From Dyella sp. ASV24 (GTDB lineage: Bacteria > Pseudomonadota > Gammaproteobacteria > Xanthomonadales > Rhodanobacteraceae): a DNA stretch of 64,000 nt. The notes beneath the pieces were generated by a model. That model was not told where the DNA came from. It did not search any database and was given only the letters and a program-made list of their open reading frames with translations. This document shows positions 1 to 64,000 of this stretch, one piece after another (position 1 is the first letter of the stretch; the number at the start of each line of letters is the position of its first letter). Made by a program: the position numbers and the translations under genes. The stretch is from NCBI RefSeq assembly GCF_016428905.1, contig NZ_JAELTQ010000003.1, positions 30,147 through 94,146 on the forward strand, given 5' to 3'.

Positions 1-409
1 CGACGCGGTCGTCCTTGGCCAGTACCGAGAGCAGCTCGTCGCGTGTCATGCCGGGTGGCGGCTCGAGCACGATGCAGTACAGGTTCAGCGCCTTGATGGG
101 CCAGCCGACCACCTCATGCCATCCGTAGTGCTGCCGCATGGCCTGCAGCTCTGAAACGGCGCGCTGTCCTGCGCCGTAGTTCGCCGTAGGGACATACCCG
201 AGCATGGTGGAGCCCGCGTGCGTGGGTGGCGGGTCCTGGGGGTTGGCGACGGCGAGCACAATGTCGCGCTCGCTGTTCATCGCGGTGACAGCACCGCTAT
301 TGGCAATGGTTTGATCGACCGCTGCACCCGTGGGCGGATCCGGGCGTAAAGGCGCACAGGCCCCCAGCAGGCTGGTGGCGAACAGGAGCAGCAGTGCGGC
401 GTGCTTCAT
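1..409 (-). CDS. Truncated lipoprotein, possibly the N-terminus of a subtilase-type peptidase
   Basis: The 5' part of a gene that runs off the left edge of the window. The first 18 residues form a lipoprotein signal peptide with lipobox LLGAC, so the mature protein is probably membrane-anchored. The following residues end in a segment (MTRDELLSVLAKDDRV) that resembles the end of an I9-type propeptide before a subtilisin domain. No catalytic residues lie inside the window. The ATG overlaps the anti-sigma stop codon (ATGA), so it is the third gene of the sigma operon. The peptidase assignment is inference; secreted lipoprotein is the safer call. Confidence 0.55.
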   Translation of the reverse strand, partial: MKHAALLLLFATSLLGACAPLRPDPPTGAAVDQTIANSGAVTAMNSERDIVLAVANPQDPPPTHAGSTMLGYVPTANYGAGQRAVSELQAMRQHYGWHEVVGWPIKALNLYCIVLEPPPGMTRDELLSVLAKDDRV

Positions 410-1041
410 GGGCTGGCGGCGACAGGCTCGGCGAGGCGGATGCCATGCGTGGTGCGTAATTGTTGAAGGGCCACCTCTGCCGTGGACGTATGTGTAGGCA
501 TCACGGTGTAGGCGCCGACGTCGTTGGGGCCATTGACCACCTCAAGCTGCAATGAGTGCAGCAAGGTGTTCCAGTCGGCGAGCTTCATGTTCGTATCGGG
601 AACCACGCGGATGGCGCCAGGCGCGATTTGTTGGGCCGGGCTGCTCAATGTGCGGTAAGGCGAGCGGCCGCTGTCGGACGACCAGAGTTCCACACCGAGG
701 ATGCCTATGCCCACGGCCTGCACCAGCACGGCAGCCACCAATGCGCGGGTGAGCCAGGCACTCACGCGCGCACGAGGTGCTGCCTCATCGGTTTCATCGG
801 CGTCGATGCGCCCCATCAGTCGCTTGAGGCCGGCCTCAGGGTCGAGTTGGATGCCCGTGGGCAGGCTCAGTGCAAGGCGCAACCGGCTCTGTTGAGCGAA
901 CTCCTCGCGACAGGCTTCGCAGCGCGCAAGGTGGTCGGTGAGCCAGGCGCTTTGCTCCTGGGGAGCACTATCCTGCAAGACCCAGGGCATGGCGTCCCAC
1001 GCCCGGGCACAATCCTGGTCGGTATCTTTCGTCGACTTCAT
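406..1041 (-). CDS. Anti-sigma factor with a zinc-finger (ZAS-type) domain
   Basis: A 211-residue, single-pass inner-membrane regulator. Near residue 35 it has a zinc-binding H-x3-C-x2-C motif (HLARCEACREEF), typical of zf-HC2/ZAS anti-sigma domains that hold an ECF sigma factor inactive. One hydrophobic segment follows (about residues 95-115, LVAAVLVQAVGIGILGVELW), then a periplasmic C-terminal domain of roughly 95 residues that could sense the signal. The chosen ATG overlaps the sigma factor stop codon as ATGA. The open frame continues 37 codons further upstream but lies inside the sigma gene. It partners the sigma factor at 1038-1625. Confidence 0.85.
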   Translation of the reverse strand: MKSTKDTDQDCARAWDAMPWVLQDSAPQEQSAWLTDHLARCEACREEFAQQSRLRLALSLPTGIQLDPEAGLKRLMGRIDADETDEAAPRARVSAWLTRALVAAVLVQAVGIGILGVELWSSDSGRSPYRTLSSPAQQIAPGAIRVVPDTNMKLADWNTLLHSLQLEVVNGPNDVGAYTVMPTHTSTAEVALQQLRTTHGIRLAEPVAASP

Positions 1042-1625
1042 GGCACGCGGTTCTCTTTGGGCGTGATCGGGTCGCCAGCCAGTGCTGGCAAGATGTTGCG
1101 CAGTTTCACCCTGGCGTGGAACAGGCGCGCCTTCACGGTGCCGACCGGGCATTGCATGATGGTCGCGACATCGTCCAGCGTGTGTCCCACGCCATAAACC
1201 AGTTCCACCACCACGCGTTGATCGGCCGACAGGCGCTCCATGGCCTTGCCTAGCCAGTCACGCAGCTCGCGATCCTCGCCGGGGTCAAAAGCCGGGGTGC
1301 GATCTTCGGGCAGTCCTTCGTCATCTACCGGCTCATCGCCGCGCTGTCGTAGCGCCTTCAGGCCACAGCGGTAGGTAATGCCGATGATCCAGGTCGATAC
1401 GCGCGAGTCGCCGTTGAAGGAGCCGGCCTTCTGCCACACGATCCAGAAGCAGTCGTTGATGACTTCCTCGATGACATCGTTTCGGCGGGTAAGGCGAGAC
1501 AGAAACCGGCAGAGCCGGCCGTGATAGGCGCGGTACAGCGTGGCCAGCGCGGCACGGTCTCCCGTCGCCATGCGCTGGAGCAGCAGGCGGTCCGTCTCGT
1601 CGGCATCGATATCGGCGTCTTTCAT
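1038..1625 (-). CDS. ECF-family RNA polymerase sigma factor
   Basis: A 195-residue sigma-70 family protein with only regions 2 and 4, the hallmark of extracytoplasmic-function sigma factors. Region 2 is about residues 25-95 (ALYRAYHGRLCRFLSRL, then VINDCFWIVWQKAGSF). Region 4 is about residues 130-185, with helix-turn-helix TLDDVATIMQCPVGTVKARL. It directs RNA polymerase to a small regulon, probably an envelope or stress response, and is held by the anti-sigma factor encoded immediately downstream. The operon sigma, anti-sigma, lipoprotein is joined by two ATGA overlaps. The target genes cannot be read from this window, though the neighbouring redox genes are possible targets. Confidence 0.9.
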   Translation of the reverse strand: MKDADIDADETDRLLLQRMATGDRAALATLYRAYHGRLCRFLSRLTRRNDVIEEVINDCFWIVWQKAGSFNGDSRVSTWIIGITYRCGLKALRQRGDEPVDDEGLPEDRTPAFDPGEDRELRDWLGKAMERLSADQRVVVELVYGVGHTLDDVATIMQCPVGTVKARLFHARVKLRNILPALAGDPITPKENRVP

Positions 1626-1649
1626 GGCTGAGGCGAAGGCAGGGTGTTA

Positions 1650-1684
1650 CCCGGTAGGTGCCCGAAAAGGCCGAAATGGTTGCA
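1650..1684 (-). promoter_or_regulatory. Possible ECF-type promoter of the sigma operon
   Basis: On the minus strand TGCAACC (1678-1684) resembles ECF -35 elements of the GCAAC/GGAAC type. It lies about 55-60 bases upstream of the sigma factor ATG, and a CCTACC/CGGGT stretch about 16 bases downstream could be the -10 region. ECF factors often drive their own operon. The match is short and unverified. Confidence 0.25.
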
Positions 1685-1766
1685 TCAAGGGCGCGCCGAC
1701 CTATTCAGCGCGGGGGTGACCGGCTCTGCTTGCCGGCCGCGTTGAATTGACCAAAGCGTCCCTGGG

Positions 1767-2555
1767 TCAGAACGACCACGAGATCGTCGCGACCCAGGGC
1801 GACGCGGCCAGGTTGTCCTGGCGCAGGGTCGCGTCGACGAAGACACGATCCACTTCCACGCGCCACGGCCCCTGGCCCCAGAGCAGCCCCAAGTGTCCGT
1901 ACCCATAGGAGTTTACGCGGTTGCCATTGCGATAGCGGTGAGCGCCGTATTCATCGTCGTACACGCGGTAATAAGGTACTTGTGCCTGGGCATAGCCGGC
2001 GCCCGCGGACACGGAGAAATGAAAGGGGAGCGGCCAGTGAACATCCAGGTCGGCGGCGCCGCGCAGCCGGTGGTCGTCGCCGCCCGTGGGGGCCAGGGCG
2101 GCGACACCCAGGGTGAGGACATCGCGGTAGATCCAGTTGGCGCTGCCTTCGGCGCGGTTGAAGGCCCCATTTCCGCGGCCGGGGTAATCGTAATAGGACA
2201 GGCCGGCGACGAATTGCCAGTCCGGCGCAATCTGCCAGGCGCGGGAGGCCTGGGCGAACGCTTCGGCGAGTGGGGTCGCATTGCGGGCTTCCGTACTGGC
2301 GGCGACGCCGAGCGACCAGCCCGACGGGAGTGTCCAGGATGCCGCCCCCTGCAGAATGGCCGTGTCAGGGGTAATGGCCAGGCCTCGGTCCACCAGCTGC
2401 GAGCTCAGTGCGACGGTGCCGCTCACATTTCCCGACTGCGCGCACGCGGACCACGGTATGCAGGCGCATGCGAGCCAGGTCAACAGCACGATAGCGGGCT
2501 GATGCCGCCGGTACGTGTCGACGCGGGCAGGTGGCTGGTCGGTGCCTTGTTTCAT
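1767..2555 (-). CDS. TorF-type outer-membrane barrel (putative porin)
   Basis: A 262-residue predicted outer-membrane protein. It has an N-terminal signal peptide (hydrophobic stretch around residues 20-40 ending in ACAQ), then alternating aromatic and polar strands, and ends in ISWSF. The terminal aromatic residue is typical of BAM-assembled barrels. The pattern starting SGNVSGTVALSSQLVDRG matches the TorF putative porin family (TIGR02001-like), whose substrate is unknown. The ATG at 2555 was chosen because it directly precedes the signal peptide. The gene lies last in the minus-strand redox group, 181 bases after the cytochrome c gene. Confidence 0.7.
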   Translation of the reverse strand: MKQGTDQPPARVDTYRRHQPAIVLLTWLACACIPWSACAQSGNVSGTVALSSQLVDRGLAITPDTAILQGAASWTLPSGWSLGVAASTEARNATPLAEAFAQASRAWQIAPDWQFVAGLSYYDYPGRGNGAFNRAEGSANWIYRDVLTLGVAALAPTGGDDHRLRGAADLDVHWPLPFHFSVSAGAGYAQAQVPYYRVYDDEYGAHRYRNGNRVNSYGYGHLGLLWGQGPWRVEVDRVFVDATLRQDNLAASPWVATISWSF

Positions 2556-2680
2556 CGGCGCCCCGGTATGGAGACATCCACGCGAAGCGGAGCGGAAAAC
2601 ACCGCGGGCGGACATGGCCGGTTACTGCTGGCAGGAGCATCGCCGTGCAACATCGGCCCCAGGATTGATCCGCATCGGTG

Positions 2681-2701
2681 CCGCCCTAGGTTAGTGGGCG
2701 G
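2681..2701 (-). terminator. Hairpin downstream of the cytochrome c gene
   Basis: CCGCCC (2681-2686) pairs with GGGCGG (2696-2701) across a 9-base loop, about 36 bases after the cytochrome c stop codon on the minus strand. No clear U-tract follows, so it may be a weak terminator or an mRNA-stabilising hairpin separating the cytochromes from the TorF-type gene. Confidence 0.35.
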
Positions 2702-2736
2702 AAAGACCTGTGTATACGTGGACGTCCTTCCGCGCA

Positions 2737-3135
2737 TCAATGGTTCGACTGCAGGTAGGCGATCAGGTCATCGAGTTGCCCGGCATCGTCGAGCCCCGAG
2801 TACTTCATCTTGGTTCCGGGGTTGGCCTGTTTGGCGGGCTGCGACAGGTACCAGTGCAGCTTGTCTTCGGTCCATGTCCAGTCGGCGCTTTTGAGTGCAT
2901 CCGAATAGCTATAGTCCGTCAGGTTGCCGGCGTGGCGCCCCACGATGCCGAACAGGCTGGGGCCCTTTTTGTTGTGACCTTGCCGGGTGGTATGGCATTC
3001 GGCGCATTCCTGCTTGAATACATTCGCTCCCGCGCTGGCATCCCCGGCCAGTGTGGGCTGGGCGCCTGCTCCGCAGAACAGCATCATCGTCATCAAGGCG
3101 CTGCGCGCCGCTCTCCCCAGCTTGGGTGTAGTCAC
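2737..3135 (-). CDS. Class I cytochrome c, periplasmic
   Basis: A small mono-haem cytochrome c of about 132 residues. Haem attachment motif CAECH lies near residue 45, and a probable axial Met is in GTKMKYSG near residue 108, the layout of class I (c2/c550-like) cytochromes. A signal peptide ends at about TLAGD. The preferred start is the GTG at 3135, which has GGAG about 8 bases upstream on the minus strand; an ATG at 3165 is also in frame but overlaps the previous gene. It follows the haem-barrel gene and probably passes electrons between the b561 protein and the outer membrane or terminal acceptors. Confidence 0.88.
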   Translation of the reverse strand: MTTPKLGRAARSALMTMMLFCGAGAQPTLAGDASAGANVFKQECAECHTTRQGHNKKGPSLFGIVGRHAGNLTDYSYSDALKSADWTWTEDKLHWYLSQPAKQANPGTKMKYSGLDDAGQLDDLIAYLQSNH

Positions 3136-3154
3136 GTCCAGGCTCCAGCAGGTG

Positions 3155-4483
3155 TCAGAACGCAACGCTTGCGCTCAAGGTAAAGGCATCGAGGTCTTTG
3201 GCTTGGGTCATGGGCACGCCGGGCGGCGCGCCGAAAATGTTGTCGCTCACGCCGTTGAAGCGCGTAAAGCGGAACCAGGTGGCAGCAATCTTCAGGTTCG
3301 CCTTTGATGTGAACGAATCATCCTTGCCGAACGGCGTCCAGTACAGACTGATCAAGTTCGCCGTGCTGTCCGGTGTGCCATAGGGCGGGTAGCGCGCCGG
3401 GTCTTCCGTGCCCGTGCTTACCAAGTGCGCCACCTGCAAGGCATAGCTTTGCTTAAAGGTGTAGGTCACGCTGAGCGTGCGGTCGTGCGCGTCGCCGTGC
3501 GACTTGGTCGCCAGTCCATTGATGGTGGGCGTGCTGCCATAGTCACGTTGTTCCAGGATGTTCACATAGCTCACCTGCACGATGTGTTCGCGATTGCCGA
3601 GGAACTGATACGTCAGGTCATAGCCCAGGTCGGTAATGTCATCGCTCTGCGCATTGCGCGGCAGCTGGCGCTTTGTTGTGAGCGCCACCACACCGGCGGA
3701 GAAGAACTGCCGCTTCATGTCTTTCATATACGCGAAGCGGAAGTAACCCGTGTCGCTGAGTCGGCCGGGATCCCCGCCGGTGCTGTAGCCCAGGTGATCT
3801 TGCACCGAGGTCGGCATCGCGTTGTAGGTGCCGATCTCGCCGTACCAGTTGTCGTCATACAGCGCATATACGCCGCCGCCGATCACGCGGTTGTAGAGCG
3901 AGTTGGGGCTGGACAGGTTGAGCAGCGTGCCGGATATCGCTGGTGGGCCGAGTGTCGACGCGTTGGGCAAGGCGCCGATAGGATCGTCGAACCCGGGGCT
4001 GTTGTTGATGCTTACGCCGACGATGGCGTCTTTGCCGGCAATCTTCAGATCCTTGGCTACGAAGCGCAGGTCCAGGTTGCTGAGTTTGGTGCTGAATTGA
4101 TCCTTGCCGTTATTGTCCGTCTCCACCTTGACGAAGCCACCGAGGTGGTCGCTGATACGGCCCGCCAGATAGATGTCCGCTTCCGTGAGCTGCGTGGTGT
4201 TGTCGCCGCGCTCCGGTGCGGTGCGCGTGCCGATAAGTTGCGCGGCCACTGGAATCTTGATGCCCTGTCCGTCCGTGTCGGTGTACCCATTGAGTTTGAA
4301 ACGCATGCCATAGGGCGTCAGCGCGGGACCATACGCGCCCGCGTGGCAATCCGCGCAGGCGGATCCCGTCTGGCGTGCGTACGCGGGCACCGCGTGTGCG
4401 CTATTGCCGGCCAGTATCGACAGCACGACAACGACTGCATAAATGGCGCACAAGGGCCAATGGCGGATCAGGGCAGGCTGCAT
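3155..4483 (-). CDS. Outer-membrane barrel-like protein with one c-type haem motif
   Basis: A protein of about 442 residues: a signal peptide ending near SAHAVPAYA, a haem-attachment motif CADCH near residue 43, then about 380 residues of alternating, aromatic-rich strands ending in LSASVAF. A terminal Phe is typical of outer-membrane barrels. The start at 4483 is favoured by a strong AGGAG 6 bases upstream; an ATG at 4534 would overlap the b561 gene by ATGA but lacks this site. The combination suggests a porin carrying one haem at its periplasmic mouth. It sits between a b561 gene and a cytochrome c gene, so an electron-transfer role is likely. Function is inferred. Confidence 0.7.
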   Translation of the reverse strand: MQPALIRHWPLCAIYAVVVVLSILAGNSAHAVPAYARQTGSACADCHAGAYGPALTPYGMRFKLNGYTDTDGQGIKIPVAAQLIGTRTAPERGDNTTQLTEADIYLAGRISDHLGGFVKVETDNNGKDQFSTKLSNLDLRFVAKDLKIAGKDAIVGVSINNSPGFDDPIGALPNASTLGPPAISGTLLNLSSPNSLYNRVIGGGVYALYDDNWYGEIGTYNAMPTSVQDHLGYSTGGDPGRLSDTGYFRFAYMKDMKRQFFSAGVVALTTKRQLPRNAQSDDITDLGYDLTYQFLGNREHIVQVSYVNILEQRDYGSTPTINGLATKSHGDAHDRTLSVTYTFKQSYALQVAHLVSTGTEDPARYPPYGTPDSTANLISLYWTPFGKDDSFTSKANLKIAATWFRFTRFNGVSDNIFGAPPGVPMTQAKDLDAFTLSASVAF

Positions 4484-4530
4484 GAGATCTCCTGGTCTCG
4501 ATGGGGCTCGCGCGGTGGGGCGAACAATGG

Positions 4531-5142
4531 TCATGAACGGCGGCGCCCGGGCAGCATCAGCCGTAGCGTGCGATCGCGCAGTACGAAGTGGTGCCAGAGC
4601 GCCGCAGCCACATGCAGCGTGATCAGTGCGAGCAGCACCCAGGCGACGCCCTGGTGCCAATCAGTGAGGTTGTCGGCGAGATCCTCGTCACTGGCAACAA
4701 GGGCGGGCAGCGTGAGACCGAAGAAGTGCACAGGCTTGCCCTGCGCATTACTGAGTGCCCAGCCCAGCAGGGGTTGAACCAGCAACAGCGCGTACAGGGC
4801 CAGATGGGTCGAGCCGGCAGCGAAGCGGATCAACGGCGACGTGTTGCCCTCGGTCGGCCATTTGCCTGACCGGAAGCGCAGCGCCGCCCGCATAAAGAAC
4901 AGCAACAGCACCAGTAACCCGAAATGGCGATGGCCTTCCAGCAGCCACATGCGAAGCGCGCGGCCGTCCACTTCGTCGCGCACCAGGATGAGGGTGACCG
5001 CTAAGGCGAGAAATAGCGCCGTCAGCCAGTGCATGGCTACCAATGTGCGCGGCCGCGCCGGTGGGCCATCGTCACGGACGTCGACGGGTGCGCGCGCTTG
5101 GCCGTTGTCTGTCGCCGACGACGTCTTGTTCTGCCATTCCAT
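4531..5142 (-). CDS. Cytochrome b561-family inner-membrane protein
   Basis: A protein of about 203 residues with four predicted membrane helices and several His residues placed as in bacterial cytochrome b561 (MHWLTALF, EGHRHFGLL, TDWHQGVAW, TLHVAAALWHHF). Family members bind two b haems and transfer electrons from the quinone pool or cytoplasmic side to periplasmic acceptors. The ATG at 5142 has AGAGG upstream; the longer open frame extends into the divergent intergenic region. It is the first gene of the redox operon and is followed by the haem barrel and the cytochrome c. Confidence 0.85.
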   Translation of the reverse strand: MEWQNKTSSATDNGQARAPVDVRDDGPPARPRTLVAMHWLTALFLALAVTLILVRDEVDGRALRMWLLEGHRHFGLLVLLLFFMRAALRFRSGKWPTEGNTSPLIRFAAGSTHLALYALLLVQPLLGWALSNAQGKPVHFFGLTLPALVASDEDLADNLTDWHQGVAWVLLALITLHVAAALWHHFVLRDRTLRLMLPGRRRS

Positions 5143-5383
5143 GTACGAACCTCTATGCCTCGCCTCATTGGTTCGCATGGACCATGCGCCTGTCGATCCC
5201 GATGAAACGGAAGCGATGGTCGCAAGGGGCGAACCTGCGTTGTGGCGTGAGTGCCCGGCGCGAACGGAAAGGTTGTGCCTACGTGTCGTTACCGCGAAAG
5301 AGATGTCACGCAACCTTGCGCGTGATGAATGGCACTCAATGCATAGAGTCCTTGATGACGACTCCACACGCCGGGTTGGGAGC
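5143..5383. promoter_or_regulatory. Divergent intergenic region with an operator-like dyad
   Basis: 241 bases between the redox operon (leftward) and the polysaccharide locus (rightward), so promoters for both probably lie here. The clearest element is the inverted repeat TCACGC (5306-5311), 8-base spacer, GCGTGA (5320-5325), a size and symmetry typical of a dimeric repressor or activator site. No convincing sigma-70 pair was identified. Confidence 0.4.
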
Positions 5384-5821
5384 ATGGAAATCGAACGCGT
5401 TCAATTGCAGAAGCATGGTGACCACGGCGGGATGCTCATTGCCCTTGAGCAGGACATCAATGTCCCTTTCGTGATTCGCCGCGTGTACTACATCTTCTCG
5501 ACGCAGCGCGACGTGCACCGAGGCAAGCACGCCCACCGGCACCTGCATCAACTGGCCGTGGCCGTGCGTGGCTCGGTGACCATCATGCTCGATGACGGCA
5601 CGGGGCCGGTCGAGGTGGTGCTCAACGATCCATCCCAGGGTCTGCTGCTGGGCTGCATGGTGTGGCGGGAGCTGTACGACTTCAGCGACGACTGCGTATT
5701 GATGGTGCTGGCGGACCACCTCTACGATCCTGCTGACTACATCACCGACTACGACGTCTTCCTGAGTGAGGTGAAAGACCTTGCCTATCCGAACGGACTG
5801 GTGGCATGTCAAAGCGCCTAG
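5384..5821 (+). CDS. dTDP-4-keto-6-deoxyglucose 3,4-ketoisomerase (FdtA/QdtA, WxcM-like cupin)
   Basis: A 145-residue cupin of the WxcM/FdtA family. The conserved HRGKHAHRHLHQ segment (about residues 44-55) supplies the catalytic His pair, followed by the cupin core with VWRELYDFS. The enzyme shifts the keto group of dTDP-4-keto-6-deoxyglucose from C4 to C3, allowing later amination at C3. The start at 5384 has GGGAG just upstream. A longer frame extends leftward but lies in the divergent intergenic region. With the aminotransferase at 8350 and the acetyltransferase at 5806 it forms a 3-acetamido-3,6-dideoxyhexose route. Whether the product is the galacto (FdtA) or gluco (QdtA) form cannot be told by eye. 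Confidence 0.85.
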   Translation: MEIERVQLQKHGDHGGMLIALEQDINVPFVIRRVYYIFSTQRDVHRGKHAHRHLHQLAVAVRGSVTIMLDDGTGPVEVVLNDPSQGLLLGCMVWRELYDFSDDCVLMVLADHLYDPADYITDYDVFLSEVKDLAYPNGLVACQSA

Positions 5822-6471
5822 TTCTGATCGGTGCGGGCGAGCTGGCGCAGATCGCCTGTGAGTATTTCGAGCACGACAGCGACTATGAGGTTGCGGCCTT
5901 TAGCGTGGAGAGCCCTTACCTGACCGAGCCTGAGCTGGCAGGACGGCCCGTGGTCCCGTACGAGGTGCTGGAGTCGCTCTATCCGCCCGCCGAGTTCGAG
6001 GCCTTTGTGGCGGTGCCTGCGAGTCAGCTCAATCGCCTGCGTGCACGCCTCTACCTGGACGCAAAAGGCCGAGGCTATCGCTTTGCGACCTACGTCAGCT
6101 CGCATGCCTTTGTATGGCGCAATGTCGAGATCGGCGAGAACAGCTTCATCTTCGAAAACAACGTGATTCAGCCGTTTGTACGCATTGGCAACAACTGCAT
6201 TCTGTGGAGCGGAAACCATGTCGGGCATCGCACGGTGATTCGCGACCATGTCTTCGTGGCTTCGCATGCGGTCATCTCGGGTTACTGCGATGTCGGCGAA
6301 AGCAGCTTTATTGGCGTCAACACCACGTTCAACGACCACGTGAAAGTGGCGGCGGACAACGTGATCGGCTCCGGCGCGCTGGTCCATCGGGATACGGAGC
6401 CGGGAAAGGTCTATGTCGGGTCGCCCGCCAAGGCCGTTCCTGGGCGCTCCAGTTTTGACGTGAGGCTTTGA
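5806..6471 (+). CDS. NeuD/PglD-like left-handed beta-helix acyltransferase
   Basis: A 221-residue sugar acyltransferase. The N-terminus is a nucleotide-sugar-binding fold with a glycine-rich start (LVLIGAGELAQ). Residues 105-205 show hexapeptide repeats (IGENSFIFENNVIQPFVRIG and following) of a trimeric left-handed beta-helix, and the protein ends with the VGSPAKAVPGR motif typical of acetyl-CoA hexapeptide transferases. The catalytic His is probably in the GNHVGHRTVI segment. It most likely acetylates the 3-amino group of the dideoxy sugar made with the neighbouring ketoisomerase and aminotransferase. It overlaps the ketoisomerase gene by 16 bases. Confidence 0.8.
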   Translation: MSKRLVLIGAGELAQIACEYFEHDSDYEVAAFSVESPYLTEPELAGRPVVPYEVLESLYPPAEFEAFVAVPASQLNRLRARLYLDAKGRGYRFATYVSSHAFVWRNVEIGENSFIFENNVIQPFVRIGNNCILWSGNHVGHRTVIRDHVFVASHAVISGYCDVGESSFIGVNTTFNDHVKVAADNVIGSGALVHRDTEPGKVYVGSPAKAVPGRSSFDVRL

Positions 6472-7425
6472 GTGCCCATGGCAACCTGGCGTAAGCAGGG
6501 GCTTGTCTTCGACACCGCGCGGCAGGGCGTGGGCGGATGGATGCGCCACTCGGCGCTCACGCCGACGCCATGGCGCATCGACACGTCCACCATCCGGGTT
6601 TATGCGGGTTTTCGCGACGACCAGGGCGTGAGCCGCATCGGCTATGTCGACGTGCTTGCGAAAGACCCCTCCGTCATCCTGCGCGTCAGCAGACAACCCG
6701 TGCTCGACGTGGGTCGTGCCGGCTGCTTCGATGACAACGGCATGATCCTGGGCGACGTGGTGGATACACCCGGTGGTCTCCACTTGTTCTATGTAGGCTT
6801 CCAACAGGTGGCGCGCGCCAAGTTCCTGGCCTTCACGGGTCTCGCCATGTCCACCGATGGCGGCGAGCATTTCGAGCGAATGCAGGAAACCCCCATCCTC
6901 GATCGTGCCCCCGGACGAAGCACCATCGGAGCCGTGCACACCGCGATGTTCGATGGCGTGCAATGGCGGCTCTGGTATGCGGTGGGCGACGACTGGGAGT
7001 GGATCGGCGGGCGGCCCTTTCCGCGCTATCACATCCGCTGTGTGACAACGCGCGATCTCACGGATATTCCCCGCGACGATCACATTTGCCTGATGCCGCA
7101 GGACAGCGAATACCGTATCGGGCGTCCGCGTGTGTATCGGGCCGGCGATCGTTACGCGATGCTTTTCACGCGAGGTAACGTCACCGGTGAGTATTTGCCT
7201 GGCGCGGCCTTCAGTGATGACGGGCTGGTCTGGGCGCGTCAGGACGAGGCGCTCGGTATCGGTCTTTCCGAGAGTGGTTGGGATTCGCGCACACTTTGTT
7301 ATCCGGCGCTGCTTCCTCGTGGCGGCGATGTCCTGATGTTCTACAACGGCAATGACATGGGGCGGGACGGCTTTGGCGTAGCCGTGGCGCGACAATCCCT
7401 TTTCGATGGGGGCATCCATGCTTAA
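6472..7425 (+). CDS. Glycosidase-like five-bladed beta-propeller protein
   Basis: A 317-residue cytoplasmic protein with no signal peptide. Repeated blade-like units (RVYAGFRDDQGVSRIGYVDV, LHLFYVGFQ, YAMLFTRGN, VLMFYNGNDMG) resemble the GH43/GH32/GH68-like glycosidase superfamily. Proteins of this type occur in surface-polysaccharide loci and may act on nucleotide- or lipid-linked sugars, but no substrate is evident. The GTG at 6472 follows the acyltransferase stop directly; an ATG at 6478 is an alternative. Whether it is catalytic is uncertain. Confidence 0.55.
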   Translation: MPMATWRKQGLVFDTARQGVGGWMRHSALTPTPWRIDTSTIRVYAGFRDDQGVSRIGYVDVLAKDPSVILRVSRQPVLDVGRAGCFDDNGMILGDVVDTPGGLHLFYVGFQQVARAKFLAFTGLAMSTDGGEHFERMQETPILDRAPGRSTIGAVHTAMFDGVQWRLWYAVGDDWEWIGGRPFPRYHIRCVTTRDLTDIPRDDHICLMPQDSEYRIGRPRVYRAGDRYAMLFTRGNVTGEYLPGAAFSDDGLVWARQDEALGIGLSESGWDSRTLCYPALLPRGGDVLMFYNGNDMGRDGFGVAVARQSLFDGGIHA

Positions 7426-8350
7426 GGTGCGCCCCTACCAGCCATCGGACGCGGATGCCTGGAATGTTGTCGTGGGACGGTCGCGGAATGGCAACTTCCT
7501 GCATCAACGTGGCTACATGGACTATCACGCCGACCGCTTCGCCGACTGCTCGTTGCTGGTGGAGCGGGGGCAGGAGATCGTCGCGGTCTTTCCGGCCAAT
7601 CTCCGCGGCAACGTGGTCAGCAGTCACGGAGGACTCACCTACGCAGGTGTTATCGCGACGCATGAGCTGCGTGCCGACTCCACCCTGAACGTGTTTGAGC
7701 TGATGGGTGAGTACTACCGGCGTAACGGCGTGGAGCGCGTCATCTACAAGCCAGTGCCACACGTCTTTCATGCGTATCCAGCCGAAGAGGATCTCTACGC
7801 CCTGCAGCGCGTAGGTGCACGCCTGAGTCGGCGCGATATCTCTTCTGTGATTCCGCTACGTCATGCCGCGGGTTTCTCGGACATGCGTCGAAGAGCCATT
7901 CGGCGGGCCGAAAGCGCAGGCGTGGAAATAGGGCAGGGCAAGGATCTGTCGGCCTATCACGCGCTGCTCAACGAGGTGCTGCGTCGGCACGATGCCGTGC
8001 CAACGCACAGCGCCGCCGAGCTTGCCCTGCTTCAATCCCGATTTCCAGAACAGATCGTGCTGCACGAGGCACGCCTGGACGGCGAACTGCTGGCGGGTGT
8101 GCTGGTGTACGACTTTGGGCGCACCGTGCACGCCCAGTACATCGCGGCGTCGGAGGAAGGTCGGCGTGTCGATGCGCTCAGCCTGCTGCTCGGCTCGCTG
8201 GTGGGCAGCGTATACGCCAATCGAAGCTACTTCAGCTTGGGCATCTCTACCGAGCGGAACGGTACCGTGCTCAATAGTGGCCTGGTGGCGCAGAAGGAGT
8301 CCTTCGGTGCGCGCGGTGTCGTGCACGACTTCTACGAGTGGGCGCTGTGA
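7418..8350 (+). CDS. GNAT/FemAB-like N-acyltransferase
   Basis: A protein of about 310 residues resembling GNAT-fold acyltransferases of the FemAB type. The N-terminus has [11 protein letters not shown]; the C-terminal half carries [27 protein letters not shown] and an [17 protein letters not shown] segment typical of sugar-amine acyltransferases in polysaccharide loci. It may put a second or alternative acyl group on an amino sugar. It starts inside the preceding gene (8-base overlap, G-rich ribosome site upstream) and its stop overlaps the next start (TGATG), so the genes are translationally coupled. The acyl donor is unknown. Confidence 0.65.
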
Positions 8351-9462
8351 TGGACGTGCCATTCCTTTCATTGCGCGACGTCAATGCACCGTACGTCGAC
8401 GAGCTCAAGGCAGCTGCCGCGAGGGTGATCGATTCCGGCTGGTACGTGATGGGCAACGAATTGGCGGCATTCGAGCGTGAGTTCGCCGCTTACTGCGGTG
8501 TTGCGCACGCCATTGGCGTAGGCAATGGGCTGGATGCCCTTTCGCTGATCCTGCGCGGTTACAAGGAGATGGGGCGACTGCGCGATGGTGACGAGGTCAT
8601 CGTTCCGGCGAACACCTTCATTGCCTCATTCCTCGCCATCACGGCCAACCAGTTGGTGCCGGTTCCCGTTGAGCCGGATCCGGAAACCTACAACATCGAT
8701 CCGGCGCGGGTCGAGGCTGCGCTGGGCGTGCGAACGCGCGCGATCATGCCCGTTCATCTGTACGGCCAGCTGGCGGACATGGAGGCATTGGCGGATATCG
8801 CGCGGCGGCGCGAGTTGCTGCTGATCGAGGATGCCGCGCAGGCGCACGGCGCAAGTCGGGAAGGTCGCCGCGCCGGCGCCTTTGGCGACGCCTCCGGGTT
8901 CAGTTTCTTTCCCGCAAAGAACCTTGGTGCGCTGGGTGACGGCGGTGCGGTAGTCACCGGTGACAGCGAGCTCGCCGCGCGCGTGGCGGCGCTACGGAAC
9001 TACGGCGCGGAAGTGAAGTACCACCATGTGTACCAGGGTCTCAATTCTCGGCTGGACGAGATGCAGGCGGCTCTGTTGCGAGTCAAGCTGGGGCATCTCG
9101 ACGATGCGGTCATGCTCCGCCGATGGGTGGCGCGATGTTATCGGGATGCCATACGTCATCCGCACATTGAGCTGCCGCAGGTGCAGGCGGAAGACGCGCA
9201 CGCCTGGCACTTGTTTGTGGTCCGCTGTGGTCGGCGCGAAGCGCTGAAAGCCCATCTGGCCGCTCACGGCGTACAGAGTCAGGTGCACTATCCGGTGCCA
9301 GCGCATCGCCAGCCCGCTTACCCGTCGTTGCACGGCATCGAGCTTCCGTTGACCGATCGATTGCATCGCGAAGTGCTGAGCTTGCCGATCAGCCCCGTGA
9401 TGAGCAATGAGGCGGTCGAGCGCGTCATCGATGCATGCAATGCCTTTGAGAGCGCGTCATGA
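8350..9462 (+). CDS. DegT/DnrJ/EryC1-family sugar aminotransferase (FdtB/QdtB-like)
   Basis: A 370-residue PLP-dependent aminotransferase. Recognisable features are [11 protein letters not shown], the [10 protein letters not shown] aspartate segment that contacts PLP, and the catalytic Lys in [15 protein letters not shown] (about residue 186). Family members place an amino group on keto sugars bound to nucleotides. Next to the 3,4-ketoisomerase this most simply makes dTDP-3-amino-3,6-dideoxyhexose. It starts within the previous stop (TGATG), and the Wzx start overlaps its own end by 4 bases. Family assignment is firm; exact sugar stereochemistry is not. Confidence 0.88.
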
Positions 9463-10709
9463 ACATCGCGCGCGCCAGCCTCTACGCCTCAGTGGCCACG
9501 GCTGCGAAGCTGCTTGCTGGATTGGTGATCATCAAGTTGGTGGCCTGGATGGCAGGCCCTGAAGGCGTGGGCCGCCTCGGTCAGTTCATGAGCCTGATGT
9601 CAGTGTTGGCCGTCTGGGCCGGCGGCGGCATCAGTGCCGGCGTCGTGAAGTACGTCGCCGAGTATCGCGACGATCCGCAGAAACTGTCTCGCTTGCTGGC
9701 CGCCGCGTTGTGGTATGCGCTGTGCGCGTCATGCCTGATCGGTGCTGTCGGGCTTCTGCTCAGTCGGGAGATAGCGGTTTGGCTGTTAGGTGACGTCCGT
9801 TATCAACGCCTTATTGCCTTGCTGGCCGCCGCGCAGGTGGGCATTGCCCTGGCGAACTACCTTCTTGCCGTCATCAATGGCTTCATGGATGTGAAGCGGC
9901 TTGCCTGCATCCAGGGGCTGGGGTCGCTGCTCAGCATTGCATTGGCGTTGTGCCTGGCGCGCTGGCTGCATTTGTACGGCGCGTTGCTGGCGTTGGTGAT
10001 CGGTCAGTTGTTGGTGCTTGCCGTAGGTCTTCCCGCCTGGTGGCGGAGTCCGTATTTCAGCCGGCACATGCTGCATATGCGCTTCGATCGCGAAATGACA
10101 CTGCGGTTGGCCGCATTCTCCGTGATGACGTTGAGCTCGGCGCTGTTGCCTCCGTTGGTGAATATCGCCGTGCGCGACCATCTGGCTGCCCAGTTCGGTT
10201 GGGAGCATGTGGGCTACTGGCAGGCCGTGGGCAAGGTGTCCGATGCCTATTTGTTGTTCCTCACCACGGCGATCAACGTGTACTACCTGCCCAAGCTGGC
10301 GTCGACGCATGCGCGCGAATCGCTGGTGACGGAACTTCGCCTTGCCTACCGCTACGTCATGCCGGCCGTTGTGGTGTTGGCTTTGGGGGTTTACCTCTGC
10401 CGAGGCTGGGTGACGTCGTTGCTGTTCAGTGATGGCTTCGCGGCAGCCAACGTGCTGTATGCGCCGCAGCTGATCGGAGACGTCGTAAAGATCGCTTCCT
10501 TCGTGCTGTCGTACGTGATGCTGGCCAAGGCCATGACGGGCTTGTTCGTGGCTTCTGAGGTTGTCTTTTCCATCAGCTATGTCGCGTTGGTGTTTCTCTT
10601 CACAGGGCGCTTCGGATTGGTGGGTGCGATGTATGCATTCGCAGTGAATTATGTGCTTTACCTCGCTTTCAACATCATCGTCGTGCGTCGCTACCTGGGG
10701 GAACTATGA
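9459..10709 (+). CDS. wzx: Wzx-type polysaccharide flippase
   Basis: A 416-residue, highly hydrophobic protein with about 12 predicted membrane helices, belonging to the MATE/MOP-like polysaccharide exporters. The start [21 protein letters not shown] is typical of Wzx/WzxE proteins. It would flip undecaprenyl-diphosphate-linked repeat units across the inner membrane. Neighbouring Wzy-like and Wzz-like genes complete a Wzy-dependent assembly system. It is joined by 4-base overlaps to the genes on both sides. Confidence 0.85.
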
Positions 10710-11659
10710 CGAGGGGCGAAGCCGTGCTCGATGGCGGTGTATGTCAGCCACTGGTTTCCGTGCTGGTGCCCGCTTACAACCACGAGAACTTCGTGGAGCG
10801 CTGTCTGGACAGTGTGCTGGAGGAGCCGTATCCCGCGAAGGAAATCGTCATCATCGATGATGGATCGACAGACGCCACGGGTGAGCGGATTGCCGCCTGG
10901 ATCGCACGACACGGCCATGAGCTGCCTGTCGAGTACGTGCGGAGAAAAAACAAGGGTATCGCAGCCACGCTCAACGAGTTGGCTGCGCGTGCGCGTGGTG
11001 ACTTCCTGCGCCTCGGCGCTAGCGACGACTATCTGTTGCCCGGTGGCATCGAGGCCCAGGTGGACTATCTGCAGGCACATCCAAATAAGTGGGCTGTGAT
11101 CGGCGATTCGCAGGTAGTGGATCGGAGGGGGCAACCCCTGCTCGGCAGCGGCATGCGCAACCTTCACCACGCGGACATGAGGCTCTACCAGACAGACGAC
11201 GGCATCCGCCGTGCCGTGATCACCCAATGGGCCATCGGCGGCCCGGTGACACTGGTGCGTCGCCGTGCGTTGGAGCGGGTGGCAGGATGGAACGAAGGTC
11301 TGCGGTTCGACGACTGGGACTTCTTTCTTCGTCTCTGTGCGCACGATGCGATTGGCTTTATCGATCGCCATGTGTGCGCCTATCGCATTCACGACACCAA
11401 CGTCAGCCGCACGCGCGACGCTCGCACGCGCATCCACAATCTTATCGAGGCCCGTGATGTGGCCATTCGTCGGATGGGCATGTTTGATGAGCCATATCGC
11501 ACGCTTCTGCTCGCCCAGTCACACCTTATCGGCGCCAAGATCGCCTTTCTGCAGCGGCGCTTGTCGGCCGTCGCTGCGCATATGGCCGCGTACGCATGGC
11601 TGACGCAGGTGTCGCGAATGAGGAACGGCCCCTCCCGCCGCTTGGCGGCACCCACATGA
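10706..11659 (+). CDS. Family 2 (GT-A) glycosyltransferase
   Basis: A 317-residue glycosyltransferase with the GT2 nucleotide-sugar fold: PLVSVLVPAYNHENFVERCL at the N-terminus, EIVIIDDGSTDATG, then LGASDDYLLPGG as a DxD-like metal site and WDFFLRLC as the acceptor motif. It would add one residue to the lipid-linked repeat unit. Its start overlaps the end of the wzx gene and its stop overlaps the Wzy-like start (ATGA). Donor and acceptor are unknown. Confidence 0.85.
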   Translation: MTRGEAVLDGGVCQPLVSVLVPAYNHENFVERCLDSVLEEPYPAKEIVIIDDGSTDATGERIAAWIARHGHELPVEYVRRKNKGIAATLNELAARARGDFLRLGASDDYLLPGGIEAQVDYLQAHPNKWAVIGDSQVVDRRGQPLLGSGMRNLHHADMRLYQTDDGIRRAVITQWAIGGPVTLVRRRALERVAGWNEGLRFDDWDFFLRLCAHDAIGFIDRHVCAYRIHDTNVSRTRDARTRIHNLIEARDVAIRRMGMFDEPYRTLLLAQSHLIGAKIAFLQRRLSAVAAHMAAYAWLTQVSRMRNGPSRRLAAPT

Positions 11660-12831
11660 AACAGCTTCTCCGCCTGCCGTCGTTCTACCTGAGTGTGCCG
11701 CTGCTGGTGGCGTGTGGCCTGACATTGCTCACGTATGACCTGCCACCCAATTACATGGAAGGCCTGTTGCTGCTTGCCGCGACGGCCATGGCTATCCTGG
11801 CCTTCGATGCCTTCGCAGGCATTCGTCTGCCGAGTAGCGAAGCGTTCCTTGCGCGCGACTACACAGGAACGCGCGACGCCCTTGTGGCTCTGGTCTTCGC
11901 GGCCTTGATCGTGATGTTCTGCGTGCTGGATCTGGTGTTGTTCCCGGTGCCCTTGTTTGCTTCCCCATCTTCTTACGCAAACATGGAGGGTGGCCGCGAC
12001 CATGTCCGGCACGTGTCGGATATGTGCTGGGTGCTGCCGCCGATCGGCCTGTTGTGCGCGCGCCAGCGATGGCTTCGTGCCGCGCTCGTACTGACGGGCT
12101 TGGTCTTTCCGGTGCTGGTGATCGACCGTAACCGCATTTTTGCGGCGTTGTTCTCCGTGGCGCTGATCGTGCTGCTGCGGCGTAACGAAGCAAAGGCCTT
12201 GCCGTGGAAGCGGGTGCTGCTGTTGGCCATCGGTGGCGCGACGGTGTTCTCGGTGCTCGGCATCCTGCGCTCAGGCACGCTGGATTACGTGACGCTCCCT
12301 TTCAGTGACGTGTATCGGGACGCGCCGCAAGGCGTGAAGTGGCTGCTCCTGTACGCCAGCGCCGGGCCGTACAACTTTTCATCGATCTTGGCCAAGCAGT
12401 ACACCGACACCCATTTCCTGATCAATCAGCTGGTCCCGATGGCTGGCTCGATCGTCACGGCGGACACTGGCATTCCTCTGGATGCCGCCAACATCAACGT
12501 CGGTACGGAGTTTTTTCCGTTCCTTATGGCGCTGGGGCCGGGTGGCGCCATGGCCTCCATGGTCGGCCTGTACCTGGTGCTGCTGTGGAGCGTGCGACGC
12601 GTGCAGCGTACGGTGCCGCTGTTCGGTCTGCTCATTTTCCTGCGTGTCTCCTACACGGCCCTCATGGCGCCTTTCGCACCGCAAGCCTTCACCTGGACCA
12701 GCTTCGGTTTCATCGCGCTATGTCTGTTGATGCAGTGGGTTGCCTCGCTGCTGCCGGATAGCCGTGCTCAAGGGTCCGTCGTTGAACACGACATGCCCGC
12801 CGGTCACGGGGCATCCCCTTCCATCCATTGA
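11656..12831 (+). CDS. Wzy-like polysaccharide polymerase
   Basis: A 391-residue integral membrane protein with about 10-12 hydrophobic segments and a large periplasmic loop in the second half (around VYRDAPQGVKWLLLYASAGP). Sequence similarity among Wzy polymerases is low, so the assignment rests on topology and on location between a glycosyltransferase and a Wzz-like gene, with Wzx nearby. It would polymerise undecaprenyl-linked repeat units in the periplasm. The start at 11656 overlaps the previous stop as ATGA. Confidence 0.7.
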   Translation: MKQLLRLPSFYLSVPLLVACGLTLLTYDLPPNYMEGLLLLAATAMAILAFDAFAGIRLPSSEAFLARDYTGTRDALVALVFAALIVMFCVLDLVLFPVPLFASPSSYANMEGGRDHVRHVSDMCWVLPPIGLLCARQRWLRAALVLTGLVFPVLVIDRNRIFAALFSVALIVLLRRNEAKALPWKRVLLLAIGGATVFSVLGILRSGTLDYVTLPFSDVYRDAPQGVKWLLLYASAGPYNFSSILAKQYTDTHFLINQLVPMAGSIVTADTGIPLDAANINVGTEFFPFLMALGPGGAMASMVGLYLVLLWSVRRVQRTVPLFGLLIFLRVSYTALMAPFAPQAFTWTSFGFIALCLLMQWVASLLPDSRAQGSVVEHDMPAGHGASPSIH

Positions 12832-12843
12832 CGAGTCAGGATC

Positions 12844-13794
12844 ATGCAGCGAGACGAAGTTTACGTAGCGGATATGTGGCGGATCCTGGTCCGCGAATGG
12901 CCATGGTTCATCGCGGGAATGCTGGGGGTGATCGCAGCGGTCTTCGTGTTTGCCCAGTCGGCACGGCCGCAGTGGGAAGCCACGGGCTACATCCAGATCG
13001 GGCAGGTCGCGGGTGTTTTGCAGGGCCAGGATCCCAAGGTTGAACCGCTGGCTCGGGTGCTCGAACGTTTGAAGTTCGTACCGTTCCAGAATCAGGTGAT
13101 GGCGCGCATTGGCATCGGCGAAAACACGCCGGAGGCGCGGCTCTATCGCAAGAGCATGAAGCTCGAGCCGCTGCCGTACGCCGGCCCGCTGGTGAAGTTC
13201 ACGGTGAGGGGCTGGTCGCCGCAGCAGGCCAGGCAATTTGCTGAGGCTACCGTGGCGCAGCTACAGGCGCTGCATCAGCCATTGCTGGCCGAGCCGCTGG
13301 CCATGACCCGGGCGCGGCTGGACGAAGTGCAGGCGGATCTCGATATCGCCCAGAATCAGCGAAAACAGTTGATTCTGGCCGCTACGCCCAATGATGCGCG
13401 TGGCAGGGACGCGCAGGCCGCAGGCGTGGCCTCCATGCTGCTAACCAGCACGGACACGGAGATCCATACCTTGCGGCAGACGCGGGGTGAGCTCGCGGTA
13501 CGCCTTAGTCCGAACTATACGTACGACACCTCGTTGATGTGGCCGGTCTACGTCCCTGCTGGGCCAGCTTTTCCGAATCTCCCCTTGATATGGGGAGTCG
13601 GCGTGTTGTTCGGTTTGGCGCTGGGCGCGTTCGCCGCGATCGCCAGGCATGCCATTCGGCGTGCAAGTGCAGCCACCGTCACATTCAACCAAACCAGCGA
13701 TGCAAGGCACCTACCGACGAATGGCGGTCGTGGCGCAGCAACCGGGCGCGACTCCGCTACATCCAGTCCGCATGCAGGTATGAGAAGTCCATGA
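12844..13794 (+). CDS. Wzz-like chain-length determinant protein
   Basis: A 316-residue polysaccharide co-polymerase. It has an N-terminal membrane helix after VYVADMWRILVREWPW, a periplasmic domain with a helical segment around residues 130-190 (MTRARLDEVQADLDIAQNQR), and a second helix near residue 250 following a Pro-rich PAGPAFPNLPLIWG motif typical of Wzz proteins. It sets chain length together with the Wzy-like polymerase. The C-terminal tail of about 50 residues is cytosolic, without a tyrosine kinase domain. Confidence 0.8.
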   Translation: MQRDEVYVADMWRILVREWPWFIAGMLGVIAAVFVFAQSARPQWEATGYIQIGQVAGVLQGQDPKVEPLARVLERLKFVPFQNQVMARIGIGENTPEARLYRKSMKLEPLPYAGPLVKFTVRGWSPQQARQFAEATVAQLQALHQPLLAEPLAMTRARLDEVQADLDIAQNQRKQLILAATPNDARGRDAQAAGVASMLLTSTDTEIHTLRQTRGELAVRLSPNYTYDTSLMWPVYVPAGPAFPNLPLIWGVGVLFGLALGAFAAIARHAIRRASAATVTFNQTSDARHLPTNGGRGAATGRDSATSSPHAGMRSP

Positions 13795-14633
13795 TGGAGC
13801 AGGCAAGCCGACGTGCGCCGGAGGCGTCCTTGAACGAAGCGCAGCTGCTCGACACGCAGCGGGCTTTCGACAGTGTCGCCGAGGACTACGATGGTCCGCG
13901 TGGCAACAACGAACTGATCCAACGCATGCGTACCACGCTATGGGACACCGTGTGCAGGGAAGTACCGCAAGGAGCCCAGTTGCTGGACATTGGCTGCGGT
14001 ACCGGTCTGGACGCCATCGAGTTCGCGCGGCGCGGTCACCAGATCATCGCCACGGACTGGTCGCCGGCCATGATCGGCCGCACGCGTTCGCGCGCAGCCG
14101 TGGCCGGGCTCGAATCCCATGTGGTAGCGATGCATCTGGGTGTGCAGCAACTCGACCAGTTGCATGAAGCGTTCGATGGCATCTATTCCAACTTCGGCCC
14201 GCTCAATTGCGCACCGGACCTGCATGCGGTGGCGGAGGAATGCGCGCGCCTGCTGAAGCCGGGCGGCAAGCTGGTGTTCTCCGTGATGGGTCGCATCTGC
14301 CCATGGGAACTGGGCCACTACGCCCTGCGCGGGCGCTTTCGCCGCGCTGGCGTGCGTGGCACGCGAGGGCCGGCGGCGGTGGGGATGAATCAACACACCA
14401 TCTGGACGTACTACTACCTGCCGCGTGAGTTCTACCGCGCATTTGCTCCCTTGTTCTCCTTGCAAAGCTACCGCGCGTTGAGCCTGTTCATGCCGCCGCC
14501 CTATCTGGTGGACTACTACCGCAAGCGGCGACATTGGTATGAGCGGCTCGGTCGCCTCGATGATCACCTCGGAGCATTGCCTTTACTGCGCGACATGGGG
14601 GACCACTTCCTGATTGTCATGCGCAGGCGGTGA
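13791..14633 (+). CDS. Class I SAM-dependent methyltransferase
   Basis: A methyltransferase of about 280 residues. Motif I is LLDIGCGTGLDAIEFARRG (about residue 65), followed by IIATDWSPAMIG (motif II acid) and CARLLKPGGKLVFSVMG (post-motif III), the pattern of the class I Rossmann fold. The C-terminal third (YYLPREFYRAFAPLF) could bind the substrate. The start is ATG at 13791 or 13794 within the Wzz-like stop. Near two other modification enzymes it probably methylates a sugar or a bound substituent. Confidence 0.8.
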   Translation: MMEQASRRAPEASLNEAQLLDTQRAFDSVAEDYDGPRGNNELIQRMRTTLWDTVCREVPQGAQLLDIGCGTGLDAIEFARRGHQIIATDWSPAMIGRTRSRAAVAGLESHVVAMHLGVQQLDQLHEAFDGIYSNFGPLNCAPDLHAVAEECARLLKPGGKLVFSVMGRICPWELGHYALRGRFRRAGVRGTRGPAAVGMNQHTIWTYYYLPREFYRAFAPLFSLQSYRALSLFMPPPYLVDYYRKRRHWYERLGRLDDHLGALPLLRDMGDHFLIVMRRR

Positions 14634-14637
14634 AACG

Positions 14638-15861
14638 ATGGTCACGCGATCTGCTCAAACCCACGCCAGCCTGTGTGGTGCGACCTGCCTCCTGCCCGAA
14701 GGAGCATCTCGCGCGCCGTTACAGATGCGCGGCGGCTACATCGCTGCCTCCGTGCCGGCATGGGCATACCGTTTGGATCTGCCTGACCACCTGATTTTTC
14801 CCGGGCTGATCAATGCACACGATCACCTGCATGTGAATGCCGTGCCGCCACTCGCTACAACCGAGGTGTTTGCCAACAGCTATGCGTGGATCGACGCGTT
14901 TCAGGCGCACTTCGGCGCCCCCTCCGTTGAGGCTGCGTTGCAGGTGTCCAAGGCAGTGCGCCTGCGCCATGGCGGCTTGAAGAATCTGCTCGCTGGAGCG
15001 ACCTGCGTCGCACACCATGATCCCTGGCACGAGGTGCTGGATGCCGGTGATTTTCCCGTGGCGTTGTTGCGGGACTACGGCTGGAGTTACGCACTGGGCT
15101 GGAGCTTCTACGGGCCGCCGGTGCAACAAAGCTTTGCTCGAACGCCCATGGATCGGCCCTGGCTTATCCATCTGGCCGAAGGGACCGATGCGACGGCGCA
15201 GACTGAATTGGCACAGCTGGATCAGCTCGGTTGTCTTGATTCGCGCAGCATACTGGTGCACGGCGTGGGGCTGTGCGAGCAGGACATTGAGCGAATCATC
15301 GCCACCGGGGCTGGTGTGGTGTGGTGTCCGACCAGCAACCAACGGCTATTGGGTCGCACGCTGCACCCACGGCGCCTGGCCGACGCAGGGCGATTGGCGT
15401 TGGGTACGGATTCGCGTCTGAGCGGGTCGCGTGACCTGCTGGAGGAGCTGCGCCATGTGGCCGCCGGTAGCGAACTCGAGACGTGGCAGTGGCTGGGGTT
15501 GGTGACGGCCGACGCGGCGCGGATATTGCGCATGCCGTCGCGTGGCGCGTTGCACCCGGGTGCGCATGCCGACCTTGTCGTCGTCGAGGATCGCGGTGGC
15601 GACCCGGTTCGGAGCCTGGTTGGCATCAGCCGGGCACAACTGCGCGCGGTGGTGCGCGATGGCCTGCCGCGCATCGCTGATCCGGATTTCGCGGACTGGT
15701 TCGATGCAGCGGGCGTGGAAACTGTTCCCATCACGCTGGACGGGCGCCCCAAACTGCTCGCCAAGTCGCTGGCGGACCCTGAGGTGATCGCGCTGGAGCC
15801 CGGTCTTGAGCTTCGGCCCACGCACAGCGGCGCAGCGTTTTCCCTTGAGGCATGTTACTGA
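14638..15861 (+). CDS. Amidohydrolase-superfamily protein (TRZ/ATZ-like)
   Basis: A protein of about 407 residues with the amidohydrolase metal-binding plan: HDHLHV after the first strand (HxH), PWLIHLAEG, ILVHGVGL and LALGTDSRLSGSRD (Asp). Late segments GALHPGAHADLVVVED match the terminal composite beta domain of the TRZ/ATZ and cytosine-deaminase group. Such enzymes hydrolyse C-N bonds, often by deamination. Its place between two methyltransferases inside a polysaccharide operon is unusual and suggests action on an amide or amino substituent. The substrate is unknown. Confidence 0.8.
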   Translation: MVTRSAQTHASLCGATCLLPEGASRAPLQMRGGYIAASVPAWAYRLDLPDHLIFPGLINAHDHLHVNAVPPLATTEVFANSYAWIDAFQAHFGAPSVEAALQVSKAVRLRHGGLKNLLAGATCVAHHDPWHEVLDAGDFPVALLRDYGWSYALGWSFYGPPVQQSFARTPMDRPWLIHLAEGTDATAQTELAQLDQLGCLDSRSILVHGVGLCEQDIERIIATGAGVVWCPTSNQRLLGRTLHPRRLADAGRLALGTDSRLSGSRDLLEELRHVAAGSELETWQWLGLVTADAARILRMPSRGALHPGAHADLVVVEDRGGDPVRSLVGISRAQLRAVVRDGLPRIADPDFADWFDAAGVETVPITLDGRPKLLAKSLADPEVIALEPGLELRPTHSGAAFSLEACY

Positions 15862-16559
15862 TGTTGCACACGCCGATCCTCGATCCCGCTGAAGCTTATG
15901 CCCTGTGGGCGCCCAGCTACCCGCCACACGCACACAACCCTGTGATGCAGGCGGAAGAGCGGGCCATGCTCGCTCTGCTGCCGCAAGATCTGAGCGGCCG
16001 CAATGTGCTGGATGCCGGCTGCGGCACCGGTCGTTATATGCGTTATGCCTCGCAACGCGGTGCTGCACGACTGCTCGGCGTCGATCTGTCGCGGGACATG
16101 TTGTTACGCGCCGACAACGAGCTGCGCAATGAGTGCAGGCGAATGCCCGTGGAGCTCATGCAGGGCGAGCTGGATGCCTTGCCTGTGGCCGACGCCTGGG
16201 CTGACCTTACGGTCTGCGGTTTGGCCGTTGGGCATGTCGAGCAGCTCGAATCGGTGCTGGCTGAACTCAGTCGCGTTACGCAACCCGGCGGCATGGTGCT
16301 GTGCAGTGATGTGCATCCCATCGGTCACGCGCTGGGTTGGTTGCGCGACTTTAAGGCCGAAGGCCGTCGCTACGCCGTGCGCCATACCGCGCATCTTTAC
16401 AGCCATTGGCATACCGCATGCGCTGCGCTGGATCTGGAGATAGGTTGCGTGCTTGAGCCCATGATCGACCCTGCGGATATTCCAGCGGGAGCGCACTTCG
16501 ATGCCGCCGCACTGCACGTACCGGTGGCTCTGGTCTTCCAGTTGTGGCGCAGGCCATGA
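15861..16559 (+). CDS. Class I SAM-dependent methyltransferase
   Basis: A 232-residue methyltransferase of the UbiE/Methyltransf_11 type. Motif I is NVLDAGCGTGRYMRY (about residue 50), followed by LLGVDLSRDML and a post-motif ELSRVTQPGGMVLCSDVHP. The ATG at 15861 sits in the amidohydrolase stop (TGATG) with GAGG upstream; an ATG at 15852 is also possible. It is distinct from the methyltransferase at 13791. Likely a sugar or small-substituent methylase; substrate not visible. Confidence 0.8.
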   Translation: MLHTPILDPAEAYALWAPSYPPHAHNPVMQAEERAMLALLPQDLSGRNVLDAGCGTGRYMRYASQRGAARLLGVDLSRDMLLRADNELRNECRRMPVELMQGELDALPVADAWADLTVCGLAVGHVEQLESVLAELSRVTQPGGMVLCSDVHPIGHALGWLRDFKAEGRRYAVRHTAHLYSHWHTACAALDLEIGCVLEPMIDPADIPAGAHFDAAALHVPVALVFQLWRRP

Positions 16560-18094
16560 GCTTGCCCATTCACGTTCCCATGAGTCGAGGGCCGCATACG
16601 CTGCTGGTCAACCCCACGATCACCTCGCGGTCCAGCGCGCGCTTTCCGCTGTCGTTGCTCCATCTGTCCACCTCGCTCGATCGCGCCGGTAGCAGCTGCA
16701 TCATCGACGGCAACATGGATCGTGACTTCATCGATAGCACGCTCCGCGCCTTGGGCGAACGCGCGTGTAGCGCAGTCGGCGTCAGCGTGATGGGTGGGCC
16801 ACAGATAGAGCCGGCCATCGCTGTGTCGCGCGCCATTCGCGCGCACCGTCCGGATGTGCCTATCGTATGGGGCGGTTACTTTCCCACGCTCTATACGGAT
16901 ACGGCGTTGTCTGCGCCCTATGTGGACTACGCCATTCGCGGGCAGGGCGAAGACAGCCTGCCGGAACTGGTGTCTGCGCTGCATGCCGGTGACGCGGCCG
17001 GGCTGGCGTCGGTCCATGGTCTGTCATGGAAAGGCGAGGGTGGCCTGATCCACAACCCGAGCCGGCCGTTCTCGCGCAACGGTCCGCCGGTGGTTTTGCC
17101 ATACGAAAAGCTGGGCGATCCACGCCGTTATCTGGCACGCACGTTTCTCGGGCGCCGCACGGCGGCGCATCAGGCGTCGGTGGGTTGCCGCTTTCGCTGC
17201 ACGTTCTGCGGTGTGGCGGCCATGTTCGGCGGCGCTACCGCGTTGCCGCCGATGGCGAGGCTGGAGCGGGATCTGGCTTACCTCAAGTACGAGCTTGGCG
17301 CGGATTCCATCCAGTACTTCGACCACAATTTCTTCGATCGCGAAGAGGACATGATCCCGCTGCTGGAAATCATGGCGCGTTACGAGCTGCCGTGGTGGTG
17401 CTATGCGCGCGCGGATGCCTTGCTCAACTTGTCCGAAAGCACATGGAAGCTGGTTCGCAAGAGTCGGATGCGCATGGCCTATATCGGCGCAGAATCGGCG
17501 AGCCCGGCCATGCTGAAGGAGATCCGCAAGGGTACGCGACCGGACCAGACACTGGCCGTTGCCGAATTGTGCCGGCGCCACGGGGTGATACCGGAACTGT
17601 CATTCATGGTGGCGCCACCGGAGAACACCGAAGAAGAAACCGAGCATACCTTCGAGTTCATTCGCGAACTGAAGCGTATCAATCCGCAGTCCGAAATCAT
17701 TGTCTATATCTACACGCCACTGCCTGAGGGCAGCCGCCACGAGAAAGACCGAAACCGGCGCCCCTCCACGCCCTTGCTCGATCTCAACGGCGAGCCCGTG
17801 GTGTTTCCCTCGACACCGGAGGAGTGGACGCAGAAGCAGTGGGTAGATTACGCCTGCCATGCGGACGCGCCTTGGGTGAGCGACCGGCTGCGCCAACGCA
17901 TCCATGATTTCGTTACCGTGCTGCGCTGCCGTTACCCCACCGTGCAGGATCTGCGTTCACCGCCTTGGGCGAAACGCACGCTGGCCGCAGCAGCATCGTG
18001 GCGTTATAGGCTGCGCCGATACGACCGCCCGTGGGAGTTGAACCTGGCGAACCGGCTGGTGCGCCTGCGCGTACCTCAGGTCTCGGGGCTCTGA
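16556..18094 (+). CDS. Cobalamin-binding radical SAM enzyme
   Basis: A protein of about 512 residues. The N-terminal part (about residues 10-150) resembles a B12-binding domain (PHTLLVNPTITSRSS, VGVSVMGGPQ, IVWGGYFPTLY). The radical SAM domain carries the 4Fe-4S motif CRFRCTFC (C-x3-C-x2-C, about residue 205) and a DSIQYFDHNFF strand. B12-dependent members often methylate unreactive carbons, but other reactions are known. It overlaps the methyltransferase gene by 4 bases and is followed by two glycosyltransferases, so a role in modifying the glycan or an attached group is likely. Family is firm; reaction is unknown. Confidence 0.85.
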   Translation: MSLPIHVPMSRGPHTLLVNPTITSRSSARFPLSLLHLSTSLDRAGSSCIIDGNMDRDFIDSTLRALGERACSAVGVSVMGGPQIEPAIAVSRAIRAHRPDVPIVWGGYFPTLYTDTALSAPYVDYAIRGQGEDSLPELVSALHAGDAAGLASVHGLSWKGEGGLIHNPSRPFSRNGPPVVLPYEKLGDPRRYLARTFLGRRTAAHQASVGCRFRCTFCGVAAMFGGATALPPMARLERDLAYLKYELGADSIQYFDHNFFDREEDMIPLLEIMARYELPWWCYARADALLNLSESTWKLVRKSRMRMAYIGAESASPAMLKEIRKGTRPDQTLAVAELCRRHGVIPELSFMVAPPENTEEETEHTFEFIRELKRINPQSEIIVYIYTPLPEGSRHEKDRNRRPSTPLLDLNGEPVVFPSTPEEWTQKQWVDYACHADAPWVSDRLRQRIHDFVTVLRCRYPTVQDLRSPPWAKRTLAAAASWRYRLRRYDRPWELNLANRLVRLRVPQVSGL

Positions 18095-18097
18095 TCC

Positions 18098-19222
18098 GTG
18101 CCGCCACTCCATGTCGCGCAGATCAACTTTCATCCCGTGCCAGAAGGTCAGTGCCTGGCAGACACCTTGGTGCGATGGCCATCACTGCTCGATATCGCGG
18201 AAGCGGCGGCCGGCGCCGGGGCGCGGATTACGGTGATCCAGCGGGCGGCGCGGCAGGAGAGCCTGCATCGCAACGGCGTGGACTATCGCTTCGTGGTGGC
18301 GAAGGATCATGACCAGGGTGGTACCGACACTATCGCCAATCTATTGATCGAGCTGCGTGCAGACGTGCTGCACATCCACAGCCTGAGTGCCGCGGCCCAG
18401 GCGCATGCACTCTCGCGAGCACTGCCTGGTGTTCCGATGCTCTTGCAGGATCATGCGGACCGCATGCCGAGATGGTGGCGGCGCCCGCGTTGGCGGCGCT
18501 GGTACGCAGCAGCCCGCGGTGTGGCGTTCACGGCGCAGGAGTTGGCGCAGCCCTATATGTCCGCAAAGCTTTTCGGTGCATCGACGCAGCTGTTTGCGAT
18601 ACCCGAGTCCACCAGCCGCTTCACCCCGGGGAGCCGTGCACAGGCATGGTCCGAGACGGGGCTCTACGGCAACCCCTGCGTGGTCTGGGTTGGCCATCTG
18701 CAGTCTGGCAAGGATCCGCTGACGGTGTTGACTGGTTTTGCGCAGGCTGCCCAGTCCTTGCCGGACATGCGGCTGTGGTGCGCTTTCGGTAGCGCCCCTC
18801 TGTTGAGGCAGGTCCAGCAACACATCGCAGGGGATCCGCGCCTGAAAGAACGCGTTCATTTGCTTGGCAGAGTGCCTCATGAGCGTGTGCAATCGCTGAT
18901 GCGGGCGGCTGACATCTTTGTTTCCGGCAGCCATGCCGAGAGTTGCGGTTACGCGCTGCTGGAAGCCATGGCCTGTGGCGCGACGCCGGTAGTGACCCGT
19001 ATTCCCTCGTTTCGTGCGCTGACGGGCGACATGGGCCATCTATGGTCACCCGGCGACAGCGGCGAGCTTGCGCAAGCGCTGATCAAGGCAGCGGCGTTCC
19101 CCACATCCCCGCAAGCCGTGCGCGCCCACTTCGAGCGTCAACTGTCGCCAGAAGCGGTGGGACGGCGCTGGGTCGATGCCTACGGGCAGCTGGTCCGCGA
19201 TGGTCGGGGAGATGCATCGTGA
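18098..19222 (+). CDS. Family 4 (GT-B) glycosyltransferase
   Basis: A 374-residue glycosyltransferase with a GTG start. The C-terminal domain shows VVWVGHLQSGKDPLTVLTGF, LKERVHLLGRVPHERVQSLM and SGSHAESCGYALLEAMACG, the E-x7-E-type donor site of GT4 enzymes. It is one of three glycosyltransferases of the repeat unit. The next gene starts inside its stop (GTGA). Confidence 0.85.
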   Translation: MPPLHVAQINFHPVPEGQCLADTLVRWPSLLDIAEAAAGAGARITVIQRAARQESLHRNGVDYRFVVAKDHDQGGTDTIANLLIELRADVLHIHSLSAAAQAHALSRALPGVPMLLQDHADRMPRWWRRPRWRRWYAAARGVAFTAQELAQPYMSAKLFGASTQLFAIPESTSRFTPGSRAQAWSETGLYGNPCVVWVGHLQSGKDPLTVLTGFAQAAQSLPDMRLWCAFGSAPLLRQVQQHIAGDPRLKERVHLLGRVPHERVQSLMRAADIFVSGSHAESCGYALLEAMACGATPVVTRIPSFRALTGDMGHLWSPGDSGELAQALIKAAAFPTSPQAVRAHFERQLSPEAVGRRWVDAYGQLVRDGRGDAS

Positions 19223-20331
19223 AGCTTGCGCTGGTGGTGCCCGGGGGCGTGGATCGCACCGGTGAGTTCCGCGTGATTCCGGTGTTGCTGGCATTGATCC
19301 GGCGGCTTGCCTGCGAGCACGAAGTTCACGTGTATGCGTTGCGGCAGGAAGCTCACGCCGACTGCTGGCGTCTGGCCGGGGCGCATATCCACAACATCGG
19401 TGACGGCTGGCCGCGCCTGCGTTCCATCAGCGCCATTCGCGACGAACATCGACGCGCGCCGTTCGATCTGGTGCATGCAATCTTCTCCGGTTCGTGCAGC
19501 CTGGTGGCGGTGGTGGCTGCCCTGTGGCTCGGTGTGCCGAGTCTGGTGCATATCGCGGGTGGCGAACTGGTGGCTATGCGTGAGATCAACTATGGCGGCC
19601 GCCGCTTTTTGAAGGGGCGATTGCGCGAAGCGCTTGTACTGCGCGGTGCTGACGCGGTGACCGCAGCGAGCGCACCCATCATCGACTCCCTGCGGGCGCT
19701 GGGGTTGCCAGCGCGCCGCGTGCCGCTGGGCGTGGATCTTCGCTGCTGGCCACCTAAACCACCACGATGCCGGCGCGACGGCCGCGCACGGCTTATCCAC
19801 GTGGGCAGCCTCAACCGTGTGAAGGACCAGCCAACGCTGTTGCACGCGCTTGCCGTGCTGGTCGAGCAGGGGGTGGACTTCGAGATGGATATCGTGGGGC
19901 AGGACACTCTCGATGGCGAGATGCATCGGCTGGCTCATGAGCTGCGCCTCGACGGTCATGTGCATTTTCATGGTTTCAAGACGCAGCGCGAACTGCGCCC
20001 CATGATGGAAGCGGCTGATCTACTGGTGATGTCGTCCTGTCACGAGGCGGGGCCACTCGTGTCACTGGAGGCCGCTGTAGTGGGCGTGCCTACGGTCGGT
20101 ACGGCCGTGGGGCATATCGCCGAGTGGTCGCCATCCGCGGCGATGGCCGTACCCGTGGGCGATTGGTCTGCGTTGGCAAAGGCCGTTCGACGTGTACTGG
20201 AGGATGACGCCTTCCGCCTGCGACTCGCGGTATCGGCGCATCGCCGCGCCGTGACGGAGGATGCCGATCACACAGCGCGTGCTTTCCAGGCGCTCTACCT
20301 TCAGGTGGTGACGGCAGGCCCGGGGCGCTGA
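19219..20331 (+). CDS. Family 4 (GT-B) glycosyltransferase
   Basis: A 370-residue glycosyltransferase. It starts KLALVVPGGVDRTGEF from a GTG that overlaps the previous stop codon. The C-terminal half has LIHVGSLNRVKDQPTLLHAL, VHFHGFKTQRELRPMMEAAD and SSCHEAGPLVSLEAAVVGVP, typical GT4 donor-site features. It ends the rightward polysaccharide operon. Its last 31 bases overlap the end of the convergent gene on the minus strand. Confidence 0.85.
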   Translation: MKLALVVPGGVDRTGEFRVIPVLLALIRRLACEHEVHVYALRQEAHADCWRLAGAHIHNIGDGWPRLRSISAIRDEHRRAPFDLVHAIFSGSCSLVAVVAALWLGVPSLVHIAGGELVAMREINYGGRRFLKGRLREALVLRGADAVTAASAPIIDSLRALGLPARRVPLGVDLRCWPPKPPRCRRDGRARLIHVGSLNRVKDQPTLLHALAVLVEQGVDFEMDIVGQDTLDGEMHRLAHELRLDGHVHFHGFKTQRELRPMMEAADLLVMSSCHEAGPLVSLEAAVVGVPTVGTAVGHIAEWSPSAAMAVPVGDWSALAKAVRRVLEDDAFRLRLAVSAHRRAVTEDADHTARAFQALYLQVVTAGPGR

Positions 20332-21575
20332 GCCCACGTGGGTGACGTCTGCTCAAGTGCGGCGCGCACCACGTACATGGTGTCCGTGCGGGTTACCGGG
20401 TGCCGGAGCCAGGCGAGTGCGCGGCGCCACCGTGCGGCGGTTACCCATGGTGATGCTTGCAGCCAGAGTTGCGTGCGCACCATATCTTCCCGTTCCTGTC
20501 GTGCTTGCGCCGATGGGCGCAAGCGATTCATCACGAATTGCCCGGCCTCGCGGATGGATCGCGACCATTCGATGCCTGACCACGCATGCAGCCACAGTTC
20601 GGAGCAGGACGCCTTGGTTAGGGTGAGATGCCTGGATGCGAAGCGAAGCGGGCCGCGACATTCGGTCTCAAGCTCGTACAGCAGCGAAGGCGGAACGGCG
20701 CCGGTGTAATAGCGTGACACCAGCAATAGTGGAGGCAGCGCCCACCAGGGAGATTCCGTGGTGCCATCGCCCCAGAGCGCCAGCCACTCGCTGCGCACCA
20801 TACGGGCTGCCAGCAGCGAAATATCGTTCAGATGAATGAGCCGCATGGTGCGATTGCAGATGTTGCCCGCTGCGTGCAACAGCAAATGGCTCATCAGTGC
20901 GCCACGCGATGGATACGGGTTGATACCTGGTACCGGCGACCGCGGGTAGATGCAACTCGTGATATCCACGACGGCAATCGGAAGCCGTTCCTGTATGCGC
21001 GTATGCAATTCGATATTGACCGGTGTGTCGCAGTGTTCGCCTAGGCAGGCCACGTTGGCGTGATCCGCCGGCTTGTAGACCCGATGTTTCCAACCAATGA
21101 ACGACAGGACATAGCCCATGCCTTCGAGCATGACGCCAGCGCGCTCCTGATGGTCCTCGCTCACCAGCAGGTCAATATCGGCCATGGGGCGTTCGCCCGC
21201 TGCATAAAGCCCCATGGCGTGGAGCGCTGCGCCCTTGAGCGCCACTAGTGGCACGCCCGCATCGCGCGCCAGTGCGTCGATGCGATCCAGCAGGGTATCG
21301 ATGCGCTCGTGGCGTCGCGCTACATGCTCGTACTGACTTTCCAGGAACCGTGTCCACTCGGAATTCTGCCAGCGGACATAAGTATGAAGCTGGCCGGCGA
21401 CGCCATGAACGACCGCCGCCGCCGTGGCCAGTCGCCATTCCAGTGCGTTCCAGTCGGGTGTATCGCCCGTGGGGTGCGCGAACTCGATGGCGAGCGTTTC
21501 GGTCGTGCGCTGCAGGCCTGCCTTGATGTGTTCAAGCGATGGCTTGGCGCATGGCGTGGCGCGATGGTCAGGCAT
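20301..21575 (-). CDS. Nucleotidyltransferase-family protein (PF14907-like)
   Basis: A 424-residue protein with the uncharacterised nucleotidyltransferase signature of PF14907: LVALKGAALHAMGLYAAGERPMADIDLLV around residues 108-137. Here the DIDLLV acid pair would bind metal, followed by NIELHTRI. Relatives are common beside HPr-kinase-like genes in exosortase, lasso-peptide and polysaccharide loci, with unknown function. It overlaps the radical SAM gene by 8 bases and is convergent with the glycosyltransferase gene. The transferred group and target are unknown. Confidence 0.75.
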   Translation of the reverse strand: MPDHRATPCAKPSLEHIKAGLQRTTETLAIEFAHPTGDTPDWNALEWRLATAAAVVHGVAGQLHTYVRWQNSEWTRFLESQYEHVARRHERIDTLLDRIDALARDAGVPLVALKGAALHAMGLYAAGERPMADIDLLVSEDHQERAGVMLEGMGYVLSFIGWKHRVYKPADHANVACLGEHCDTPVNIELHTRIQERLPIAVVDITSCIYPRSPVPGINPYPSRGALMSHLLLHAAGNICNRTMRLIHLNDISLLAARMVRSEWLALWGDGTTESPWWALPPLLLVSRYYTGAVPPSLLYELETECRGPLRFASRHLTLTKASCSELWLHAWSGIEWSRSIREAGQFVMNRLRPSAQARQEREDMVRTQLWLQASPWVTAARWRRALAWLRHPVTRTDTMYVVRAALEQTSPTWAQRPGPAVTT

Positions 21576-23046
21576 GGTGTGACGTTCCTGCGCGTAGCGG
21601 CGCGTCCAGAGGGGGCGTGCGATGTGCGGCCTCGCTTTCGATCAGCACGCGCCATCGTCCATCCAGCGTGCGGGAGGCTTGACGGTATCGGTCGGGCAGA
21701 TCGACCACCTTCCATTGCTGTACGATGACTTGTTCGTGCAGCAGGTCGCGCACGCGACGATAGAACTCTGAGTCGTAGGCCCCCTGGAACATCATGGCCA
21801 GGTCGTCGCTGTCCCGCCAATGCGTCTTCTCGCCGAGCTGTGCTTTCACCTGTTCGTAGAAACGCGTGCCTGGCAATGGGTAGGAGACGCTGACGCCGAT
21901 GTCGTCCGGCGCGGCGCGCGTAATGAGATCGCGTGTGGCTAGAAGGTCTTCGAGCTGCTCGCCCAGATAGCCGAGTTGGATGAAGAAGCCAACGCGGATA
22001 CCTTGCGCGCCCAGTCGCTCACGCGCAGTGATCAGATCGGCGACCTTGGTGCCCTTGTTCATGTGGTCCAGTACGCGCTGGCTTCCACTTTCTGCGCCAA
22101 TCCAGGCTTCCGTGCAGCCGGCGTGGCTCAGTGCTGCCGCCATGCGCTCGCTGATAAGGTCGGCGCGGGTCTGGATGGTGAAGGGAATGGCGCCGCCTAT
22201 CTGGTTGACGTGTGTAGCAAAGGCTTCAACCCAGTCCACGTGGAATCCAAAGATGTCATCGGCGAGCCAGATATGGTCCACGTGGAAGTGGTGCTTGAGA
22301 TACGCCATCTCCGCCGCGACATCCTCGGCGGATCGGCGGTTGTAATGGTTGCCCCAGATGGGCTTGGCGCACCAGTTGCAACGAAACGGGCAGCCACGCG
22401 ATGCCGCCATGTTGAGGCTGAAATGGCCGTGCCGTTCCAACCAGAACGTACGGTAGCGCTCCACGTCGATCAGGTCCCATGCGGGCTGGCCGACGATACG
22501 CGGATCGGGTGGCGCCGCGCCGATGCGCGTCAACTGCAGCGTGTCGCGTTCCATTGATGCCACGCCGGCGAGACCGGCCACCCAGTCACGGGTGTGGATG
22601 GAGGGATTCTGGTCCAGTCGGCGGACCAATTCGACCAAGGGCGCGATGCCTTCGCCGATCAGTACGGCATCCGCGCCCGCGGCGAGGAAAGCATCAGGTT
22701 GGTCAGAGGCGTCGGAGCCCGCGACGATCACGCGTGCACCTGATGCGCGGGCCAGGGTGATCATCTCGCATGCCGCATCGCGCATGCGGGCCAGGCACAT
22801 CTTGGTCAGGTAATTGAAGTTGTCCTCATAGATAAGGACAACATCGGGCTTGGATGCAGGTAACGTCTCCGCATAGTCCTCGACAGCTTCGGCAAGCATG
22901 GCGTCGAACAGGGAAACCTGGTGACCCATGCGACGCAAGAGCGCGGCCACATGGATGGTCGCGAGCGGCGGATAGGGCTTGCCGCGTTCCCATTGCTTGC
23001 GGTCGAACTTCAGGAAATAGGAGTGACCGACCTGAATGGTTAACAT
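21568..23046 (-). CDS. Cobalamin-binding radical SAM enzyme
   Basis: A protein of about 492 residues: an N-terminal B12-binding-like domain (QVGHSYFLKFDRKQW, IHVAALLRRMGHQVSLFDAM, PDVVLIYEDNFNYLTKM) and a radical SAM domain with CPFRCNWC (C-x3-C-x2-C, about residue 210) then IWLADDIFGF. It is not a close copy of the enzyme at 16556. The start at 23046 has GGAG about 12 bases upstream; a longer frame reaches 23094. With the nucleotidyltransferase it forms a two-gene minus-strand unit facing the HPr-kinase-like gene. Confidence 0.82.
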   Translation of the reverse strand: MLTIQVGHSYFLKFDRKQWERGKPYPPLATIHVAALLRRMGHQVSLFDAMLAEAVEDYAETLPASKPDVVLIYEDNFNYLTKMCLARMRDAACEMITLARASGARVIVAGSDASDQPDAFLAAGADAVLIGEGIAPLVELVRRLDQNPSIHTRDWVAGLAGVASMERDTLQLTRIGAAPPDPRIVGQPAWDLIDVERYRTFWLERHGHFSLNMAASRGCPFRCNWCAKPIWGNHYNRRSAEDVAAEMAYLKHHFHVDHIWLADDIFGFHVDWVEAFATHVNQIGGAIPFTIQTRADLISERMAAALSHAGCTEAWIGAESGSQRVLDHMNKGTKVADLITARERLGAQGIRVGFFIQLGYLGEQLEDLLATRDLITRAAPDDIGVSVSYPLPGTRFYEQVKAQLGEKTHWRDSDDLAMMFQGAYDSEFYRRVRDLLHEQVIVQQWKVVDLPDRYRQASRTLDGRWRVLIESEAAHRTPPLDAPLRAGTSHHA

Positions 23047-23255
23047 CTTGGAAGGATCTCCGTCGTTGCCGTTGGGCGAGCTGCTCCGGCGCATCCACGG
23101 CAGGTCGGCGATCTAGCCTCCAGCGTTTTACGCTCGTCAGGCGTGAGTGCCGCGAAGGGGCTCAGCGGTTGCGTTGTCTCGCTGAAATATTTGGATGTCC
23201 ATTCGTATCGGCGTGTGCTATCACATGGCCGCCTGACATCATCGATATGTGCCAT
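23040..23255 (-). CDS. Possible 71-residue peptide upstream of the radical SAM gene
   Basis: A small frame whose stop overlaps the radical SAM start by a few bases. The middle reads SPFAALTPDERKTLEAR, which looks protein-like, and the end carries three Cys residues (TCRGC and a final RC). It could be a peptide substrate for the radical SAM enzyme. Against this, its only ATG lies back to back with the putative start of the HPr-kinase-like gene, no ribosome site is visible, and third-position GC is below that of its neighbours. Treat as a candidate only. Confidence 0.2.
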   Translation of the reverse strand: MAHIDDVRRPCDSTRRYEWTSKYFSETTQPLSPFAALTPDERKTLEARSPTCRGCAGAARPTATTEILPRC

Positions 23256-24267
23256 GACATTCGAGCCCGAGACGAGCGACCTTCTCGCCGACCCCTTCCT
23301 CGAGCGACCTGCGTGCAGGCGATCGATCGAGTACTGGATACTGGGTCGTCGCTTTCGGTTCACCAGTGAGAGTGAGGCGCTTCTTTCAGTGGTGGATGCC
23401 GCGTACGCGGGGCTTCCTCCGCACGTGCTTTCGGCAGACCCGACGCCACTTCAGATCGAACTGCGCGTAGCACCGCTCCGCAGCGAGTGGTCAGGTGAAG
23501 AGCCTCCGCCGGTGCGCATGCAGTCCGGAGCAGGCTTGTTATGCGGAGTCGTGGATGCGACCAACTATGTCGCGATATCCCCCGCAACGGCTCATGCACT
23601 CATCGTGGCATCCCAGGATATGCTGGCCTTTCCTTATCAGCTGCGTTACGAACTCATCGAGTTCGCGGTGTTTACCCTGGCTACGCGGGTGCAGGGCTTG
23701 ATCCCCTTGCATGGTGCCTGCGTTGGCTTGCAGGGCCGCGGGCTTCTGATCATGGGTGCCAGCGGGGCAGGGAAGTCGACACTGGCGTTACACGGCATGT
23801 TGGAAGGGCTGGAGCTTCTCGCCGAGGATGCCGTGTTTGTGCATACGGAAAGCCTGCGCGCTACTGGTGTTCCCAACTTTATCCATGTGCGCCGGGATGG
23901 ACTGGCCTGGGTAGACAACGAGCAACATCGTGAATGGATCGCCGGCTCGCCGACGATCCGGCGTCGTAGCGGGGTGGAGAAATTCGAGATCGATCTCCGC
24001 AAGGGGCCGGCAAGCCTGGCTACGTCGCTCGCGCTTACCGGTATCGTGTTTCTTGCGCCGTCCGATTCGACGATGGCCGCGGCGCAGCTTCGCCCTATCA
24101 GTGGAGAAGATGTGTCGGCCCGCCTTACTGTCGAGCAACCCTACGCCGCCAGCCAGCAGGGATGGGCGGCCTTTATGCGTGAAGTGAGCCGACTGAGAGC
24201 ATTTGAGTTGGTGCGCGGCCGTACCCCGCTGGAATCCGTCCGAGTGCTCGGGCAACTGCTGGGCTGA
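23254..24267 (+). CDS. HPr kinase/phosphorylase-like P-loop protein
   Basis: A protein of about 337 residues. The C-terminal domain has a Walker A motif GASGAGKST (about residue 168) followed by LLAEDAVFV, the arrangement of the HPr kinase C-terminal domain. Relatives (HprK-related kinases) sit in exosortase, polysaccharide and lasso-peptide loci; some in lasso loci phosphorylate the precursor peptide. The chosen ATG precedes the RSIEYWILGRRFRFTSES segment that begins the domain; a GTG at 23143 would be in frame but lies in a promoter-like stretch. It is divergent from the radical SAM gene and followed by an ABC exporter. Confidence 0.75.
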   Translation: MTFEPETSDLLADPFLERPACRRSIEYWILGRRFRFTSESEALLSVVDAAYAGLPPHVLSADPTPLQIELRVAPLRSEWSGEEPPPVRMQSGAGLLCGVVDATNYVAISPATAHALIVASQDMLAFPYQLRYELIEFAVFTLATRVQGLIPLHGACVGLQGRGLLIMGASGAGKSTLALHGMLEGLELLAEDAVFVHTESLRATGVPNFIHVRRDGLAWVDNEQHREWIAGSPTIRRRSGVEKFEIDLRKGPASLATSLALTGIVFLAPSDSTMAAAQLRPISGEDVSARLTVEQPYAASQQGWAAFMREVSRLRAFELVRGRTPLESVRVLGQLLG

Positions 24268-24415
24268 TCGCCATTCACCCGCGCTGCGAGCAACCCTTTT
24301 CCTTCCGGGCCGCACTCATCGACAGGAGCGGTTGAATCGGGTGGGGTCTTGCATAGTCATCAGGTGCCAACTGAACCGCGGCAGGCGCGGTCGCGCAACG
24401 ACATGGAGGTCTGAC

Positions 24416-26149
24416 ATGCCCGTCGCATGGCAGGGTCTGTTGCGTGAGCGGGTGAATGGTCTGCCGCGGTCCTTTTTTGAGACGTTGCGGCCTCTGGGGC
24501 TATGGCGTATCGCAGCCTACGTGGCATTGTCGATCGGTAGCGCATTGACCGGTGGCATCGCGGCCTTGCTGGTAGCGCCAATGATCCAGCCTGGTTCCGT
24601 GGACTGGCTGGGTGGCCGATGGCAAGTACCTGGTGCCAGCATGGAGCTGCGCGCACTGCTCTTTGTGGCGGCGTCGGCGGTGTTTGCGTTGGTGCGTTGG
24701 CGCGCTGCCCGATTGGCAGCGTGGCTTGCCAGCAACTACGGCATGCAACTACGTGGCCGTGTGCATGAAAGCCTGATCGAGGCGCCTCTCTCCTCGCTGG
24801 CAGACGCCACTTCCGCGGAACTCGCCAACGTGCTGACGCACAATGTCGAGATCGTGACGCAGGGCTTCAATGCCCTGATGCAATTGTTAGTGGCTGGAAT
24901 CACGACCCTGGTCAGCCTGGGGTTTGCGCTCTGGGTATCGCCTCCACTCGTGCTGGCAGTGCCGGTGCTGGTGACATGTTCGTTGGTTGCCGCGCGTTTC
25001 AGCAGCCGCGAACACGCTGCGGTGAGTCGGCGCTACGTAACCGACATGACGCGGCTGTTCTGGATGAGCGAGGACTTTCCGCGCCGCTGGCGGCATATCA
25101 AGTCGTTCGGACAAGAACAGGCAGAGAAGGCGCACCATGCGGCCGCGTCAGGGCAATTGGGCGAGGGTTACCGCCGTCAGCTGGAATTGATCGCGTCCGG
25201 ACGCTTGGTGATTGAAGTACTCGCGGCCGTCGGCGTCGCAGGGATCTTCGTGGTGGCGCATCGATGGCACGGCATCGATCAGGCGTCACTGGTTGCTGTG
25301 TGCCTGTTGCTGGGGCGTTTGCTTCCTTATCTCGTTTCCACCCGCCAAAGCGTTCATCAGCTTGCATCCGCCATACCGGCTTTCGCGTTGTGGTGCAGGT
25401 ATGCGAGCACGCCACCTTCAGCGTCCACTCACGCGATGGAAGCTCAAGCCACCGAGCCCCTGCATATTGAGTCGTTGTCTATCGCGGATCCCATGACGCT
25501 TTGCGTGAAAGATCTGTGGCTCTATCCGGGCGAACTGGTTTTGATCCGTGGCGAGTCCGGCATCGGCAAGACCAGCCTGGCGGACGTGCTTGCGGGCATG
25601 AATCGTCCCGCGGCGTTTACGGCATGGCTGGGCGCACGCCGCATGGACTTTGACCACTATCGCGCATGGGTGCGCAGCGGCGCTTACATCAGCCAGAGCG
25701 TGCGGCCATGGCAGCGGACGGTGCGCGACTGCCTGCGTTGGGCGGCGACGGACGCCAGCGAAGAAGCCATGCATGCGGCGCTTGTTGACGTGGGCCTGGA
25801 CAAGCGCCTTGCATCGTCGGGAGGTGGACTCGACGCCACGCTGGATGGTTCCTCGGGTCGGTTATCAGGCGGGGAGATCCAGCGGCTGCTATTGGCGCAG
25901 GTATTATTGCGGCGCCCAACCCTGGCCATTCTCGATGAGGCGACCAGCGCACTTGATGCGGGAGCCGAGGCGCGGGTGCTGACGACCCTCAGGCAACGAT
26001 TGCCGGATACGATCCTGATCGTGATCTCCCATCGCGTCGGCGTTGCCAGCCTGGCGGATCGGAGCCTGACGATAAGCGCGGATCTCGTCGTGACCATCAA
26101 TGAGTCGATCGAGCGCTACAACACCCGTGCAGACGCAGCCTTGCACTAA
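24416..26149 (+). CDS. ABC exporter with fused membrane and ATPase domains
   Basis: A 577-residue half-transporter: a membrane domain of about six helices (residues 25-320) and an ATPase domain with Walker A GESGIGKTS (about residue 380), signature LSGGEIQRLLLAQ and Walker B LAILDEATSALD. The start at 24416 has GGAGG 6 bases upstream. No C39 peptidase domain is present. With the HPr-kinase-like gene it may export a modified peptide, lipid or glycan. The ATPase part is divergent (IGKTSLADVL) but complete. Its stop overlaps the convergent flavin reductase-like gene by 4 bases. Confidence 0.85.
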   Translation: MPVAWQGLLRERVNGLPRSFFETLRPLGLWRIAAYVALSIGSALTGGIAALLVAPMIQPGSVDWLGGRWQVPGASMELRALLFVAASAVFALVRWRAARLAAWLASNYGMQLRGRVHESLIEAPLSSLADATSAELANVLTHNVEIVTQGFNALMQLLVAGITTLVSLGFALWVSPPLVLAVPVLVTCSLVAARFSSREHAAVSRRYVTDMTRLFWMSEDFPRRWRHIKSFGQEQAEKAHHAAASGQLGEGYRRQLELIASGRLVIEVLAAVGVAGIFVVAHRWHGIDQASLVAVCLLLGRLLPYLVSTRQSVHQLASAIPAFALWCRYASTPPSASTHAMEAQATEPLHIESLSIADPMTLCVKDLWLYPGELVLIRGESGIGKTSLADVLAGMNRPAAFTAWLGARRMDFDHYRAWVRSGAYISQSVRPWQRTVRDCLRWAATDASEEAMHAALVDVGLDKRLASSGGGLDATLDGSSGRLSGGEIQRLLLAQVLLRRPTLAILDEATSALDAGAEARVLTTLRQRLPDTILIVISHRVGVASLADRSLTISADLVVTINESIERYNTRADAALH

Positions 26150-27072
26150 GCCTCAGCGAACGGCATGCCCAGGCGGCGACGATAGGTCTGATAGTAGCCC
26201 GGCGTGTGATGGAGCTGCTCGCCGTGCGCGAGCGATTCGTCAGAGAGGATTCGGCAGAGGAAAAACGTATGAGAGCCGATTTCCTGGCTGTGCAGCAAGG
26301 TCAACTCATGCACACACAGCGCTGAAGCCACCGCTGGAATGCTCAGCTCCCGTGAAGGACAAACAGGAAATGGCAGGGCGTCCCAGTCCTTCAGCGGCAC
26401 TTTGTGGTGCTCACTGAGTTTGTAAGCCATGGGCTTCATGGTTGCGGGAATACAGGATAGGGCAACACGGCCCGTTTCACGCATGACTTGGGCGGAAACG
26501 TTGGTGCTCCGTAACGCGAGCGAGTACAGCCCGCTCCGCGACAATGGCCCGATCAGGTCCATCGGAAACATGTTCCGGTGATAGGGGGTGTCCACAGAGA
26601 CGAGCACGACCGGTCTGGGACACAAGTACGCAACCATCAGCTGTTGAACTGCAATGGGGGCCATCAACGCGTGATGCGAGGAAGGTTGCCGTTGCATGAG
26701 CCGGTTCTGCAGCCATCGGTTCCAGGCACTTCTCGGCCAGCCGAGGCAATGGTGCTCGCCTGCCGTGACGCGATACAGCGTGGGTGAGGCCTGCTCGCCG
26801 ATGCCTAGTGAAACCATCCGTGTCAGTCGCAGGTCGCCCACCCGCTTGCCGGTGACACTATCGCAATACTCGATGACCGGCCGTTGGCCTGCGTCGATAC
26901 TGGTGGCGATGACCAGCGGCTTGAGCGACGCCACGGTGTGGTCCGTGGTGACATCGGTCACGCCGTCATCTCCGTGCAGATACGCAGCAACTGCGTGTTG
27001 GGGAGCGGCAACGGCCACCGTCGACCATTGCGGCAGCGGGCGTATCAGCGGACGTATCCAATCCTTCCACAT
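26146..27072 (-). CDS. Flavin reductase-like (FMN-binding split-barrel) protein
   Basis: A protein of about 308 residues. Residues 140-290 resemble the flavin reductase/FMN-binding domain (RPVVLVSVDTPYHRNMFPMD, ETGRVALSCIPATM, HELTLLHSQEIGSHTFFLCRIL). The first 130 residues are an extra domain I do not recognise. It is the last gene of the NRPS-linked minus-strand group, 1 base after the methyltransferase. It might supply reduced flavin or act directly on a product; no flavin monooxygenase or halogenase partner is present in the window. Confidence 0.65.
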   Translation of the reverse strand: MWKDWIRPLIRPLPQWSTVAVAAPQHAVAAYLHGDDGVTDVTTDHTVASLKPLVIATSIDAGQRPVIEYCDSVTGKRVGDLRLTRMVSLGIGEQASPTLYRVTAGEHHCLGWPRSAWNRWLQNRLMQRQPSSHHALMAPIAVQQLMVAYLCPRPVVLVSVDTPYHRNMFPMDLIGPLSRSGLYSLALRSTNVSAQVMRETGRVALSCIPATMKPMAYKLSEHHKVPLKDWDALPFPVCPSRELSIPAVASALCVHELTLLHSQEIGSHTFFLCRILSDESLAHGEQLHHTPGYYQTYRRRLGMPFAEA

Positions 27073-27073
27073 G

Positions 27074-27703
27074 TCAGATGCGCCGAAACAACAGGAACAT
27101 GTAGAGCTGTGTCGCCATGCCGAAGCCGCCGGGCTCGATCCGCTCCAGGCGGAAATGGGGCGCAGCTGATCGTGCCACCACGCGCGGCGCAAAACGATGG
27201 ATGCGGCTTTCGCTTGGGATGGCGTAATGGCCGCGGCGCAGTAGATGGAAGATGTTGGCCAGCCACCAGCCGTAGCGCGCATCGCCCAGGTAATAAGGGT
27301 TGAGCATGCTCGTCAGCACAAAACCGCCCTTGCGGACCGTGTGCGACAGCTCGTCGAAGAGCCGGGTGTGATCCGCGAAATGGTTGAATACGGCGAAATT
27401 CGCCGTTACTGCGAACACCCTGCATGCGTCGGTGGCATCGATGTCGACGATGGTCTGCCGATCGAGTTCTTCGCGGCAATACATCAAAAGATGATCTCGC
27501 ATGGCGGACGAAGGTTCATAGACAAACGTGCGATGCCCGTGAGCCGCGTAGGTCCTGGCGTCAATGCCCGTACCTGCACCAAAGTCGAGTATGTCTGCGC
27601 CGTGCGGCAGCAGCTCCATCACCATTCGCTGAAAGCGGCTACGTACAGCCACGTCCCGGCGGGAGGTCAAGAAAAACTGGTGGTACTGCTCACCCGTATG
27701 CAT
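27074..27703 (-). CDS. Class I SAM-dependent methyltransferase
   Basis: A 209-residue methyltransferase with motif I ADILDFGAGTGIDARTYAAHG (about residue 35) then FVYEPSSAMRDHL. The ATG at 27703 is favoured by AAGAAGG about 11 bases upstream; a GTG 12 bases earlier is an alternative. In the NRPS group it is a candidate for N-, O- or C-methylation of the peptide or a precursor. Confidence 0.78.
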   Translation of the reverse strand: MHTGEQYHQFFLTSRRDVAVRSRFQRMVMELLPHGADILDFGAGTGIDARTYAAHGHRTFVYEPSSAMRDHLLMYCREELDRQTIVDIDATDACRVFAVTANFAVFNHFADHTRLFDELSHTVRKGGFVLTSMLNPYYLGDARYGWWLANIFHLLRRGHYAIPSESRIHRFAPRVVARSAAPHFRLERIEPGGFGMATQLYMFLLFRRI

Positions 27704-27786
27704 GCCGCCAGCCACCTTCTTGACGATTGCTGTCTCAACTCGCGCCAGCCAAGAAGCGCAGGAGTGGCCATCAGGCCCTTCCTGTC

Positions 27787-27805
27787 TGGCACTCTGTGAG
27801 TGCCA
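27787..27805. promoter_or_regulatory. Perfect 8-bp hairpin in the NRPS-operon gap
   Basis: TGGCACTC (27787-27794), loop TGT, GAGTGCCA (27798-27805) is a perfect inverted repeat in the 150-base gap between the YbaK-domain gene and the methyltransferase gene. No U-run follows on either strand, so it is more likely a binding site or an mRNA stability element than a terminator. Confidence 0.45.
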
Positions 27806-27866
27806 TATCGGCTAATGAAAGTTGCGGTGGTGGAGCAGAGACGCAGCCGGGGCCGTCAGCCTCTTG

Positions 27867-29021
27867 TCAGGACAATGACAACGCTTGTGCTTGGCATAGG
27901 GTCATGAGATCGATCGGTGAAAGCTCGATCTCCACTCTTGGAACGCCAGCGCCGGTAAGCACGGTGGTATGAGCGAGTAGCGTTTCGTCGATGAATGCCG
28001 GAATGTCCGGCACCGCAATGGGGGTCACCGATGTGGGCGGGTAACCCACCCGATCCTGCAGATCGGACAGGGGTGCCATTTCCAGTCGCCCGGCATCCAG
28101 TTTCTTTGCAAGGCTGGAGAGATCTACCCGCTTGTCCATGCCGCACACGACCAGGTAATGGCGTGCGTCGACGCGGCTCTTGAGGAATAGCGTCTTGGTG
28201 ATGCGTGAAAGGTCATAGCCGAGGGCATCGGCGAAGTCGTTCGGTGTCCGGATCGGTCGCTCGAAATCGTCATGCCGGTGCACTTTGTAGGCGGTTTTCG
28301 CCGCACTCAATGCATCGATGATGCGAGGCGCCGCCTGTGGATGATCTTCGGACGTGATGGTCATGCCAAACCGCTGGGCGGCCTCCTCGAAATGCGAGCG
28401 AAAGCGTTCCGGTACCGCATTGCCATAGATCTTTACGTACTCGCGGAACAGGTGTGCGTTGTCTTTGAGGAACAGGATGTCGGTCGGCACCATATGGCGA
28501 ATGACCAGCATCGGTACCGGACTGTATAGCGGACGGAACTCCGGATTCCATAGGCCGCGCTTGTCCGGTGGCCCGGCGTGAAACTCGCCGACCATCAGGC
28601 CGTTTGGCACGAAGTGCCGTTGCAGGTCCGCCTGCGCCGCTTCGATCACTCCCGCGACATCGTCTTCGGCGAGGTAGGGAAACAGCACCATGAGCGACTT
28701 GAACTGCGCCTCATTGCCCGATACGGGTTCAAGTTCGATGAAGCGCTCCATCTCGCGTAGAAGAATGGCCTTGATGGCGTCAATGTCCAGGTCATCGTCC
28801 TCATAGACGGTCGCGAACATCAGCTTCTTCATCAAGGCGCCAGGCACAAAGGGGCACATGGGGCCATTGCGGCCGAGCTCCGGATGCGGCGCGCACAGAT
28901 AGTCCCTTGCCCAGCGGGCAATGGTCGCGGCGGCAGGATGCCCTGCGGAGGCGGCCATGTGCACGGGAAGCAACGGAGGCGCGGCACGATCAAGGGTCCT
29001 TTCGGTCAACGTCTGGGCCAT
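27867..29021 (-). CDS. Two-domain protein: DUF6875-like plus YbaK/EbsC aminoacyl-tRNA deacylase-like
   Basis: A 384-residue protein. The N-terminal part (about residues 30-230, with GRNGPMCPFVPGAL and MLVIRHMVPTDILFL) resembles DUF6875. The C-terminal part (about residues 235-384, with AYKVHRHDDFER, ITKTLFLKSRVDARHYLVVCG and RVGYPPTSVTPIAV) resembles the YbaK/ProX editing domain, which hydrolyses misacylated tRNA. In an NRPS locus it could edit aminoacyl species or handle an unusual amino acid. The fusion itself is uncommon. Confidence 0.65.
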   Translation of the reverse strand: MAQTLTERTLDRAAPPLLPVHMAASAGHPAAATIARWARDYLCAPHPELGRNGPMCPFVPGALMKKLMFATVYEDDDLDIDAIKAILLREMERFIELEPVSGNEAQFKSLMVLFPYLAEDDVAGVIEAAQADLQRHFVPNGLMVGEFHAGPPDKRGLWNPEFRPLYSPVPMLVIRHMVPTDILFLKDNAHLFREYVKIYGNAVPERFRSHFEEAAQRFGMTITSEDHPQAAPRIIDALSAAKTAYKVHRHDDFERPIRTPNDFADALGYDLSRITKTLFLKSRVDARHYLVVCGMDKRVDLSSLAKKLDAGRLEMAPLSDLQDRVGYPPTSVTPIAVPDIPAFIDETLLAHTTVLTGAGVPRVEIELSPIDLMTLCQAQALSLS

Positions 29022-29090
29022 GGCGAATCCTTACCAATGGAGTGATGGAGGCGGTTGACGATGCATTCGCCGGGGCGGATGCGCGGGAGT

Positions 29091-29966
29091 TCAGGCGATA
29101 GCGGTGGTCCGAATGTCTCCGCGCACGCGTGGGTCTTGTCGTGCAAAGGTTTGGTAGCGCTGGTGCGCGAGTTCCGTGATGGGGCCAGGCGTGAAGCTGC
29201 GCCCGTCGATGCGATGTGCCGGAAGCACTTTTCCGTAGTTCCCGGTGCTGAAGACCTCGTCGGCGTCCAGTACGTCGTTCAAGCTCAATCGCCGCTCCAC
29301 CACGGTGACGCCGGCTTCGCCAAGCAGGCCGATCACCCGTGCGCGCGTGATGCCGGCAAGAAAGCTGCCATCAGGCACCGGCGTGTGAACGACGCCGTTC
29401 CTGACGATCATCAGGTTGCTGGTGGAAAACTCCACGATGTCACCGTCGGCATTGGCCATCAGTGCGTTGTCGAAGCCGCGCTGATGGGCGTAGTGAAGTG
29501 CCTGCTGAGTCATGGGATACAGGCAGCTGGCCTTTGCCAAGGTCGGCGCCATGTCGGGAGATGGGCGGCGGAAGGGACACGAGCAGGCGCTGAATCCCGC
29601 GCGCGACGGCATGGGCGCACGATGGATCACGATGGCGCATTCGGTGCTGTCGGGCTCGGGAATGATGAAGCCCCGCCGCGCAAAGAACATCGGGCGGATG
29701 TACAACTCTGCGCCCTGCTCGAAGCGGGACACCCCGTCACGGCAAAGCGCGGCCAGTGTCCTGGCGTCCAGCGTCGGCCGCATCAGCATATGCGTGGCCG
29801 AGCGCAACAGGCGTTCGCAGTGCAGGTCCAGATCCGGTATCAGGTTGTCGTAGGCGCGCGCGCCGTCGAAGACGCTGTTGCCCATCCAGAAGCTGTTGTC
29901 GCTCAGCCCTAGCAGCGGCTGGTGTTCGGTGGTCCAGTCATCACCGTGCCAATACAAAGCGTCCAT
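29091..29966 (-). CDS. Class IV PLP aminotransferase (branched-chain/D-amino acid aminotransferase-like)
   Basis: A 291-residue PLP enzyme of fold type IV. The N-terminus has GLSDNSFWMGNSVFDGARAY, the catalytic Lys is in PTLAKASCLYP (about residue 145), and EFSTSNLMIVRNGVVHTP is the family cofactor segment. Relatives include IlvE and 4-amino-4-deoxychorismate lyase. Here it may supply or modify an amino acid precursor for the NRPS, possibly the aliphatic starter. Substrate not determinable. Confidence 0.82.
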   Translation of the reverse strand: MDALYWHGDDWTTEHQPLLGLSDNSFWMGNSVFDGARAYDNLIPDLDLHCERLLRSATHMLMRPTLDARTLAALCRDGVSRFEQGAELYIRPMFFARRGFIIPEPDSTECAIVIHRAPMPSRAGFSACSCPFRRPSPDMAPTLAKASCLYPMTQQALHYAHQRGFDNALMANADGDIVEFSTSNLMIVRNGVVHTPVPDGSFLAGITRARVIGLLGEAGVTVVERRLSLNDVLDADEVFSTGNYGKVLPAHRIDGRSFTPGPITELAHQRYQTFARQDPRVRGDIRTTAIA

Positions 29967-30010
29967 TCCGTCTCTCCAGAATGCCCATCACCGGGTCATG
30001 CGTTTTCCGT

Positions 30011-30042
30011 GATGGCCGTGCCCTGCGGGCAGGGCGGTCATC
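30011..30042. promoter_or_regulatory. Hairpin at the end of the SnoaL-like gene
   Basis: GCCCTG (30020-30025) pairs with CAGGGC (30030-30035) around CGGG. The stem extends imperfectly outward to GATG...CATC (30011-30042) and touches the stop codon of the SnoaL-like gene on the minus strand. No U-tract follows, so it may be a weak attenuator or an mRNA 3' end element. Confidence 0.35.
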
Positions 30043-30400
30043 AGATGGCGGCGCGAAAGAAATACGTGGTGCGTTTCTTGATGACGCCGTTCTCGAGTTC
30101 ATAGGCGTCCGCAAAACGTTCAGCGAGCGTCTCGCCGGTTTTGGAACGGCCATGGAAATGGCCCCAGCAGATCGCCTTGCCACCGTCGCGGAGGCCACCG
30201 TCGAGCGAATGCTTGCCCTCGGCGATGATTCGAGTCGAGCTGTAGAAGGTGAGCAGCGCGTCGATGCCTTCGATGGGCGGATAGCCCGGGCGTTCGTACA
30301 CCACGTTTGCATGGAAGAACTGAGGCAGGTCGTTCCAGGTGGCGGTGTCGATGGTGCGGAAAAGGTCTTCGAACCAGCTGCGCGGTGGTTGCGTGCTCAT
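30041..30400 (-). CDS. SnoaL/NTF2-like small protein
   Basis: A 119-residue protein of the cone-shaped alpha+beta barrel (NTF2/SnoaL) type: an N-terminal helix ([20 protein letters not shown]) followed by strands containing [19 protein letters not shown] and [18 protein letters not shown]. The fold serves cyclases, isomerases, hydrolases and binding proteins. Its start overlaps the MbtH gene (ATGA), placing it in the NRPS operon as a possible tailoring enzyme. Confidence 0.7.
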
Positions 30401-30603
30401 GCGCTCACCTCACTGTGACGGCGCACGCTGAGCGGACGCATGTCGGTCCATTCGCGTTCGATATGCGCCAGGCAGTCGGTTCGTGTGCCCTGGTGGCCTT
30501 CGGCGCGCCAGCCCAGCGGGATGTCCCTTCCACTAGGCCAGATCGAATATTGCAGCTCGTCGTTGATGACTACGACGAATTGTTCTTCGCTTGTTGCCTG
30601 CAT
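30397..30603 (-). CDS. MbtH-family NRPS chaperone
   Basis: A 68-residue MbtH-like protein. It carries the family signature: [20 protein letters not shown], then [18 protein letters not shown] with the conserved Trp residues. MbtH proteins bind and activate adenylation domains. The ATG at 30603 is chosen for AAGGAG 7 bases upstream; an ATG 6 codons earlier lacks such a site. It lies directly downstream of the A-T protein. Confidence 0.92.
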
Positions 30604-30684
30604 GGTGTGTCTCCTTGACATCGGTCCATCGGAAAGTGGCGAGCGAACACCGGCGCGAACGTTGCGACGCGCCCAGTGCTGAGT

Positions 30685-32556
30685 TCAAGCCGGCGACAGC
30701 GTCTGGCTTTCGATCAGCTTGAGTGTGTGTACACGGGTGAAAAGCTCTTCAAGTGTTTCCACTTCAAACAATGTGGCGAGCGGGATATCGACGCCATGCT
30801 TCTCGCTGACGGTGGCGCAGAAGCGCATGGCGCTCAGCGAATCGCCACCGATATCGAAGAAGTTGTCGCCCGGCTGGATCTGCGGCTGGCCAAGCAACTG
30901 ACGCATGCAGTCGAGTAGTGACTGGGTCAGTGCATCTGTTTCCTTCGCCAGGGGCACGCCATCGGCCGCGGATTTCTTGGCTGGGTCATTGACAAGTTCG
31001 GCCAACGCCCGGCGATCGACCTTGCCATTGATGGTCAGGGGCAGTGCGTCGAGGAATGCGATGGTTCGCGGAACCATGTAGTCCGGCAGTGCTTCTCGAA
31101 GATGCTGTAGCAACGTGGGTGCATCCACATGATCGCTATCGCTGCGTCGCACCGCGAATGCGTGGAGCTCGGAAGCACCAGTAGATGGTTTGGCATGGAT
31201 GACACAAACGTCTGCCAGAGAATCCGTTGCGCGCAACAGGGTTTCGATTTCACCAAGCTCCACGCGAAAGCCGCGGATCTTCACCTGTGTGTCGATGCGA
31301 CCGAGATAGTCCAGTCGACCATCGACCGCCTGGCGCACCAGGTCGCCAGTGCGATACATGCGCGAACCATCCGTGGCGAACGGGTCGGGTAGAAAGCGCT
31401 CCGCCGTCAGTGCGGGGTTGCCGAGATATCCCTGTGCCAGCCCAGTACCTGCGATGAAGAGCTCGCCTTCGGCGCCAAGCGGCGCGGCCAGTCCGTTCTT
31501 GTCGAGCACATAGGCGGCCGTGCCAGGGATTGGCGTTCCAATCGGGATCGCCGTATCGCTGGGTACGTCGGACGTCATGACGTGGCAATGCGAGAACGTT
31601 GTGACCTCGGTTGGACCATAGCCATTGACCAGCGCGCAACCGCCTGACTGGACGAACTGACTGGCAGCGGCAGGTGACATCACATCGCCACCGGCAAGGA
31701 GTACGCGGACGCTGGGCAAGCGTGACAGGGCTTCCCCGCCCAGTGCATTGAAGACGCCTGTGCTCAGCAGCAGCACGGTGACACGGTGGGCTTCGACCAA
31801 TGCACTGATCTCCTTGCCCGAGATGCGCGGCGGCGCCACGACCAGCGTCGCACCGGTAAGCAAGGCGCCCCAGATTTCGAACGTGGAGCCATCGAAAGCG
31901 ATGGACATGCCGTGATAGACGACGTCGTCCGGCATGAAGCTGCAATAGTTTGCTCCGGTCACCAGGTCAAGAATGGCCCGATGTGGAATACATACGCCTT
32001 TGGCCTCGTTGGTGGAACCTGAGGTGTAGATGACGTAGGCCAGTTCGAGTGGATGGAGATCGAGCGTGGGCAAGGGCTGCGTATGTTCGACGGACGCGAC
32101 ATCGACGGTGAGTCGCTTGCCGGTGAACCAGTCCGGCGCTGGTGCTCCCTTGGCGATGGCGAGAACCTTGATGCCCGCCGCTACCGCTTGCGCCGCCAGA
32201 CGCTGTCCGGGCGCGGCTGGATCGAAAGGCACATACACAGCACCGATTTTCAGGATGGCGAGCATCGCCACGATCGCCTCGGCCGACCGGTCCATGTACA
32301 GGCCCACGCAATCGCCGCGCTCCGCGCCTTGGTCGAGCAGGGTGCGCGCGGCGGCGTCGGACAGCCGGTCAAGCGCGCTGTAGCTGAAGCGTGCCTCGCC
32401 GTGGATGATCGCCGTCTTCTCCGGCAAGGCGCGCACGACGTGTGCGAACGCGACGGGCAGGGAAGGCGATGGCGGAAATGGCGCATGGGTATTGCGTGCG
32501 ACGCTCCTGCCTGAAGCGGCGGTGGGCATCGTGCCTGCAAGCATTCGGTCGACCAT
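30685..32556 (-). CDS. Stand-alone NRPS adenylation-thiolation protein
   Basis: A 623-residue A-T didomain without a condensation domain, so a likely loading module. A-domain core motifs include YVIYTSGSTNEAKGV (about residue 185), NGYGPTE and the TGD segment. The carrier domain has DNFFDIGGDSLSAM, whose Ser carries phosphopantetheine. Aligned by eye to GrsA, the ten specificity positions read D-G-F-L-L-G-G-T-F-K, closest to Val- or Ile-type codes, so an aliphatic residue is likely. The start at 32556 has GGAG upstream. It should hand its residue to the C domain of the protein at 38865-42125. Confidence 0.88.
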   Translation of the reverse strand: MVDRMLAGTMPTAASGRSVARNTHAPFPPSPSLPVAFAHVVRALPEKTAIIHGEARFSYSALDRLSDAAARTLLDQGAERGDCVGLYMDRSAEAIVAMLAILKIGAVYVPFDPAAPGQRLAAQAVAAGIKVLAIAKGAPAPDWFTGKRLTVDVASVEHTQPLPTLDLHPLELAYVIYTSGSTNEAKGVCIPHRAILDLVTGANYCSFMPDDVVYHGMSIAFDGSTFEIWGALLTGATLVVAPPRISGKEISALVEAHRVTVLLLSTGVFNALGGEALSRLPSVRVLLAGGDVMSPAAASQFVQSGGCALVNGYGPTEVTTFSHCHVMTSDVPSDTAIPIGTPIPGTAAYVLDKNGLAAPLGAEGELFIAGTGLAQGYLGNPALTAERFLPDPFATDGSRMYRTGDLVRQAVDGRLDYLGRIDTQVKIRGFRVELGEIETLLRATDSLADVCVIHAKPSTGASELHAFAVRRSDSDHVDAPTLLQHLREALPDYMVPRTIAFLDALPLTINGKVDRRALAELVNDPAKKSAADGVPLAKETDALTQSLLDCMRQLLGQPQIQPGDNFFDIGGDSLSAMRFCATVSEKHGVDIPLATLFEVETLEELFTRVHTLKLIESQTLSPA

Positions 32557-32650
32557 CCTTCTTCTCCAAGCCTTGCCCTGCATGGGCTCGCATCGGCGGG
32601 CCCGGTTTCTGGCATCGCATCCGTGCCACCTGTTGGCGCACGAACACCCC

Positions 32651-33376
32651 TCACACGATGTGTCGGCGCACGTCAGTACAGGCCAGGTCCTCCACCAGAG
32701 CGTCCGCCAATGTGGTCACGTGCTGGTGCATGAACATATGCCCGCCGTTGAATGCGCGACTTCGGAACGACGCACGGGTTTCCCTGCGCCACGACGCGAA
32801 GGCGTCGCCCACGCTGTCGTCCTGGCGGCCGTGGTAGGCGTACACCGGGACGTCCAACGGAGCGCTCTGTGGTTCGTGGGTTTCAAACAGCTTCAGATCC
32901 GCGCGCATGGATGGCGCGGAGAGCGTGATCAGTTCGGGCGAGGCAAGCAGTTCGTCCGGAACGCCGCCCAGATCGCGCAGTGCTTCGAACATGGCGCGAT
33001 CGTCCATGCGGTGCAGCAGTTGCGGATGCTCGATGGACGTCGGTCCACGCAGTGCGCAGACCACCAAAGCGATGGGCGGTAGTGCGGATGAATCGCCATC
33101 TGTCGCCAGGCGTTGCATCACGTTCAGCGCCACCAGCGCGCCGAAGCTATACCCGAGGAAGGCATAGGGTTCGCGCAACTGTGGGCGTAGTTCGGTGGCA
33201 AGGGCGGTCTCAAGTTCCGGCCACGTGTCGATACAGCGTTCGCCACGTCGCCTGCCACGACCCGGGAGATCCATCGCCACCATCTCCATGCGGCCTCGCA
33301 ACTGGCCGGCCAACGGCCTGAAGTTCCATGAGCTGCCGCCGGCGTAAGGGAAGCAGAAGAGCTTGGGCAGACTCAT
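32651..33376 (-). CDS. Type II thioesterase (NRPS editing)
   Basis: A 241-residue alpha/beta hydrolase of the GrsT/RifR type. It has LFCFPYAGGSS at the N-terminus, nucleophile elbow GYSFGA (Ser about residue 95), an acid in YAYHGRQDDSV and His in GGHMF. Such enzymes free mis-primed carrier domains. It overlaps the end of the large NRPS gene by 4 bases (ATGA). Confidence 0.9.
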   Translation of the reverse strand: MSLPKLFCFPYAGGSSWNFRPLAGQLRGRMEMVAMDLPGRGRRRGERCIDTWPELETALATELRPQLREPYAFLGYSFGALVALNVMQRLATDGDSSALPPIALVVCALRGPTSIEHPQLLHRMDDRAMFEALRDLGGVPDELLASPELITLSAPSMRADLKLFETHEPQSAPLDVPVYAYHGRQDDSVGDAFASWRRETRASFRSRAFNGGHMFMHQHVTTLADALVEDLACTDVRRHIV

Positions 33377-36300
33377 GGGAGTGATGCCTCGGCGGTCCGC
33401 GATGGTTTCATGTCGGGCGGCGCTCGACGGAAGAGCGCGTCGTCGGCCTGCTGCTGGATAACGTCCTTGTCCAGGATCACCGAGTCGGGAATGGCGTCAG
33501 GCAGGGTTTCCTCCAGGCGCCGCAGTGGCGGATAGAGCAAGCCCAACACGGTGAGCGCAATGGAAAGCAGCCCGACGATCATGATCATGACCGCCGTACC
33601 GCGCGCTGCGCCTTGGCCTACCCAGTGCTGGACGAACGAAGCCATCTGCGCATCGGCGAGCATCGGCTGGAAGATCCTGTCGACCAGCCAGCCGGCGAGC
33701 AGCGTGCCCAGCGGCATCAACGAGCGGGCCAGCATCTGGTTGGCGGCGATCACCCGCCCTTGCAGTTCCAGCCCCACCTTGACCTGTACCAGCGACAGCC
33801 AGTGCGCATTGATGAAGGCGGTGCACACGCCAATGCCGAACATGCCGGCCATTGGATAGATCGCGACAGGACTGACCGCCATGATCATGGCTGACACGCC
33901 GAACAAGGCGACGAACCCGACCATGCCGACCACCCGGCGTCGCAAGCCGCCCCAAAGACTCATTGCAAGGCTGCCCACCAGCATGCCTGCGCCGTTCATG
34001 GCCATTACCGTGCCCAGGGTGGCCGTCGTGGAGAACGCCATCACTAGTGGCGTCACCAGCACCAGCACCATGCTCGCGAGGCAATTGCCCAGCGCGAAGA
34101 ACACCGCGAGCGCAATCATGCCGTGGCGCTTCAGGATGTAACGCCAGCCATGCGTCACTTCCTTCCAGAACGGCTCTTCCAGCCGGCGGAACAACGCGTA
34201 CGGAAAGCGCACGGCGACCAGCGTGGCAAAGGCGATGACGTAGCTGGCGATGTCCAGTACCAGGATGTGATCCAGTCCCAGCCGCAGCATCAGCACACCG
34301 CCGAACATTTGCCCGATCAGCAGACCCGACGCGCCGCCCAGTTGTACGAAGCCGTTGGCATGGCCGAGGTAACGTTTGGGAGCAAGCTGCGCGATGGCTG
34401 CGGTATAGGCGGGTTGCCGGAACGCGCTGGCGATGGCGCTCAACGTTGCGACGACGTAGAGCGTGCTGACGTGCAGTCGCCCACTCCAGGCAAGCGTGGC
34501 GGTGACCACCACGACCAGTACGCAGAAGAGGTCGCAAGCCATCATGATCTTGCGTCGGTCCCATCGATCGGCTGCCGCGCCAGCGATGGGCAATACAAGG
34601 ATGCCTGGCAGAATGCCAAGCGCCGACATCATCGCGAAATCGGAGACGACGCCTGTCTGCTGATACACCCAGACGCCCAGTGCAAACGTGGAAAGCCCCG
34701 TGCCGATCACTGAGATGAGCTGGCCCAGCGAGACGAGCAGGAAGGTGGCGAGCGTCGCTGTCGGTGCGCGCGCCGCTTGCTGCGGAGGTGGCACATGCGC
34801 CGTTGGCTCGACACGTTCAGTGACGCCACGTTGCCAGCGCCTTGCCTGCTGAGTACCAAGTTCGGCGAGCTCGCGCGCCTGGTGCTTCTGAAAGAAGTGC
34901 CCTGCGCCCGGGATGATCTCCAGCGATACGTCACGGCTGAATCGCTGCCACTCCAGGTATTCCTCGCCATGGAACTCCGTGGCGCGGTCGCGCTCGCCCA
35001 CCACGCACACGAGCGGGGCATGGAGCATGGGGGCATCGGCGGCGCGGTAGTGGCGTGTATAGAAATCCTCCGCCTGCCGTCCGTCGTGGCGCATGTTGCG
35101 TACAAGGAACTCCAGTTCCTTGGGGTCTTCGTCACCCGCCGCGCCACCGGTGACCAGCAATCCATCGAGGATGGAACGGGTGGAAACCAGGCCGTCGGTA
35201 GGAAGCACCCGACTGATGGCGTCGAAAACGGTGCCGGGAAGGCGCGGGATAGGGAAAGAGCCGCCCACCACCACGCCAAGCACATTCTGTGCGCCACGCG
35301 CCTCCAGCTGCTGCGCAATGGCGACGGCCATGCCTGCGCCGAGGCAATGGCCGTAAAGCAGCACGGGCCCGCGTACGATGCGCTCGATCTCATCCGCGCA
35401 TCGGGCGGCCACCGTGTCGAATGGCTGCAAGGGATCATCCGGACGCGCGTAATCGTGTCCGGGAAGCTCCACGGCATACAGCGCATCGCTTTCCGGCAGG
35501 CAGGTCGACAATGCGAGATAGGAAATGGCGCTGCCACCGCCGAACGGTACGCAGACCCAGGTGATGCCGTTCGGCTGTGCCCCGTGTGGCGTGAGCCGGT
35601 GCAGCAAGCCTTCGTGGCTGGATGCCGTGCGGGAGAGATGGTCGGCCAGCAGCTCCACGGTGGGCTGACGGAATAGATCCATCACGCTCAGGCCGCGGCC
35701 GATGCCGCGAACGGCACGGACCGCCTTGAAGGAATCGCCGCCAAGGTCGAAGAAGTTTTCGTCGATGCCGAAGCTATCGAAGCCGAGCAGCGAGGACCAT
35801 ACCGTTGCGATTTCGGCTTCGAGCGCGTTGCGCGGGAGTCGCACATCAGCGTCTGCGGGACGCTCCTGGCTGGGCACCGGCAGGGCAAAGCGGTCGAGTT
35901 TGCCATTCGCGTTGAGCGGCAGGCGCGCGATGGGTACGAAAGCCGTGGGCACCATGTAGTCAGGCAGCGCCGCGCGCAACGCGAGGCGTAGTGCCTCGAT
36001 GACCTCTCGATCGTGATCGCGCTCGGTGTCTTCGCTCATGACCAGGTACGCCACCAGGCGTTTGTCGCCCGGTGTGTCTTCGCGCAGGATCACGCGCGCT
36101 TCCTTCACTGCGTCGTGTGTCAGTAGCGATTCGATCTCGGCTGTTTCGACGCGATAGCCGCGGATCTTGACCTGATGATCGATACGCCCCAGGAATTCCA
36201 CAGTGCCATCGGCGCGCACGCGCGCGAGGTCGCCGGTGCGATAAAGCCGGCCGCCGGGCTCGCCAAACGGATCGGGAACAAAGCGCTCAGCTGTAAGCCC

Positions 36301-38868
36301 GGGACGAGCCAGATAGCCGCGCGTGATGCCGGCGCCACCGATATGCAGCTCGCCCGGAATACCCGTTGCCACCAACTGCAGGTTGGCGTCCAGCACATAA
36401 GTCCGCACGTTGCCGAGTGGTCGCCCCAGTGGCAGCGTTCCCCCCAAGTCTGGCAGCTCCGCGGGAACGGTGTACGTAAGGGCGGCCACACTGCTTTCGG
36501 TGGGTCCGTAATGATTCTGTATGACGAGCCCCGGCCTCGCGGCGCGCACCTCGGCCACGGTCTGCCAGCCACAGGCCTCACCCGCAAAAATCAGGCAACG
36601 CTGTGGCAGCAGATCCTCGATGGGGGCCATGGAGCACAACGTTTCGAAGTGACTGGGGACCAGCTTCAGTACGTCAGGGCGATGTCTGCGCATGTAGTCG
36701 GCAAACGCCATCGGCTCGGTGACGCGCGCATGCGACATGACGTGTACGCAGCCGCCACTGGTCAGCGCGCCGTACAACATGGTGGTGCCCAGGTCGGCGG
36801 CGAACGTGGAAACCATGGCGAAATGGCTGCCCCGCGGCACATCGAGCCGACGCATCACGCCGTGCAAGTAGTTCAGATAGTGACGGTGCTCGACGCCCAC
36901 ACCTTTGGGGCGACCGGTCGAGCCGGAGGTAAAGAGCACATACATCAGGTTGTTGCCGCCATGTACTACTGGTACGGCAGTGGCGGGCTGGGCTGCGATC
37001 AGTGACTCGTCGCGGTCTATGCAGATCGCGCGAATACCTGGCCCCGCGTCGAGCGGGGCGACCAGATGCGATTCGGTAAGGCACAGCGTTGCGCCGGCAT
37101 CCTCAAGCATGAAGCGCACGCGGTCGACAGGGTAGGTGGCATCGATGGGCACATAGGCAGCGCCGGCCTTGAGAATGCCGAGCAGGGCGGCGACCGTCTT
37201 GTGCGTGCGCTCCATGTACAGGCCCACGCGTTGGTCAGCGCCTGCGCCATGGGATCGGAGGCAGGCTGCCATGCGGTTGGACCACGCATCAAGCTCCCGA
37301 TAACTCAGGCACGCGTCCTCATGCATTACGGCAGGCGCATCTGGAGTCTCCGCGACATGGGTGCCAAACAGCTCGACGATGTCGCGTGCCGACGGGTACT
37401 CGGTCGCGGTGTGGTTGAACGTTGCCAGCAGGGCCTGGCGCTCGTCATCATCGATCCAGTCCAGCAACGCGAGCGGCGCATCCGGCCGGCGCAGCATGTC
37501 CTGCAGGAGGTTGCCCAGGTGGCGAATCATCCGCGCCACGGTGTCGCGATGGTAGAGGTCCGTGTTGTACGTCACCGCACCGCTCAGCCCATCGTCGAGG
37601 TCGTCGATGGCCCAGCTCAGGTCGAACTTGGCGGTACCGGTGTCGATCGGCATATCGCGCGCCACGATGCCTTCCAGGTCCAGTGCGACGCGAGGCACGT
37701 TGTTGATGGACAGCATCACTTGAAACACGGGCGTATGCCCGAACTGTCGCTCAGGCGCGATGGCCTCCACCAGCTTGTCGAATGGCAGGGCCTGATGATC
37801 GACCACAGCCATCCATTCTTCCTTCACCTGCTGAAACAATGCGCGCGCCGTAACTGCCCGGCCAGGGCGCACGCGCATGGCCAGCGTGTTGACGAAGCAG
37901 CCGATCAGGCCTTCCCATTCGGGAACATCGCGACCCGCCACCGGCGTGCCGATGACCAGATCGCCTTGTCCGCTGTAGCGCTGGTATAGCGCGCCAAGCG
38001 CTGCGAGGAAGATGACGAAGGGCGTGACGCGTTCCTGCAGGGCGAATGCCCTCAGTGCTTTCTGCGTGCCGTCCAGGCGAAACGATTCGATGGCGCCGGA
38101 TGTGCCTTGAATGGCCGGGCGAGGGCGGTCAGCAGGCAGCTCCAGCAGCGCAGGTGCGCCCGCCAGCCGCTGTTGCCAGATGCCAAGCTGACGATCGAGC
38201 ACTTCGCCGCGTAGCTGTTGTGCTTGCCAGTGCGCAAAGTCCGCGTACTGCAACGGGAGCTCCGATATCGGCTCCGCTTCTCCGCGCCGTGCCGCGTTAT
38301 AAGACAGGCCGAGTTCGCGCAGCAGCACGCCGACCGACCAGCCGTCGGCGGCAATGTGATGCAGGTTGATCAACAGAAGGCTTTCATTTTCACCCGAACG
38401 CCACAGGGTCGCCCGCAACGGTGGTTCGTGTTCCAGCGCAAAGGGTGTGCTGGCTTCGGTGGTTGCGAGTGAAAGCAGCTGATCGAGTGATTCGTCGGCA
38501 TGCCCGTCAATCACGCGGAGGCTGATCTCATGCTCTGAACGGACGATGGCTACGGGCACACCGCGATCATCGCGATAGCTGGTGCGCAGTATCTCGTGCC
38601 GCCGTGCCACATCGCGCAGGGCGCACTCGAGTCGCGTGGCATCGACCTGACCTTGCAGCGCAAGTGCGATGGGGATGTTGTACGCGGCGCTTCCGGGATG
38701 CCATTGGTCAAGGAACCACAGGCGTCTCTGGATGAAAGACAGTGGCGTGCCAGCTTCAGACGGTCGTGGCGTAATCCTAGGCGCTTCCTGGTGGGTGGCC
38801 TGTGCCTTGCGAAGGCGCCGCTCCAGCAGGCGGCGACGGGCATCCATGTCCGACCCGAGTGTGCTCAT
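33373..38868 (-). CDS. NRPS module C-A-T-TE fused to an MFS exporter
   Basis: An 1831-residue protein. C domain: about residues 40-470, active site HHIAADG at 170-176. A domain: about 490-1000, with YVLFTSGSTGRPKG and NHYGPTE. T domain: FFDLGGDS near 1045. Type I thioesterase: about 1100-1340, nucleophile elbow GHCLG (Cys about 1175), Asp in GERD (about 1294), His in GAGHFF (about 1324). A 12-helix MFS domain (about 1372-1790, ADRWDRRK loop) ends the chain. By-eye specificity code D-L-T-K-I-A-H-V-A-K resembles Asp codes. Cys replacing the usual Ser in the TE and the fused exporter are both unusual. It is translationally coupled (ATGA) to genes on both sides. Confidence 0.9.
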   Translation of the reverse strand: MSTLGSDMDARRRLLERRLRKAQATHQEAPRITPRPSEAGTPLSFIQRRLWFLDQWHPGSAAYNIPIALALQGQVDATRLECALRDVARRHEILRTSYRDDRGVPVAIVRSEHEISLRVIDGHADESLDQLLSLATTEASTPFALEHEPPLRATLWRSGENESLLLINLHHIAADGWSVGVLLRELGLSYNAARRGEAEPISELPLQYADFAHWQAQQLRGEVLDRQLGIWQQRLAGAPALLELPADRPRPAIQGTSGAIESFRLDGTQKALRAFALQERVTPFVIFLAALGALYQRYSGQGDLVIGTPVAGRDVPEWEGLIGCFVNTLAMRVRPGRAVTARALFQQVKEEWMAVVDHQALPFDKLVEAIAPERQFGHTPVFQVMLSINNVPRVALDLEGIVARDMPIDTGTAKFDLSWAIDDLDDGLSGAVTYNTDLYHRDTVARMIRHLGNLLQDMLRRPDAPLALLDWIDDDERQALLATFNHTATEYPSARDIVELFGTHVAETPDAPAVMHEDACLSYRELDAWSNRMAACLRSHGAGADQRVGLYMERTHKTVAALLGILKAGAAYVPIDATYPVDRVRFMLEDAGATLCLTESHLVAPLDAGPGIRAICIDRDESLIAAQPATAVPVVHGGNNLMYVLFTSGSTGRPKGVGVEHRHYLNYLHGVMRRLDVPRGSHFAMVSTFAADLGTTMLYGALTSGGCVHVMSHARVTEPMAFADYMRRHRPDVLKLVPSHFETLCSMAPIEDLLPQRCLIFAGEACGWQTVAEVRAARPGLVIQNHYGPTESSVAALTYTVPAELPDLGGTLPLGRPLGNVRTYVLDANLQLVATGIPGELHIGGAGITRGYLARPGLTAERFVPDPFGEPGGRLYRTGDLARVRADGTVEFLGRIDHQVKIRGYRVETAEIESLLTHDAVKEARVILREDTPGDKRLVAYLVMSEDTERDHDREVIEALRLALRAALPDYMVPTAFVPIARLPLNANGKLDRFALPVPSQERPADADVRLPRNALEAEIATVWSSLLGFDSFGIDENFFDLGGDSFKAVRAVRGIGRGLSVMDLFRQPTVELLADHLSRTASSHEGLLHRLTPHGAQPNGITWVCVPFGGGSAISYLALSTCLPESDALYAVELPGHDYARPDDPLQPFDTVAARCADEIERIVRGPVLLYGHCLGAGMAVAIAQQLEARGAQNVLGVVVGGSFPIPRLPGTVFDAISRVLPTDGLVSTRSILDGLLVTGGAAGDEDPKELEFLVRNMRHDGRQAEDFYTRHYRAADAPMLHAPLVCVVGERDRATEFHGEEYLEWQRFSRDVSLEIIPGAGHFFQKHQARELAELGTQQARRWQRGVTERVEPTAHVPPPQQAARAPTATLATFLLVSLGQLISVIGTGLSTFALGVWVYQQTGVVSDFAMMSALGILPGILVLPIAGAAADRWDRRKIMMACDLFCVLVVVVTATLAWSGRLHVSTLYVVATLSAIASAFRQPAYTAAIAQLAPKRYLGHANGFVQLGGASGLLIGQMFGGVLMLRLGLDHILVLDIASYVIAFATLVAVRFPYALFRRLEEPFWKEVTHGWRYILKRHGMIALAVFFALGNCLASMVLVLVTPLVMAFSTTATLGTVMAMNGAGMLVGSLAMSLWGGLRRRVVGMVGFVALFGVSAMIMAVSPVAIYPMAGMFGIGVCTAFINAHWLSLVQVKVGLELQGRVIAANQMLARSLMPLGTLLAGWLVDRIFQPMLADAQMASFVQHWVGQGAARGTAVMIMIVGLLSIALTVLGLLYPPLRRLEETLPDAIPDSVILDKDVIQQQADDALFRRAPPDMKPSRTAEASLP

Positions 38869-41800
38869 GCTGCACTTCCTTTGCGTGCCGACAGGTCCGC
38901 CAGTGAGTCGCTCTCGTCCCGGGCCAGTGCGCGTGCGACATCGACGTCATCCATGGCTTCGATCTGCTCCATCAGTGCTTCCTCGATGCGCAGCGCAAGT
39001 GCGGCAATCGTTGGTGACTCGAACAGCAGCCTTAAAGACAGCGGGAGTTCCAGCCGCTCGCTGGCACGCGCCATGACCTGCGCGGCAAGAATCGACTGTC
39101 CGCCGAGTGCGAAGAAATCGTCCTCCACGCTGACCTCAGGCAGTCCCAGCACTTCGCTGATGATGGAAGCAAGAATCTCTTCTGTCAGTGTGCGCGGCGC
39201 TACGTACGCGTGTCTGGCGCGGTATCCCAGCGCTTCCGGCGAAGGCAGGGCGCGCCGGTCGATCTTGCCGTTGGGCGTGCGAGGAAATACGTCCAGTGGA
39301 ACGATCGCCGCAGGAATCATGTGCTCAGGCAGGCGTGCGCGCAGGTGGGCAGTCAGTGCATGACCATCGGCTTCCATGCCGGGAAACGGAACCACATAGG
39401 CCACCAGCTGCTTGCCACCGACCCCCAGCGACTGCGCCGTGACGACCGTGTCCTCTACCTGCGGATGCTGACGCAGCACGGCCTCGATCTCGCCTAGCTC
39501 GATGCGAAACCCGCGGATTTTGACCTGGTCGTCGACGCGTTCGACGAAGGCAATGGAGCCATCCGGCAAATAGCGCGCGTGGTCGCCGGTGCGATACAGC
39601 CGTGCACCTGTCGATACGGCTGGGTCGTTCGCAACGAATGGATCGGGAACGAACCGTTCGGCAGTGAGGCCGGGGCGGCCGAGATAACCCCGCGCCAACC
39701 CAGCGCCGCCGATGTAGAGCTCCCCGGTAACGCCTGGTGGCACCGGTTCCATGTTCGCATCCAGCACGTAGACGCGGGCATGTGGAATCGGTCGCCCAAT
39801 AGGTGGCGGCCCGCCGTTGGGAATACAACGCGCCATGGTCGTGCAGATGGTTGCCTCGGTCGGTCCGTAGGCATTGATAAAACGGCGACCCTCCGCCCAG
39901 CGATCCACGAGTTCGGCAGAACAGGCCTCTCCGCCCGCAATGACGGACTTCAGTGCAGGAAGATCGTCCGCCGGTACCGTAGCAAGCACCGATGCAGGCA
40001 GGACGATAACGCTCACCTCGTGCTCGCGAAGCAATCGCGCCAACGGCTCACCACCAATGACATCCGCCGGACGAAGCAGCAGGCGGGCGCCGGCAGACAG
40101 GGTCATGCACACATCTGACACCGAGACATCGAAGCCAAATGACACGAATTGCAGGACGCAACTGTGCGCATAGACGCCGAAGCCTTCGATCTTCGCCTTG
40201 ACCAAATTGAAGAGCGCGCCGTGAGAGACCTCTACGCCTTTCGGTTTTCCGGTGGAACCGGAGGTGTAGATGATGTACGCGAGGTCACCAGGCGCAGGGC
40301 CGCCTTCCGGCGCTGCTTCCGGTTGGCGAGCTAGCGCCGCGCTGTCGCCATCCCAATCCCATAGGGTCGGGGGGCGGTTTAAAGTTTGCCGTTCAAGCAG
40401 TGTATCGGCGCGCTCCCGGATGCCTTGGCCGGTGATCAGCAGCCTGGGATGCGCATCGTCGACCATGAAGGCGATGCGCTCGTCAGGATAGGCCGGGTCG
40501 AGCGGCAGATAGACACCGCCCGCCTTGAAGATGGCGAGCATGGTGCAGACGAGTTCCGGACTGCGTTCCAGCCATACGCCGACAGGAACCTCGGGGCGTA
40601 CACCTTGTTGACGTAGCACATGCGCCAACTGGTTGGCGCGACGTTCAAGCTCGCCATAGGTCCATGCGGTATGGCCTGCGATCAGCGCTACCGCGTCAGG
40701 GTTGTTTCGCGCGTGCGTCTCAAACAGCGTGTGCGCCATACCTTTGGGCGGCTCGCCTCCGGTGGCATTCCATGTGCGGATGGCGCGCCTGCGCTCGGTA
40801 ACGTCGAACAGCGGGAGCTCATCCGTCGAGGTATCCGGGTTGGCGATCGCCTCCGACAGCAGCACATTGAAGTGCGTGAGCATGCGCTGCGCTGTCGATG
40901 CGTCGAACAGGTCGCTGTTGTATTCCAGCGAAAGCGTGGCTCCACTTTCGAGTGGATCAAGCACTAGCGCTAGATCGAAGCGTGCGCGGTCGGTGGGTAC
41001 CTCTCCCGTGTAGCTCATCCGCAATGAAGGCGATAGCTGGGCGGATGGTCGGACGGTCTGCACCACGAGCATCGCCTGGAACACCGGCGAATGGGCAAGT
41101 TCCCGCTGCGCGCCCAGTGTGCCGACCAATTCACCAAAGGGGAATTCGCCGTGCGAATAGGCTTTGAGACAAGTGTTGCGCACTTGTTGAAGGAACTGGC
41201 GAAACGGCATGCGGCTTCCCACTCGCATGCGCATAGCCACGGTATTGACGAAGAAGCCGATCAGGTTGCGCGTATCCTTGTCGGAGCGCAGCGCAAACGG
41301 GCTGCCAATCACTACCTCCTGTTGACCCGCATATCGGCACAGCCAGATGGCAAGCGCGGCCAGCAGGTACATATAGGGCGTGACGCGCTCGCGGCGGCTG
41401 GCCTGCTCCAGTTCCTCCACCCATGTGCCGGTCACGGGTATGGATAGCGTCGCGCCGCGGTACGTCTGCACAGACGGGCGGGGTCGATCTGCGGGAAGCG
41501 CAAGTACCGGGAGCTCACCCTCCAGCTCTTTGGTCCAGAAATCCGCCAGACGCTGACGATGTTCACCACTGATGCGTCGGCGCTCGGTGCTGGCGGCCTC
41601 ATGGCTTTGCAGGGGTAGGGCGGGCAACGATGCCGGCTCACCGGCCAGTAGGGCCGGATAGATGAACTCAAGTTCTCTCAGGAAAATATCGATCGATGCG
41701 CCATCGAAAATGATGTGATGAACGGTAAGTACAAACTGATGCGTACTCTCGTTGAATCGATACAGCACACCGCGCAATAGTGGCGGGCGGGCGAGATCGA

Positions 41801-42125
41801 ATGGTTGATTGAGGATGGTGCGCTGATGCTGCTGCGCCAACTTATCGGCGTTCTCGTGGCCACGCAGATCTTCGACGGCTAACGTGAATGCCTCGGGTGG
41901 CGCATCGATAAGAACGGCTTCGCCGTGTCGATCCGAGAAACCGGTGCGAAGCACGTCGTGACGACGAAGGACTTCGGCGATGGACTGTTCAAGTACCGCG
42001 ATGTCCACCGCGCCGTGCAGGTTGAAGATCATCGAGGCGTTGTAAAGCGCCTTGTCTTCTGCGATTCGATCAATGATCCAGAGACGTTCTTGGGCAAACG
42101 ACAGGCTGGGAATCGCGGAAGTCAT
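38865..42125 (-). CDS. NRPS module C-A-T
   Basis: A 1086-residue protein. C domain: about residues 8-430, active site HHIIFDG at 136-142. A domain: about 470-970, with YIIYTSGSTGKPKG near 618-631, NAYGPTE and RTGD. T domain: DDFFALGGQS near 1002-1011. By-eye specificity positions read D-V-S-V-I-G-A-I-C-K; I cannot match this to one amino acid, though the last part resembles Phe-type codes. No epimerisation or methylation domain is seen. It is the first gene of the leftward operon and overlaps the next NRPS by ATGA. Its ribosome site is weak. Confidence 0.9.
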   Translation of the reverse strand: MTSAIPSLSFAQERLWIIDRIAEDKALYNASMIFNLHGAVDIAVLEQSIAEVLRRHDVLRTGFSDRHGEAVLIDAPPEAFTLAVEDLRGHENADKLAQQHQRTILNQPFDLARPPLLRGVLYRFNESTHQFVLTVHHIIFDGASIDIFLRELEFIYPALLAGEPASLPALPLQSHEAASTERRRISGEHRQRLADFWTKELEGELPVLALPADRPRPSVQTYRGATLSIPVTGTWVEELEQASRRERVTPYMYLLAALAIWLCRYAGQQEVVIGSPFALRSDKDTRNLIGFFVNTVAMRMRVGSRMPFRQFLQQVRNTCLKAYSHGEFPFGELVGTLGAQRELAHSPVFQAMLVVQTVRPSAQLSPSLRMSYTGEVPTDRARFDLALVLDPLESGATLSLEYNSDLFDASTAQRMLTHFNVLLSEAIANPDTSTDELPLFDVTERRRAIRTWNATGGEPPKGMAHTLFETHARNNPDAVALIAGHTAWTYGELERRANQLAHVLRQQGVRPEVPVGVWLERSPELVCTMLAIFKAGGVYLPLDPAYPDERIAFMVDDAHPRLLITGQGIRERADTLLERQTLNRPPTLWDWDGDSAALARQPEAAPEGGPAPGDLAYIIYTSGSTGKPKGVEVSHGALFNLVKAKIEGFGVYAHSCVLQFVSFGFDVSVSDVCMTLSAGARLLLRPADVIGGEPLARLLREHEVSVIVLPASVLATVPADDLPALKSVIAGGEACSAELVDRWAEGRRFINAYGPTEATICTTMARCIPNGGPPPIGRPIPHARVYVLDANMEPVPPGVTGELYIGGAGLARGYLGRPGLTAERFVPDPFVANDPAVSTGARLYRTGDHARYLPDGSIAFVERVDDQVKIRGFRIELGEIEAVLRQHPQVEDTVVTAQSLGVGGKQLVAYVVPFPGMEADGHALTAHLRARLPEHMIPAAIVPLDVFPRTPNGKIDRRALPSPEALGYRARHAYVAPRTLTEEILASIISEVLGLPEVSVEDDFFALGGQSILAAQVMARASERLELPLSLRLLFESPTIAALALRIEEALMEQIEAMDDVDVARALARDESDSLADLSARKGSAA

Positions 42126-43341
42126 CGGTAATCGACCGACCGCGGCAGGGAGGGTCGAGTATTTCGATGAACGGCAGCATCTCGTTCATTCGAGCCTTCC
42201 ATGTAGCGGGATGGCTTGTGGTCATGCGTATGCCAAGACAACGATTCCACGCGATATTCCTCCGCAAGCACGATTTCCATCAGCCGGTCGGTACAACTTC
42301 GCGAAACTTGTTTTTCTTGTCATCGAGTGCGGCGAAAATCGCACGCACGAAGTCAGGGGTGTGGCCACGAGATCACCAACGCGTAAGCGTTGCTCGCCAC
42401 AAGAGGTCGCGATATCACACGATTCCTCTGGCATCGAAAACTGGGTCACAGACGCGGACCGCAAAGGCGCGGTTCCATCAGTTGCCAGTTGATGCACTCC
42501 CCAAAATACGCCCGCATTCATTGCATTGGGCGCGCCCTGATGCGGTGCTCAAGGCCGGATCGATTGAGCAATAAAACCAGCGGCAAGTGCAAGAGCGAAC
42601 GGGTGCGCTGCGCATTTGACTTGCAAGAGAAGCTGCAGATTGCAGATGCGACTTTACTTGAAGGATCGCCTTCAAGGCGGGGACTTCAATCAGAACTTGA
42701 TATTGGCCAATCGATTTTACTGACAGATATTTCTTACATAAATTGTAGGCGTTGACTTACAATTTTTTCCAGTCGATCGCGTCGAGCGTTCGGTGATGTC
42801 GGAGTCGAAGATCATTGCTCGCGGCTGCGTCGCTGAGCATAGCGCTGGTTGTGAAATCGATGTGTACGTGTGCCGTCGATCGTCTATGAAGTTGCCAGCA
42901 ACTTGATGCATTGCATGGTGCGGTCGAATCAGCGAGCGCCGTATCGCGGGTCATGCGAGCTGCGCTGGCACATTGAGCTTGGCGATGAGTGCTGGGCACT
43001 TTGGGCTGGACATTCCGCTACGTCTGCTTTCGACTCACATGGAACCTTCCGGTGACGCGCCGGCCCCCGATCCTGTTGGCGGCGCCATCCGAAGAGACGC
43101 GCGGCGCTGTGCATCAAAAGGTGTCTCAGCAGTTTCTGTCGTCATGGAGCCTCCTGCGCCAGCGAGGCGAGGGGCTAGGGTGGCCGATACGCTGAGGGTT
43201 CCGAGGCGCGACCGGTACTTTCTGCACTTGCGCGCTTAGGCTCGTAAGGCAGACTCGCTGATTTCGTGGAGTGAATCCGCGGACATCGTGCTATCTCCTC
43301 GCTGCGCCATTTCACGGCTACGGCGGGGGAAACGGGGAATC
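42126..43341. other. Gene-poor spacer between NRPS and T6SS loci
   Basis: 1216 bases without a convincing gene. Several frames of 60-135 codons exist but none shows a recognisable domain, ribosome site or the codon bias of its neighbours. The stretch around 42560-42770 is clearly richer in A and T than the rest of the window. It should hold the promoter of the leftward NRPS operon and of the rightward regulator gene; a -10-like TAAAAT reads leftward at 42714-42719, with no good -35. Confidence 0.6.
42741..42764. promoter_or_regulatory. AT-rich inverted repeat
   Basis: AATTGTA (42741-42747), 10-base spacer, TACAATT (42758-42764), followed by a short T-run. It lies in the AT-rich part of the spacer. 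It could be an operator; as a terminator its stem would be weak. Confidence 0.35.
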
Positions 43342-43983
43342 ATGTACGCGATACTGCTGGTGGACGATCACGCGATGTTCCGTGAGGGTGTGCTGCTGAC
43401 CATTACCAGGGCTCATCCGGCCCTGGAGGTCCATGCGGCCTCGTCCGGCGCATCAGCCCTGGCGGCACTGGAGGCGCACCCGGATATCGGACTGGTAGTG
43501 ATGGATTTCTACTTGCCGGACATGCCAGGCAGCGCCCTTGTGCGCCAGTTGCGAGCGACGCGCCGTGACATCCAGATCCTGGTGGTGTCCGCCTCGGAAG
43601 ATCCCGCCGATGTGCATCGCGCGCTGCAGGCGGGCGCGGGCGGGTTCATTCACAAGACCGCCGGTAGTCAGAGCCTGCTGGATGCGCTTTCTCGCGTGTC
43701 GGCGGGATTGAGTTATCTGCCGGACACTTATTCGCCCGCCGGCGATGACGCTGCGCCGCGTGATGAGGCCGCTTTGCTGGCCAGGCTGACGCCACGGCAG
43801 ACAGAGGTGCTGCGCCTGGTGTGCGAAGGCATGCGCAATGCCGAGATATCGCAGCGACTGGGTATGACGGAAAAGACCGTCAAGGCCCATATGTCGGTGA
43901 TCCTCAGCGTGCTTGATGTGCCCAATCGCACCCAGGCGAGCCTGTTGGCGCGTCGGGCGGGCTTGCTCGGCAAGCCCAGCTAG
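43342..43983 (+). CDS. LuxR/NarL-type response regulator
   Basis: A 213-residue response regulator. Receiver domain: residues 1-120, with acidic pair VDDHAMFREG and phospho-acceptor Asp in VVMDFYLPD (about residue 54). C-terminal LuxR helix-turn-helix: about 145-205 (LTPRQTEVLRLVCEG, GMTEKTVKAHMSVIL). The ATG at 43342 precedes the receiver core. It is next to a hybrid histidine kinase and resembles the regulator at 63038, with a nearly identical DNA-recognition helix. Likely controls the T6SS locus. Confidence 0.9.
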   Translation: MYAILLVDDHAMFREGVLLTITRAHPALEVHAASSGASALAALEAHPDIGLVVMDFYLPDMPGSALVRQLRATRRDIQILVVSASEDPADVHRALQAGAGGFIHKTAGSQSLLDALSRVSAGLSYLPDTYSPAGDDAAPRDEAALLARLTPRQTEVLRLVCEGMRNAEISQRLGMTEKTVKAHMSVILSVLDVPNRTQASLLARRAGLLGKPS

Positions 43984-44097
43984 GTTGATGGCCCCTGGGG
44001 ACATCCTCGCTGGGAGCTACGGCAGATCGAAGGCGACAGCTACGGCGTTGCCGCAGGATCAGGCCGATGGAACATGAAACAGTACAGGGGCGATTCC

Positions 44098-45945
44098 ATG
44101 GGTGATGACAACGCGCGGCCCGGGCGGCCGTACGACGCAGCGACCATGACCATGGCAATCGATGCCGATCATGTTCGCGAGATTCAGCTCTCCGCGTTGC
44201 GGCGAAGCTTTCCCTTCGCCCTGTTCGGCTCGACGCTGGTCGCCTGCATGACGGCCAACGTGCTCTATCGCTCTGTGCCAGCTGCCGAGCTGTGGACTTG
44301 GCTTGGCATCTCGCTGTTCACCTCGGCCTGTCGGCTCGCGGCCTTGATCCGGTACTCCCTCACGCTGGCCCAACCCGGGGCGGGTGAGCGCTGGCTGCGG
44401 CGCATGGCCATGGGAAACCTGGTGTCGGGCATGCTGTGGGGCGGCGGATTTGCCTATTGGTCGTTCACGGTACCCATCGAATATCAGCTGTTCTTTATCG
44501 TGATCCTGTTTGGGTTAGGCACGGGCGTCATCTATTCCAACTACATGATCCTGCCCGTGGCGTATGCCTTTTTGTTGCCTGCGTTCGCTCCTCCATTCAT
44601 TGCGCTGGCATTCAAGCCATCGGCCTTGCATCTGGCGCTGGTGACGGGCGGCATCGCCTATCTGGTGGCCGCCATCGCTTTCATCCATCGGATGCATCGA
44701 ACGCATATGGATGCGCTCAGGCTGGGCTACGAAAACCTAGCCTTGCTTAAGCAGGTGCAGAAAGAGAAGGAAGCGGCCGAACGTAGCGACCTGGAGAAAT
44801 CCCGATTTCTCGCCGCGGCCAGTCACGACCTTCGACAGCCGGTGCATGCCATGAGTCTGTTCCTTGAGTTGCTGGTCAAGGAGAGCCTGTCCGACCATGG
44901 TCGCTACCTGGTGAACAACATCACCAGTGCGACCGCCGCCATGGGGCACCTGTTCGATGCGCTGCTGAACATCTCTCGGCTGGATGCCGGCGTGGTGCAG
45001 CCGGCGTACCAGTCGTTTCCACTGGGCTGCTTACTTGAGCAGCTGTGCGCCGAGTACTCGTTGCAGGCGAAGAAGAAGGGGTTGGAACTTCGTGTCCGCC
45101 CCGGTTTTGCGGTGGTCCGTACGGACCCCATCCTGATCGAAGTCATCGTGCGCAATCTCATCAGCAACGCCATCGAGCACACGACTCGGGGGCGGGTTCT
45201 GGTGGGTTGCCGCAAGCGTGCAGGGCTGGTGTGCATCGAAGTGTGGGACACCGGCCCGGGCATTCCTCCGGATGAGCAGGAGCGCGTGTTCTGGGAGTTC
45301 CATCAGCTGGGCAACCCGGAGCGCGACCGAAAGAAGGGGCTCGGCCTGGGTCTGGCCATCGTGAGGCGCACAGCTCGCCTGCTGGGTCATGGGCTGACAC
45401 TGTCTTCCATGCCGGGGCGAGGCACCATGTTTCGTTTGAGCGTAGGAACTGATCAGAAGCACAAGGTCAATCAGGGCCACCTGGCCGCAGCGATAGCCGG
45501 CGAACCGCATGCGGCGTCCCACGGTATCGATGGAGCTCCATCGGTTGAGCACCTCGTGCTCGTGATTGACGACGATGCGCAGAATCGCGAAGGCATGCGC
45601 TTGCTTCTGGAGAGCTGGGGGCATCGGGTCATCTGCGGAGCCAGCGGCGACGACGCGCTGGCCAATGTCGTCCACCAGCGATCGCGGCCGGCGCTGATCA
45701 TCAGCGACTACCGGTTGCGTGACCATGAAACGGGTATTCACGTGATCGATCGCCTGCGTGAGGAATACAACGACGCAGAGATCCCTGCGTTGTTGGTCAG
45801 TGGGGATACGGACCCTGTCCGCCTGATTGAAAGCAGTGAGCGCGGTATTCCGTTGCTGCATAAGCCCGTACAGGTGGAAATACTTCGTGCCTGGGTGAAT
45901 CGCATGCTCCACGGCGAGGAGTCGCCTGCGCTGCGCTCGTCGTGA
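44098..45945 (+). CDS. Hybrid sensor histidine kinase with receiver domain
   Basis: A protein of about 615 residues. It has several hydrophobic segments (about residues 35-200, probably six helices), a short coiled-coil, phospho-acceptor His in AASHDLRQPVHAMSLF (about residue 245) and an HATPase domain with NLISNAIEHT, DTGPGIPP and GLGLGLAIV. A C-terminal receiver carries Asp in LIISDYRLRD (about residue 541). The ATG at 44098 has AGGGG upstream; 44074 is an alternative. It probably passes phosphate to the neighbouring LuxR-type regulators. The sensed signal is unknown. Confidence 0.88.
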   Translation: MGDDNARPGRPYDAATMTMAIDADHVREIQLSALRRSFPFALFGSTLVACMTANVLYRSVPAAELWTWLGISLFTSACRLAALIRYSLTLAQPGAGERWLRRMAMGNLVSGMLWGGGFAYWSFTVPIEYQLFFIVILFGLGTGVIYSNYMILPVAYAFLLPAFAPPFIALAFKPSALHLALVTGGIAYLVAAIAFIHRMHRTHMDALRLGYENLALLKQVQKEKEAAERSDLEKSRFLAAASHDLRQPVHAMSLFLELLVKESLSDHGRYLVNNITSATAAMGHLFDALLNISRLDAGVVQPAYQSFPLGCLLEQLCAEYSLQAKKKGLELRVRPGFAVVRTDPILIEVIVRNLISNAIEHTTRGRVLVGCRKRAGLVCIEVWDTGPGIPPDEQERVFWEFHQLGNPERDRKKGLGLGLAIVRRTARLLGHGLTLSSMPGRGTMFRLSVGTDQKHKVNQGHLAAAIAGEPHAASHGIDGAPSVEHLVLVIDDDAQNREGMRLLLESWGHRVICGASGDDALANVVHQRSRPALIISDYRLRDHETGIHVIDRLREEYNDAEIPALLVSGDTDPVRLIESSERGIPLLHKPVQVEILRAWVNRMLHGEESPALRSS

Positions 45946-46255
45946 CTTTGGAGTTTCCAGCCTTCAAGTCCTAGGTCCTTGGTCGCATATTTCTCGTCGC
46001 ATACCGGCTTCGTGATTGCGCGCGTTAGTCGATGGCACGTGTGCAAAAAGTGAGTGAATAGATCGTCTTCTACGGGACGAATGGACGTGGCTGATCCATG
46101 AGACGGAATGACGGGTAGTCGTTGTAGTTCGGTGCAAGACTCCGTCTTCATCGAGCCGTTTGTCGTTGCGTAGAGCGTCGTGATTTCCATCACCGCGCAT
46201 GACGTGACGCAGCGCATCGAACAGGAATTCCGCCCAACCCGATGGGAGACTCCGT
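45946..46255 (+). promoter_or_regulatory. Upstream region of the T6SS operon
   Basis: 310 bases without a gene, ahead of tssB. At 45971-45984 is CTAGGTCCTTGGTC, preceded by AAGTCCTA on the same strand (45966-45973, the complement of TAGGACTT). A 14-base match differing at two positions lies at 63839-63852. This is a candidate activator site for the LuxR-type regulators. No good sigma-54 or sigma-70 promoter pair was found. Confidence 0.4.
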
Positions 46256-46759
46256 ATGGCTACCAAGAGCAGCCAGAAGTTCATTGCCCGTAATCGGGCT
46301 CCGCGTGTGCAGATCGAGTACGACGTCGAAGTCTACGGCGCGCAGAAGAAGGTGCAGATCCCGTTCGTGATGGGCGTCATGTCCGATCTTTCGGGGGCGA
46401 ATGCTGGCGAACTTCCTGCCGTGGAAGATCGCAAAGTATTAGAGATCGATGTGGACAACTTCGATAACCGTCTGCAGTCGATGAAGCCGCGTGTGAGCTT
46501 CGCTGTGCCCAATACGCTGACCGGTGAAGGCAACCTCAGCGTGGATGTCACGTTCGAGAGCATGGATGATTTCTCGCCCGCTGCATTGGCGCGAAAGATC
46601 GCTCCATTGGCCAAGTTGCTCGAAGCGCGCAGTCAGCTCGCCAATCTCGACACCTACATGGATGGCAAGGCCGGCGCCGAAAAGTTGATTGCACAGGCGC
46701 TGCAGGACCCCGCGTTGCTGCAGTCGCTGGCCTCGTCGCCCAAACCGGAAGGGGAGTGA
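46256..46759 (+). CDS. tssB: T6SS contractile sheath small subunit TssB (VipA)
   Basis: A 167-residue TssB/VipA protein. Family features include VQIEYDVEVYGAQKKVQIPFVMGVMSD at the N-terminus, then LEIDVDNFDNRL and VSFAVPNTL. With TssC it builds the contractile sheath around the Hcp tube in the cytoplasm. The ATG at 46256 has GGGAG upstream. It starts the T6SS structural operon, 6 bases before tssC. Confidence 0.95.
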   Translation: MATKSSQKFIARNRAPRVQIEYDVEVYGAQKKVQIPFVMGVMSDLSGANAGELPAVEDRKVLEIDVDNFDNRLQSMKPRVSFAVPNTLTGEGNLSVDVTFESMDDFSPAALARKIAPLAKLLEARSQLANLDTYMDGKAGAEKLIAQALQDPALLQSLASSPKPEGE

Positions 46760-46765
46760 TCGCCC

Positions 46766-48259
46766 ATGGCCACTGAGAGACTCGCAGACGCCGGCGCCAC
46801 CGCCGAAGCCGTTGATGTCAATGAATTCGCCTCGCTGCTGAGCAAGGAGTTCAAGCCCAAGAGCGACCGCGCCAAGGAAGAAGTGGAGTCGGCGGTACGC
46901 ACGCTGGCCGAGCAGGTGCTGAGCAAGTCGGACATCGTCTCTGAGGACGTGTCGCAGACGATCAAGGCCTACATTGCCGAGATCGACCGCAAGCTCACGG
47001 AACAGATCAACCTGGTGATGCATCACGCCGACTTCCAGAAGCTGGAAGGCGCCTGGCGTGGGCTGCACCATCTGGTGAACAACACCGAGACGGATCAGCA
47101 GTTGAAGATCCGCGTGATGAACATCTCGAAGAAGGACCTTGCCAAGACGCTCAAGCGTTACAAGGGAACGGCCTGGGACCAGAGTCCGCTCTTCAAGAAA
47201 CTGTATGAGGAAGAGTACGGTCAGCTCGGCGGCGAGCCTTATGGCTGCCTAGTCGGCGACTACTACTTCGACCACAGTCCGCCGGACGTGGAACTGTTGG
47301 CAGGTATGGCCCAGGTGGCCGCAGCTTCGCACGCGCCCTTCCTGGCCTCGGCCGGCTCCACACTGATGGGCATGGACAACTGGAACGAGCTGGCCAATCC
47401 GCGTGATCTCGCGAAGATCTTCTCGACGCCTGATTACGCCGCGTGGCGCTCGCTGCGCGAGTCGGACGACGCCAAGTACATTGGCCTCACCATGCCGCGC
47501 ACGCTGGCCCGGCTCCCTTACGGTGCGGCAACCAACCCGGTGGAAGAGTTCGACTTCGAGGAAGATACCTCAGGTGCCGACTCGAACAAGTACACCTGGC
47601 AGAACGCCGCCTACGCGATGGCGGTGAATATCAACCGCTCGTTCAAGGAATACGGCTGGTGTTCACGCATCCGCGGCGTCGAGTCCGGTGGCGCGGTGGA
47701 AGGCCTTCCCACGCATACCTTCCCGTCCGATGACGGCGGCGTGGACATGAAGTGCCCCACCGAAGTGGCCATCACCGATCGCCGTTCGGCCGAGCTGGAC
47801 AAGATGGGCCTGATGCCGCTCGTGCATCGCAAGAACTCCGACATGGCGGCCTTCATCAGCGCGCAGTCGTTGAACAAGCCGGATGAGTACGACAACCCCG
47901 ATGCAACAGCCAATGCGGCGCTCGCGGCGCGCTTGCCCTACATGTTTGCCTGTTGCCGCTTTGCGCACTATCTCAAGTGCATCGTGCGCGACAAGATCGG
48001 TTCCTTCAGCAGTCGCGAGCAGATCCAGAGCTGGCTGACCAACTGGATTCTCAACTACGTAGATGGCGACCCCGCCAACTCCAGCGAGTCTTACAAAGCC
48101 TCGCATCCGCTGGCCGCAGCCGAGGTTGTGGTCGAGGAGGTGGAAGGTGCGCCGGGCTATTACAGCTCCAAGTTCTATCTGAAACCGCATTACCAGTTGG
48201 AAGGCCTGACCGTGTCTTTGCGACTGGTGTCGCGCTTGCCATCGCAAGCCAAGGCTTGA
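46766..48259 (+). CDS. tssC: T6SS contractile sheath large subunit TssC (VipB)
   Basis: A 497-residue TssC/VipB protein of normal length. Recognisable features are HHADFQKLEGAWRGLHHLV, the KIRVMNISKKDLAKTL segment, and PRTLARLPYG with the following FDFEED. It polymerises with TssB into the sheath. The spacing after tssB (6 bases) shows one transcript. A strong hairpin follows before hcp. Confidence 0.96.
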   Translation: MATERLADAGATAEAVDVNEFASLLSKEFKPKSDRAKEEVESAVRTLAEQVLSKSDIVSEDVSQTIKAYIAEIDRKLTEQINLVMHHADFQKLEGAWRGLHHLVNNTETDQQLKIRVMNISKKDLAKTLKRYKGTAWDQSPLFKKLYEEEYGQLGGEPYGCLVGDYYFDHSPPDVELLAGMAQVAAASHAPFLASAGSTLMGMDNWNELANPRDLAKIFSTPDYAAWRSLRESDDAKYIGLTMPRTLARLPYGAATNPVEEFDFEEDTSGADSNKYTWQNAAYAMAVNINRSFKEYGWCSRIRGVESGGAVEGLPTHTFPSDDGGVDMKCPTEVAITDRRSAELDKMGLMPLVHRKNSDMAAFISAQSLNKPDEYDNPDATANAALAARLPYMFACCRFAHYLKCIVRDKIGSFSSREQIQSWLTNWILNYVDGDPANSSESYKASHPLAAAEVVVEEVEGAPGYYSSKFYLKPHYQLEGLTVSLRLVSRLPSQAKA

Positions 48260-48277
48260 GCTTTGCACCGTCCCGAC

Positions 48278-48304
48278 GCTTCGCCCGTGCCGGTTGGGCG
48301 AAGC
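48278..48304 (+). promoter_or_regulatory. Perfect 9-bp hairpin between tssC and hcp
   Basis: GCTTCGCCC (48278-48286), loop of 9, GGGCGAAGC (48296-48304). It lies 18 bases after the tssC stop and 41 bases before the hcp start, with no U-run. It may mark an RNA processing or stability site that separates hcp expression from the upstream genes. Confidence 0.55.
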
Positions 48305-48345
48305 AACGACATCGTCCGAGTTAAATCGAGATAGGAGTGGGTTTC

Positions 48346-48846
48346 ATGGCATTCGACATGCATATCAAGTTTGAAGGGAAGTCCGTCACCATCGACGGCA
48401 GCTCCGCCCACAAGAAGCACAAGGGCGAAGTGCCTGTGCTGGCCTGGTCGTGGGGTGCCTCCAATTCGGCCGACCTGCACAACAGCAAGACCGGCGGCGG
48501 TGGCAAGGCACACGTGCAGGACATCTCGGTCACCAAGTACGTCGACGCGAGTTCGCATGCACTGCTCCAGGCCTGCTGCACGGGCGCCCGCCTGGAGAAG
48601 GCGACCCTGTCGGTGACCAATGCCACCGGTGAGCAGACCGACTACGTCACCATCGAGCTGAGCGAAGGCGTGATGGTCACGTCAGTGTCCACCGGCGGCT
48701 CCGGTGGCGAGGATCGTCTCACCGAGAACGTGACCCTGCATTTCGGCAAGTTCCTCTACAAGTTCCAGCCGCAGAAGCCCGATGGCTCGGCGGACGGCGC
48801 TGCCAAGCCCTTTACCTACAACATGCAGGAAGTGGCGGCAGGCTGA
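48346..48846 (+). CDS. hcp: T6SS tube protein Hcp (TssD)
   Basis: A 166-residue Hcp-family protein with the expected beta-barrel pattern: MAFDMHIKFEGKSVTIDG, VQDISVTKYVDASSHALLQAC, and VTLHFGKFLYKFQPQK near the end. Hexameric rings stack into the secreted tube and can chaperone small effectors. The ATG at 48346 has AGGAG upstream; an earlier in-frame GTG lacks a site. It follows the hairpin at 48278-48304. Confidence 0.95.
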   Translation: MAFDMHIKFEGKSVTIDGSSAHKKHKGEVPVLAWSWGASNSADLHNSKTGGGGKAHVQDISVTKYVDASSHALLQACCTGARLEKATLSVTNATGEQTDYVTIELSEGVMVTSVSTGGSGGEDRLTENVTLHFGKFLYKFQPQKPDGSADGAAKPFTYNMQEVAAG

Positions 48847-48874
48847 TCGTCGGCAGCACACAGGGGATACGGAT

Positions 48875-49663
48875 ATGACGCCAGAAACACTGCTGAAAGC
48901 CGGCGATGTCGAGGGTGCTCGGCAAGTGTTGATGGCGCATGTTCGGAGCGAGCCGGGCGATGCGCGTGCACGCATCTTCCTGTTTCAACTGCTGGCTGTA
49001 CTCGGCCAGTGGGAGCGGGCAGGTGACCAGTTGGTGGTGAGTTCCGAGCTGGACCCCGCCAACACATTGCTCACGCAGGCCTATGGCACGGCGGCGAAGG
49101 CCGAGGTGGATCGCGCCTCGGTCTTTGCAGGTCGCAGCAAGCCCACGGTGATTGGCGAGCCAGAGCCGTGGGTCGCCTTGCTGCTGCACGCGCTCAAGCT
49201 TCATGGAGAGGGCCGTCATGTCGAAGCGGCCCAGCTGCGGGAACAGGCTTTCGAAGACGCCCCTGCGATTGGCGGGACCATCGACGGCCTGCCGTTCCAG
49301 TGGTTGGCCGATGCCGATTCCCGCATGGGGCCTTGCCTGGAAATCATCGTCAACCGCGGCTATGCGTGGTTGCCGATCGCGCGAGTCAAGACGCTGGTCT
49401 TCGAGGCGCCGTCTGATCTTCGCGACAAGGTGTGGGCGCCCGTGCAAGTCACGTTGTCCAATGGCGGCCAGATGATGGGTTTCGTGCCTGCGCGTTATCC
49501 CGATACCGAGCGCTCGGACGATGGCGAGCTGCTGATGGCCCGCAAAACGACCTGGCTCGACCTCGGGGCAGACAATTTCCTCGGCGTTGGGCAGCGCATG
49601 TTCGTCACGGACGTGGGCGACCACCCGTTGCTGGATATCCGTCGTATTGAATTCGATACGTGA
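48875..49663 (+). CDS. tagJ: T6SS accessory protein TagJ (ImpE family)
   Basis: A 262-residue ImpE/TagJ protein: N-terminal helical repeats (LLKAGDVEGARQVLMAHVRSEPGD) and a C-terminal domain with ARKTTWLDLGADNFLGVGQR. TagJ binds the sheath and is linked to ClpV recruitment in some T6SS subtypes (for example H1 of Pseudomonas aeruginosa). Its presence suggests an i3-like T6SS. The start at 48875 has AGGGG upstream. Confidence 0.9.
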   Translation: MTPETLLKAGDVEGARQVLMAHVRSEPGDARARIFLFQLLAVLGQWERAGDQLVVSSELDPANTLLTQAYGTAAKAEVDRASVFAGRSKPTVIGEPEPWVALLLHALKLHGEGRHVEAAQLREQAFEDAPAIGGTIDGLPFQWLADADSRMGPCLEIIVNRGYAWLPIARVKTLVFEAPSDLRDKVWAPVQVTLSNGGQMMGFVPARYPDTERSDDGELLMARKTTWLDLGADNFLGVGQRMFVTDVGDHPLLDIRRIEFDT

Positions 49664-49675
49664 GGTAACCGCGCC

Positions 49676-50179
49676 GTGGCCGAACTCACCACCCAGGAAA
49701 GGCTGCAGCCTTCGCTGCTCGATCGCCTGACCGACGATGAGCCCGCCAAGTCCGAAGAAGGGCGCGACAAACGCGTGATCTCTTCCGCCCGCCTGCGCGA
49801 ATGCGTGGCGCGGGACATGTCGTGGCTGCTGAACTGCGTCAATCTCGAGGCAAGCGTGGACCTCGAACTCTATCCGGATGTCGCGCATTCCGTGCTCAAT
49901 TTCGGCATTCCGGATCTCACGGGCGCTGCGCTTTCGGGCATCGACATCGAGAGGCTGCAACGAGAGATCCGCGAAGCCATCCTGACCTTTGAACCACGTC
50001 TTACGGCCAGTAGCTTGCGCGTCACGGTGCGCGCCAACGCGGCTCGCATGGATCGGCGCTCGCTCATGTTCGACATCGAGTCGGAGATGTGGGCGCAGCC
50101 GATTCCCTTGAACCTCTACCTGAAGACCGAGATGGACCTGGAAACGGGCAAGCTCGCTGTCTCGGAAAGCCTGGGCTGA
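49676..50179 (+). CDS. tssE: T6SS baseplate protein TssE (gp25-like)
   Basis: A 167-residue TssE protein from a GTG start. It has the gp25-like core VLNFGIPDLTGAALSG and IREAILTFEPRL, with the expected C-terminal strand segments. TssE joins the baseplate wedge to the sheath. It ends 4 bases before tssF. Confidence 0.93.
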   Translation: MAELTTQERLQPSLLDRLTDDEPAKSEEGRDKRVISSARLRECVARDMSWLLNCVNLEASVDLELYPDVAHSVLNFGIPDLTGAALSGIDIERLQREIREAILTFEPRLTASSLRVTVRANAARMDRRSLMFDIESEMWAQPIPLNLYLKTEMDLETGKLAVSESLG

Positions 50180-50183
50180 CGCC

Positions 50184-52067
50184 ATGGACCCGCGACTGCT
50201 CCGCTATTACAACCGCGAACTGCAACACGTGCGCGAAATGGGCGGTGAGTTCGCACGCGAGTACCCCAAGATCGCCGGACGCCTGGGCCTGGAAGGTTTC
50301 GAGTGCGCGGATCCCTACGTGGAGCGCCTGCTCGAAGGGTTCGCCTTTCTCGCGGCCCGTGTGCAACTCAAGCTGGACGCGCAGTACCCCGTGTTCACCC
50401 AGCATCTGCTGGAGATGATCTATCCGCATTACCTGGCACCCGTGCCTTCCATGGCGGTGGTGCAACTGCACCCCGACCTGAAAGAAGGTGGCCTGGTGGC
50501 GGGGCACACGGTGCCGAGGCACACTGCGTTGCGCAGTCTCACCGCTCGCGACGAGCGCACGGCCTGCGAGTACCGGACAGCGCATGACGTTACGTTGTGG
50601 CCGCTCAGCATCGTGGACGCCAAGTACCTCGAAACCCCGGCGGCGATCGCCGCGGCCGGCATCGAATTACCTGCCGGCAAGAGTGTGCGCGCCGGTTTGC
50701 GCCTCAAGTTGACGGTGCCGGCTGGCATGCAAGTGAACATGCTGTCCATGGACGCCTTGCCCGTTTTCATCGCCGGCAGCGACGAGCAGCCCAAGCGCCT
50801 CTATGAGCAGCTGTTGGGCAATGCCGTGGCTTGCATCGTCCGGGGGCAGGGTGCCGATGGCCTGATCAGTCGCAAGCTGGATGCAGCATGCATTCGGCCG
50901 CGCGGCTTTGATGACGAAGATGCACTGATTCCATATGACGGCCGCTCATTCAGCGGCTACCGGCTACTGCAGGAATACTTTGCCTGTCCGGAACGTTTTC
51001 TGTTTGCCGAGTTCACCGGTTTGCGCCCGCTGCTGACCCGCATGCAAGGTAGTGAGTTTGAGCTGGTTGTGCTGTTTGATCGCAGCGTCAGCAGCCTGCA
51101 CAACGCTGTGGACGCCAACAACTTCCGCCTGTTCTGCACGCCGGCCATCAATCTGTTCCCTCGCCGCGCCGACCGCATCCACCTGCAGCAGGGAAAAACC
51201 GAGTATCACATCCTTGCCGACCGCACGCGCCCGATGGACTTTGAGATCCATAGCGTGGGCCAGGTGGAAGGTTTCGGCGATCAGCAGGAGCCCGAGCAGC
51301 GTTTTGAAGCATTCTATGGCGGCGACGAACGCACCTGGCATCAGCGTCAGGCAGCCTTCTACACCATTCGGCGCGAACCGCGCCTGCTCTCGGCACGCCA
51401 GAAACTGCAAGGGCCACGCTCCAGCTATATCGGCAGCGAGATGTTCATCTCGCTGGTGGACGCCAACGATGCGCCGTATTCGAGCCGGCTTCGCCAGCTT
51501 GGCATGCAACTGTTGTGCACCAACCGCGATCTGCCGCTGCATATGCCCATCGGGAAGTCGCGGACAGATTTCACGATGGAGAGCGGCGCACCCGTCGAGA
51601 GCGTGCGTTGCGTCGCCGGCCCCACCAAGCCGCGGGCGCCACGCGCCACCGGTGAAACGGCGTGGCGTCTGCTAAGCCATCTGCAGCTCAATTACGTGTC
51701 GTTGCTGGACGAAGGCGCAGGGAAGGGTGCAGCTGCATTGCGCGAGATGCTTCTGCTGTATTGCGACGAATTTGACTCCGCAGCGCTTCGCCAGATCGAT
51801 GGCATCAAGTCCGTAGGATCCCGGCCTATTGTCCGGCGCATACCTGTGCCCGGACCCATTGCGTTCGGTCGCGGGCTGGAGATCACGCTGACCTGTGACG
51901 ACGGCGCCTTCGAAGGCACAGGCGCCTACCTGCTTGGTGCAGTGATGCAGCGCTTCTTTGCGCGCTACGCCTCTGTCAACGCATTCACCGAAACCGTACT
52001 GCGCACTCTGGAGCGCAACGAGGTAGCCCGATGGCCGGCAATGCTCGGCACCCGGCAGATCCTGTAG
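50184..52067 (+). CDS. tssF: T6SS baseplate protein TssF
   Basis: A 627-residue TssF of normal length. The start MDPRLLRYYNRELQHVREMGG and FAREYPKIAGRL are strongly conserved, as are YPHYLAPVPSMAV and the terminal FFARYASVNAFTETVL. It forms the baseplate wedge with TssE, TssG and TssK. Its last 37 bases overlap tssG. Confidence 0.96.
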   Translation: MDPRLLRYYNRELQHVREMGGEFAREYPKIAGRLGLEGFECADPYVERLLEGFAFLAARVQLKLDAQYPVFTQHLLEMIYPHYLAPVPSMAVVQLHPDLKEGGLVAGHTVPRHTALRSLTARDERTACEYRTAHDVTLWPLSIVDAKYLETPAAIAAAGIELPAGKSVRAGLRLKLTVPAGMQVNMLSMDALPVFIAGSDEQPKRLYEQLLGNAVACIVRGQGADGLISRKLDAACIRPRGFDDEDALIPYDGRSFSGYRLLQEYFACPERFLFAEFTGLRPLLTRMQGSEFELVVLFDRSVSSLHNAVDANNFRLFCTPAINLFPRRADRIHLQQGKTEYHILADRTRPMDFEIHSVGQVEGFGDQQEPEQRFEAFYGGDERTWHQRQAAFYTIRREPRLLSARQKLQGPRSSYIGSEMFISLVDANDAPYSSRLRQLGMQLLCTNRDLPLHMPIGKSRTDFTMESGAPVESVRCVAGPTKPRAPRATGETAWRLLSHLQLNYVSLLDEGAGKGAAALREMLLLYCDEFDSAALRQIDGIKSVGSRPIVRRIPVPGPIAFGRGLEITLTCDDGAFEGTGAYLLGAVMQRFFARYASVNAFTETVLRTLERNEVARWPAMLGTRQIL

Positions 52068-53053
52068 CGCTGCACGCAGCCCTGCAGGCAACGCCCGAGG
52101 CCTTCGAGTATTTCGAAGCGCTGCGGCGGATCGAGTGCGCGTATCCGGAAAAGCCGCGGCTGGGCCAATCCGCAAAGCCATCAGACGACCCTGTGCGCCT
52201 GTGTCACACGCCTTCACTGGCCTTCGCGCCGCGCATGATCGACCGCTACGAGCTGCGCGATGGCGGCCAGACACCACGACTGCACGGCTTGTTCCTCGGC
52301 CTGTTCGGGCCGAATGCGCCGTTGCCGTTGCACCTGACGGAATACGCATTGGATCGCGAGCGCAACGCCAAGGACTCCACCCTTGTCGCCTTCGCCAACA
52401 TCTTTCATCACCGCATGATGGGGCTGTTCTACCGTGCGTGGGCTAACGCCCAGCCAACCGTGCAGCACGACCGGCCGGCCGACGATGGCTTTCATCTGTA
52501 CCTGGGTGCTTTGGTGGGGCAAGCGACGCCGCATATGGATGCGCGTGACGCCTTGCCTGACAGCTATCGGCGTTACTTCGCCGGACGTTTGTGGCAACAG
52601 GCGCGCAACCCGGAAGGCCTGCGTGGTCTGCTCGAGCGCTTCTTCCACGTGCCGGTGGCCGTCGTCGAGTTCGTAGCGGAATGGATGCGGCTACCGCAGG
52701 GCGCTCATCTCCAGTTGGGCGGCGGCATGCATGTGGCAAGCCTGGGCCAGACGGCCGTGCTCGGTGCACAGGTACGTGGTGGCCAGCAGCGCTTTCGCCT
52801 GCGCTTGGGGCCGCTCGATCGTCTTCAGTTCCATCGCTTCCTGCCCGGCGGCGAAGCGTTGAAGCAACTCACGGCTGCCGTGCGCGCCTATGCGGGTGAC
52901 GAGAAAGCCTGGGATGTGCAACTGGTGCTGCACGCACATGACGCGCCTGTCGCGCAATTGGGACGGCAGGGTCGCATGGGCATGACCACCTGGATGGGTA
53001 AGCCGCGGCATGGCGCCGAGGTGGACGACGTAGTTCTTCATCCGATGAGCTAG
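52031..53053 (+). CDS. tssG: T6SS baseplate protein TssG
   Basis: A 340-residue TssG protein. Features: PEAFEYFEALRRIECAYP, LFLGLFGPNAPLPLHLTEYA, IFHHRMMGLFYRAW and the C-terminal LGPLDRLQFHRFLPGG. The ATG at 52031 has GAGG 8 bases upstream and overlaps tssF by 37 bases, suggesting translational coupling. It completes the baseplate wedge genes present here. Confidence 0.95.
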   Translation: MAGNARHPADPVALHAALQATPEAFEYFEALRRIECAYPEKPRLGQSAKPSDDPVRLCHTPSLAFAPRMIDRYELRDGGQTPRLHGLFLGLFGPNAPLPLHLTEYALDRERNAKDSTLVAFANIFHHRMMGLFYRAWANAQPTVQHDRPADDGFHLYLGALVGQATPHMDARDALPDSYRRYFAGRLWQQARNPEGLRGLLERFFHVPVAVVEFVAEWMRLPQGAHLQLGGGMHVASLGQTAVLGAQVRGGQQRFRLRLGPLDRLQFHRFLPGGEALKQLTAAVRAYAGDEKAWDVQLVLHAHDAPVAQLGRQGRMGMTTWMGKPRHGAEVDDVVLHPMS

Positions 53054-53066
53054 GACACCTGTGTCC
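53053..53066. promoter_or_regulatory. Short dyad after tssG
   Basis: GGACAC, CT, GTGTCC (53053-53066) is a perfect short inverted repeat at the end of tssG, about 110 bases before clpV. It may be a binding site or an RNA fold; evidence is limited to symmetry. Confidence 0.25.
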
Positions 53067-53174
53067 GTGTATCCGATGTTTCCAGAGAGTGGGTATTGAG
53101 CATGAAGGCTGCCATCCCCCAGAAGCGTGCCCTCAGCCCAAGCCGCTCCACCACTTTGAAAGGAAGTCGCCGTC

Positions 53175-55907
53175 ATGGCTGAAATCAGTCGCAGCGCTCT
53201 GTTCGGCAAGCTCAACAAGCTGGCCTATCGCGGTATCGAAAGCGCCACCGTGTTCTGCAAGCTGCGGGGCAACCCGTACGTGGAACTGGTGCACTGGATT
53301 CACCAGATCCTGCAACTGCAGGATTCGGACCTGCATCGCATCGTCAAGCAGTTCAACCTTAATCCGTCGAATCTGGCGCGCGACGTTACCGATGCGCTGG
53401 ATCGCCTGCCGCGCGGCTCAAGCACCATCTCCGACCTGTCGAGCAACGTGGAAGAGGCCGTCGAGCGCGGGTGGGTATTCGCCACGCTCATGTTCGGTGA
53501 GGCGCAGGTGCGTACCGGCTATCTGATTCTGGGCATCCTGCGCACCCGGCACCTGCGCAACGCGCTGGTGGCCATCTCGGCCGAGTTCGACAAGATCAAG
53601 CCCGAGGCCCTGGGCGAAAAGTTTGCCGAAGTCGTCGGCGGTTCACCGGAGGACGGCCAGAACGCCAATGATGGATTCCGCCTTGGCGGCGCCGTACCCG
53701 GCGAAGCGAGTGGTGCGATGGGCCCCGCCCAAATGGGGAAACAGGAGGCGTTGCGCCAGTTCACCGTCGACCTCACGGAGCAGGCGCGCAGCGGCAAGAT
53801 CGACCCCATTGTCGGCCGCGACGAGGAAATCCGGCAGGTCGTCGACATCCTCATGCGTCGTCGCCAGAACAACCCCATGCTGGTCGGAGAGGCCGGCGTG
53901 GGCAAAACGGCCGTAGTCGAGGGCTTCGCCTTGCGCATCGTGGCGGGCGACGTGCCGCCGCCGTTGAAGGACGTGGAGCTGCGTACGCTCGACGTGGGCC
54001 TGTTGCAGGCCGGCGCCAGCATGAAAGGCGAGTTCGAAAACCGCCTGCGCCAAGTGATCGAAGAGGTCCAATCCAGTCCCAAGCCCATCATCCTGTTCAT
54101 CGACGAGGCGCATACCCTGGTCGGCGCCGGTGGCGCAGCAGGCACGGGTGACGCAGCCAACCTGCTCAAGCCCGCGCTGGCCCGCGGCAACCTGCGCACC
54201 GTTGGCGCCACCACCTGGGCCGAATACAAGAAGCACATCGAGAAAGACCCCGCGCTTACCCGTCGCTTCCAGACCGTACAGGTGGACGAGCCCAGCGAAG
54301 AGAAGGGCATCCTGATGATGCGCGGCGTCGCCAGCGTGATGGAGAAACATCATCGCGTGCAGATTCTGGACGAAGCGCTTGAGGCTGCCGTAAAGCTCTC
54401 GCACCGGTACATCCCCGCGCGCCAGCTGCCGGACAAGGCCGTGAGTCTGCTCGACACTGCTTGCGCGCGCGTCGCCATCAGCCAACATGCCGTGCCGCCC
54501 GAGGTGGATGACACCCGCAAGCGCATCCAGGCCCTCGATACCGAATTGCGCATCATCGCCCGCGAGCGCACCGTAGGTGTCGATGTGGCTGAGCGAGAGG
54601 CCGCGGCCTGCGAGAAACTCGCTTTCGCCAAGGCGCGACTGGAAACGCTCGAAGCCAACTGGCAGGCAGAGAAATCACTGGTCGAGCGCATCCTCGCGTT
54701 GCGCGCACGCCTGCGCGGTGACGTCTCGGTGGTCGAAGGCACCGGGAGTGCGCTGGAGAAGGCCGCGGATGCAGAGACGGATGTTGCGGTTCACGAGCCC
54801 GTGCTCGACGAGGTCGCACGCGCCAAAACACTGGGTGAACTCAAGGCCCTACAGACTGAATTGGCTGAATTGCAGGGCGATGCACCGCTGATCCTGCCCA
54901 CCGTCGACTACACCGCCGTAGGCGCGGTGGTCGCCGATTGGACCGGCATTCCAGTCGGTCGCATGGTCAAGAGCGAGCTGGAGACGGTGATGAACCTCGC
55001 CAGTCTCATGGCCCAGCGCGTGATCGGACAGAACCATGCGATGGAGATGATCGCCAAGCGTATCCAAACCTCGCGTGCCGGTCTGGACAACCCGAACAAA
55101 CCCATTGGCGTGTTCATGCTCGCCGGCACATCTGGCGTCGGCAAAACCGAAACAGCGCTCGCGCTTGCCGAAGCGCTATACGGCGGCGAACAGAACCTGA
55201 TCACCATCAACATGAGCGAGTTCCAGGAGGCGCACACCGTCTCCACGCTCAAGGGTGCGCCCCCAGGCTATGTCGGCTATGGCGAGGGTGGCGTGCTTAC
55301 CGAAGCCGTGCGTCGCAAACCGTACTCCGTGGTGCTGCTGGATGAAGTGGAGAAGGCGCACCCGGATGTGCATGAGATCTTCTTCCAGGTGTTCGATAAA
55401 GGCGTGATGGAAGACGGCGAGGGCCGCCAGATCGACTTCAAGAACACTTTGATTCTGCTCACGACCAACGCAGGCACCGACCTTATCGCCAGCCTGTGCA
55501 AAGACCCGGAACTCATGCCCGATCCCGAAGGCATGGCCAAGGCGTTGCGCGATCCGCTGCTGAAGATCTTCCCGCCCGCGCTGCTGGGGCGTTTGGTGAC
55601 GATTCCGTACTACCCACTGAGCCCGGAGATGCTCGGCGAGATCGTCAAGCTGCAGCTCAATCGCATAAAGAAGCGCATCGAGGCGCGATACCGCATCCCG
55701 TTCGAGTACGACGATGACGTGGTGAAGCTGGTAGTGAGCCGTTGTACGGAGAGTGAGTCCGGCGGGCGAATGATTGACGCGATTCTCACCAACTCGATGC
55801 TGCCCGACGTATCACGCGAATTCCTCAATCGCATGATCGAAGGCGTGCCGGTGGCAGGAGTGAAGGTCGGTATAGGTGATGCGGGGTTCTCGTATGGTTT
55901 TGCTTGA
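53175..55907 (+). CDS. clpV: T6SS AAA+ disaggregase ClpV (TssH)
   Basis: A 910-residue ClpB/ClpV protein with an N-terminal domain (about residues 1-150), a first ATPase domain (Walker A GEAGVGKT about residue 240), a coiled middle region (about 430-560) and a second ATPase domain (GTSGVGKTE about residue 655). It ends with the ClpB-type D2 small domain. It disassembles contracted sheath. The N-terminus AEISRSALFGKLNKLAYRGIESA is typical of ClpV rather than ClpB. The ATG at 53175 follows AAAGGAAG. Confidence 0.96.
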   Translation: MAEISRSALFGKLNKLAYRGIESATVFCKLRGNPYVELVHWIHQILQLQDSDLHRIVKQFNLNPSNLARDVTDALDRLPRGSSTISDLSSNVEEAVERGWVFATLMFGEAQVRTGYLILGILRTRHLRNALVAISAEFDKIKPEALGEKFAEVVGGSPEDGQNANDGFRLGGAVPGEASGAMGPAQMGKQEALRQFTVDLTEQARSGKIDPIVGRDEEIRQVVDILMRRRQNNPMLVGEAGVGKTAVVEGFALRIVAGDVPPPLKDVELRTLDVGLLQAGASMKGEFENRLRQVIEEVQSSPKPIILFIDEAHTLVGAGGAAGTGDAANLLKPALARGNLRTVGATTWAEYKKHIEKDPALTRRFQTVQVDEPSEEKGILMMRGVASVMEKHHRVQILDEALEAAVKLSHRYIPARQLPDKAVSLLDTACARVAISQHAVPPEVDDTRKRIQALDTELRIIARERTVGVDVAEREAAACEKLAFAKARLETLEANWQAEKSLVERILALRARLRGDVSVVEGTGSALEKAADAETDVAVHEPVLDEVARAKTLGELKALQTELAELQGDAPLILPTVDYTAVGAVVADWTGIPVGRMVKSELETVMNLASLMAQRVIGQNHAMEMIAKRIQTSRAGLDNPNKPIGVFMLAGTSGVGKTETALALAEALYGGEQNLITINMSEFQEAHTVSTLKGAPPGYVGYGEGGVLTEAVRRKPYSVVLLDEVEKAHPDVHEIFFQVFDKGVMEDGEGRQIDFKNTLILLTTNAGTDLIASLCKDPELMPDPEGMAKALRDPLLKIFPPALLGRLVTIPYYPLSPEMLGEIVKLQLNRIKKRIEARYRIPFEYDDDVVKLVVSRCTESESGGRMIDAILTNSMLPDVSREFLNRMIEGVPVAGVKVGIGDAGFSYGFA

Positions 55908-56016
55908 AGCGGAAGATCACACGTAAGTCTGGCCACATGAGCGGACTTGCTTCCGAGGCTGTTCTTCAATCGCCTTGTACGACAGGCCGTCAACATTGCA
56001 GCATGGAATTTCAGCC

Positions 56017-57171
56017 GTGACCATCATGACTTTTGCCGCGTTCAAGAAGCTCACTGCAAAGAACTTCAGTCTCCGCAACGGTGCGATAGGAGACATTGAT
56101 GCCGCGCTCAAGGCGTATCACACGCCGCCGGCCACGAAAGACAAGTTGAATACGCTCAAACAGGCGATCGATGCCTTTAAGCAGGTGAAGAATCTAAAGC
56201 ATGGGAACTACACCCAGAGCGGAAGGGAGGGAAAGAGTGGCGTCACGTTGCTCGGGACGCAGGTTGCAGAAGCGCTAAAGCCGGCGCCTCTTGTGACACC
56301 CAGCACATTGGTTTCGGCTCACGGCAACCTTCGGCAGGTCCAGCAAGGGCCGGTGGGTGCATTTCCTTCCGGGACAAACTACCGAGTGGGTGCAGAGAAC
56401 ACGCGAATGGAGGGCTGGTCTTATGCGCCATTCGACCCTGTCGAGTTCTCTTGGACATCTGCGATTACCTCCGGCTTTCATGGCGCACTCTCGCTTACAC
56501 AGACGTCCCGCGTCACCGAGGCGCTGCGCCGAACCAAGATGGCGCTTGGCTTTGCCCATCGGGCAATGGTCCGGATCAGCAAGGTGACGAGCTTTTCATC
56601 CCCGGCAACCACGGAAGAAGCGCTCTATATCAGTTCGTTCGGGAGTTACGATGCCAGGCGCATTGCCAGGGTTATGCGCAACTTCACGGTTCTGAAGCTC
56701 GCGATTGATCGGGGGCCGCGCATCGTCGATATGCGCGATACTGACTACGGATTGAGATGCTATGCGGCCTGCTTTCGTGGAACGTTGGGCCAAACGGATG
56801 GTGGTACCGGTCAGGTCAGCGTCTTGTCTGCGCTTACGGTTTTCCTGGGTCGAGCCTTCTTCGTCTCGGGCACGATGAACTACGGGGACTCGACCGATGC
56901 AACGGTCGGTACGCTCGTTCACGAATTTGCTCATGGCGCTATCAATGCAGTCGATGTGCCTCCTGTCGATGCGTCCGGTACCTGGTTGCACGCGCGCGAA
57001 TCGGATATCCCGACCGATACAAATTTCGGTGCGTCGACGGACAATTCGGTCCAGGCGAGTACCGCAACCACTGTCAGGTTGCTCGGTCAGCACAAGCCCG
57101 ACTACGCGATCGTAAACGCCGACAGCTACGGCCAGTTTGCTTCAGGCATGCTTCGGCATTACGGCGGCTAA
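56017..57171 (+). CDS. Putative M35-like zinc metallopeptidase, candidate T6SS effector
   Basis: A protein of about 384 residues with no signal peptide. The C-terminal 110 residues carry HEFAHGAINAVD (HExxH), then TDTNFG, matching the GTxDxxYG-like aspartate site of M35 (aspzincin) enzymes, and IVNADSYGQFASGML, typical of lysine-specific M35 relatives. The N-terminal 200 residues are unassigned. Its position between clpV and PAAR fits a toxic cargo. The GTG at 56017 has GGAA 8 bases upstream; an ATG lies at 56026. Secretion by the T6SS is inference. Confidence 0.72.
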   Translation: MTIMTFAAFKKLTAKNFSLRNGAIGDIDAALKAYHTPPATKDKLNTLKQAIDAFKQVKNLKHGNYTQSGREGKSGVTLLGTQVAEALKPAPLVTPSTLVSAHGNLRQVQQGPVGAFPSGTNYRVGAENTRMEGWSYAPFDPVEFSWTSAITSGFHGALSLTQTSRVTEALRRTKMALGFAHRAMVRISKVTSFSSPATTEEALYISSFGSYDARRIARVMRNFTVLKLAIDRGPRIVDMRDTDYGLRCYAACFRGTLGQTDGGTGQVSVLSALTVFLGRAFFVSGTMNYGDSTDATVGTLVHEFAHGAINAVDVPPVDASGTWLHARESDIPTDTNFGASTDNSVQASTATTVRLLGQHKPDYAIVNADSYGQFASGMLRHYGG

Positions 57172-57278
57172 GGATTGGAGAAAGGACCTTCGCGGACCAC
57201 GACTGGCTTCACCCACGTAGAAAGGACGTCCCATGGCTCAGTTCCGGGGTCATCCATCTCTTTGCGGAAGAAAATTCT

Positions 57279-58400
57279 ATGGATACAAAATCAATAGCGG
57301 TGAAATTCAATATTATCGGTATCGACGATAAGCTCTATGTTCAGCTCGATACGTACATGGATGGCACATCTAGTGATTGGTTGAACCAACATGCCGGCCT
57401 CTTCATAAAGTCGGTGAATCAGGAATTCAAAAAATTCAATTTGCTGGCTCGATTCATTGGCAAGGGAGGCGAGTTGCGCAAGAGGTGCGAGTGCTTGAGG
57501 GTGACTGCCACGCACCTGACCGATAAGCTCGATCTCGCGACCATTGCTCACCTTAATCTGGACAACTGGGCTCTTCTGTGTGGCCGTGTCGAGCCCCTGG
57601 TGCTTGATGACAGGAATTTGCTTCGTTCCTTTTGTGGCAAGCGAAAGATCTCTGATCTCCTCGGTTTGATATTTCCGGTTGGTCTGGTGGGGGATGCTGC
57701 GGCTTATGCGTCAAGATCACTGGTTGTGTTGCTGTACGCCTTGCGCAATGGCGGCGATCCGAAATGGCTGTCAGGAGACTCGATGAAAAGTCTCGTTGCC
57801 TTGTTTGATGCCGGGCGCACACCGCAATCGGGATTTCATAGTTTCACGCAATGGGGTGCGGCGAACTACAACACCGTTCAAGAGAACATTGATGGGCATT
57901 TCTTGAAACATGTTTGCGCTTATTCGAACAAGATGCCGGCGGAAGCTGTTTTTCCCAGTGAGGCAGCTTGGTGGTGGAAGAAATTTGACTTGAACTTGCG
58001 CTATGACCAGGTGTTACCGTGCATCACGGACCCTGGTGACAGGAACGTGCTACAGAGTTTCTTCACCAAGTCGGGTGACATTGATCGAGGTAAGCTCGAG
58101 TCGTTCCTTGGAACAGAAACCATAAAAAATAGTGCGCAACTTCAGAGCATGCTTATCGGAAGGGGGGCTGATATTTATAGAAAGTATGCGTTGTCCCTCA
58201 GCAAGGTAATGGCTAGGGTGGCGGTGACTTGCTCAAGCGGCAAGGCGTTCGTATGTGGATATCACTTCGCTGACGAAGTTTTTATATGCGGAAGAATTGA
58301 CGCCAATGGCTTCGGTATTTCGTCATGTTACAAATCACTGAATCTTCCGAAGAAAATGAAGTCGGACGAGGATCAGCGCATGTGGCTGCTGCGCGCTTGA
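57279..58400 (+). CDS. Hypothetical protein in the T6SS locus
   Basis: A 373-residue protein I do not recognise. It begins MDTKSIAVKFNIIGIDDKLY, has a hydrophobic stretch near residues 130-160 (LLGLIFPVGLVGDAAAYA) and a Cys-containing C-terminus (VTCSSGKAFVCGYHF). It has no signal peptide. Its DNA is visibly richer in A and T than the flanking T6SS genes, suggesting acquisition. The position between the metallopeptidase and PAAR genes suggests an effector, immunity or adaptor role. The ATG at 57279 has GGAAG 8 bases upstream. Confidence 0.7.
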   Translation: MDTKSIAVKFNIIGIDDKLYVQLDTYMDGTSSDWLNQHAGLFIKSVNQEFKKFNLLARFIGKGGELRKRCECLRVTATHLTDKLDLATIAHLNLDNWALLCGRVEPLVLDDRNLLRSFCGKRKISDLLGLIFPVGLVGDAAAYASRSLVVLLYALRNGGDPKWLSGDSMKSLVALFDAGRTPQSGFHSFTQWGAANYNTVQENIDGHFLKHVCAYSNKMPAEAVFPSEAAWWWKKFDLNLRYDQVLPCITDPGDRNVLQSFFTKSGDIDRGKLESFLGTETIKNSAQLQSMLIGRGADIYRKYALSLSKVMARVAVTCSSGKAFVCGYHFADEVFICGRIDANGFGISSCYKSLNLPKKMKSDEDQRMWLLRA

Positions 58401-58540
58401 TGGAAGATAGGGGCGCGCGCCGCAGGAGCTGAAGCAGGCTAATGGCTGCGCGATGCCGTGTTGCCATCGAGCAGCCCGGACCGACTTGAAAGGGATCATG
58501 GGATTCGCTGTCTGAATCCGCACTACACACTGGAGGACCC

Positions 58541-58828
58541 GTGCAACCCGCCGCTCGCCTCACCGATCTGCACACCTGTCCCATGGTAACTGGCGTGGTT
58601 CCACACGTTGGCGGCCCCGTATCCGCCCCGGGTGCTCCGATGGTATTGATCGGTGGTCTGCCCGCGGCGCGCCTGGGTGATATGGCGGTATGTGTAGGTC
58701 CGCCGGATTCCATCATCGTGGGCTCGCCGACCGTGCTGATCGGTGGCCAGCCGGCAGCCCGATTGGGAGACAGTACGGCGCATGGCGGGGTCATCGTGCT
58801 GGGATGTTTTACTGTGCTGATCGGGTGA
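58541..58828 (+). CDS. PAAR-domain spike tip protein
   Basis: A 95-residue single-domain PAAR protein. It shows the repeated Pro-Ala-Ala-Arg pattern (MQPAARLTDLHTC, GGLPAARLGDMAVC, GGQPAARLGDSTAHGG) with Cys and His residues that bind zinc. It caps the VgrG spike. The GTG start has GGAGG 5 bases upstream. No C-terminal toxin domain is fused, so cargo would be carried non-covalently. Confidence 0.92.
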   Translation: MQPAARLTDLHTCPMVTGVVPHVGGPVSAPGAPMVLIGGLPAARLGDMAVCVGPPDSIIVGSPTVLIGGQPAARLGDSTAHGGVIVLGCFTVLIG

Positions 58829-59136
58829 GATGGGGCGTGGATCATGCGTGAAGCAGGCTTCACATAAGCGCCCAGCGATAGTGATGTGTCACGTTGTGGA
58901 CGTAGGTGCCAGGCGCTGCGCAGGGCTGCGAGGGCGCAACGCCCGCGCACGGGGCACCCCCATTTTCGGGGGTAACCATGGTCTGCATGTATAGCTAGTC
59001 TCGCCGGGATGCGGCCGCATCCTGCCGCACCCACTCCGTGAGACGAAGTGACGGGCAGTTCGACTCGCCTTTCGTTATCTATGTGGTTTGCCGGCCGCGC
59101 CATGGCGATAGGACGGCGCACCCTGGAAACCGAACG
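58829..59136 (+). promoter_or_regulatory. vgrG upstream region with a GC-rich dyad
   Basis: 308 bases without a gene. It holds the perfect inverted repeat ACCCCC (58956-58961), ATTTTC, GGGGGT (58968-58973). A -10-like TATAGC lies at 58989-58994, so the dyad sits about where a -35 element would be, an arrangement expected for an activator-dependent promoter of vgrG and the genes after it. Confidence 0.5.
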
Positions 59137-61143
59137 ATGGCCCACGCGATCACTCTGTCCAGCGACCTCGGCGACAAGCTGCTGTTTGCCAGCATGCGCG
59201 CCGATGAGCAACTGGGCCGCTTGTTCCGCTATGACATCGAGGTGGTAAGCCAGGACGACAAGGTAGATCTACGCAGCCTGCTGGGCACGTCGATGACGGT
59301 GAAGCTGGCCACGACGGATGGTTATACGCGGCATTTCAACGGCATCGTGGTGGAGGCGGCGCAAACCGGGTTCCGTACGATCGACAGGCTGAGCTATGCG
59401 ATCTATCAGGTGGCGCTGGTGCCTAAGCCCTGGCTGCTGACGCGCAAGGTGGATTGCCGCATCTATGTCGACCAGAGCGTGCCGGACATCGTGCGCACGG
59501 TGCTCGGGGAGATCGGCTATGGCGATCTCAAGCTGAGTCTGAGCGGCAACTACGACAAGCGTGACTACTGCGTGCAGTACCGCGAGGATTATTTCAGTTT
59601 CATCAGTCGCCTGCTGGAGCAGGAGGGCATCTACTATTTCTTCACGCACTCAGCCAGCACGCACACCATGGTGCTGGCTGATGCGCTGGGTGCACATGCG
59701 CGCACGCCGTCGTTCGAGAAGATCCCGTATGCACCGCCCGTGCAACAGGGCAAGCGTCATGCGGCGTCCATCGAGGCATGGCAACAGGTGCGCGGCGTAC
59801 ATGCCACTAAGGTGCAGCTCACGGACTACGACCCGCTCAATCCGAAGACCTCGCTGCTGGCTACCGAGGAGATCGGGCACGCCGACGACTGTCACGAGAT
59901 CTCCGGTCTGGATGTGTTCGACTATCCGGGTTCGCATGTTGTTTCGGCCACTGGTGAGCATTACGCCCTGGTGCGCGCTGAAGCAAACAATGTTCGCCGC
60001 TCGCGCTACGAAGGGCGTACCAACGCCTGCGGCATGATGATCGGGGCGTTGTTCGAGTTGAAGGATTTTCCGCGTAGTGCCTGGAACCAGGAGTATCTGG
60101 TGACAGCCACGCGGATCCAGCTGGCCGAGAGCGGCTACGCCTCCGGCGACAACGGAGCGGAGCCCTTCACCTGCGAGTTGGAAGCGATCGAAAGCAAGCT
60201 GCCGTTCCGCAGCCTGCCACTGGCCATCAAGCCCACTATTGTGGGTTTGCAGACTGCCGTGGTGGCCGGTGATACCGCCGAAGATATTGCGGTAGACAAG
60301 AATGGTCGCGTCCAGGTCATCTTCCACTGGAACAAGCTGGACAAGCCGAATGGTCGCCAGTCCTGTCCGGTGCGCGTGGCCTCGCCCTGGGCAGGAAAAA
60401 GCTGGGGTGCGGTGAGCATTCCACGCGTGGGTCAGGAGGTGGTGGTGAGCTTTCTGGAGGGTGATCCGGATCGGCCGCTGATCATCGGCAGTGTCTACAA
60501 CGCCGATAATCCGCCGCCCTATAGCCTGCCGGACAACAAGACGCAGAGCGGCATCAAGAGCCGCAGCCTGCAGGGCGGCACCGAGGACTACAACGAGATC
60601 CGCTTCGAGGACAAGAAAGGCAGCGAGGAACTGTTTCTTCACGCACAAAAGGACATGCGCGAGGAGGTGGAAAATGACCACGTTGTCGAGATCTCGCATG
60701 ACCAGACGGTCACGGTGAAGAACGACCAGACCGAAACCGTACAGCACGATCGCAAGCTCAGCGTGGGCAATGACGACAAGCTGGACGTGACCCAGAACGC
60801 CACGACCAGCATCGGTCAGACATTCAAGCTCACTGCAGGTACCGAGATCCAACTGGTGACAGGCGCCTCCAGCATCGTGATGAAGAGCTCCGGCGAGATC
60901 GAGATCAAGGGCGTCAACATCAAGATCAGTGGTGACGTCAGTGTGAAGGTCGAAGGTCAGGTCGAGGTGGGCGTGAAGGGCGGAGCCACCATGGACATCG
61001 GCGCGGGTGCGAGCCTCAAAGTGCATTCGGACGGCATGCTGGAGGTCAATGGCGCCGCCATGACCACGGTAAAGGGCGCCATGCTCACCTTGAATGGCGA
61101 GGGCATGGCCAAGCTGGGTGGTGGCATCACCATGATCGGCTGA
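59137..61143 (+). CDS. vgrG: T6SS spike protein VgrG (TssI)
   Basis: A 668-residue VgrG. The N-terminal gp27-like part (HAITLSSDLGDKLLF to about residue 350), the gp5-like OB fold (RVQVIFHWNKLDKPNGRQSCPVRVASPWAG) and the repeat-rich needle (SGDVSVKVEGQVEVGVKGGA) are all present. It ends at GGGITMIG with no extra effector domain. The ATG at 59137 follows GGAAA; an upstream frame extends into the regulatory region. It is 4 bases before the next gene. Confidence 0.96.
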   Translation: MAHAITLSSDLGDKLLFASMRADEQLGRLFRYDIEVVSQDDKVDLRSLLGTSMTVKLATTDGYTRHFNGIVVEAAQTGFRTIDRLSYAIYQVALVPKPWLLTRKVDCRIYVDQSVPDIVRTVLGEIGYGDLKLSLSGNYDKRDYCVQYREDYFSFISRLLEQEGIYYFFTHSASTHTMVLADALGAHARTPSFEKIPYAPPVQQGKRHAASIEAWQQVRGVHATKVQLTDYDPLNPKTSLLATEEIGHADDCHEISGLDVFDYPGSHVVSATGEHYALVRAEANNVRRSRYEGRTNACGMMIGALFELKDFPRSAWNQEYLVTATRIQLAESGYASGDNGAEPFTCELEAIESKLPFRSLPLAIKPTIVGLQTAVVAGDTAEDIAVDKNGRVQVIFHWNKLDKPNGRQSCPVRVASPWAGKSWGAVSIPRVGQEVVVSFLEGDPDRPLIIGSVYNADNPPPYSLPDNKTQSGIKSRSLQGGTEDYNEIRFEDKKGSEELFLHAQKDMREEVENDHVVEISHDQTVTVKNDQTETVQHDRKLSVGNDDKLDVTQNATTSIGQTFKLTAGTEIQLVTGASSIVMKSSGEIEIKGVNIKISGDVSVKVEGQVEVGVKGGATMDIGAGASLKVHSDGMLEVNGAAMTTVKGAMLTLNGEGMAKLGGGITMIG

Positions 61144-61147
61144 GGAG

Positions 61148-61693
61148 ATGCCTATGTCCGTCTTGTTGCAGGCAGCCCGCCAGATGGAGCTATCGCCCGA
61201 TGCGATCGCGCGACTGCGGTCGGAGATGACGCCGCAATCCGCCGTGCGCGATCTGCTGGATGCCGGGCTGACCACGGATGCATTGAAGTTGCTGGCGAGG
61301 CTGCTGCCGAAGCGCTATGTCGTGGCCTGGCTGTGCCAGTGCGCGCGCGAACAGCGCCTCGATGGCGATGGGATGGCGGGCGCTTCACTGGCGGAAAAGT
61401 GGGTACGCGATCCGAGTGAAAACAACCGGCGCGCTGCTTTCGACTTTGCGACGGCGGGTGGATACGGCTCGCTTGGCGCATGGATTGCCGCCTCGGCGGG
61501 TTGGGCGGGCGGGAGCCTTGCTCCGGCAACGCAGGCCACGGCGGTGCCGCCGGCGGACCATTTGACAGCACGTGCCGCGGTAGCCGCCATCAATCTGTTG
61601 GCGGCGTTGGTGTCGGATGCGTTTGAGGCGCGTCGTGTCGCTTTCATCGGACACGCCATGGGCTTGCTCGAAGTAGAGCGTGCGGGCGCATAG
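61148..61693 (+). CDS. DUF6931-like T6SS-linked protein
   Basis: A 181-residue, mainly helical protein. It resembles DUF6931 (motifs SAVRDLLDAGLTTDALKLLARLLPKRYVVAWLCQC and HLTARAAVAAINLL) found in T6SS loci. It has no signal peptide. Its place between vgrG and the FHA protein suggests an accessory or effector-loading role. Function unknown. Confidence 0.65.
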   Translation: MPMSVLLQAARQMELSPDAIARLRSEMTPQSAVRDLLDAGLTTDALKLLARLLPKRYVVAWLCQCAREQRLDGDGMAGASLAEKWVRDPSENNRRAAFDFATAGGYGSLGAWIAASAGWAGGSLAPATQATAVPPADHLTARAAVAAINLLAALVSDAFEARRVAFIGHAMGLLEVERAGA

Positions 61694-61732
61694 GCCCACC
61701 GCTAGCCATTGACTGAAAGAAGGGAACTGAGT

Positions 61733-63004
61733 GTGTCCAAGACCTTGATCCTTGCTGTCATGGGGCAGCAGGCCGCGCAATTCGGCAGCCGCGGCCAGAA
61801 GGCGTTCGAAGGGCAGGGCGGCAGCATCGGCCGCTCGGAGGACTGCGCCTGGGTGCTCAATGCGTCTGGTGTGTCGCGCACGCACGCCATGATCCGTTTT
61901 CTCAATGGCCTGTACTTCGTCGAGGATCGCAGCACCAACGGCATGTTGCTCAATGGCATGGCGCTGACCAAGGGCGAGCCGTCCGCGCTGAATCACGGCG
62001 ACCGTCTGCAGATCGACACCTTCGAAGTAGAAGTGGCATTGCAGGATGCCGCTGTCGAATCCGATCGCACGCATGTCGCATCGACACCGGCGCGTGCGCC
62101 AGCGCCAATGCCGGTGCGCGAACCCTTCGATCTGGACACGCTCGACATCGGAGTAAGTCCCGGGCGGCTTTCCACCATCGACAGTCTGATTGATGGTCCG
62201 GGTGCCGCGATGCCAGGCGGCAGCCTGGATCCGCTAAGTTTTCTGGACGCACCACCTGCGCCATCACCGCAACCCAGCACCGCACAGGCCTCGCCAAGCT
62301 GGAATCACACACCCGGCATGGAGGATCATTTCCGTCCACCCGGCACCGTTGGGCAGCGGCAGGCGCTACCAGAGAACTGGGACCTGACCATGGGCGACTT
62401 TGCATCGCCACCCGCGGCTGCGAGTCCTATGCCTGCCCAGCCAGCACCGCCTCCCGCGAGCGCTGCACCGATGTCGGCAGAGCTCGAGCAGATCTTCCGC
62501 ATCGTGGTGGATGGCGTGATGGATGTGCTGCGTGCCCGCGCGGAGATCAAGAACACGTTTCGCCTTCCGGTCACCATCATCCAGCGCTCGGAGAACAATC
62601 CGCTGAAATTTGCGGCAACCTCCGAGGAGGCCATGCAGAAAATCATGGCGCCGCCGAGCGCAGCCTTCCTGGCAGGCAGTGCCGCCTTCGACGATGCCTT
62701 CGACGATATTCGCTGTCATCAGATGGCCATGCTGGCCGGCATGCGCGCTGCCTTCGATTCCTTGCTGTTCCACTTCAATCCCGACCGCTTTGAACGCGAG
62801 ACGGACAGCGCTTCGCGTCGATCGGCGTTCTCTGGCAAGGGTCGCTACTGGGAGCGTTATCGAGAGAACTTTGACGAACTATCGAAAGATCCTGATGGAT
62901 GTTTTCGCCGCCTGTTCGGGGATGAATTTGCACGCGCCTACGAGGCCCAGCTAGCGCGACTCAAGTCAGCGCGACGAGCCTCCATGGCGCCGACGCGGCG
63001 CTGA
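61733..63004 (+). CDS. tagH: FHA-domain T6SS protein TagH
   Basis: A protein of about 423 residues. The N-terminal FHA domain (about 1-110) has GGSIGRSEDC, VSRTHAMI and STNGMLLNG. A Pro/Ala-rich linker (about 110-230) follows, then the conserved VI_FHA C-terminal domain (about 245-400, ENNPLKFAATSEEAMQKIM and GKGRYWERYRENFDEL). It takes part in threonine phosphorylation control in T6SS where a PpkA kinase exists; none is in this window. The GTG at 61733 has AAGGGA upstream. Confidence 0.92.
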   Translation: MSKTLILAVMGQQAAQFGSRGQKAFEGQGGSIGRSEDCAWVLNASGVSRTHAMIRFLNGLYFVEDRSTNGMLLNGMALTKGEPSALNHGDRLQIDTFEVEVALQDAAVESDRTHVASTPARAPAPMPVREPFDLDTLDIGVSPGRLSTIDSLIDGPGAAMPGGSLDPLSFLDAPPAPSPQPSTAQASPSWNHTPGMEDHFRPPGTVGQRQALPENWDLTMGDFASPPAAASPMPAQPAPPPASAAPMSAELEQIFRIVVDGVMDVLRARAEIKNTFRLPVTIIQRSENNPLKFAATSEEAMQKIMAPPSAAFLAGSAAFDDAFDDIRCHQMAMLAGMRAAFDSLLFHFNPDRFERETDSASRRSAFSGKGRYWERYRENFDELSKDPDGCFRRLFGDEFARAYEAQLARLKSARRASMAPTRR

Positions 63005-63037
63005 TCGGGCGACCATCAAGACAGGGGAAAGAAGAAC

Positions 63038-63679
63038 GTGTCCGCCATCCTGCTGATCGATGACCATGCCATGTTCCGGGAAGGCATCGCGCTGACCATC
63101 GCGAAGGAGTTCCGGAACACGCCCATCCATGCCGTATCTACCGGCAAGGAGGCCATGGAAGTATTGAACGCGAACAAAGATATCGACCTGGTGATGATGG
63201 ACATCTACTTGTCCGACATCGCGGGCAACGTATTGCTTCGTTACTTGCGCCAACTTCGGCGAAGGTTGCGGATTCTGGTGGTGTCGGCATCAAGGGATCC
63301 GGTGGACGTCCATCGCGCGCTATCGGCCGGTGCGCATGGCTATATCCACAAGAGCTCGGATAGTCATGGATTGTTGGATGCCATGGCCTGCGTGTTGTCC
63401 GGGCATGACTACGTGCCGGCGGCCTTCGCTCAGGCAGGCGCCCAGGCCATGCGTGCGGACGATGCGGTGCTGCTAGGCAGGCTTACGCCTCGACAAACCG
63501 AAGTGCTGCGTTTGGCGTGCGAAGGCCTTCGAAATGGCGAGATCTCAAGCAGGCTCGGCATGGCCGAGAAGACGGTAAAGGCACATATGTCGGCAGTGCT
63601 CGCCGTGCTCGATGTTCCCAATCGCACACAGGCGACGATTGTGGCCAGGCGCGGCGGCTTGTTGCGCAACTTGATGTAG
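63038..63679 (+). CDS. LuxR/NarL-type response regulator (second copy)
   Basis: A 213-residue response regulator from a GTG start. Receiver with IDDHAMFREG and phospho-acceptor Asp in VMMDIYLSD; LuxR domain with LTPRQTEVLRLACEG and MAEKTVKAHMSAVL. It is paralogous to the regulator at 43342: the receiver differs at many positions, but the DNA-binding half is nearly the same. It lies after tagH and before the last non-coding stretch, so it may act on the next T6SS operon. Confidence 0.9.
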   Translation: MSAILLIDDHAMFREGIALTIAKEFRNTPIHAVSTGKEAMEVLNANKDIDLVMMDIYLSDIAGNVLLRYLRQLRRRLRILVVSASRDPVDVHRALSAGAHGYIHKSSDSHGLLDAMACVLSGHDYVPAAFAQAGAQAMRADDAVLLGRLTPRQTEVLRLACEGLRNGEISSRLGMAEKTVKAHMSAVLAVLDVPNRTQATIVARRGGLLRNLM

Positions 63680-64000
63680 TGATCAAACCACACGTGAGGC
63701 AAGAAAAGGTTCGGCTGAAGCGTTAGATGCGTTTTCCGAGTCGCTTTCAATCGCATGGTTGAAAGACGGATACCTGCGTCCGCGAGAGTGTCGTTGTTGG
63801 GGCTTGCGTAGGACTTTTTGCCGAATATCCGTATTGATCTAGGACTTTGGTCCGATGCGAAAAGGCAGCCACAATCTTATGCTCTCCGACGAACAAGAGG
63901 CGATGCGTTTGACGCGCCATTTGTTCTGAGGCCAGTCATCTCTCTGATCCGCCCACAGATGATTTCGCCTCGTACGCGCCGCCTTGGGATAGGTGGTGCG
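63680..64000 (+). promoter_or_regulatory. Non-coding end with repeated TAGGACTTT motif
   Basis: 321 bases with no gene. TAGGACTTT occurs at 63809-63817 and 63840-63848, 31 bases (about three helical turns) apart. The second copy is part of TAGGACTTTGGTCC, which contains the inverted repeat GGAC-TTTG-GTCC. A -10-like TATGCT lies at 63878-63883, about 31 bases after its centre, as expected for an activator-dependent promoter reading right, out of the window. Confidence 0.4.

What the first reader, a model, noticed from the sequence alone, without database searches (positions are those of the whole stretch)
33373..38868. NRPS thioesterase with cysteine in place of serine
The type I TE elbow reads GHCLG (Cys about residue 1175), with Asp and His of the triad retained. 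Cys-type TE domains are known from ObiF (obafluorin) and SulM (sulfazecin), where they support strained-ring formation. By inference, the terminal Asp-like residue here could be released by an unusual cyclisation rather than hydrolysis.
Basis: partly seen in the sequence, partly recalled or inferred. Interest (0 to 1): 0.72.

Follow-up and report, generated by a model that had tools for sequence, protein, structure and literature searches.

The report
Cysteine release domain fused to exporter
The terminal enzyme of a peptide assembly line in this bacterium ends in a release domain that carries a cysteine where a serine is usual, is closest among solved structures to the release domain that makes the antibiotic obafluorin, and is joined in one chain to a membrane transporter domain; it likely frees a short peptide by an unusual, untested reaction and would pass it to that pump.

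Summary

Strained-ring release is only partly supported. Terminal A-domain codes in the family are Asp-like (133/207) but also Gly-like (16), Ser (14) and others, with Cys in all but two. So this active site does not imply a beta-lactone. No TauD hydroxylase was found in the genome, no sulfotransferase in the operon. The operon, shared with Dyella and partly Corallococcus, predicts aliphatic-Trp-like-Asp-like plus a DUF6875 (Trp-oxidising family) protein. I favour non-hydrolytic release by a nucleophile other than the terminal beta-position, then export; plain hydrolysis is a serious rival. The product is untested.

The parts
33373..38868 (-). NRPS C-A-T-TE-MFS, 1831 aa, terminal module
34864..35556 (-). 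thioesterase domain (residues 1105-1335), ObiF1/SulM-like
35344..35346 (-). Cys1175 codon (TGC), nucleophile
34987..34989 (-). Asp1294, position II acid
34897..34899 (-). His1324, catalytic histidine
33715..34731 (-). MFS transporter domain (residues 1380-1718) fused behind the TE
35899..37362 (-). terminal adenylation domain, code DLTKIAHVA (Asp-like by recalled codes)
38865..42125 (-). NRPS C-A-T, 1086 aa, code DVSVIGAIC (aromatic, Trp-like by recalled codes); overlaps the next gene by 4 nt
32651..33376 (-). stand-alone type II thioesterase, Ser (GYSFG), 241 aa; overlaps the NRPS gene by 4 nt
30685..32583 (-). A-T didomain, 632 aa, code DGFLLGGTF (aliphatic by recalled codes); likely the loading unit, as the Corallococcus relative has two A, one C and two T domains in one chain
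30041..30400 (-). SnoaL_2 protein, 119 aa
29091..29966 (-). class IV aminotransferase, NF009896 branched-chain type (342 bits, cut-off 262)
27867..29021 (-). DUF6875 (heme Trp-oxidising family by PMC13307353) fused to tRNA_edit (YbaK-like) domain
27074..27715 (-). SAM methyltransferase, 213 aa (no tblastn match in the Dyella and Corallococcus loci held)
26146..27282 (-). flavin-reductase-like protein; true start likely further in

Best explanation
The terminal synthetase of this operon carries a cysteine thioesterase whose nearest solved relative in sequence and predicted fold is ObiF1 and which is joined in one chain to an MFS-family transporter domain, and it likely takes a predicted three-residue peptide onto Cys1175 as a thioester, releases it by acyl transfer to a nucleophile other than water, and would hand it to the fused pump. 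Predicted order: aliphatic residue (A-T protein), Trp-like residue (C-A-T), Asp-like residue (terminal module). Predicted steps: His1324/Asp1294 deprotonate Cys1175; transthioesterification from the T domain; a lid of about 83 residues would shut out water; a nucleophile not on the beta-carbon of the last residue (for instance the peptide's N-terminal amine, or the indole or hydroxyl of the Trp-like residue) resolves the thioester. Shown: domains, triad residues, family conservation, nearest structures, operon content. Inferred: substrates, nucleophile, release mode, export.
For: Cys in 205/207 homologues, Asp position II and His in 207/207, Gly or Ala (never Asp) at position I in 207/207. The two Ser exceptions lie beside Cys rows in the tree (P0101 with P0102, P0194 with P0149), so they are likely separate late changes. 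ObiF1 first in each PDB comparison of the TE. AF2 model pLDDT 91.7, long last lid helix 155-181. Two Cys TEs with tested Ser variants: ObiF1 C1146S turns to hydrolysis; BulbE-TE Cys to Ser loses cyclisation and gains hydrolysis, and its authors note that thioesters are more activated than oxoesters for aminolysis but similar towards hydrolysis. So a lineage that keeps Cys almost without exception likely needs a thioester for something other than hydrolysis. Cys kept across terminal codes: Asp-like 132/133, DxGE 30/31, Gly-like 16/16, Ser 14/14, other 13/13. MFS-sized tail (400 residues or more) in 207/207, although one of the two searches used the TE alone. The first three operon genes overlap by 4 nt; the operon is shared with Dyella; DUF6875 lies downstream of the NRPS-TE-MFS gene in 4 of 4 close loci (window, L005, L006, L007).
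Against: No product, assay or characterised family member. Terminal codes rest on recalled specificity tables with one control in the alignment (EntF reads DVWHFSLVD). No enzyme in the operon points to a given nucleophile. Conserved Cys could reflect lineage rather than need. Ser type I TEs are poorly sampled in the tree: one complete reference, EntF, on a very long branch. Foldseek ranks a type II TE (ClbQ) above SulM, and by sequence BorB scores above SulM. The second homologue search listed only the best 120 of 273, the first 120 of 130.
Confidence: 0.5

Rival explanations
1. Ordinary hydrolysis: the Cys TE would free a linear aliphatic-Trp-like-Asp-like tripeptide acid, which the fused MFS domain exports; Cys is a lineage habit without chemical meaning.
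For: Terminal codes range over Asp-like, Gly-like, Ser and, by recalled codes, beta-Ala-like, Glu-like and Val-like, which fits a general hydrolase. Position-II acid and the fold are also those of hydrolytic type II TEs (RifR, RedJ, BorB). Wild-type BulbE-TE also hydrolyses part of its substrate.
Against: Cys in 205/207 with only two Ser rows; the two Cys TEs with tested Ser variants hydrolyse less than those variants; the TE sits with ObiF1/SulM and apart from the Ser references used.
Confidence: 0.33
2. One reading: ObiF-like beta-lactone (or SulM-like beta-lactam) formed from the beta-substituent of the terminal residue.
For: The two top structures by VIA-align are the two four-membered-ring-forming TEs; Gly at position I as ObiF1 Gly1173; relatives with a Ser code at the end (14/207) could do it directly.
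Against: Terminal code here is Asp-like, so a beta-hydroxyl or beta-amine would have to be added: no TauD match in the genome, the three Asp_Arg_Hydrox matches lie on other contigs, no sulfotransferase among the scanned operon genes; of ten PF00685 matches in the genome the one on this contig is about 48 kb from the operon. SulM's Gln-Cys-Asn motif is absent (His-Cys-Leu). The same Cys TE goes with Gly-like codes in 16/207. Other hydroxylase families were not searched.
Confidence: 0.08
3. Asp-specific cyclisation: the beta-carboxylate or a neighbouring amide closes on the terminal carbonyl to give an anhydride or succinimide that then rearranges or reacts on.
For: The Asp-like code is the commonest in the family (133/207); two lid arginines (TE residues 115 and 137) are near-constant in the family (R 194/207; R or K 202/207) and absent from the aligned ObiF1, SulM, RifR and EntF columns, and could hold a carboxylate.
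Against: Those counts run over all 207, so most members with other terminal codes keep the arginines too; lid alignment is unsure (SulM has a gap at one of the columns); no precedent in the papers read.
Confidence: 0.09

Closest known systems
ObiF1 TE (obafluorin, 6n8e)
   Same: Cys after GH, His, acid after strand 7, Gly at the strand-6 position, His-Asp pair in the lid helix; best match (36-38% identity)
   Different: ObiF1 has an MbtH-like domain, not an MFS, behind its TE; its A domain loads a beta-hydroxy amino acid; here the code is Asp-like and the lid arginines differ
SulM TE (sulfazecin, 8w2c/8w2d)
   Same: Cys, position-II Asp, long lid helix; second by VIA-align Z (29.1, 2.1 A), third by Foldseek
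   Different: No Gln-Cys-Asn motif here, no sulfotransferase found in the operon
BulbE-TE (bulbiferamides)
   Same: Cys TE doing a hard intramolecular acyl transfer; a Trp residue upstream
   Different: BulbE acid is after strand 6 (position I) (PMC11536411, passages); not compared by sequence here
Type II TEs (RifR, RedJ, BorB)
   Same: fold and position-II acid
   Different: stand-alone, Ser nucleophile; this one is in cis at the end of the last module
NCBI-named 'non-ribosomal peptide synthetase/MFS transporter' proteins
   Same: same domain set; the window protein's own family
   Different: named by annotation only; no studied member seen in the listings

Membership tests
ObiF1/SulM-type Cys TE (structural class) | Cys nucleophile | tested here: met
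   Cys1175; 205/207 in family
ObiF1/SulM-type Cys TE (structural class) | acid after strand 7 (position II), small residue at position I | tested here: met
   Asp1294; Gly at the ObiF1 Gly1173 column; strands from the model
ObiF1/SulM-type Cys TE (structural class) | groups with them by sequence and fold | tested here: met
   tree; ObiF1 first; SulM second by VIA-align but third by Foldseek and by profile score
beta-lactone-forming TE (function of ObiF1) | beta-hydroxy terminal residue | tested here: inconclusive
   code Asp-like; no TauD in genome, other hydroxylases possible
beta-lactone-forming TE (function of ObiF1) | four-membered ring product | not testable with these tools
   no assay
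SulM-type monobactam TE | Gln-Cys-Asn motif | tested here: not met
   His-Cys-Leu (criterion from PMC11298585 section 9)
SulM-type monobactam TE | sulfotransferase in the cluster | tested here: not met
   none among scanned operon genes; ten PF00685 matches elsewhere in the genome
EntF-like Ser type I TE | Ser nucleophile and acid after strand 6 | tested here: not met
   Cys and Gly at those columns
BulbE-type Cys TE | Cys with acid after strand 6 | tested here: not met
   Gly there (BulbE)
NRPS TE-MFS fusion family | MFS domain directly behind the TE in one chain | tested here: met

The most novel reading that the evidence does not exclude
Cys-TE plus MFS is a distinct, widespread kind of assembly-line terminus, a release-and-export unit found in at least six phyla by source names, in which the thioester chemistry of the ObiF1/SulM class was freed from four-membered rings and now closes varied peptides on nucleophiles outside the last residue, with the product passed to a pump built into the same enzyme; here it makes a cyclised aliphatic-(hydroxy)Trp-Asp peptide.
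Probability: 0.3. Interest if true: 0.75.

Novelty: new variant of a known kind. Interest (0 to 1): 0.5.

Why it matters
Cys TEs invite the guess of a beta-lactone or beta-lactam. The 207 homologues gathered here have the ObiF1/SulM active-site plan, bar two with Ser, yet some carry terminal codes read as residues that cannot form such rings. That warns against the guess and offers a large untested set in which release chemistry can be read out. The built-in transporter makes a directly testable claim that release and export are coupled in one chain.

Tried and rejected
Rejected: chance or sequencing error at the Cys codon (205/207 conserved). Rejected: 'type I TE with the usual Asp' (that position is Gly). 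The first A-code table was off by one at two positions; corrected, with EntF as a Ser control. The position-I column was off by one; corrected. Two of 207 A-code rows were gapped or misaligned (P0168, P0201) and are counted under 'other'. A guess from memory that foroxymithine makers hold a member found no paper that names it among those listed. Led nowhere: literature searches for NRPS-TE-MFS fusions (0 papers; 6 papers, titles and abstract starts seen, none on this; 12 listed, among them the known Cys-TE papers); PMC8949500, a review of odd NRPSs, holds neither 'MFS' nor 'transporter' (find); Trp 7-hydroxylase papers (0). PDB search with the MFS part gave one match at E 0.54, taken as chance. 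The genome search: in the phylum 1 of 398 at E<=1e-100, the window's own genome; in the order 5 of 299 at E<=1e-60, the window's own included, three of them over the MFS part only. A first look at L007 missed the DUF6875 gene because a longer ORF on the other strand was taken; found. Not done: AU test of the tree, docking, more Ser type I references, a third protein search, BulbE-TE in the tree.
Full report
Observation. The ORF 33373-38868 on the minus strand encodes 1831 aa with Condensation, AMP-binding, PP-binding, Thioesterase and MFS domains in that order. The nucleophile elbow is YGHCLGAG with Cys1175; Asp1294 and His1324 complete the triad. It did not see the MFS domain, nor that the Asp is not the classical one.

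Active-site plan. In ObiF1 the triad is Cys1146, Asp1254, His1284, with Gly1173 where EntF-like TEs have their Asp (PMC6668435, passages). SulM has Cys2818, Asp2926, His2956, and its authors state that, of the NRPS TE domains compared, only ObiF1 and SulM put the acid after strand 7, 'position II' (PMC11298585, passages and section 9). By alignment the window TE has Asp at position II and Gly at the ObiF1 Gly1173 / EntF Asp column (in that column was taken one residue too early). A model made from 20 family TEs (pLDDT 91.7) shows the expected strands and, between strands 102-108 and 192-197, a lid with a 27-residue helix.

The family. Two searches, one with TE plus MFS (130 hits, best 120 listed) and one with the TE alone (273 hits, best 120 listed), gave 207 distinct proteins. 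All 207 have at least 400 residues behind the TE, and the Pfam columns of the two lists, as I read them, carry an MFS family in each row. Cys 205, Ser 2; position-II Asp 207; His 207; position I Gly 136 or Ala 71. Source names, where given, include Pseudomonadota, Myxococcota, Chloroflexota, Actinomycetota, Bacillota and a Spirochaetaceae genome (phyla assigned from memory). It is sporadic: 5 of 299 genomes of the window's order at E<=1e-60, the window's own included and three of them over the MFS part only; 1 of 398 in the phylum at E<=1e-100, again the window's own. A genome of the same genus (G267) has a four-module 4795-aa NRPS with the same TE-MFS end, and terminal code DVFYLGGVF.

Does Cys mean a four-membered ring? 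Nine specificity positions of the A domain in front of the TE were read from an alignment, with EntF as a control (DVWHFSLVD, the recalled Ser code). Counts over 207: Asp-like DxxK..[HNSTQA] 133, DxGE 31, Gly-like DxxQ....W 16, Ser DVWH 14, other 13, of which two rows were gapped or misaligned (P0168, P0201). Cys is kept in 132/133, 30/31, 16/16, 14/14 and 13/13. Names attached to codes are recalled, not tested. If the Gly-like reading is right, a beta-lactone cannot be the common product. For the window, DLTKIAHVA agrees with recalled Asp codes in five or six of nine places, depending on the variant, so a beta-hydroxyl would need adding: no TauD family match in the genome, three Asp_Arg_Hydrox matches on other contigs, no sulfotransferase among scanned operon genes while ten PF00685 matches lie elsewhere, one of them on this contig about 48 kb from the operon. 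Other hydroxylase families were not searched.

The operon. On the minus strand: C-A-T (38865-42125), C-A-T-TE-MFS, type II TE, A-T, SnoaL_2, branched-chain-type aminotransferase, DUF6875-tRNA_edit, methyltransferase, flavin-reductase-like; the first three overlap by 4 nt. Dyella sp. AtDHG13 has the same order through DUF6875-tRNA_edit (78-88% identity for the four small proteins matched), without matches to the methyltransferase or flavin-reductase-like protein. Two Corallococcus genomes have C-A-T-TE-MFS with DUF6875 directly behind; the protein before it, read in L007 only, holds two A, two T and one C domain. Codes: A-T DGFLLGGTF in window and Dyella (Corallococcus DALFLGCVF), middle DVSVIGAIC in all three loci read (window, L005, L007), last DLTK[IV]AHVA. 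So a tripeptide aliphatic-aromatic-Asp-like is predicted. DUF6875 proteins are reported as heme proteins that oxidise L-Trp, some at C-7 (PMC13307353, passages), which agrees with a Trp-like middle residue; that is an inference from family.

Mechanism. In the two Cys TEs whose Ser variants are described in the passages read, the Ser variant turns to hydrolysis (ObiF1; BulbE, PMC11536411). Near-total retention of Cys across differing terminal residues makes a non-hydrolytic release, with a nucleophile outside the last residue, the reading I commit to (0.5). The main rival is plain hydrolysis (0.33). The strict beta-lactone/lactam case gets 0.08. Coupling to the MFS domain is inferred from the fusion in all 207 proteins gathered.

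Novelty. PMC full-text searches for such fusions and for Cys TEs listed no paper whose title or abstract start concerns an NRPS with a TE-MFS end; one search listed 25 of 151. Of the papers, passages were seen in five (PMC6668435, PMC11298585, PMC13307353, PMC8949500, PMC11536411), with one whole section of PMC11298585; the rest were listings. Subscription papers and preprints are not in that library. NCBI already names such proteins 'non-ribosomal peptide synthetase/MFS transporter', so the fusion is known to annotation. I file it as a new variant of a known kind.

Noticed in passing
27867-29021 (-); L005:15713-16849: DUF6875 (Trp-oxidising heme family) is fused to a YbaK-like aminoacyl-tRNA editing domain in the window and in Dyella; the Corallococcus matches (L006, L007) stop before the editing part. 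The editing domain might clear tRNA charged with the oxidised amino acid (inference).
   Followed up: partly
L028, L029, L030 (G258, G288, G272): In three genomes of the same order an MFS homologue and a DUF6875 gene sit side by side; in L029 they follow an NRPS that ends in a NAD_binding_4 reductase domain instead of a TE, with a FAD_binding_3 oxygenase behind.
   Followed up: partly
L010:3489-8756: Vibrio tasmaniensis plasmid NRPS with a GHC position-II TE and no MFS; its only A domain found has the same nine-letter code as EntF (Ser).
   Followed up: partly
L011:5097-8714: Streptomyces sp. NBC_01351 plasmid NRPS with a GHC TE beside a PLP enzyme, argininosuccinate lyase and ATP-grasp genes.
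   Followed up: no
TE lid, window protein residues 1209 and 1231 (TE 115, 137): Two arginines near-constant in the TE-MFS family (R 194/207; R or K 202/207) but not in the aligned ObiF1, SulM, RifR or EntF columns.
   Followed up: partly
46256-63004 (+): Type VI secretion gene set (VipA, VipB, ImpE, TssF, TssG, ClpB-like AAA protein, VgrG-like, FHA protein).
   Followed up: no
20301-26149: NTP_transf_5, B12-binding radical SAM, weak Hpr_kinase_C and an ABC transporter next to a polysaccharide-type gene set (about 3-20 kb), with a second B12 radical SAM at 16544-18094.
   Followed up: no
43288-45945 (+): LuxR-type response regulator and hybrid histidine kinase divergently placed from the NRPS operon; possible regulators.
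   Followed up: no
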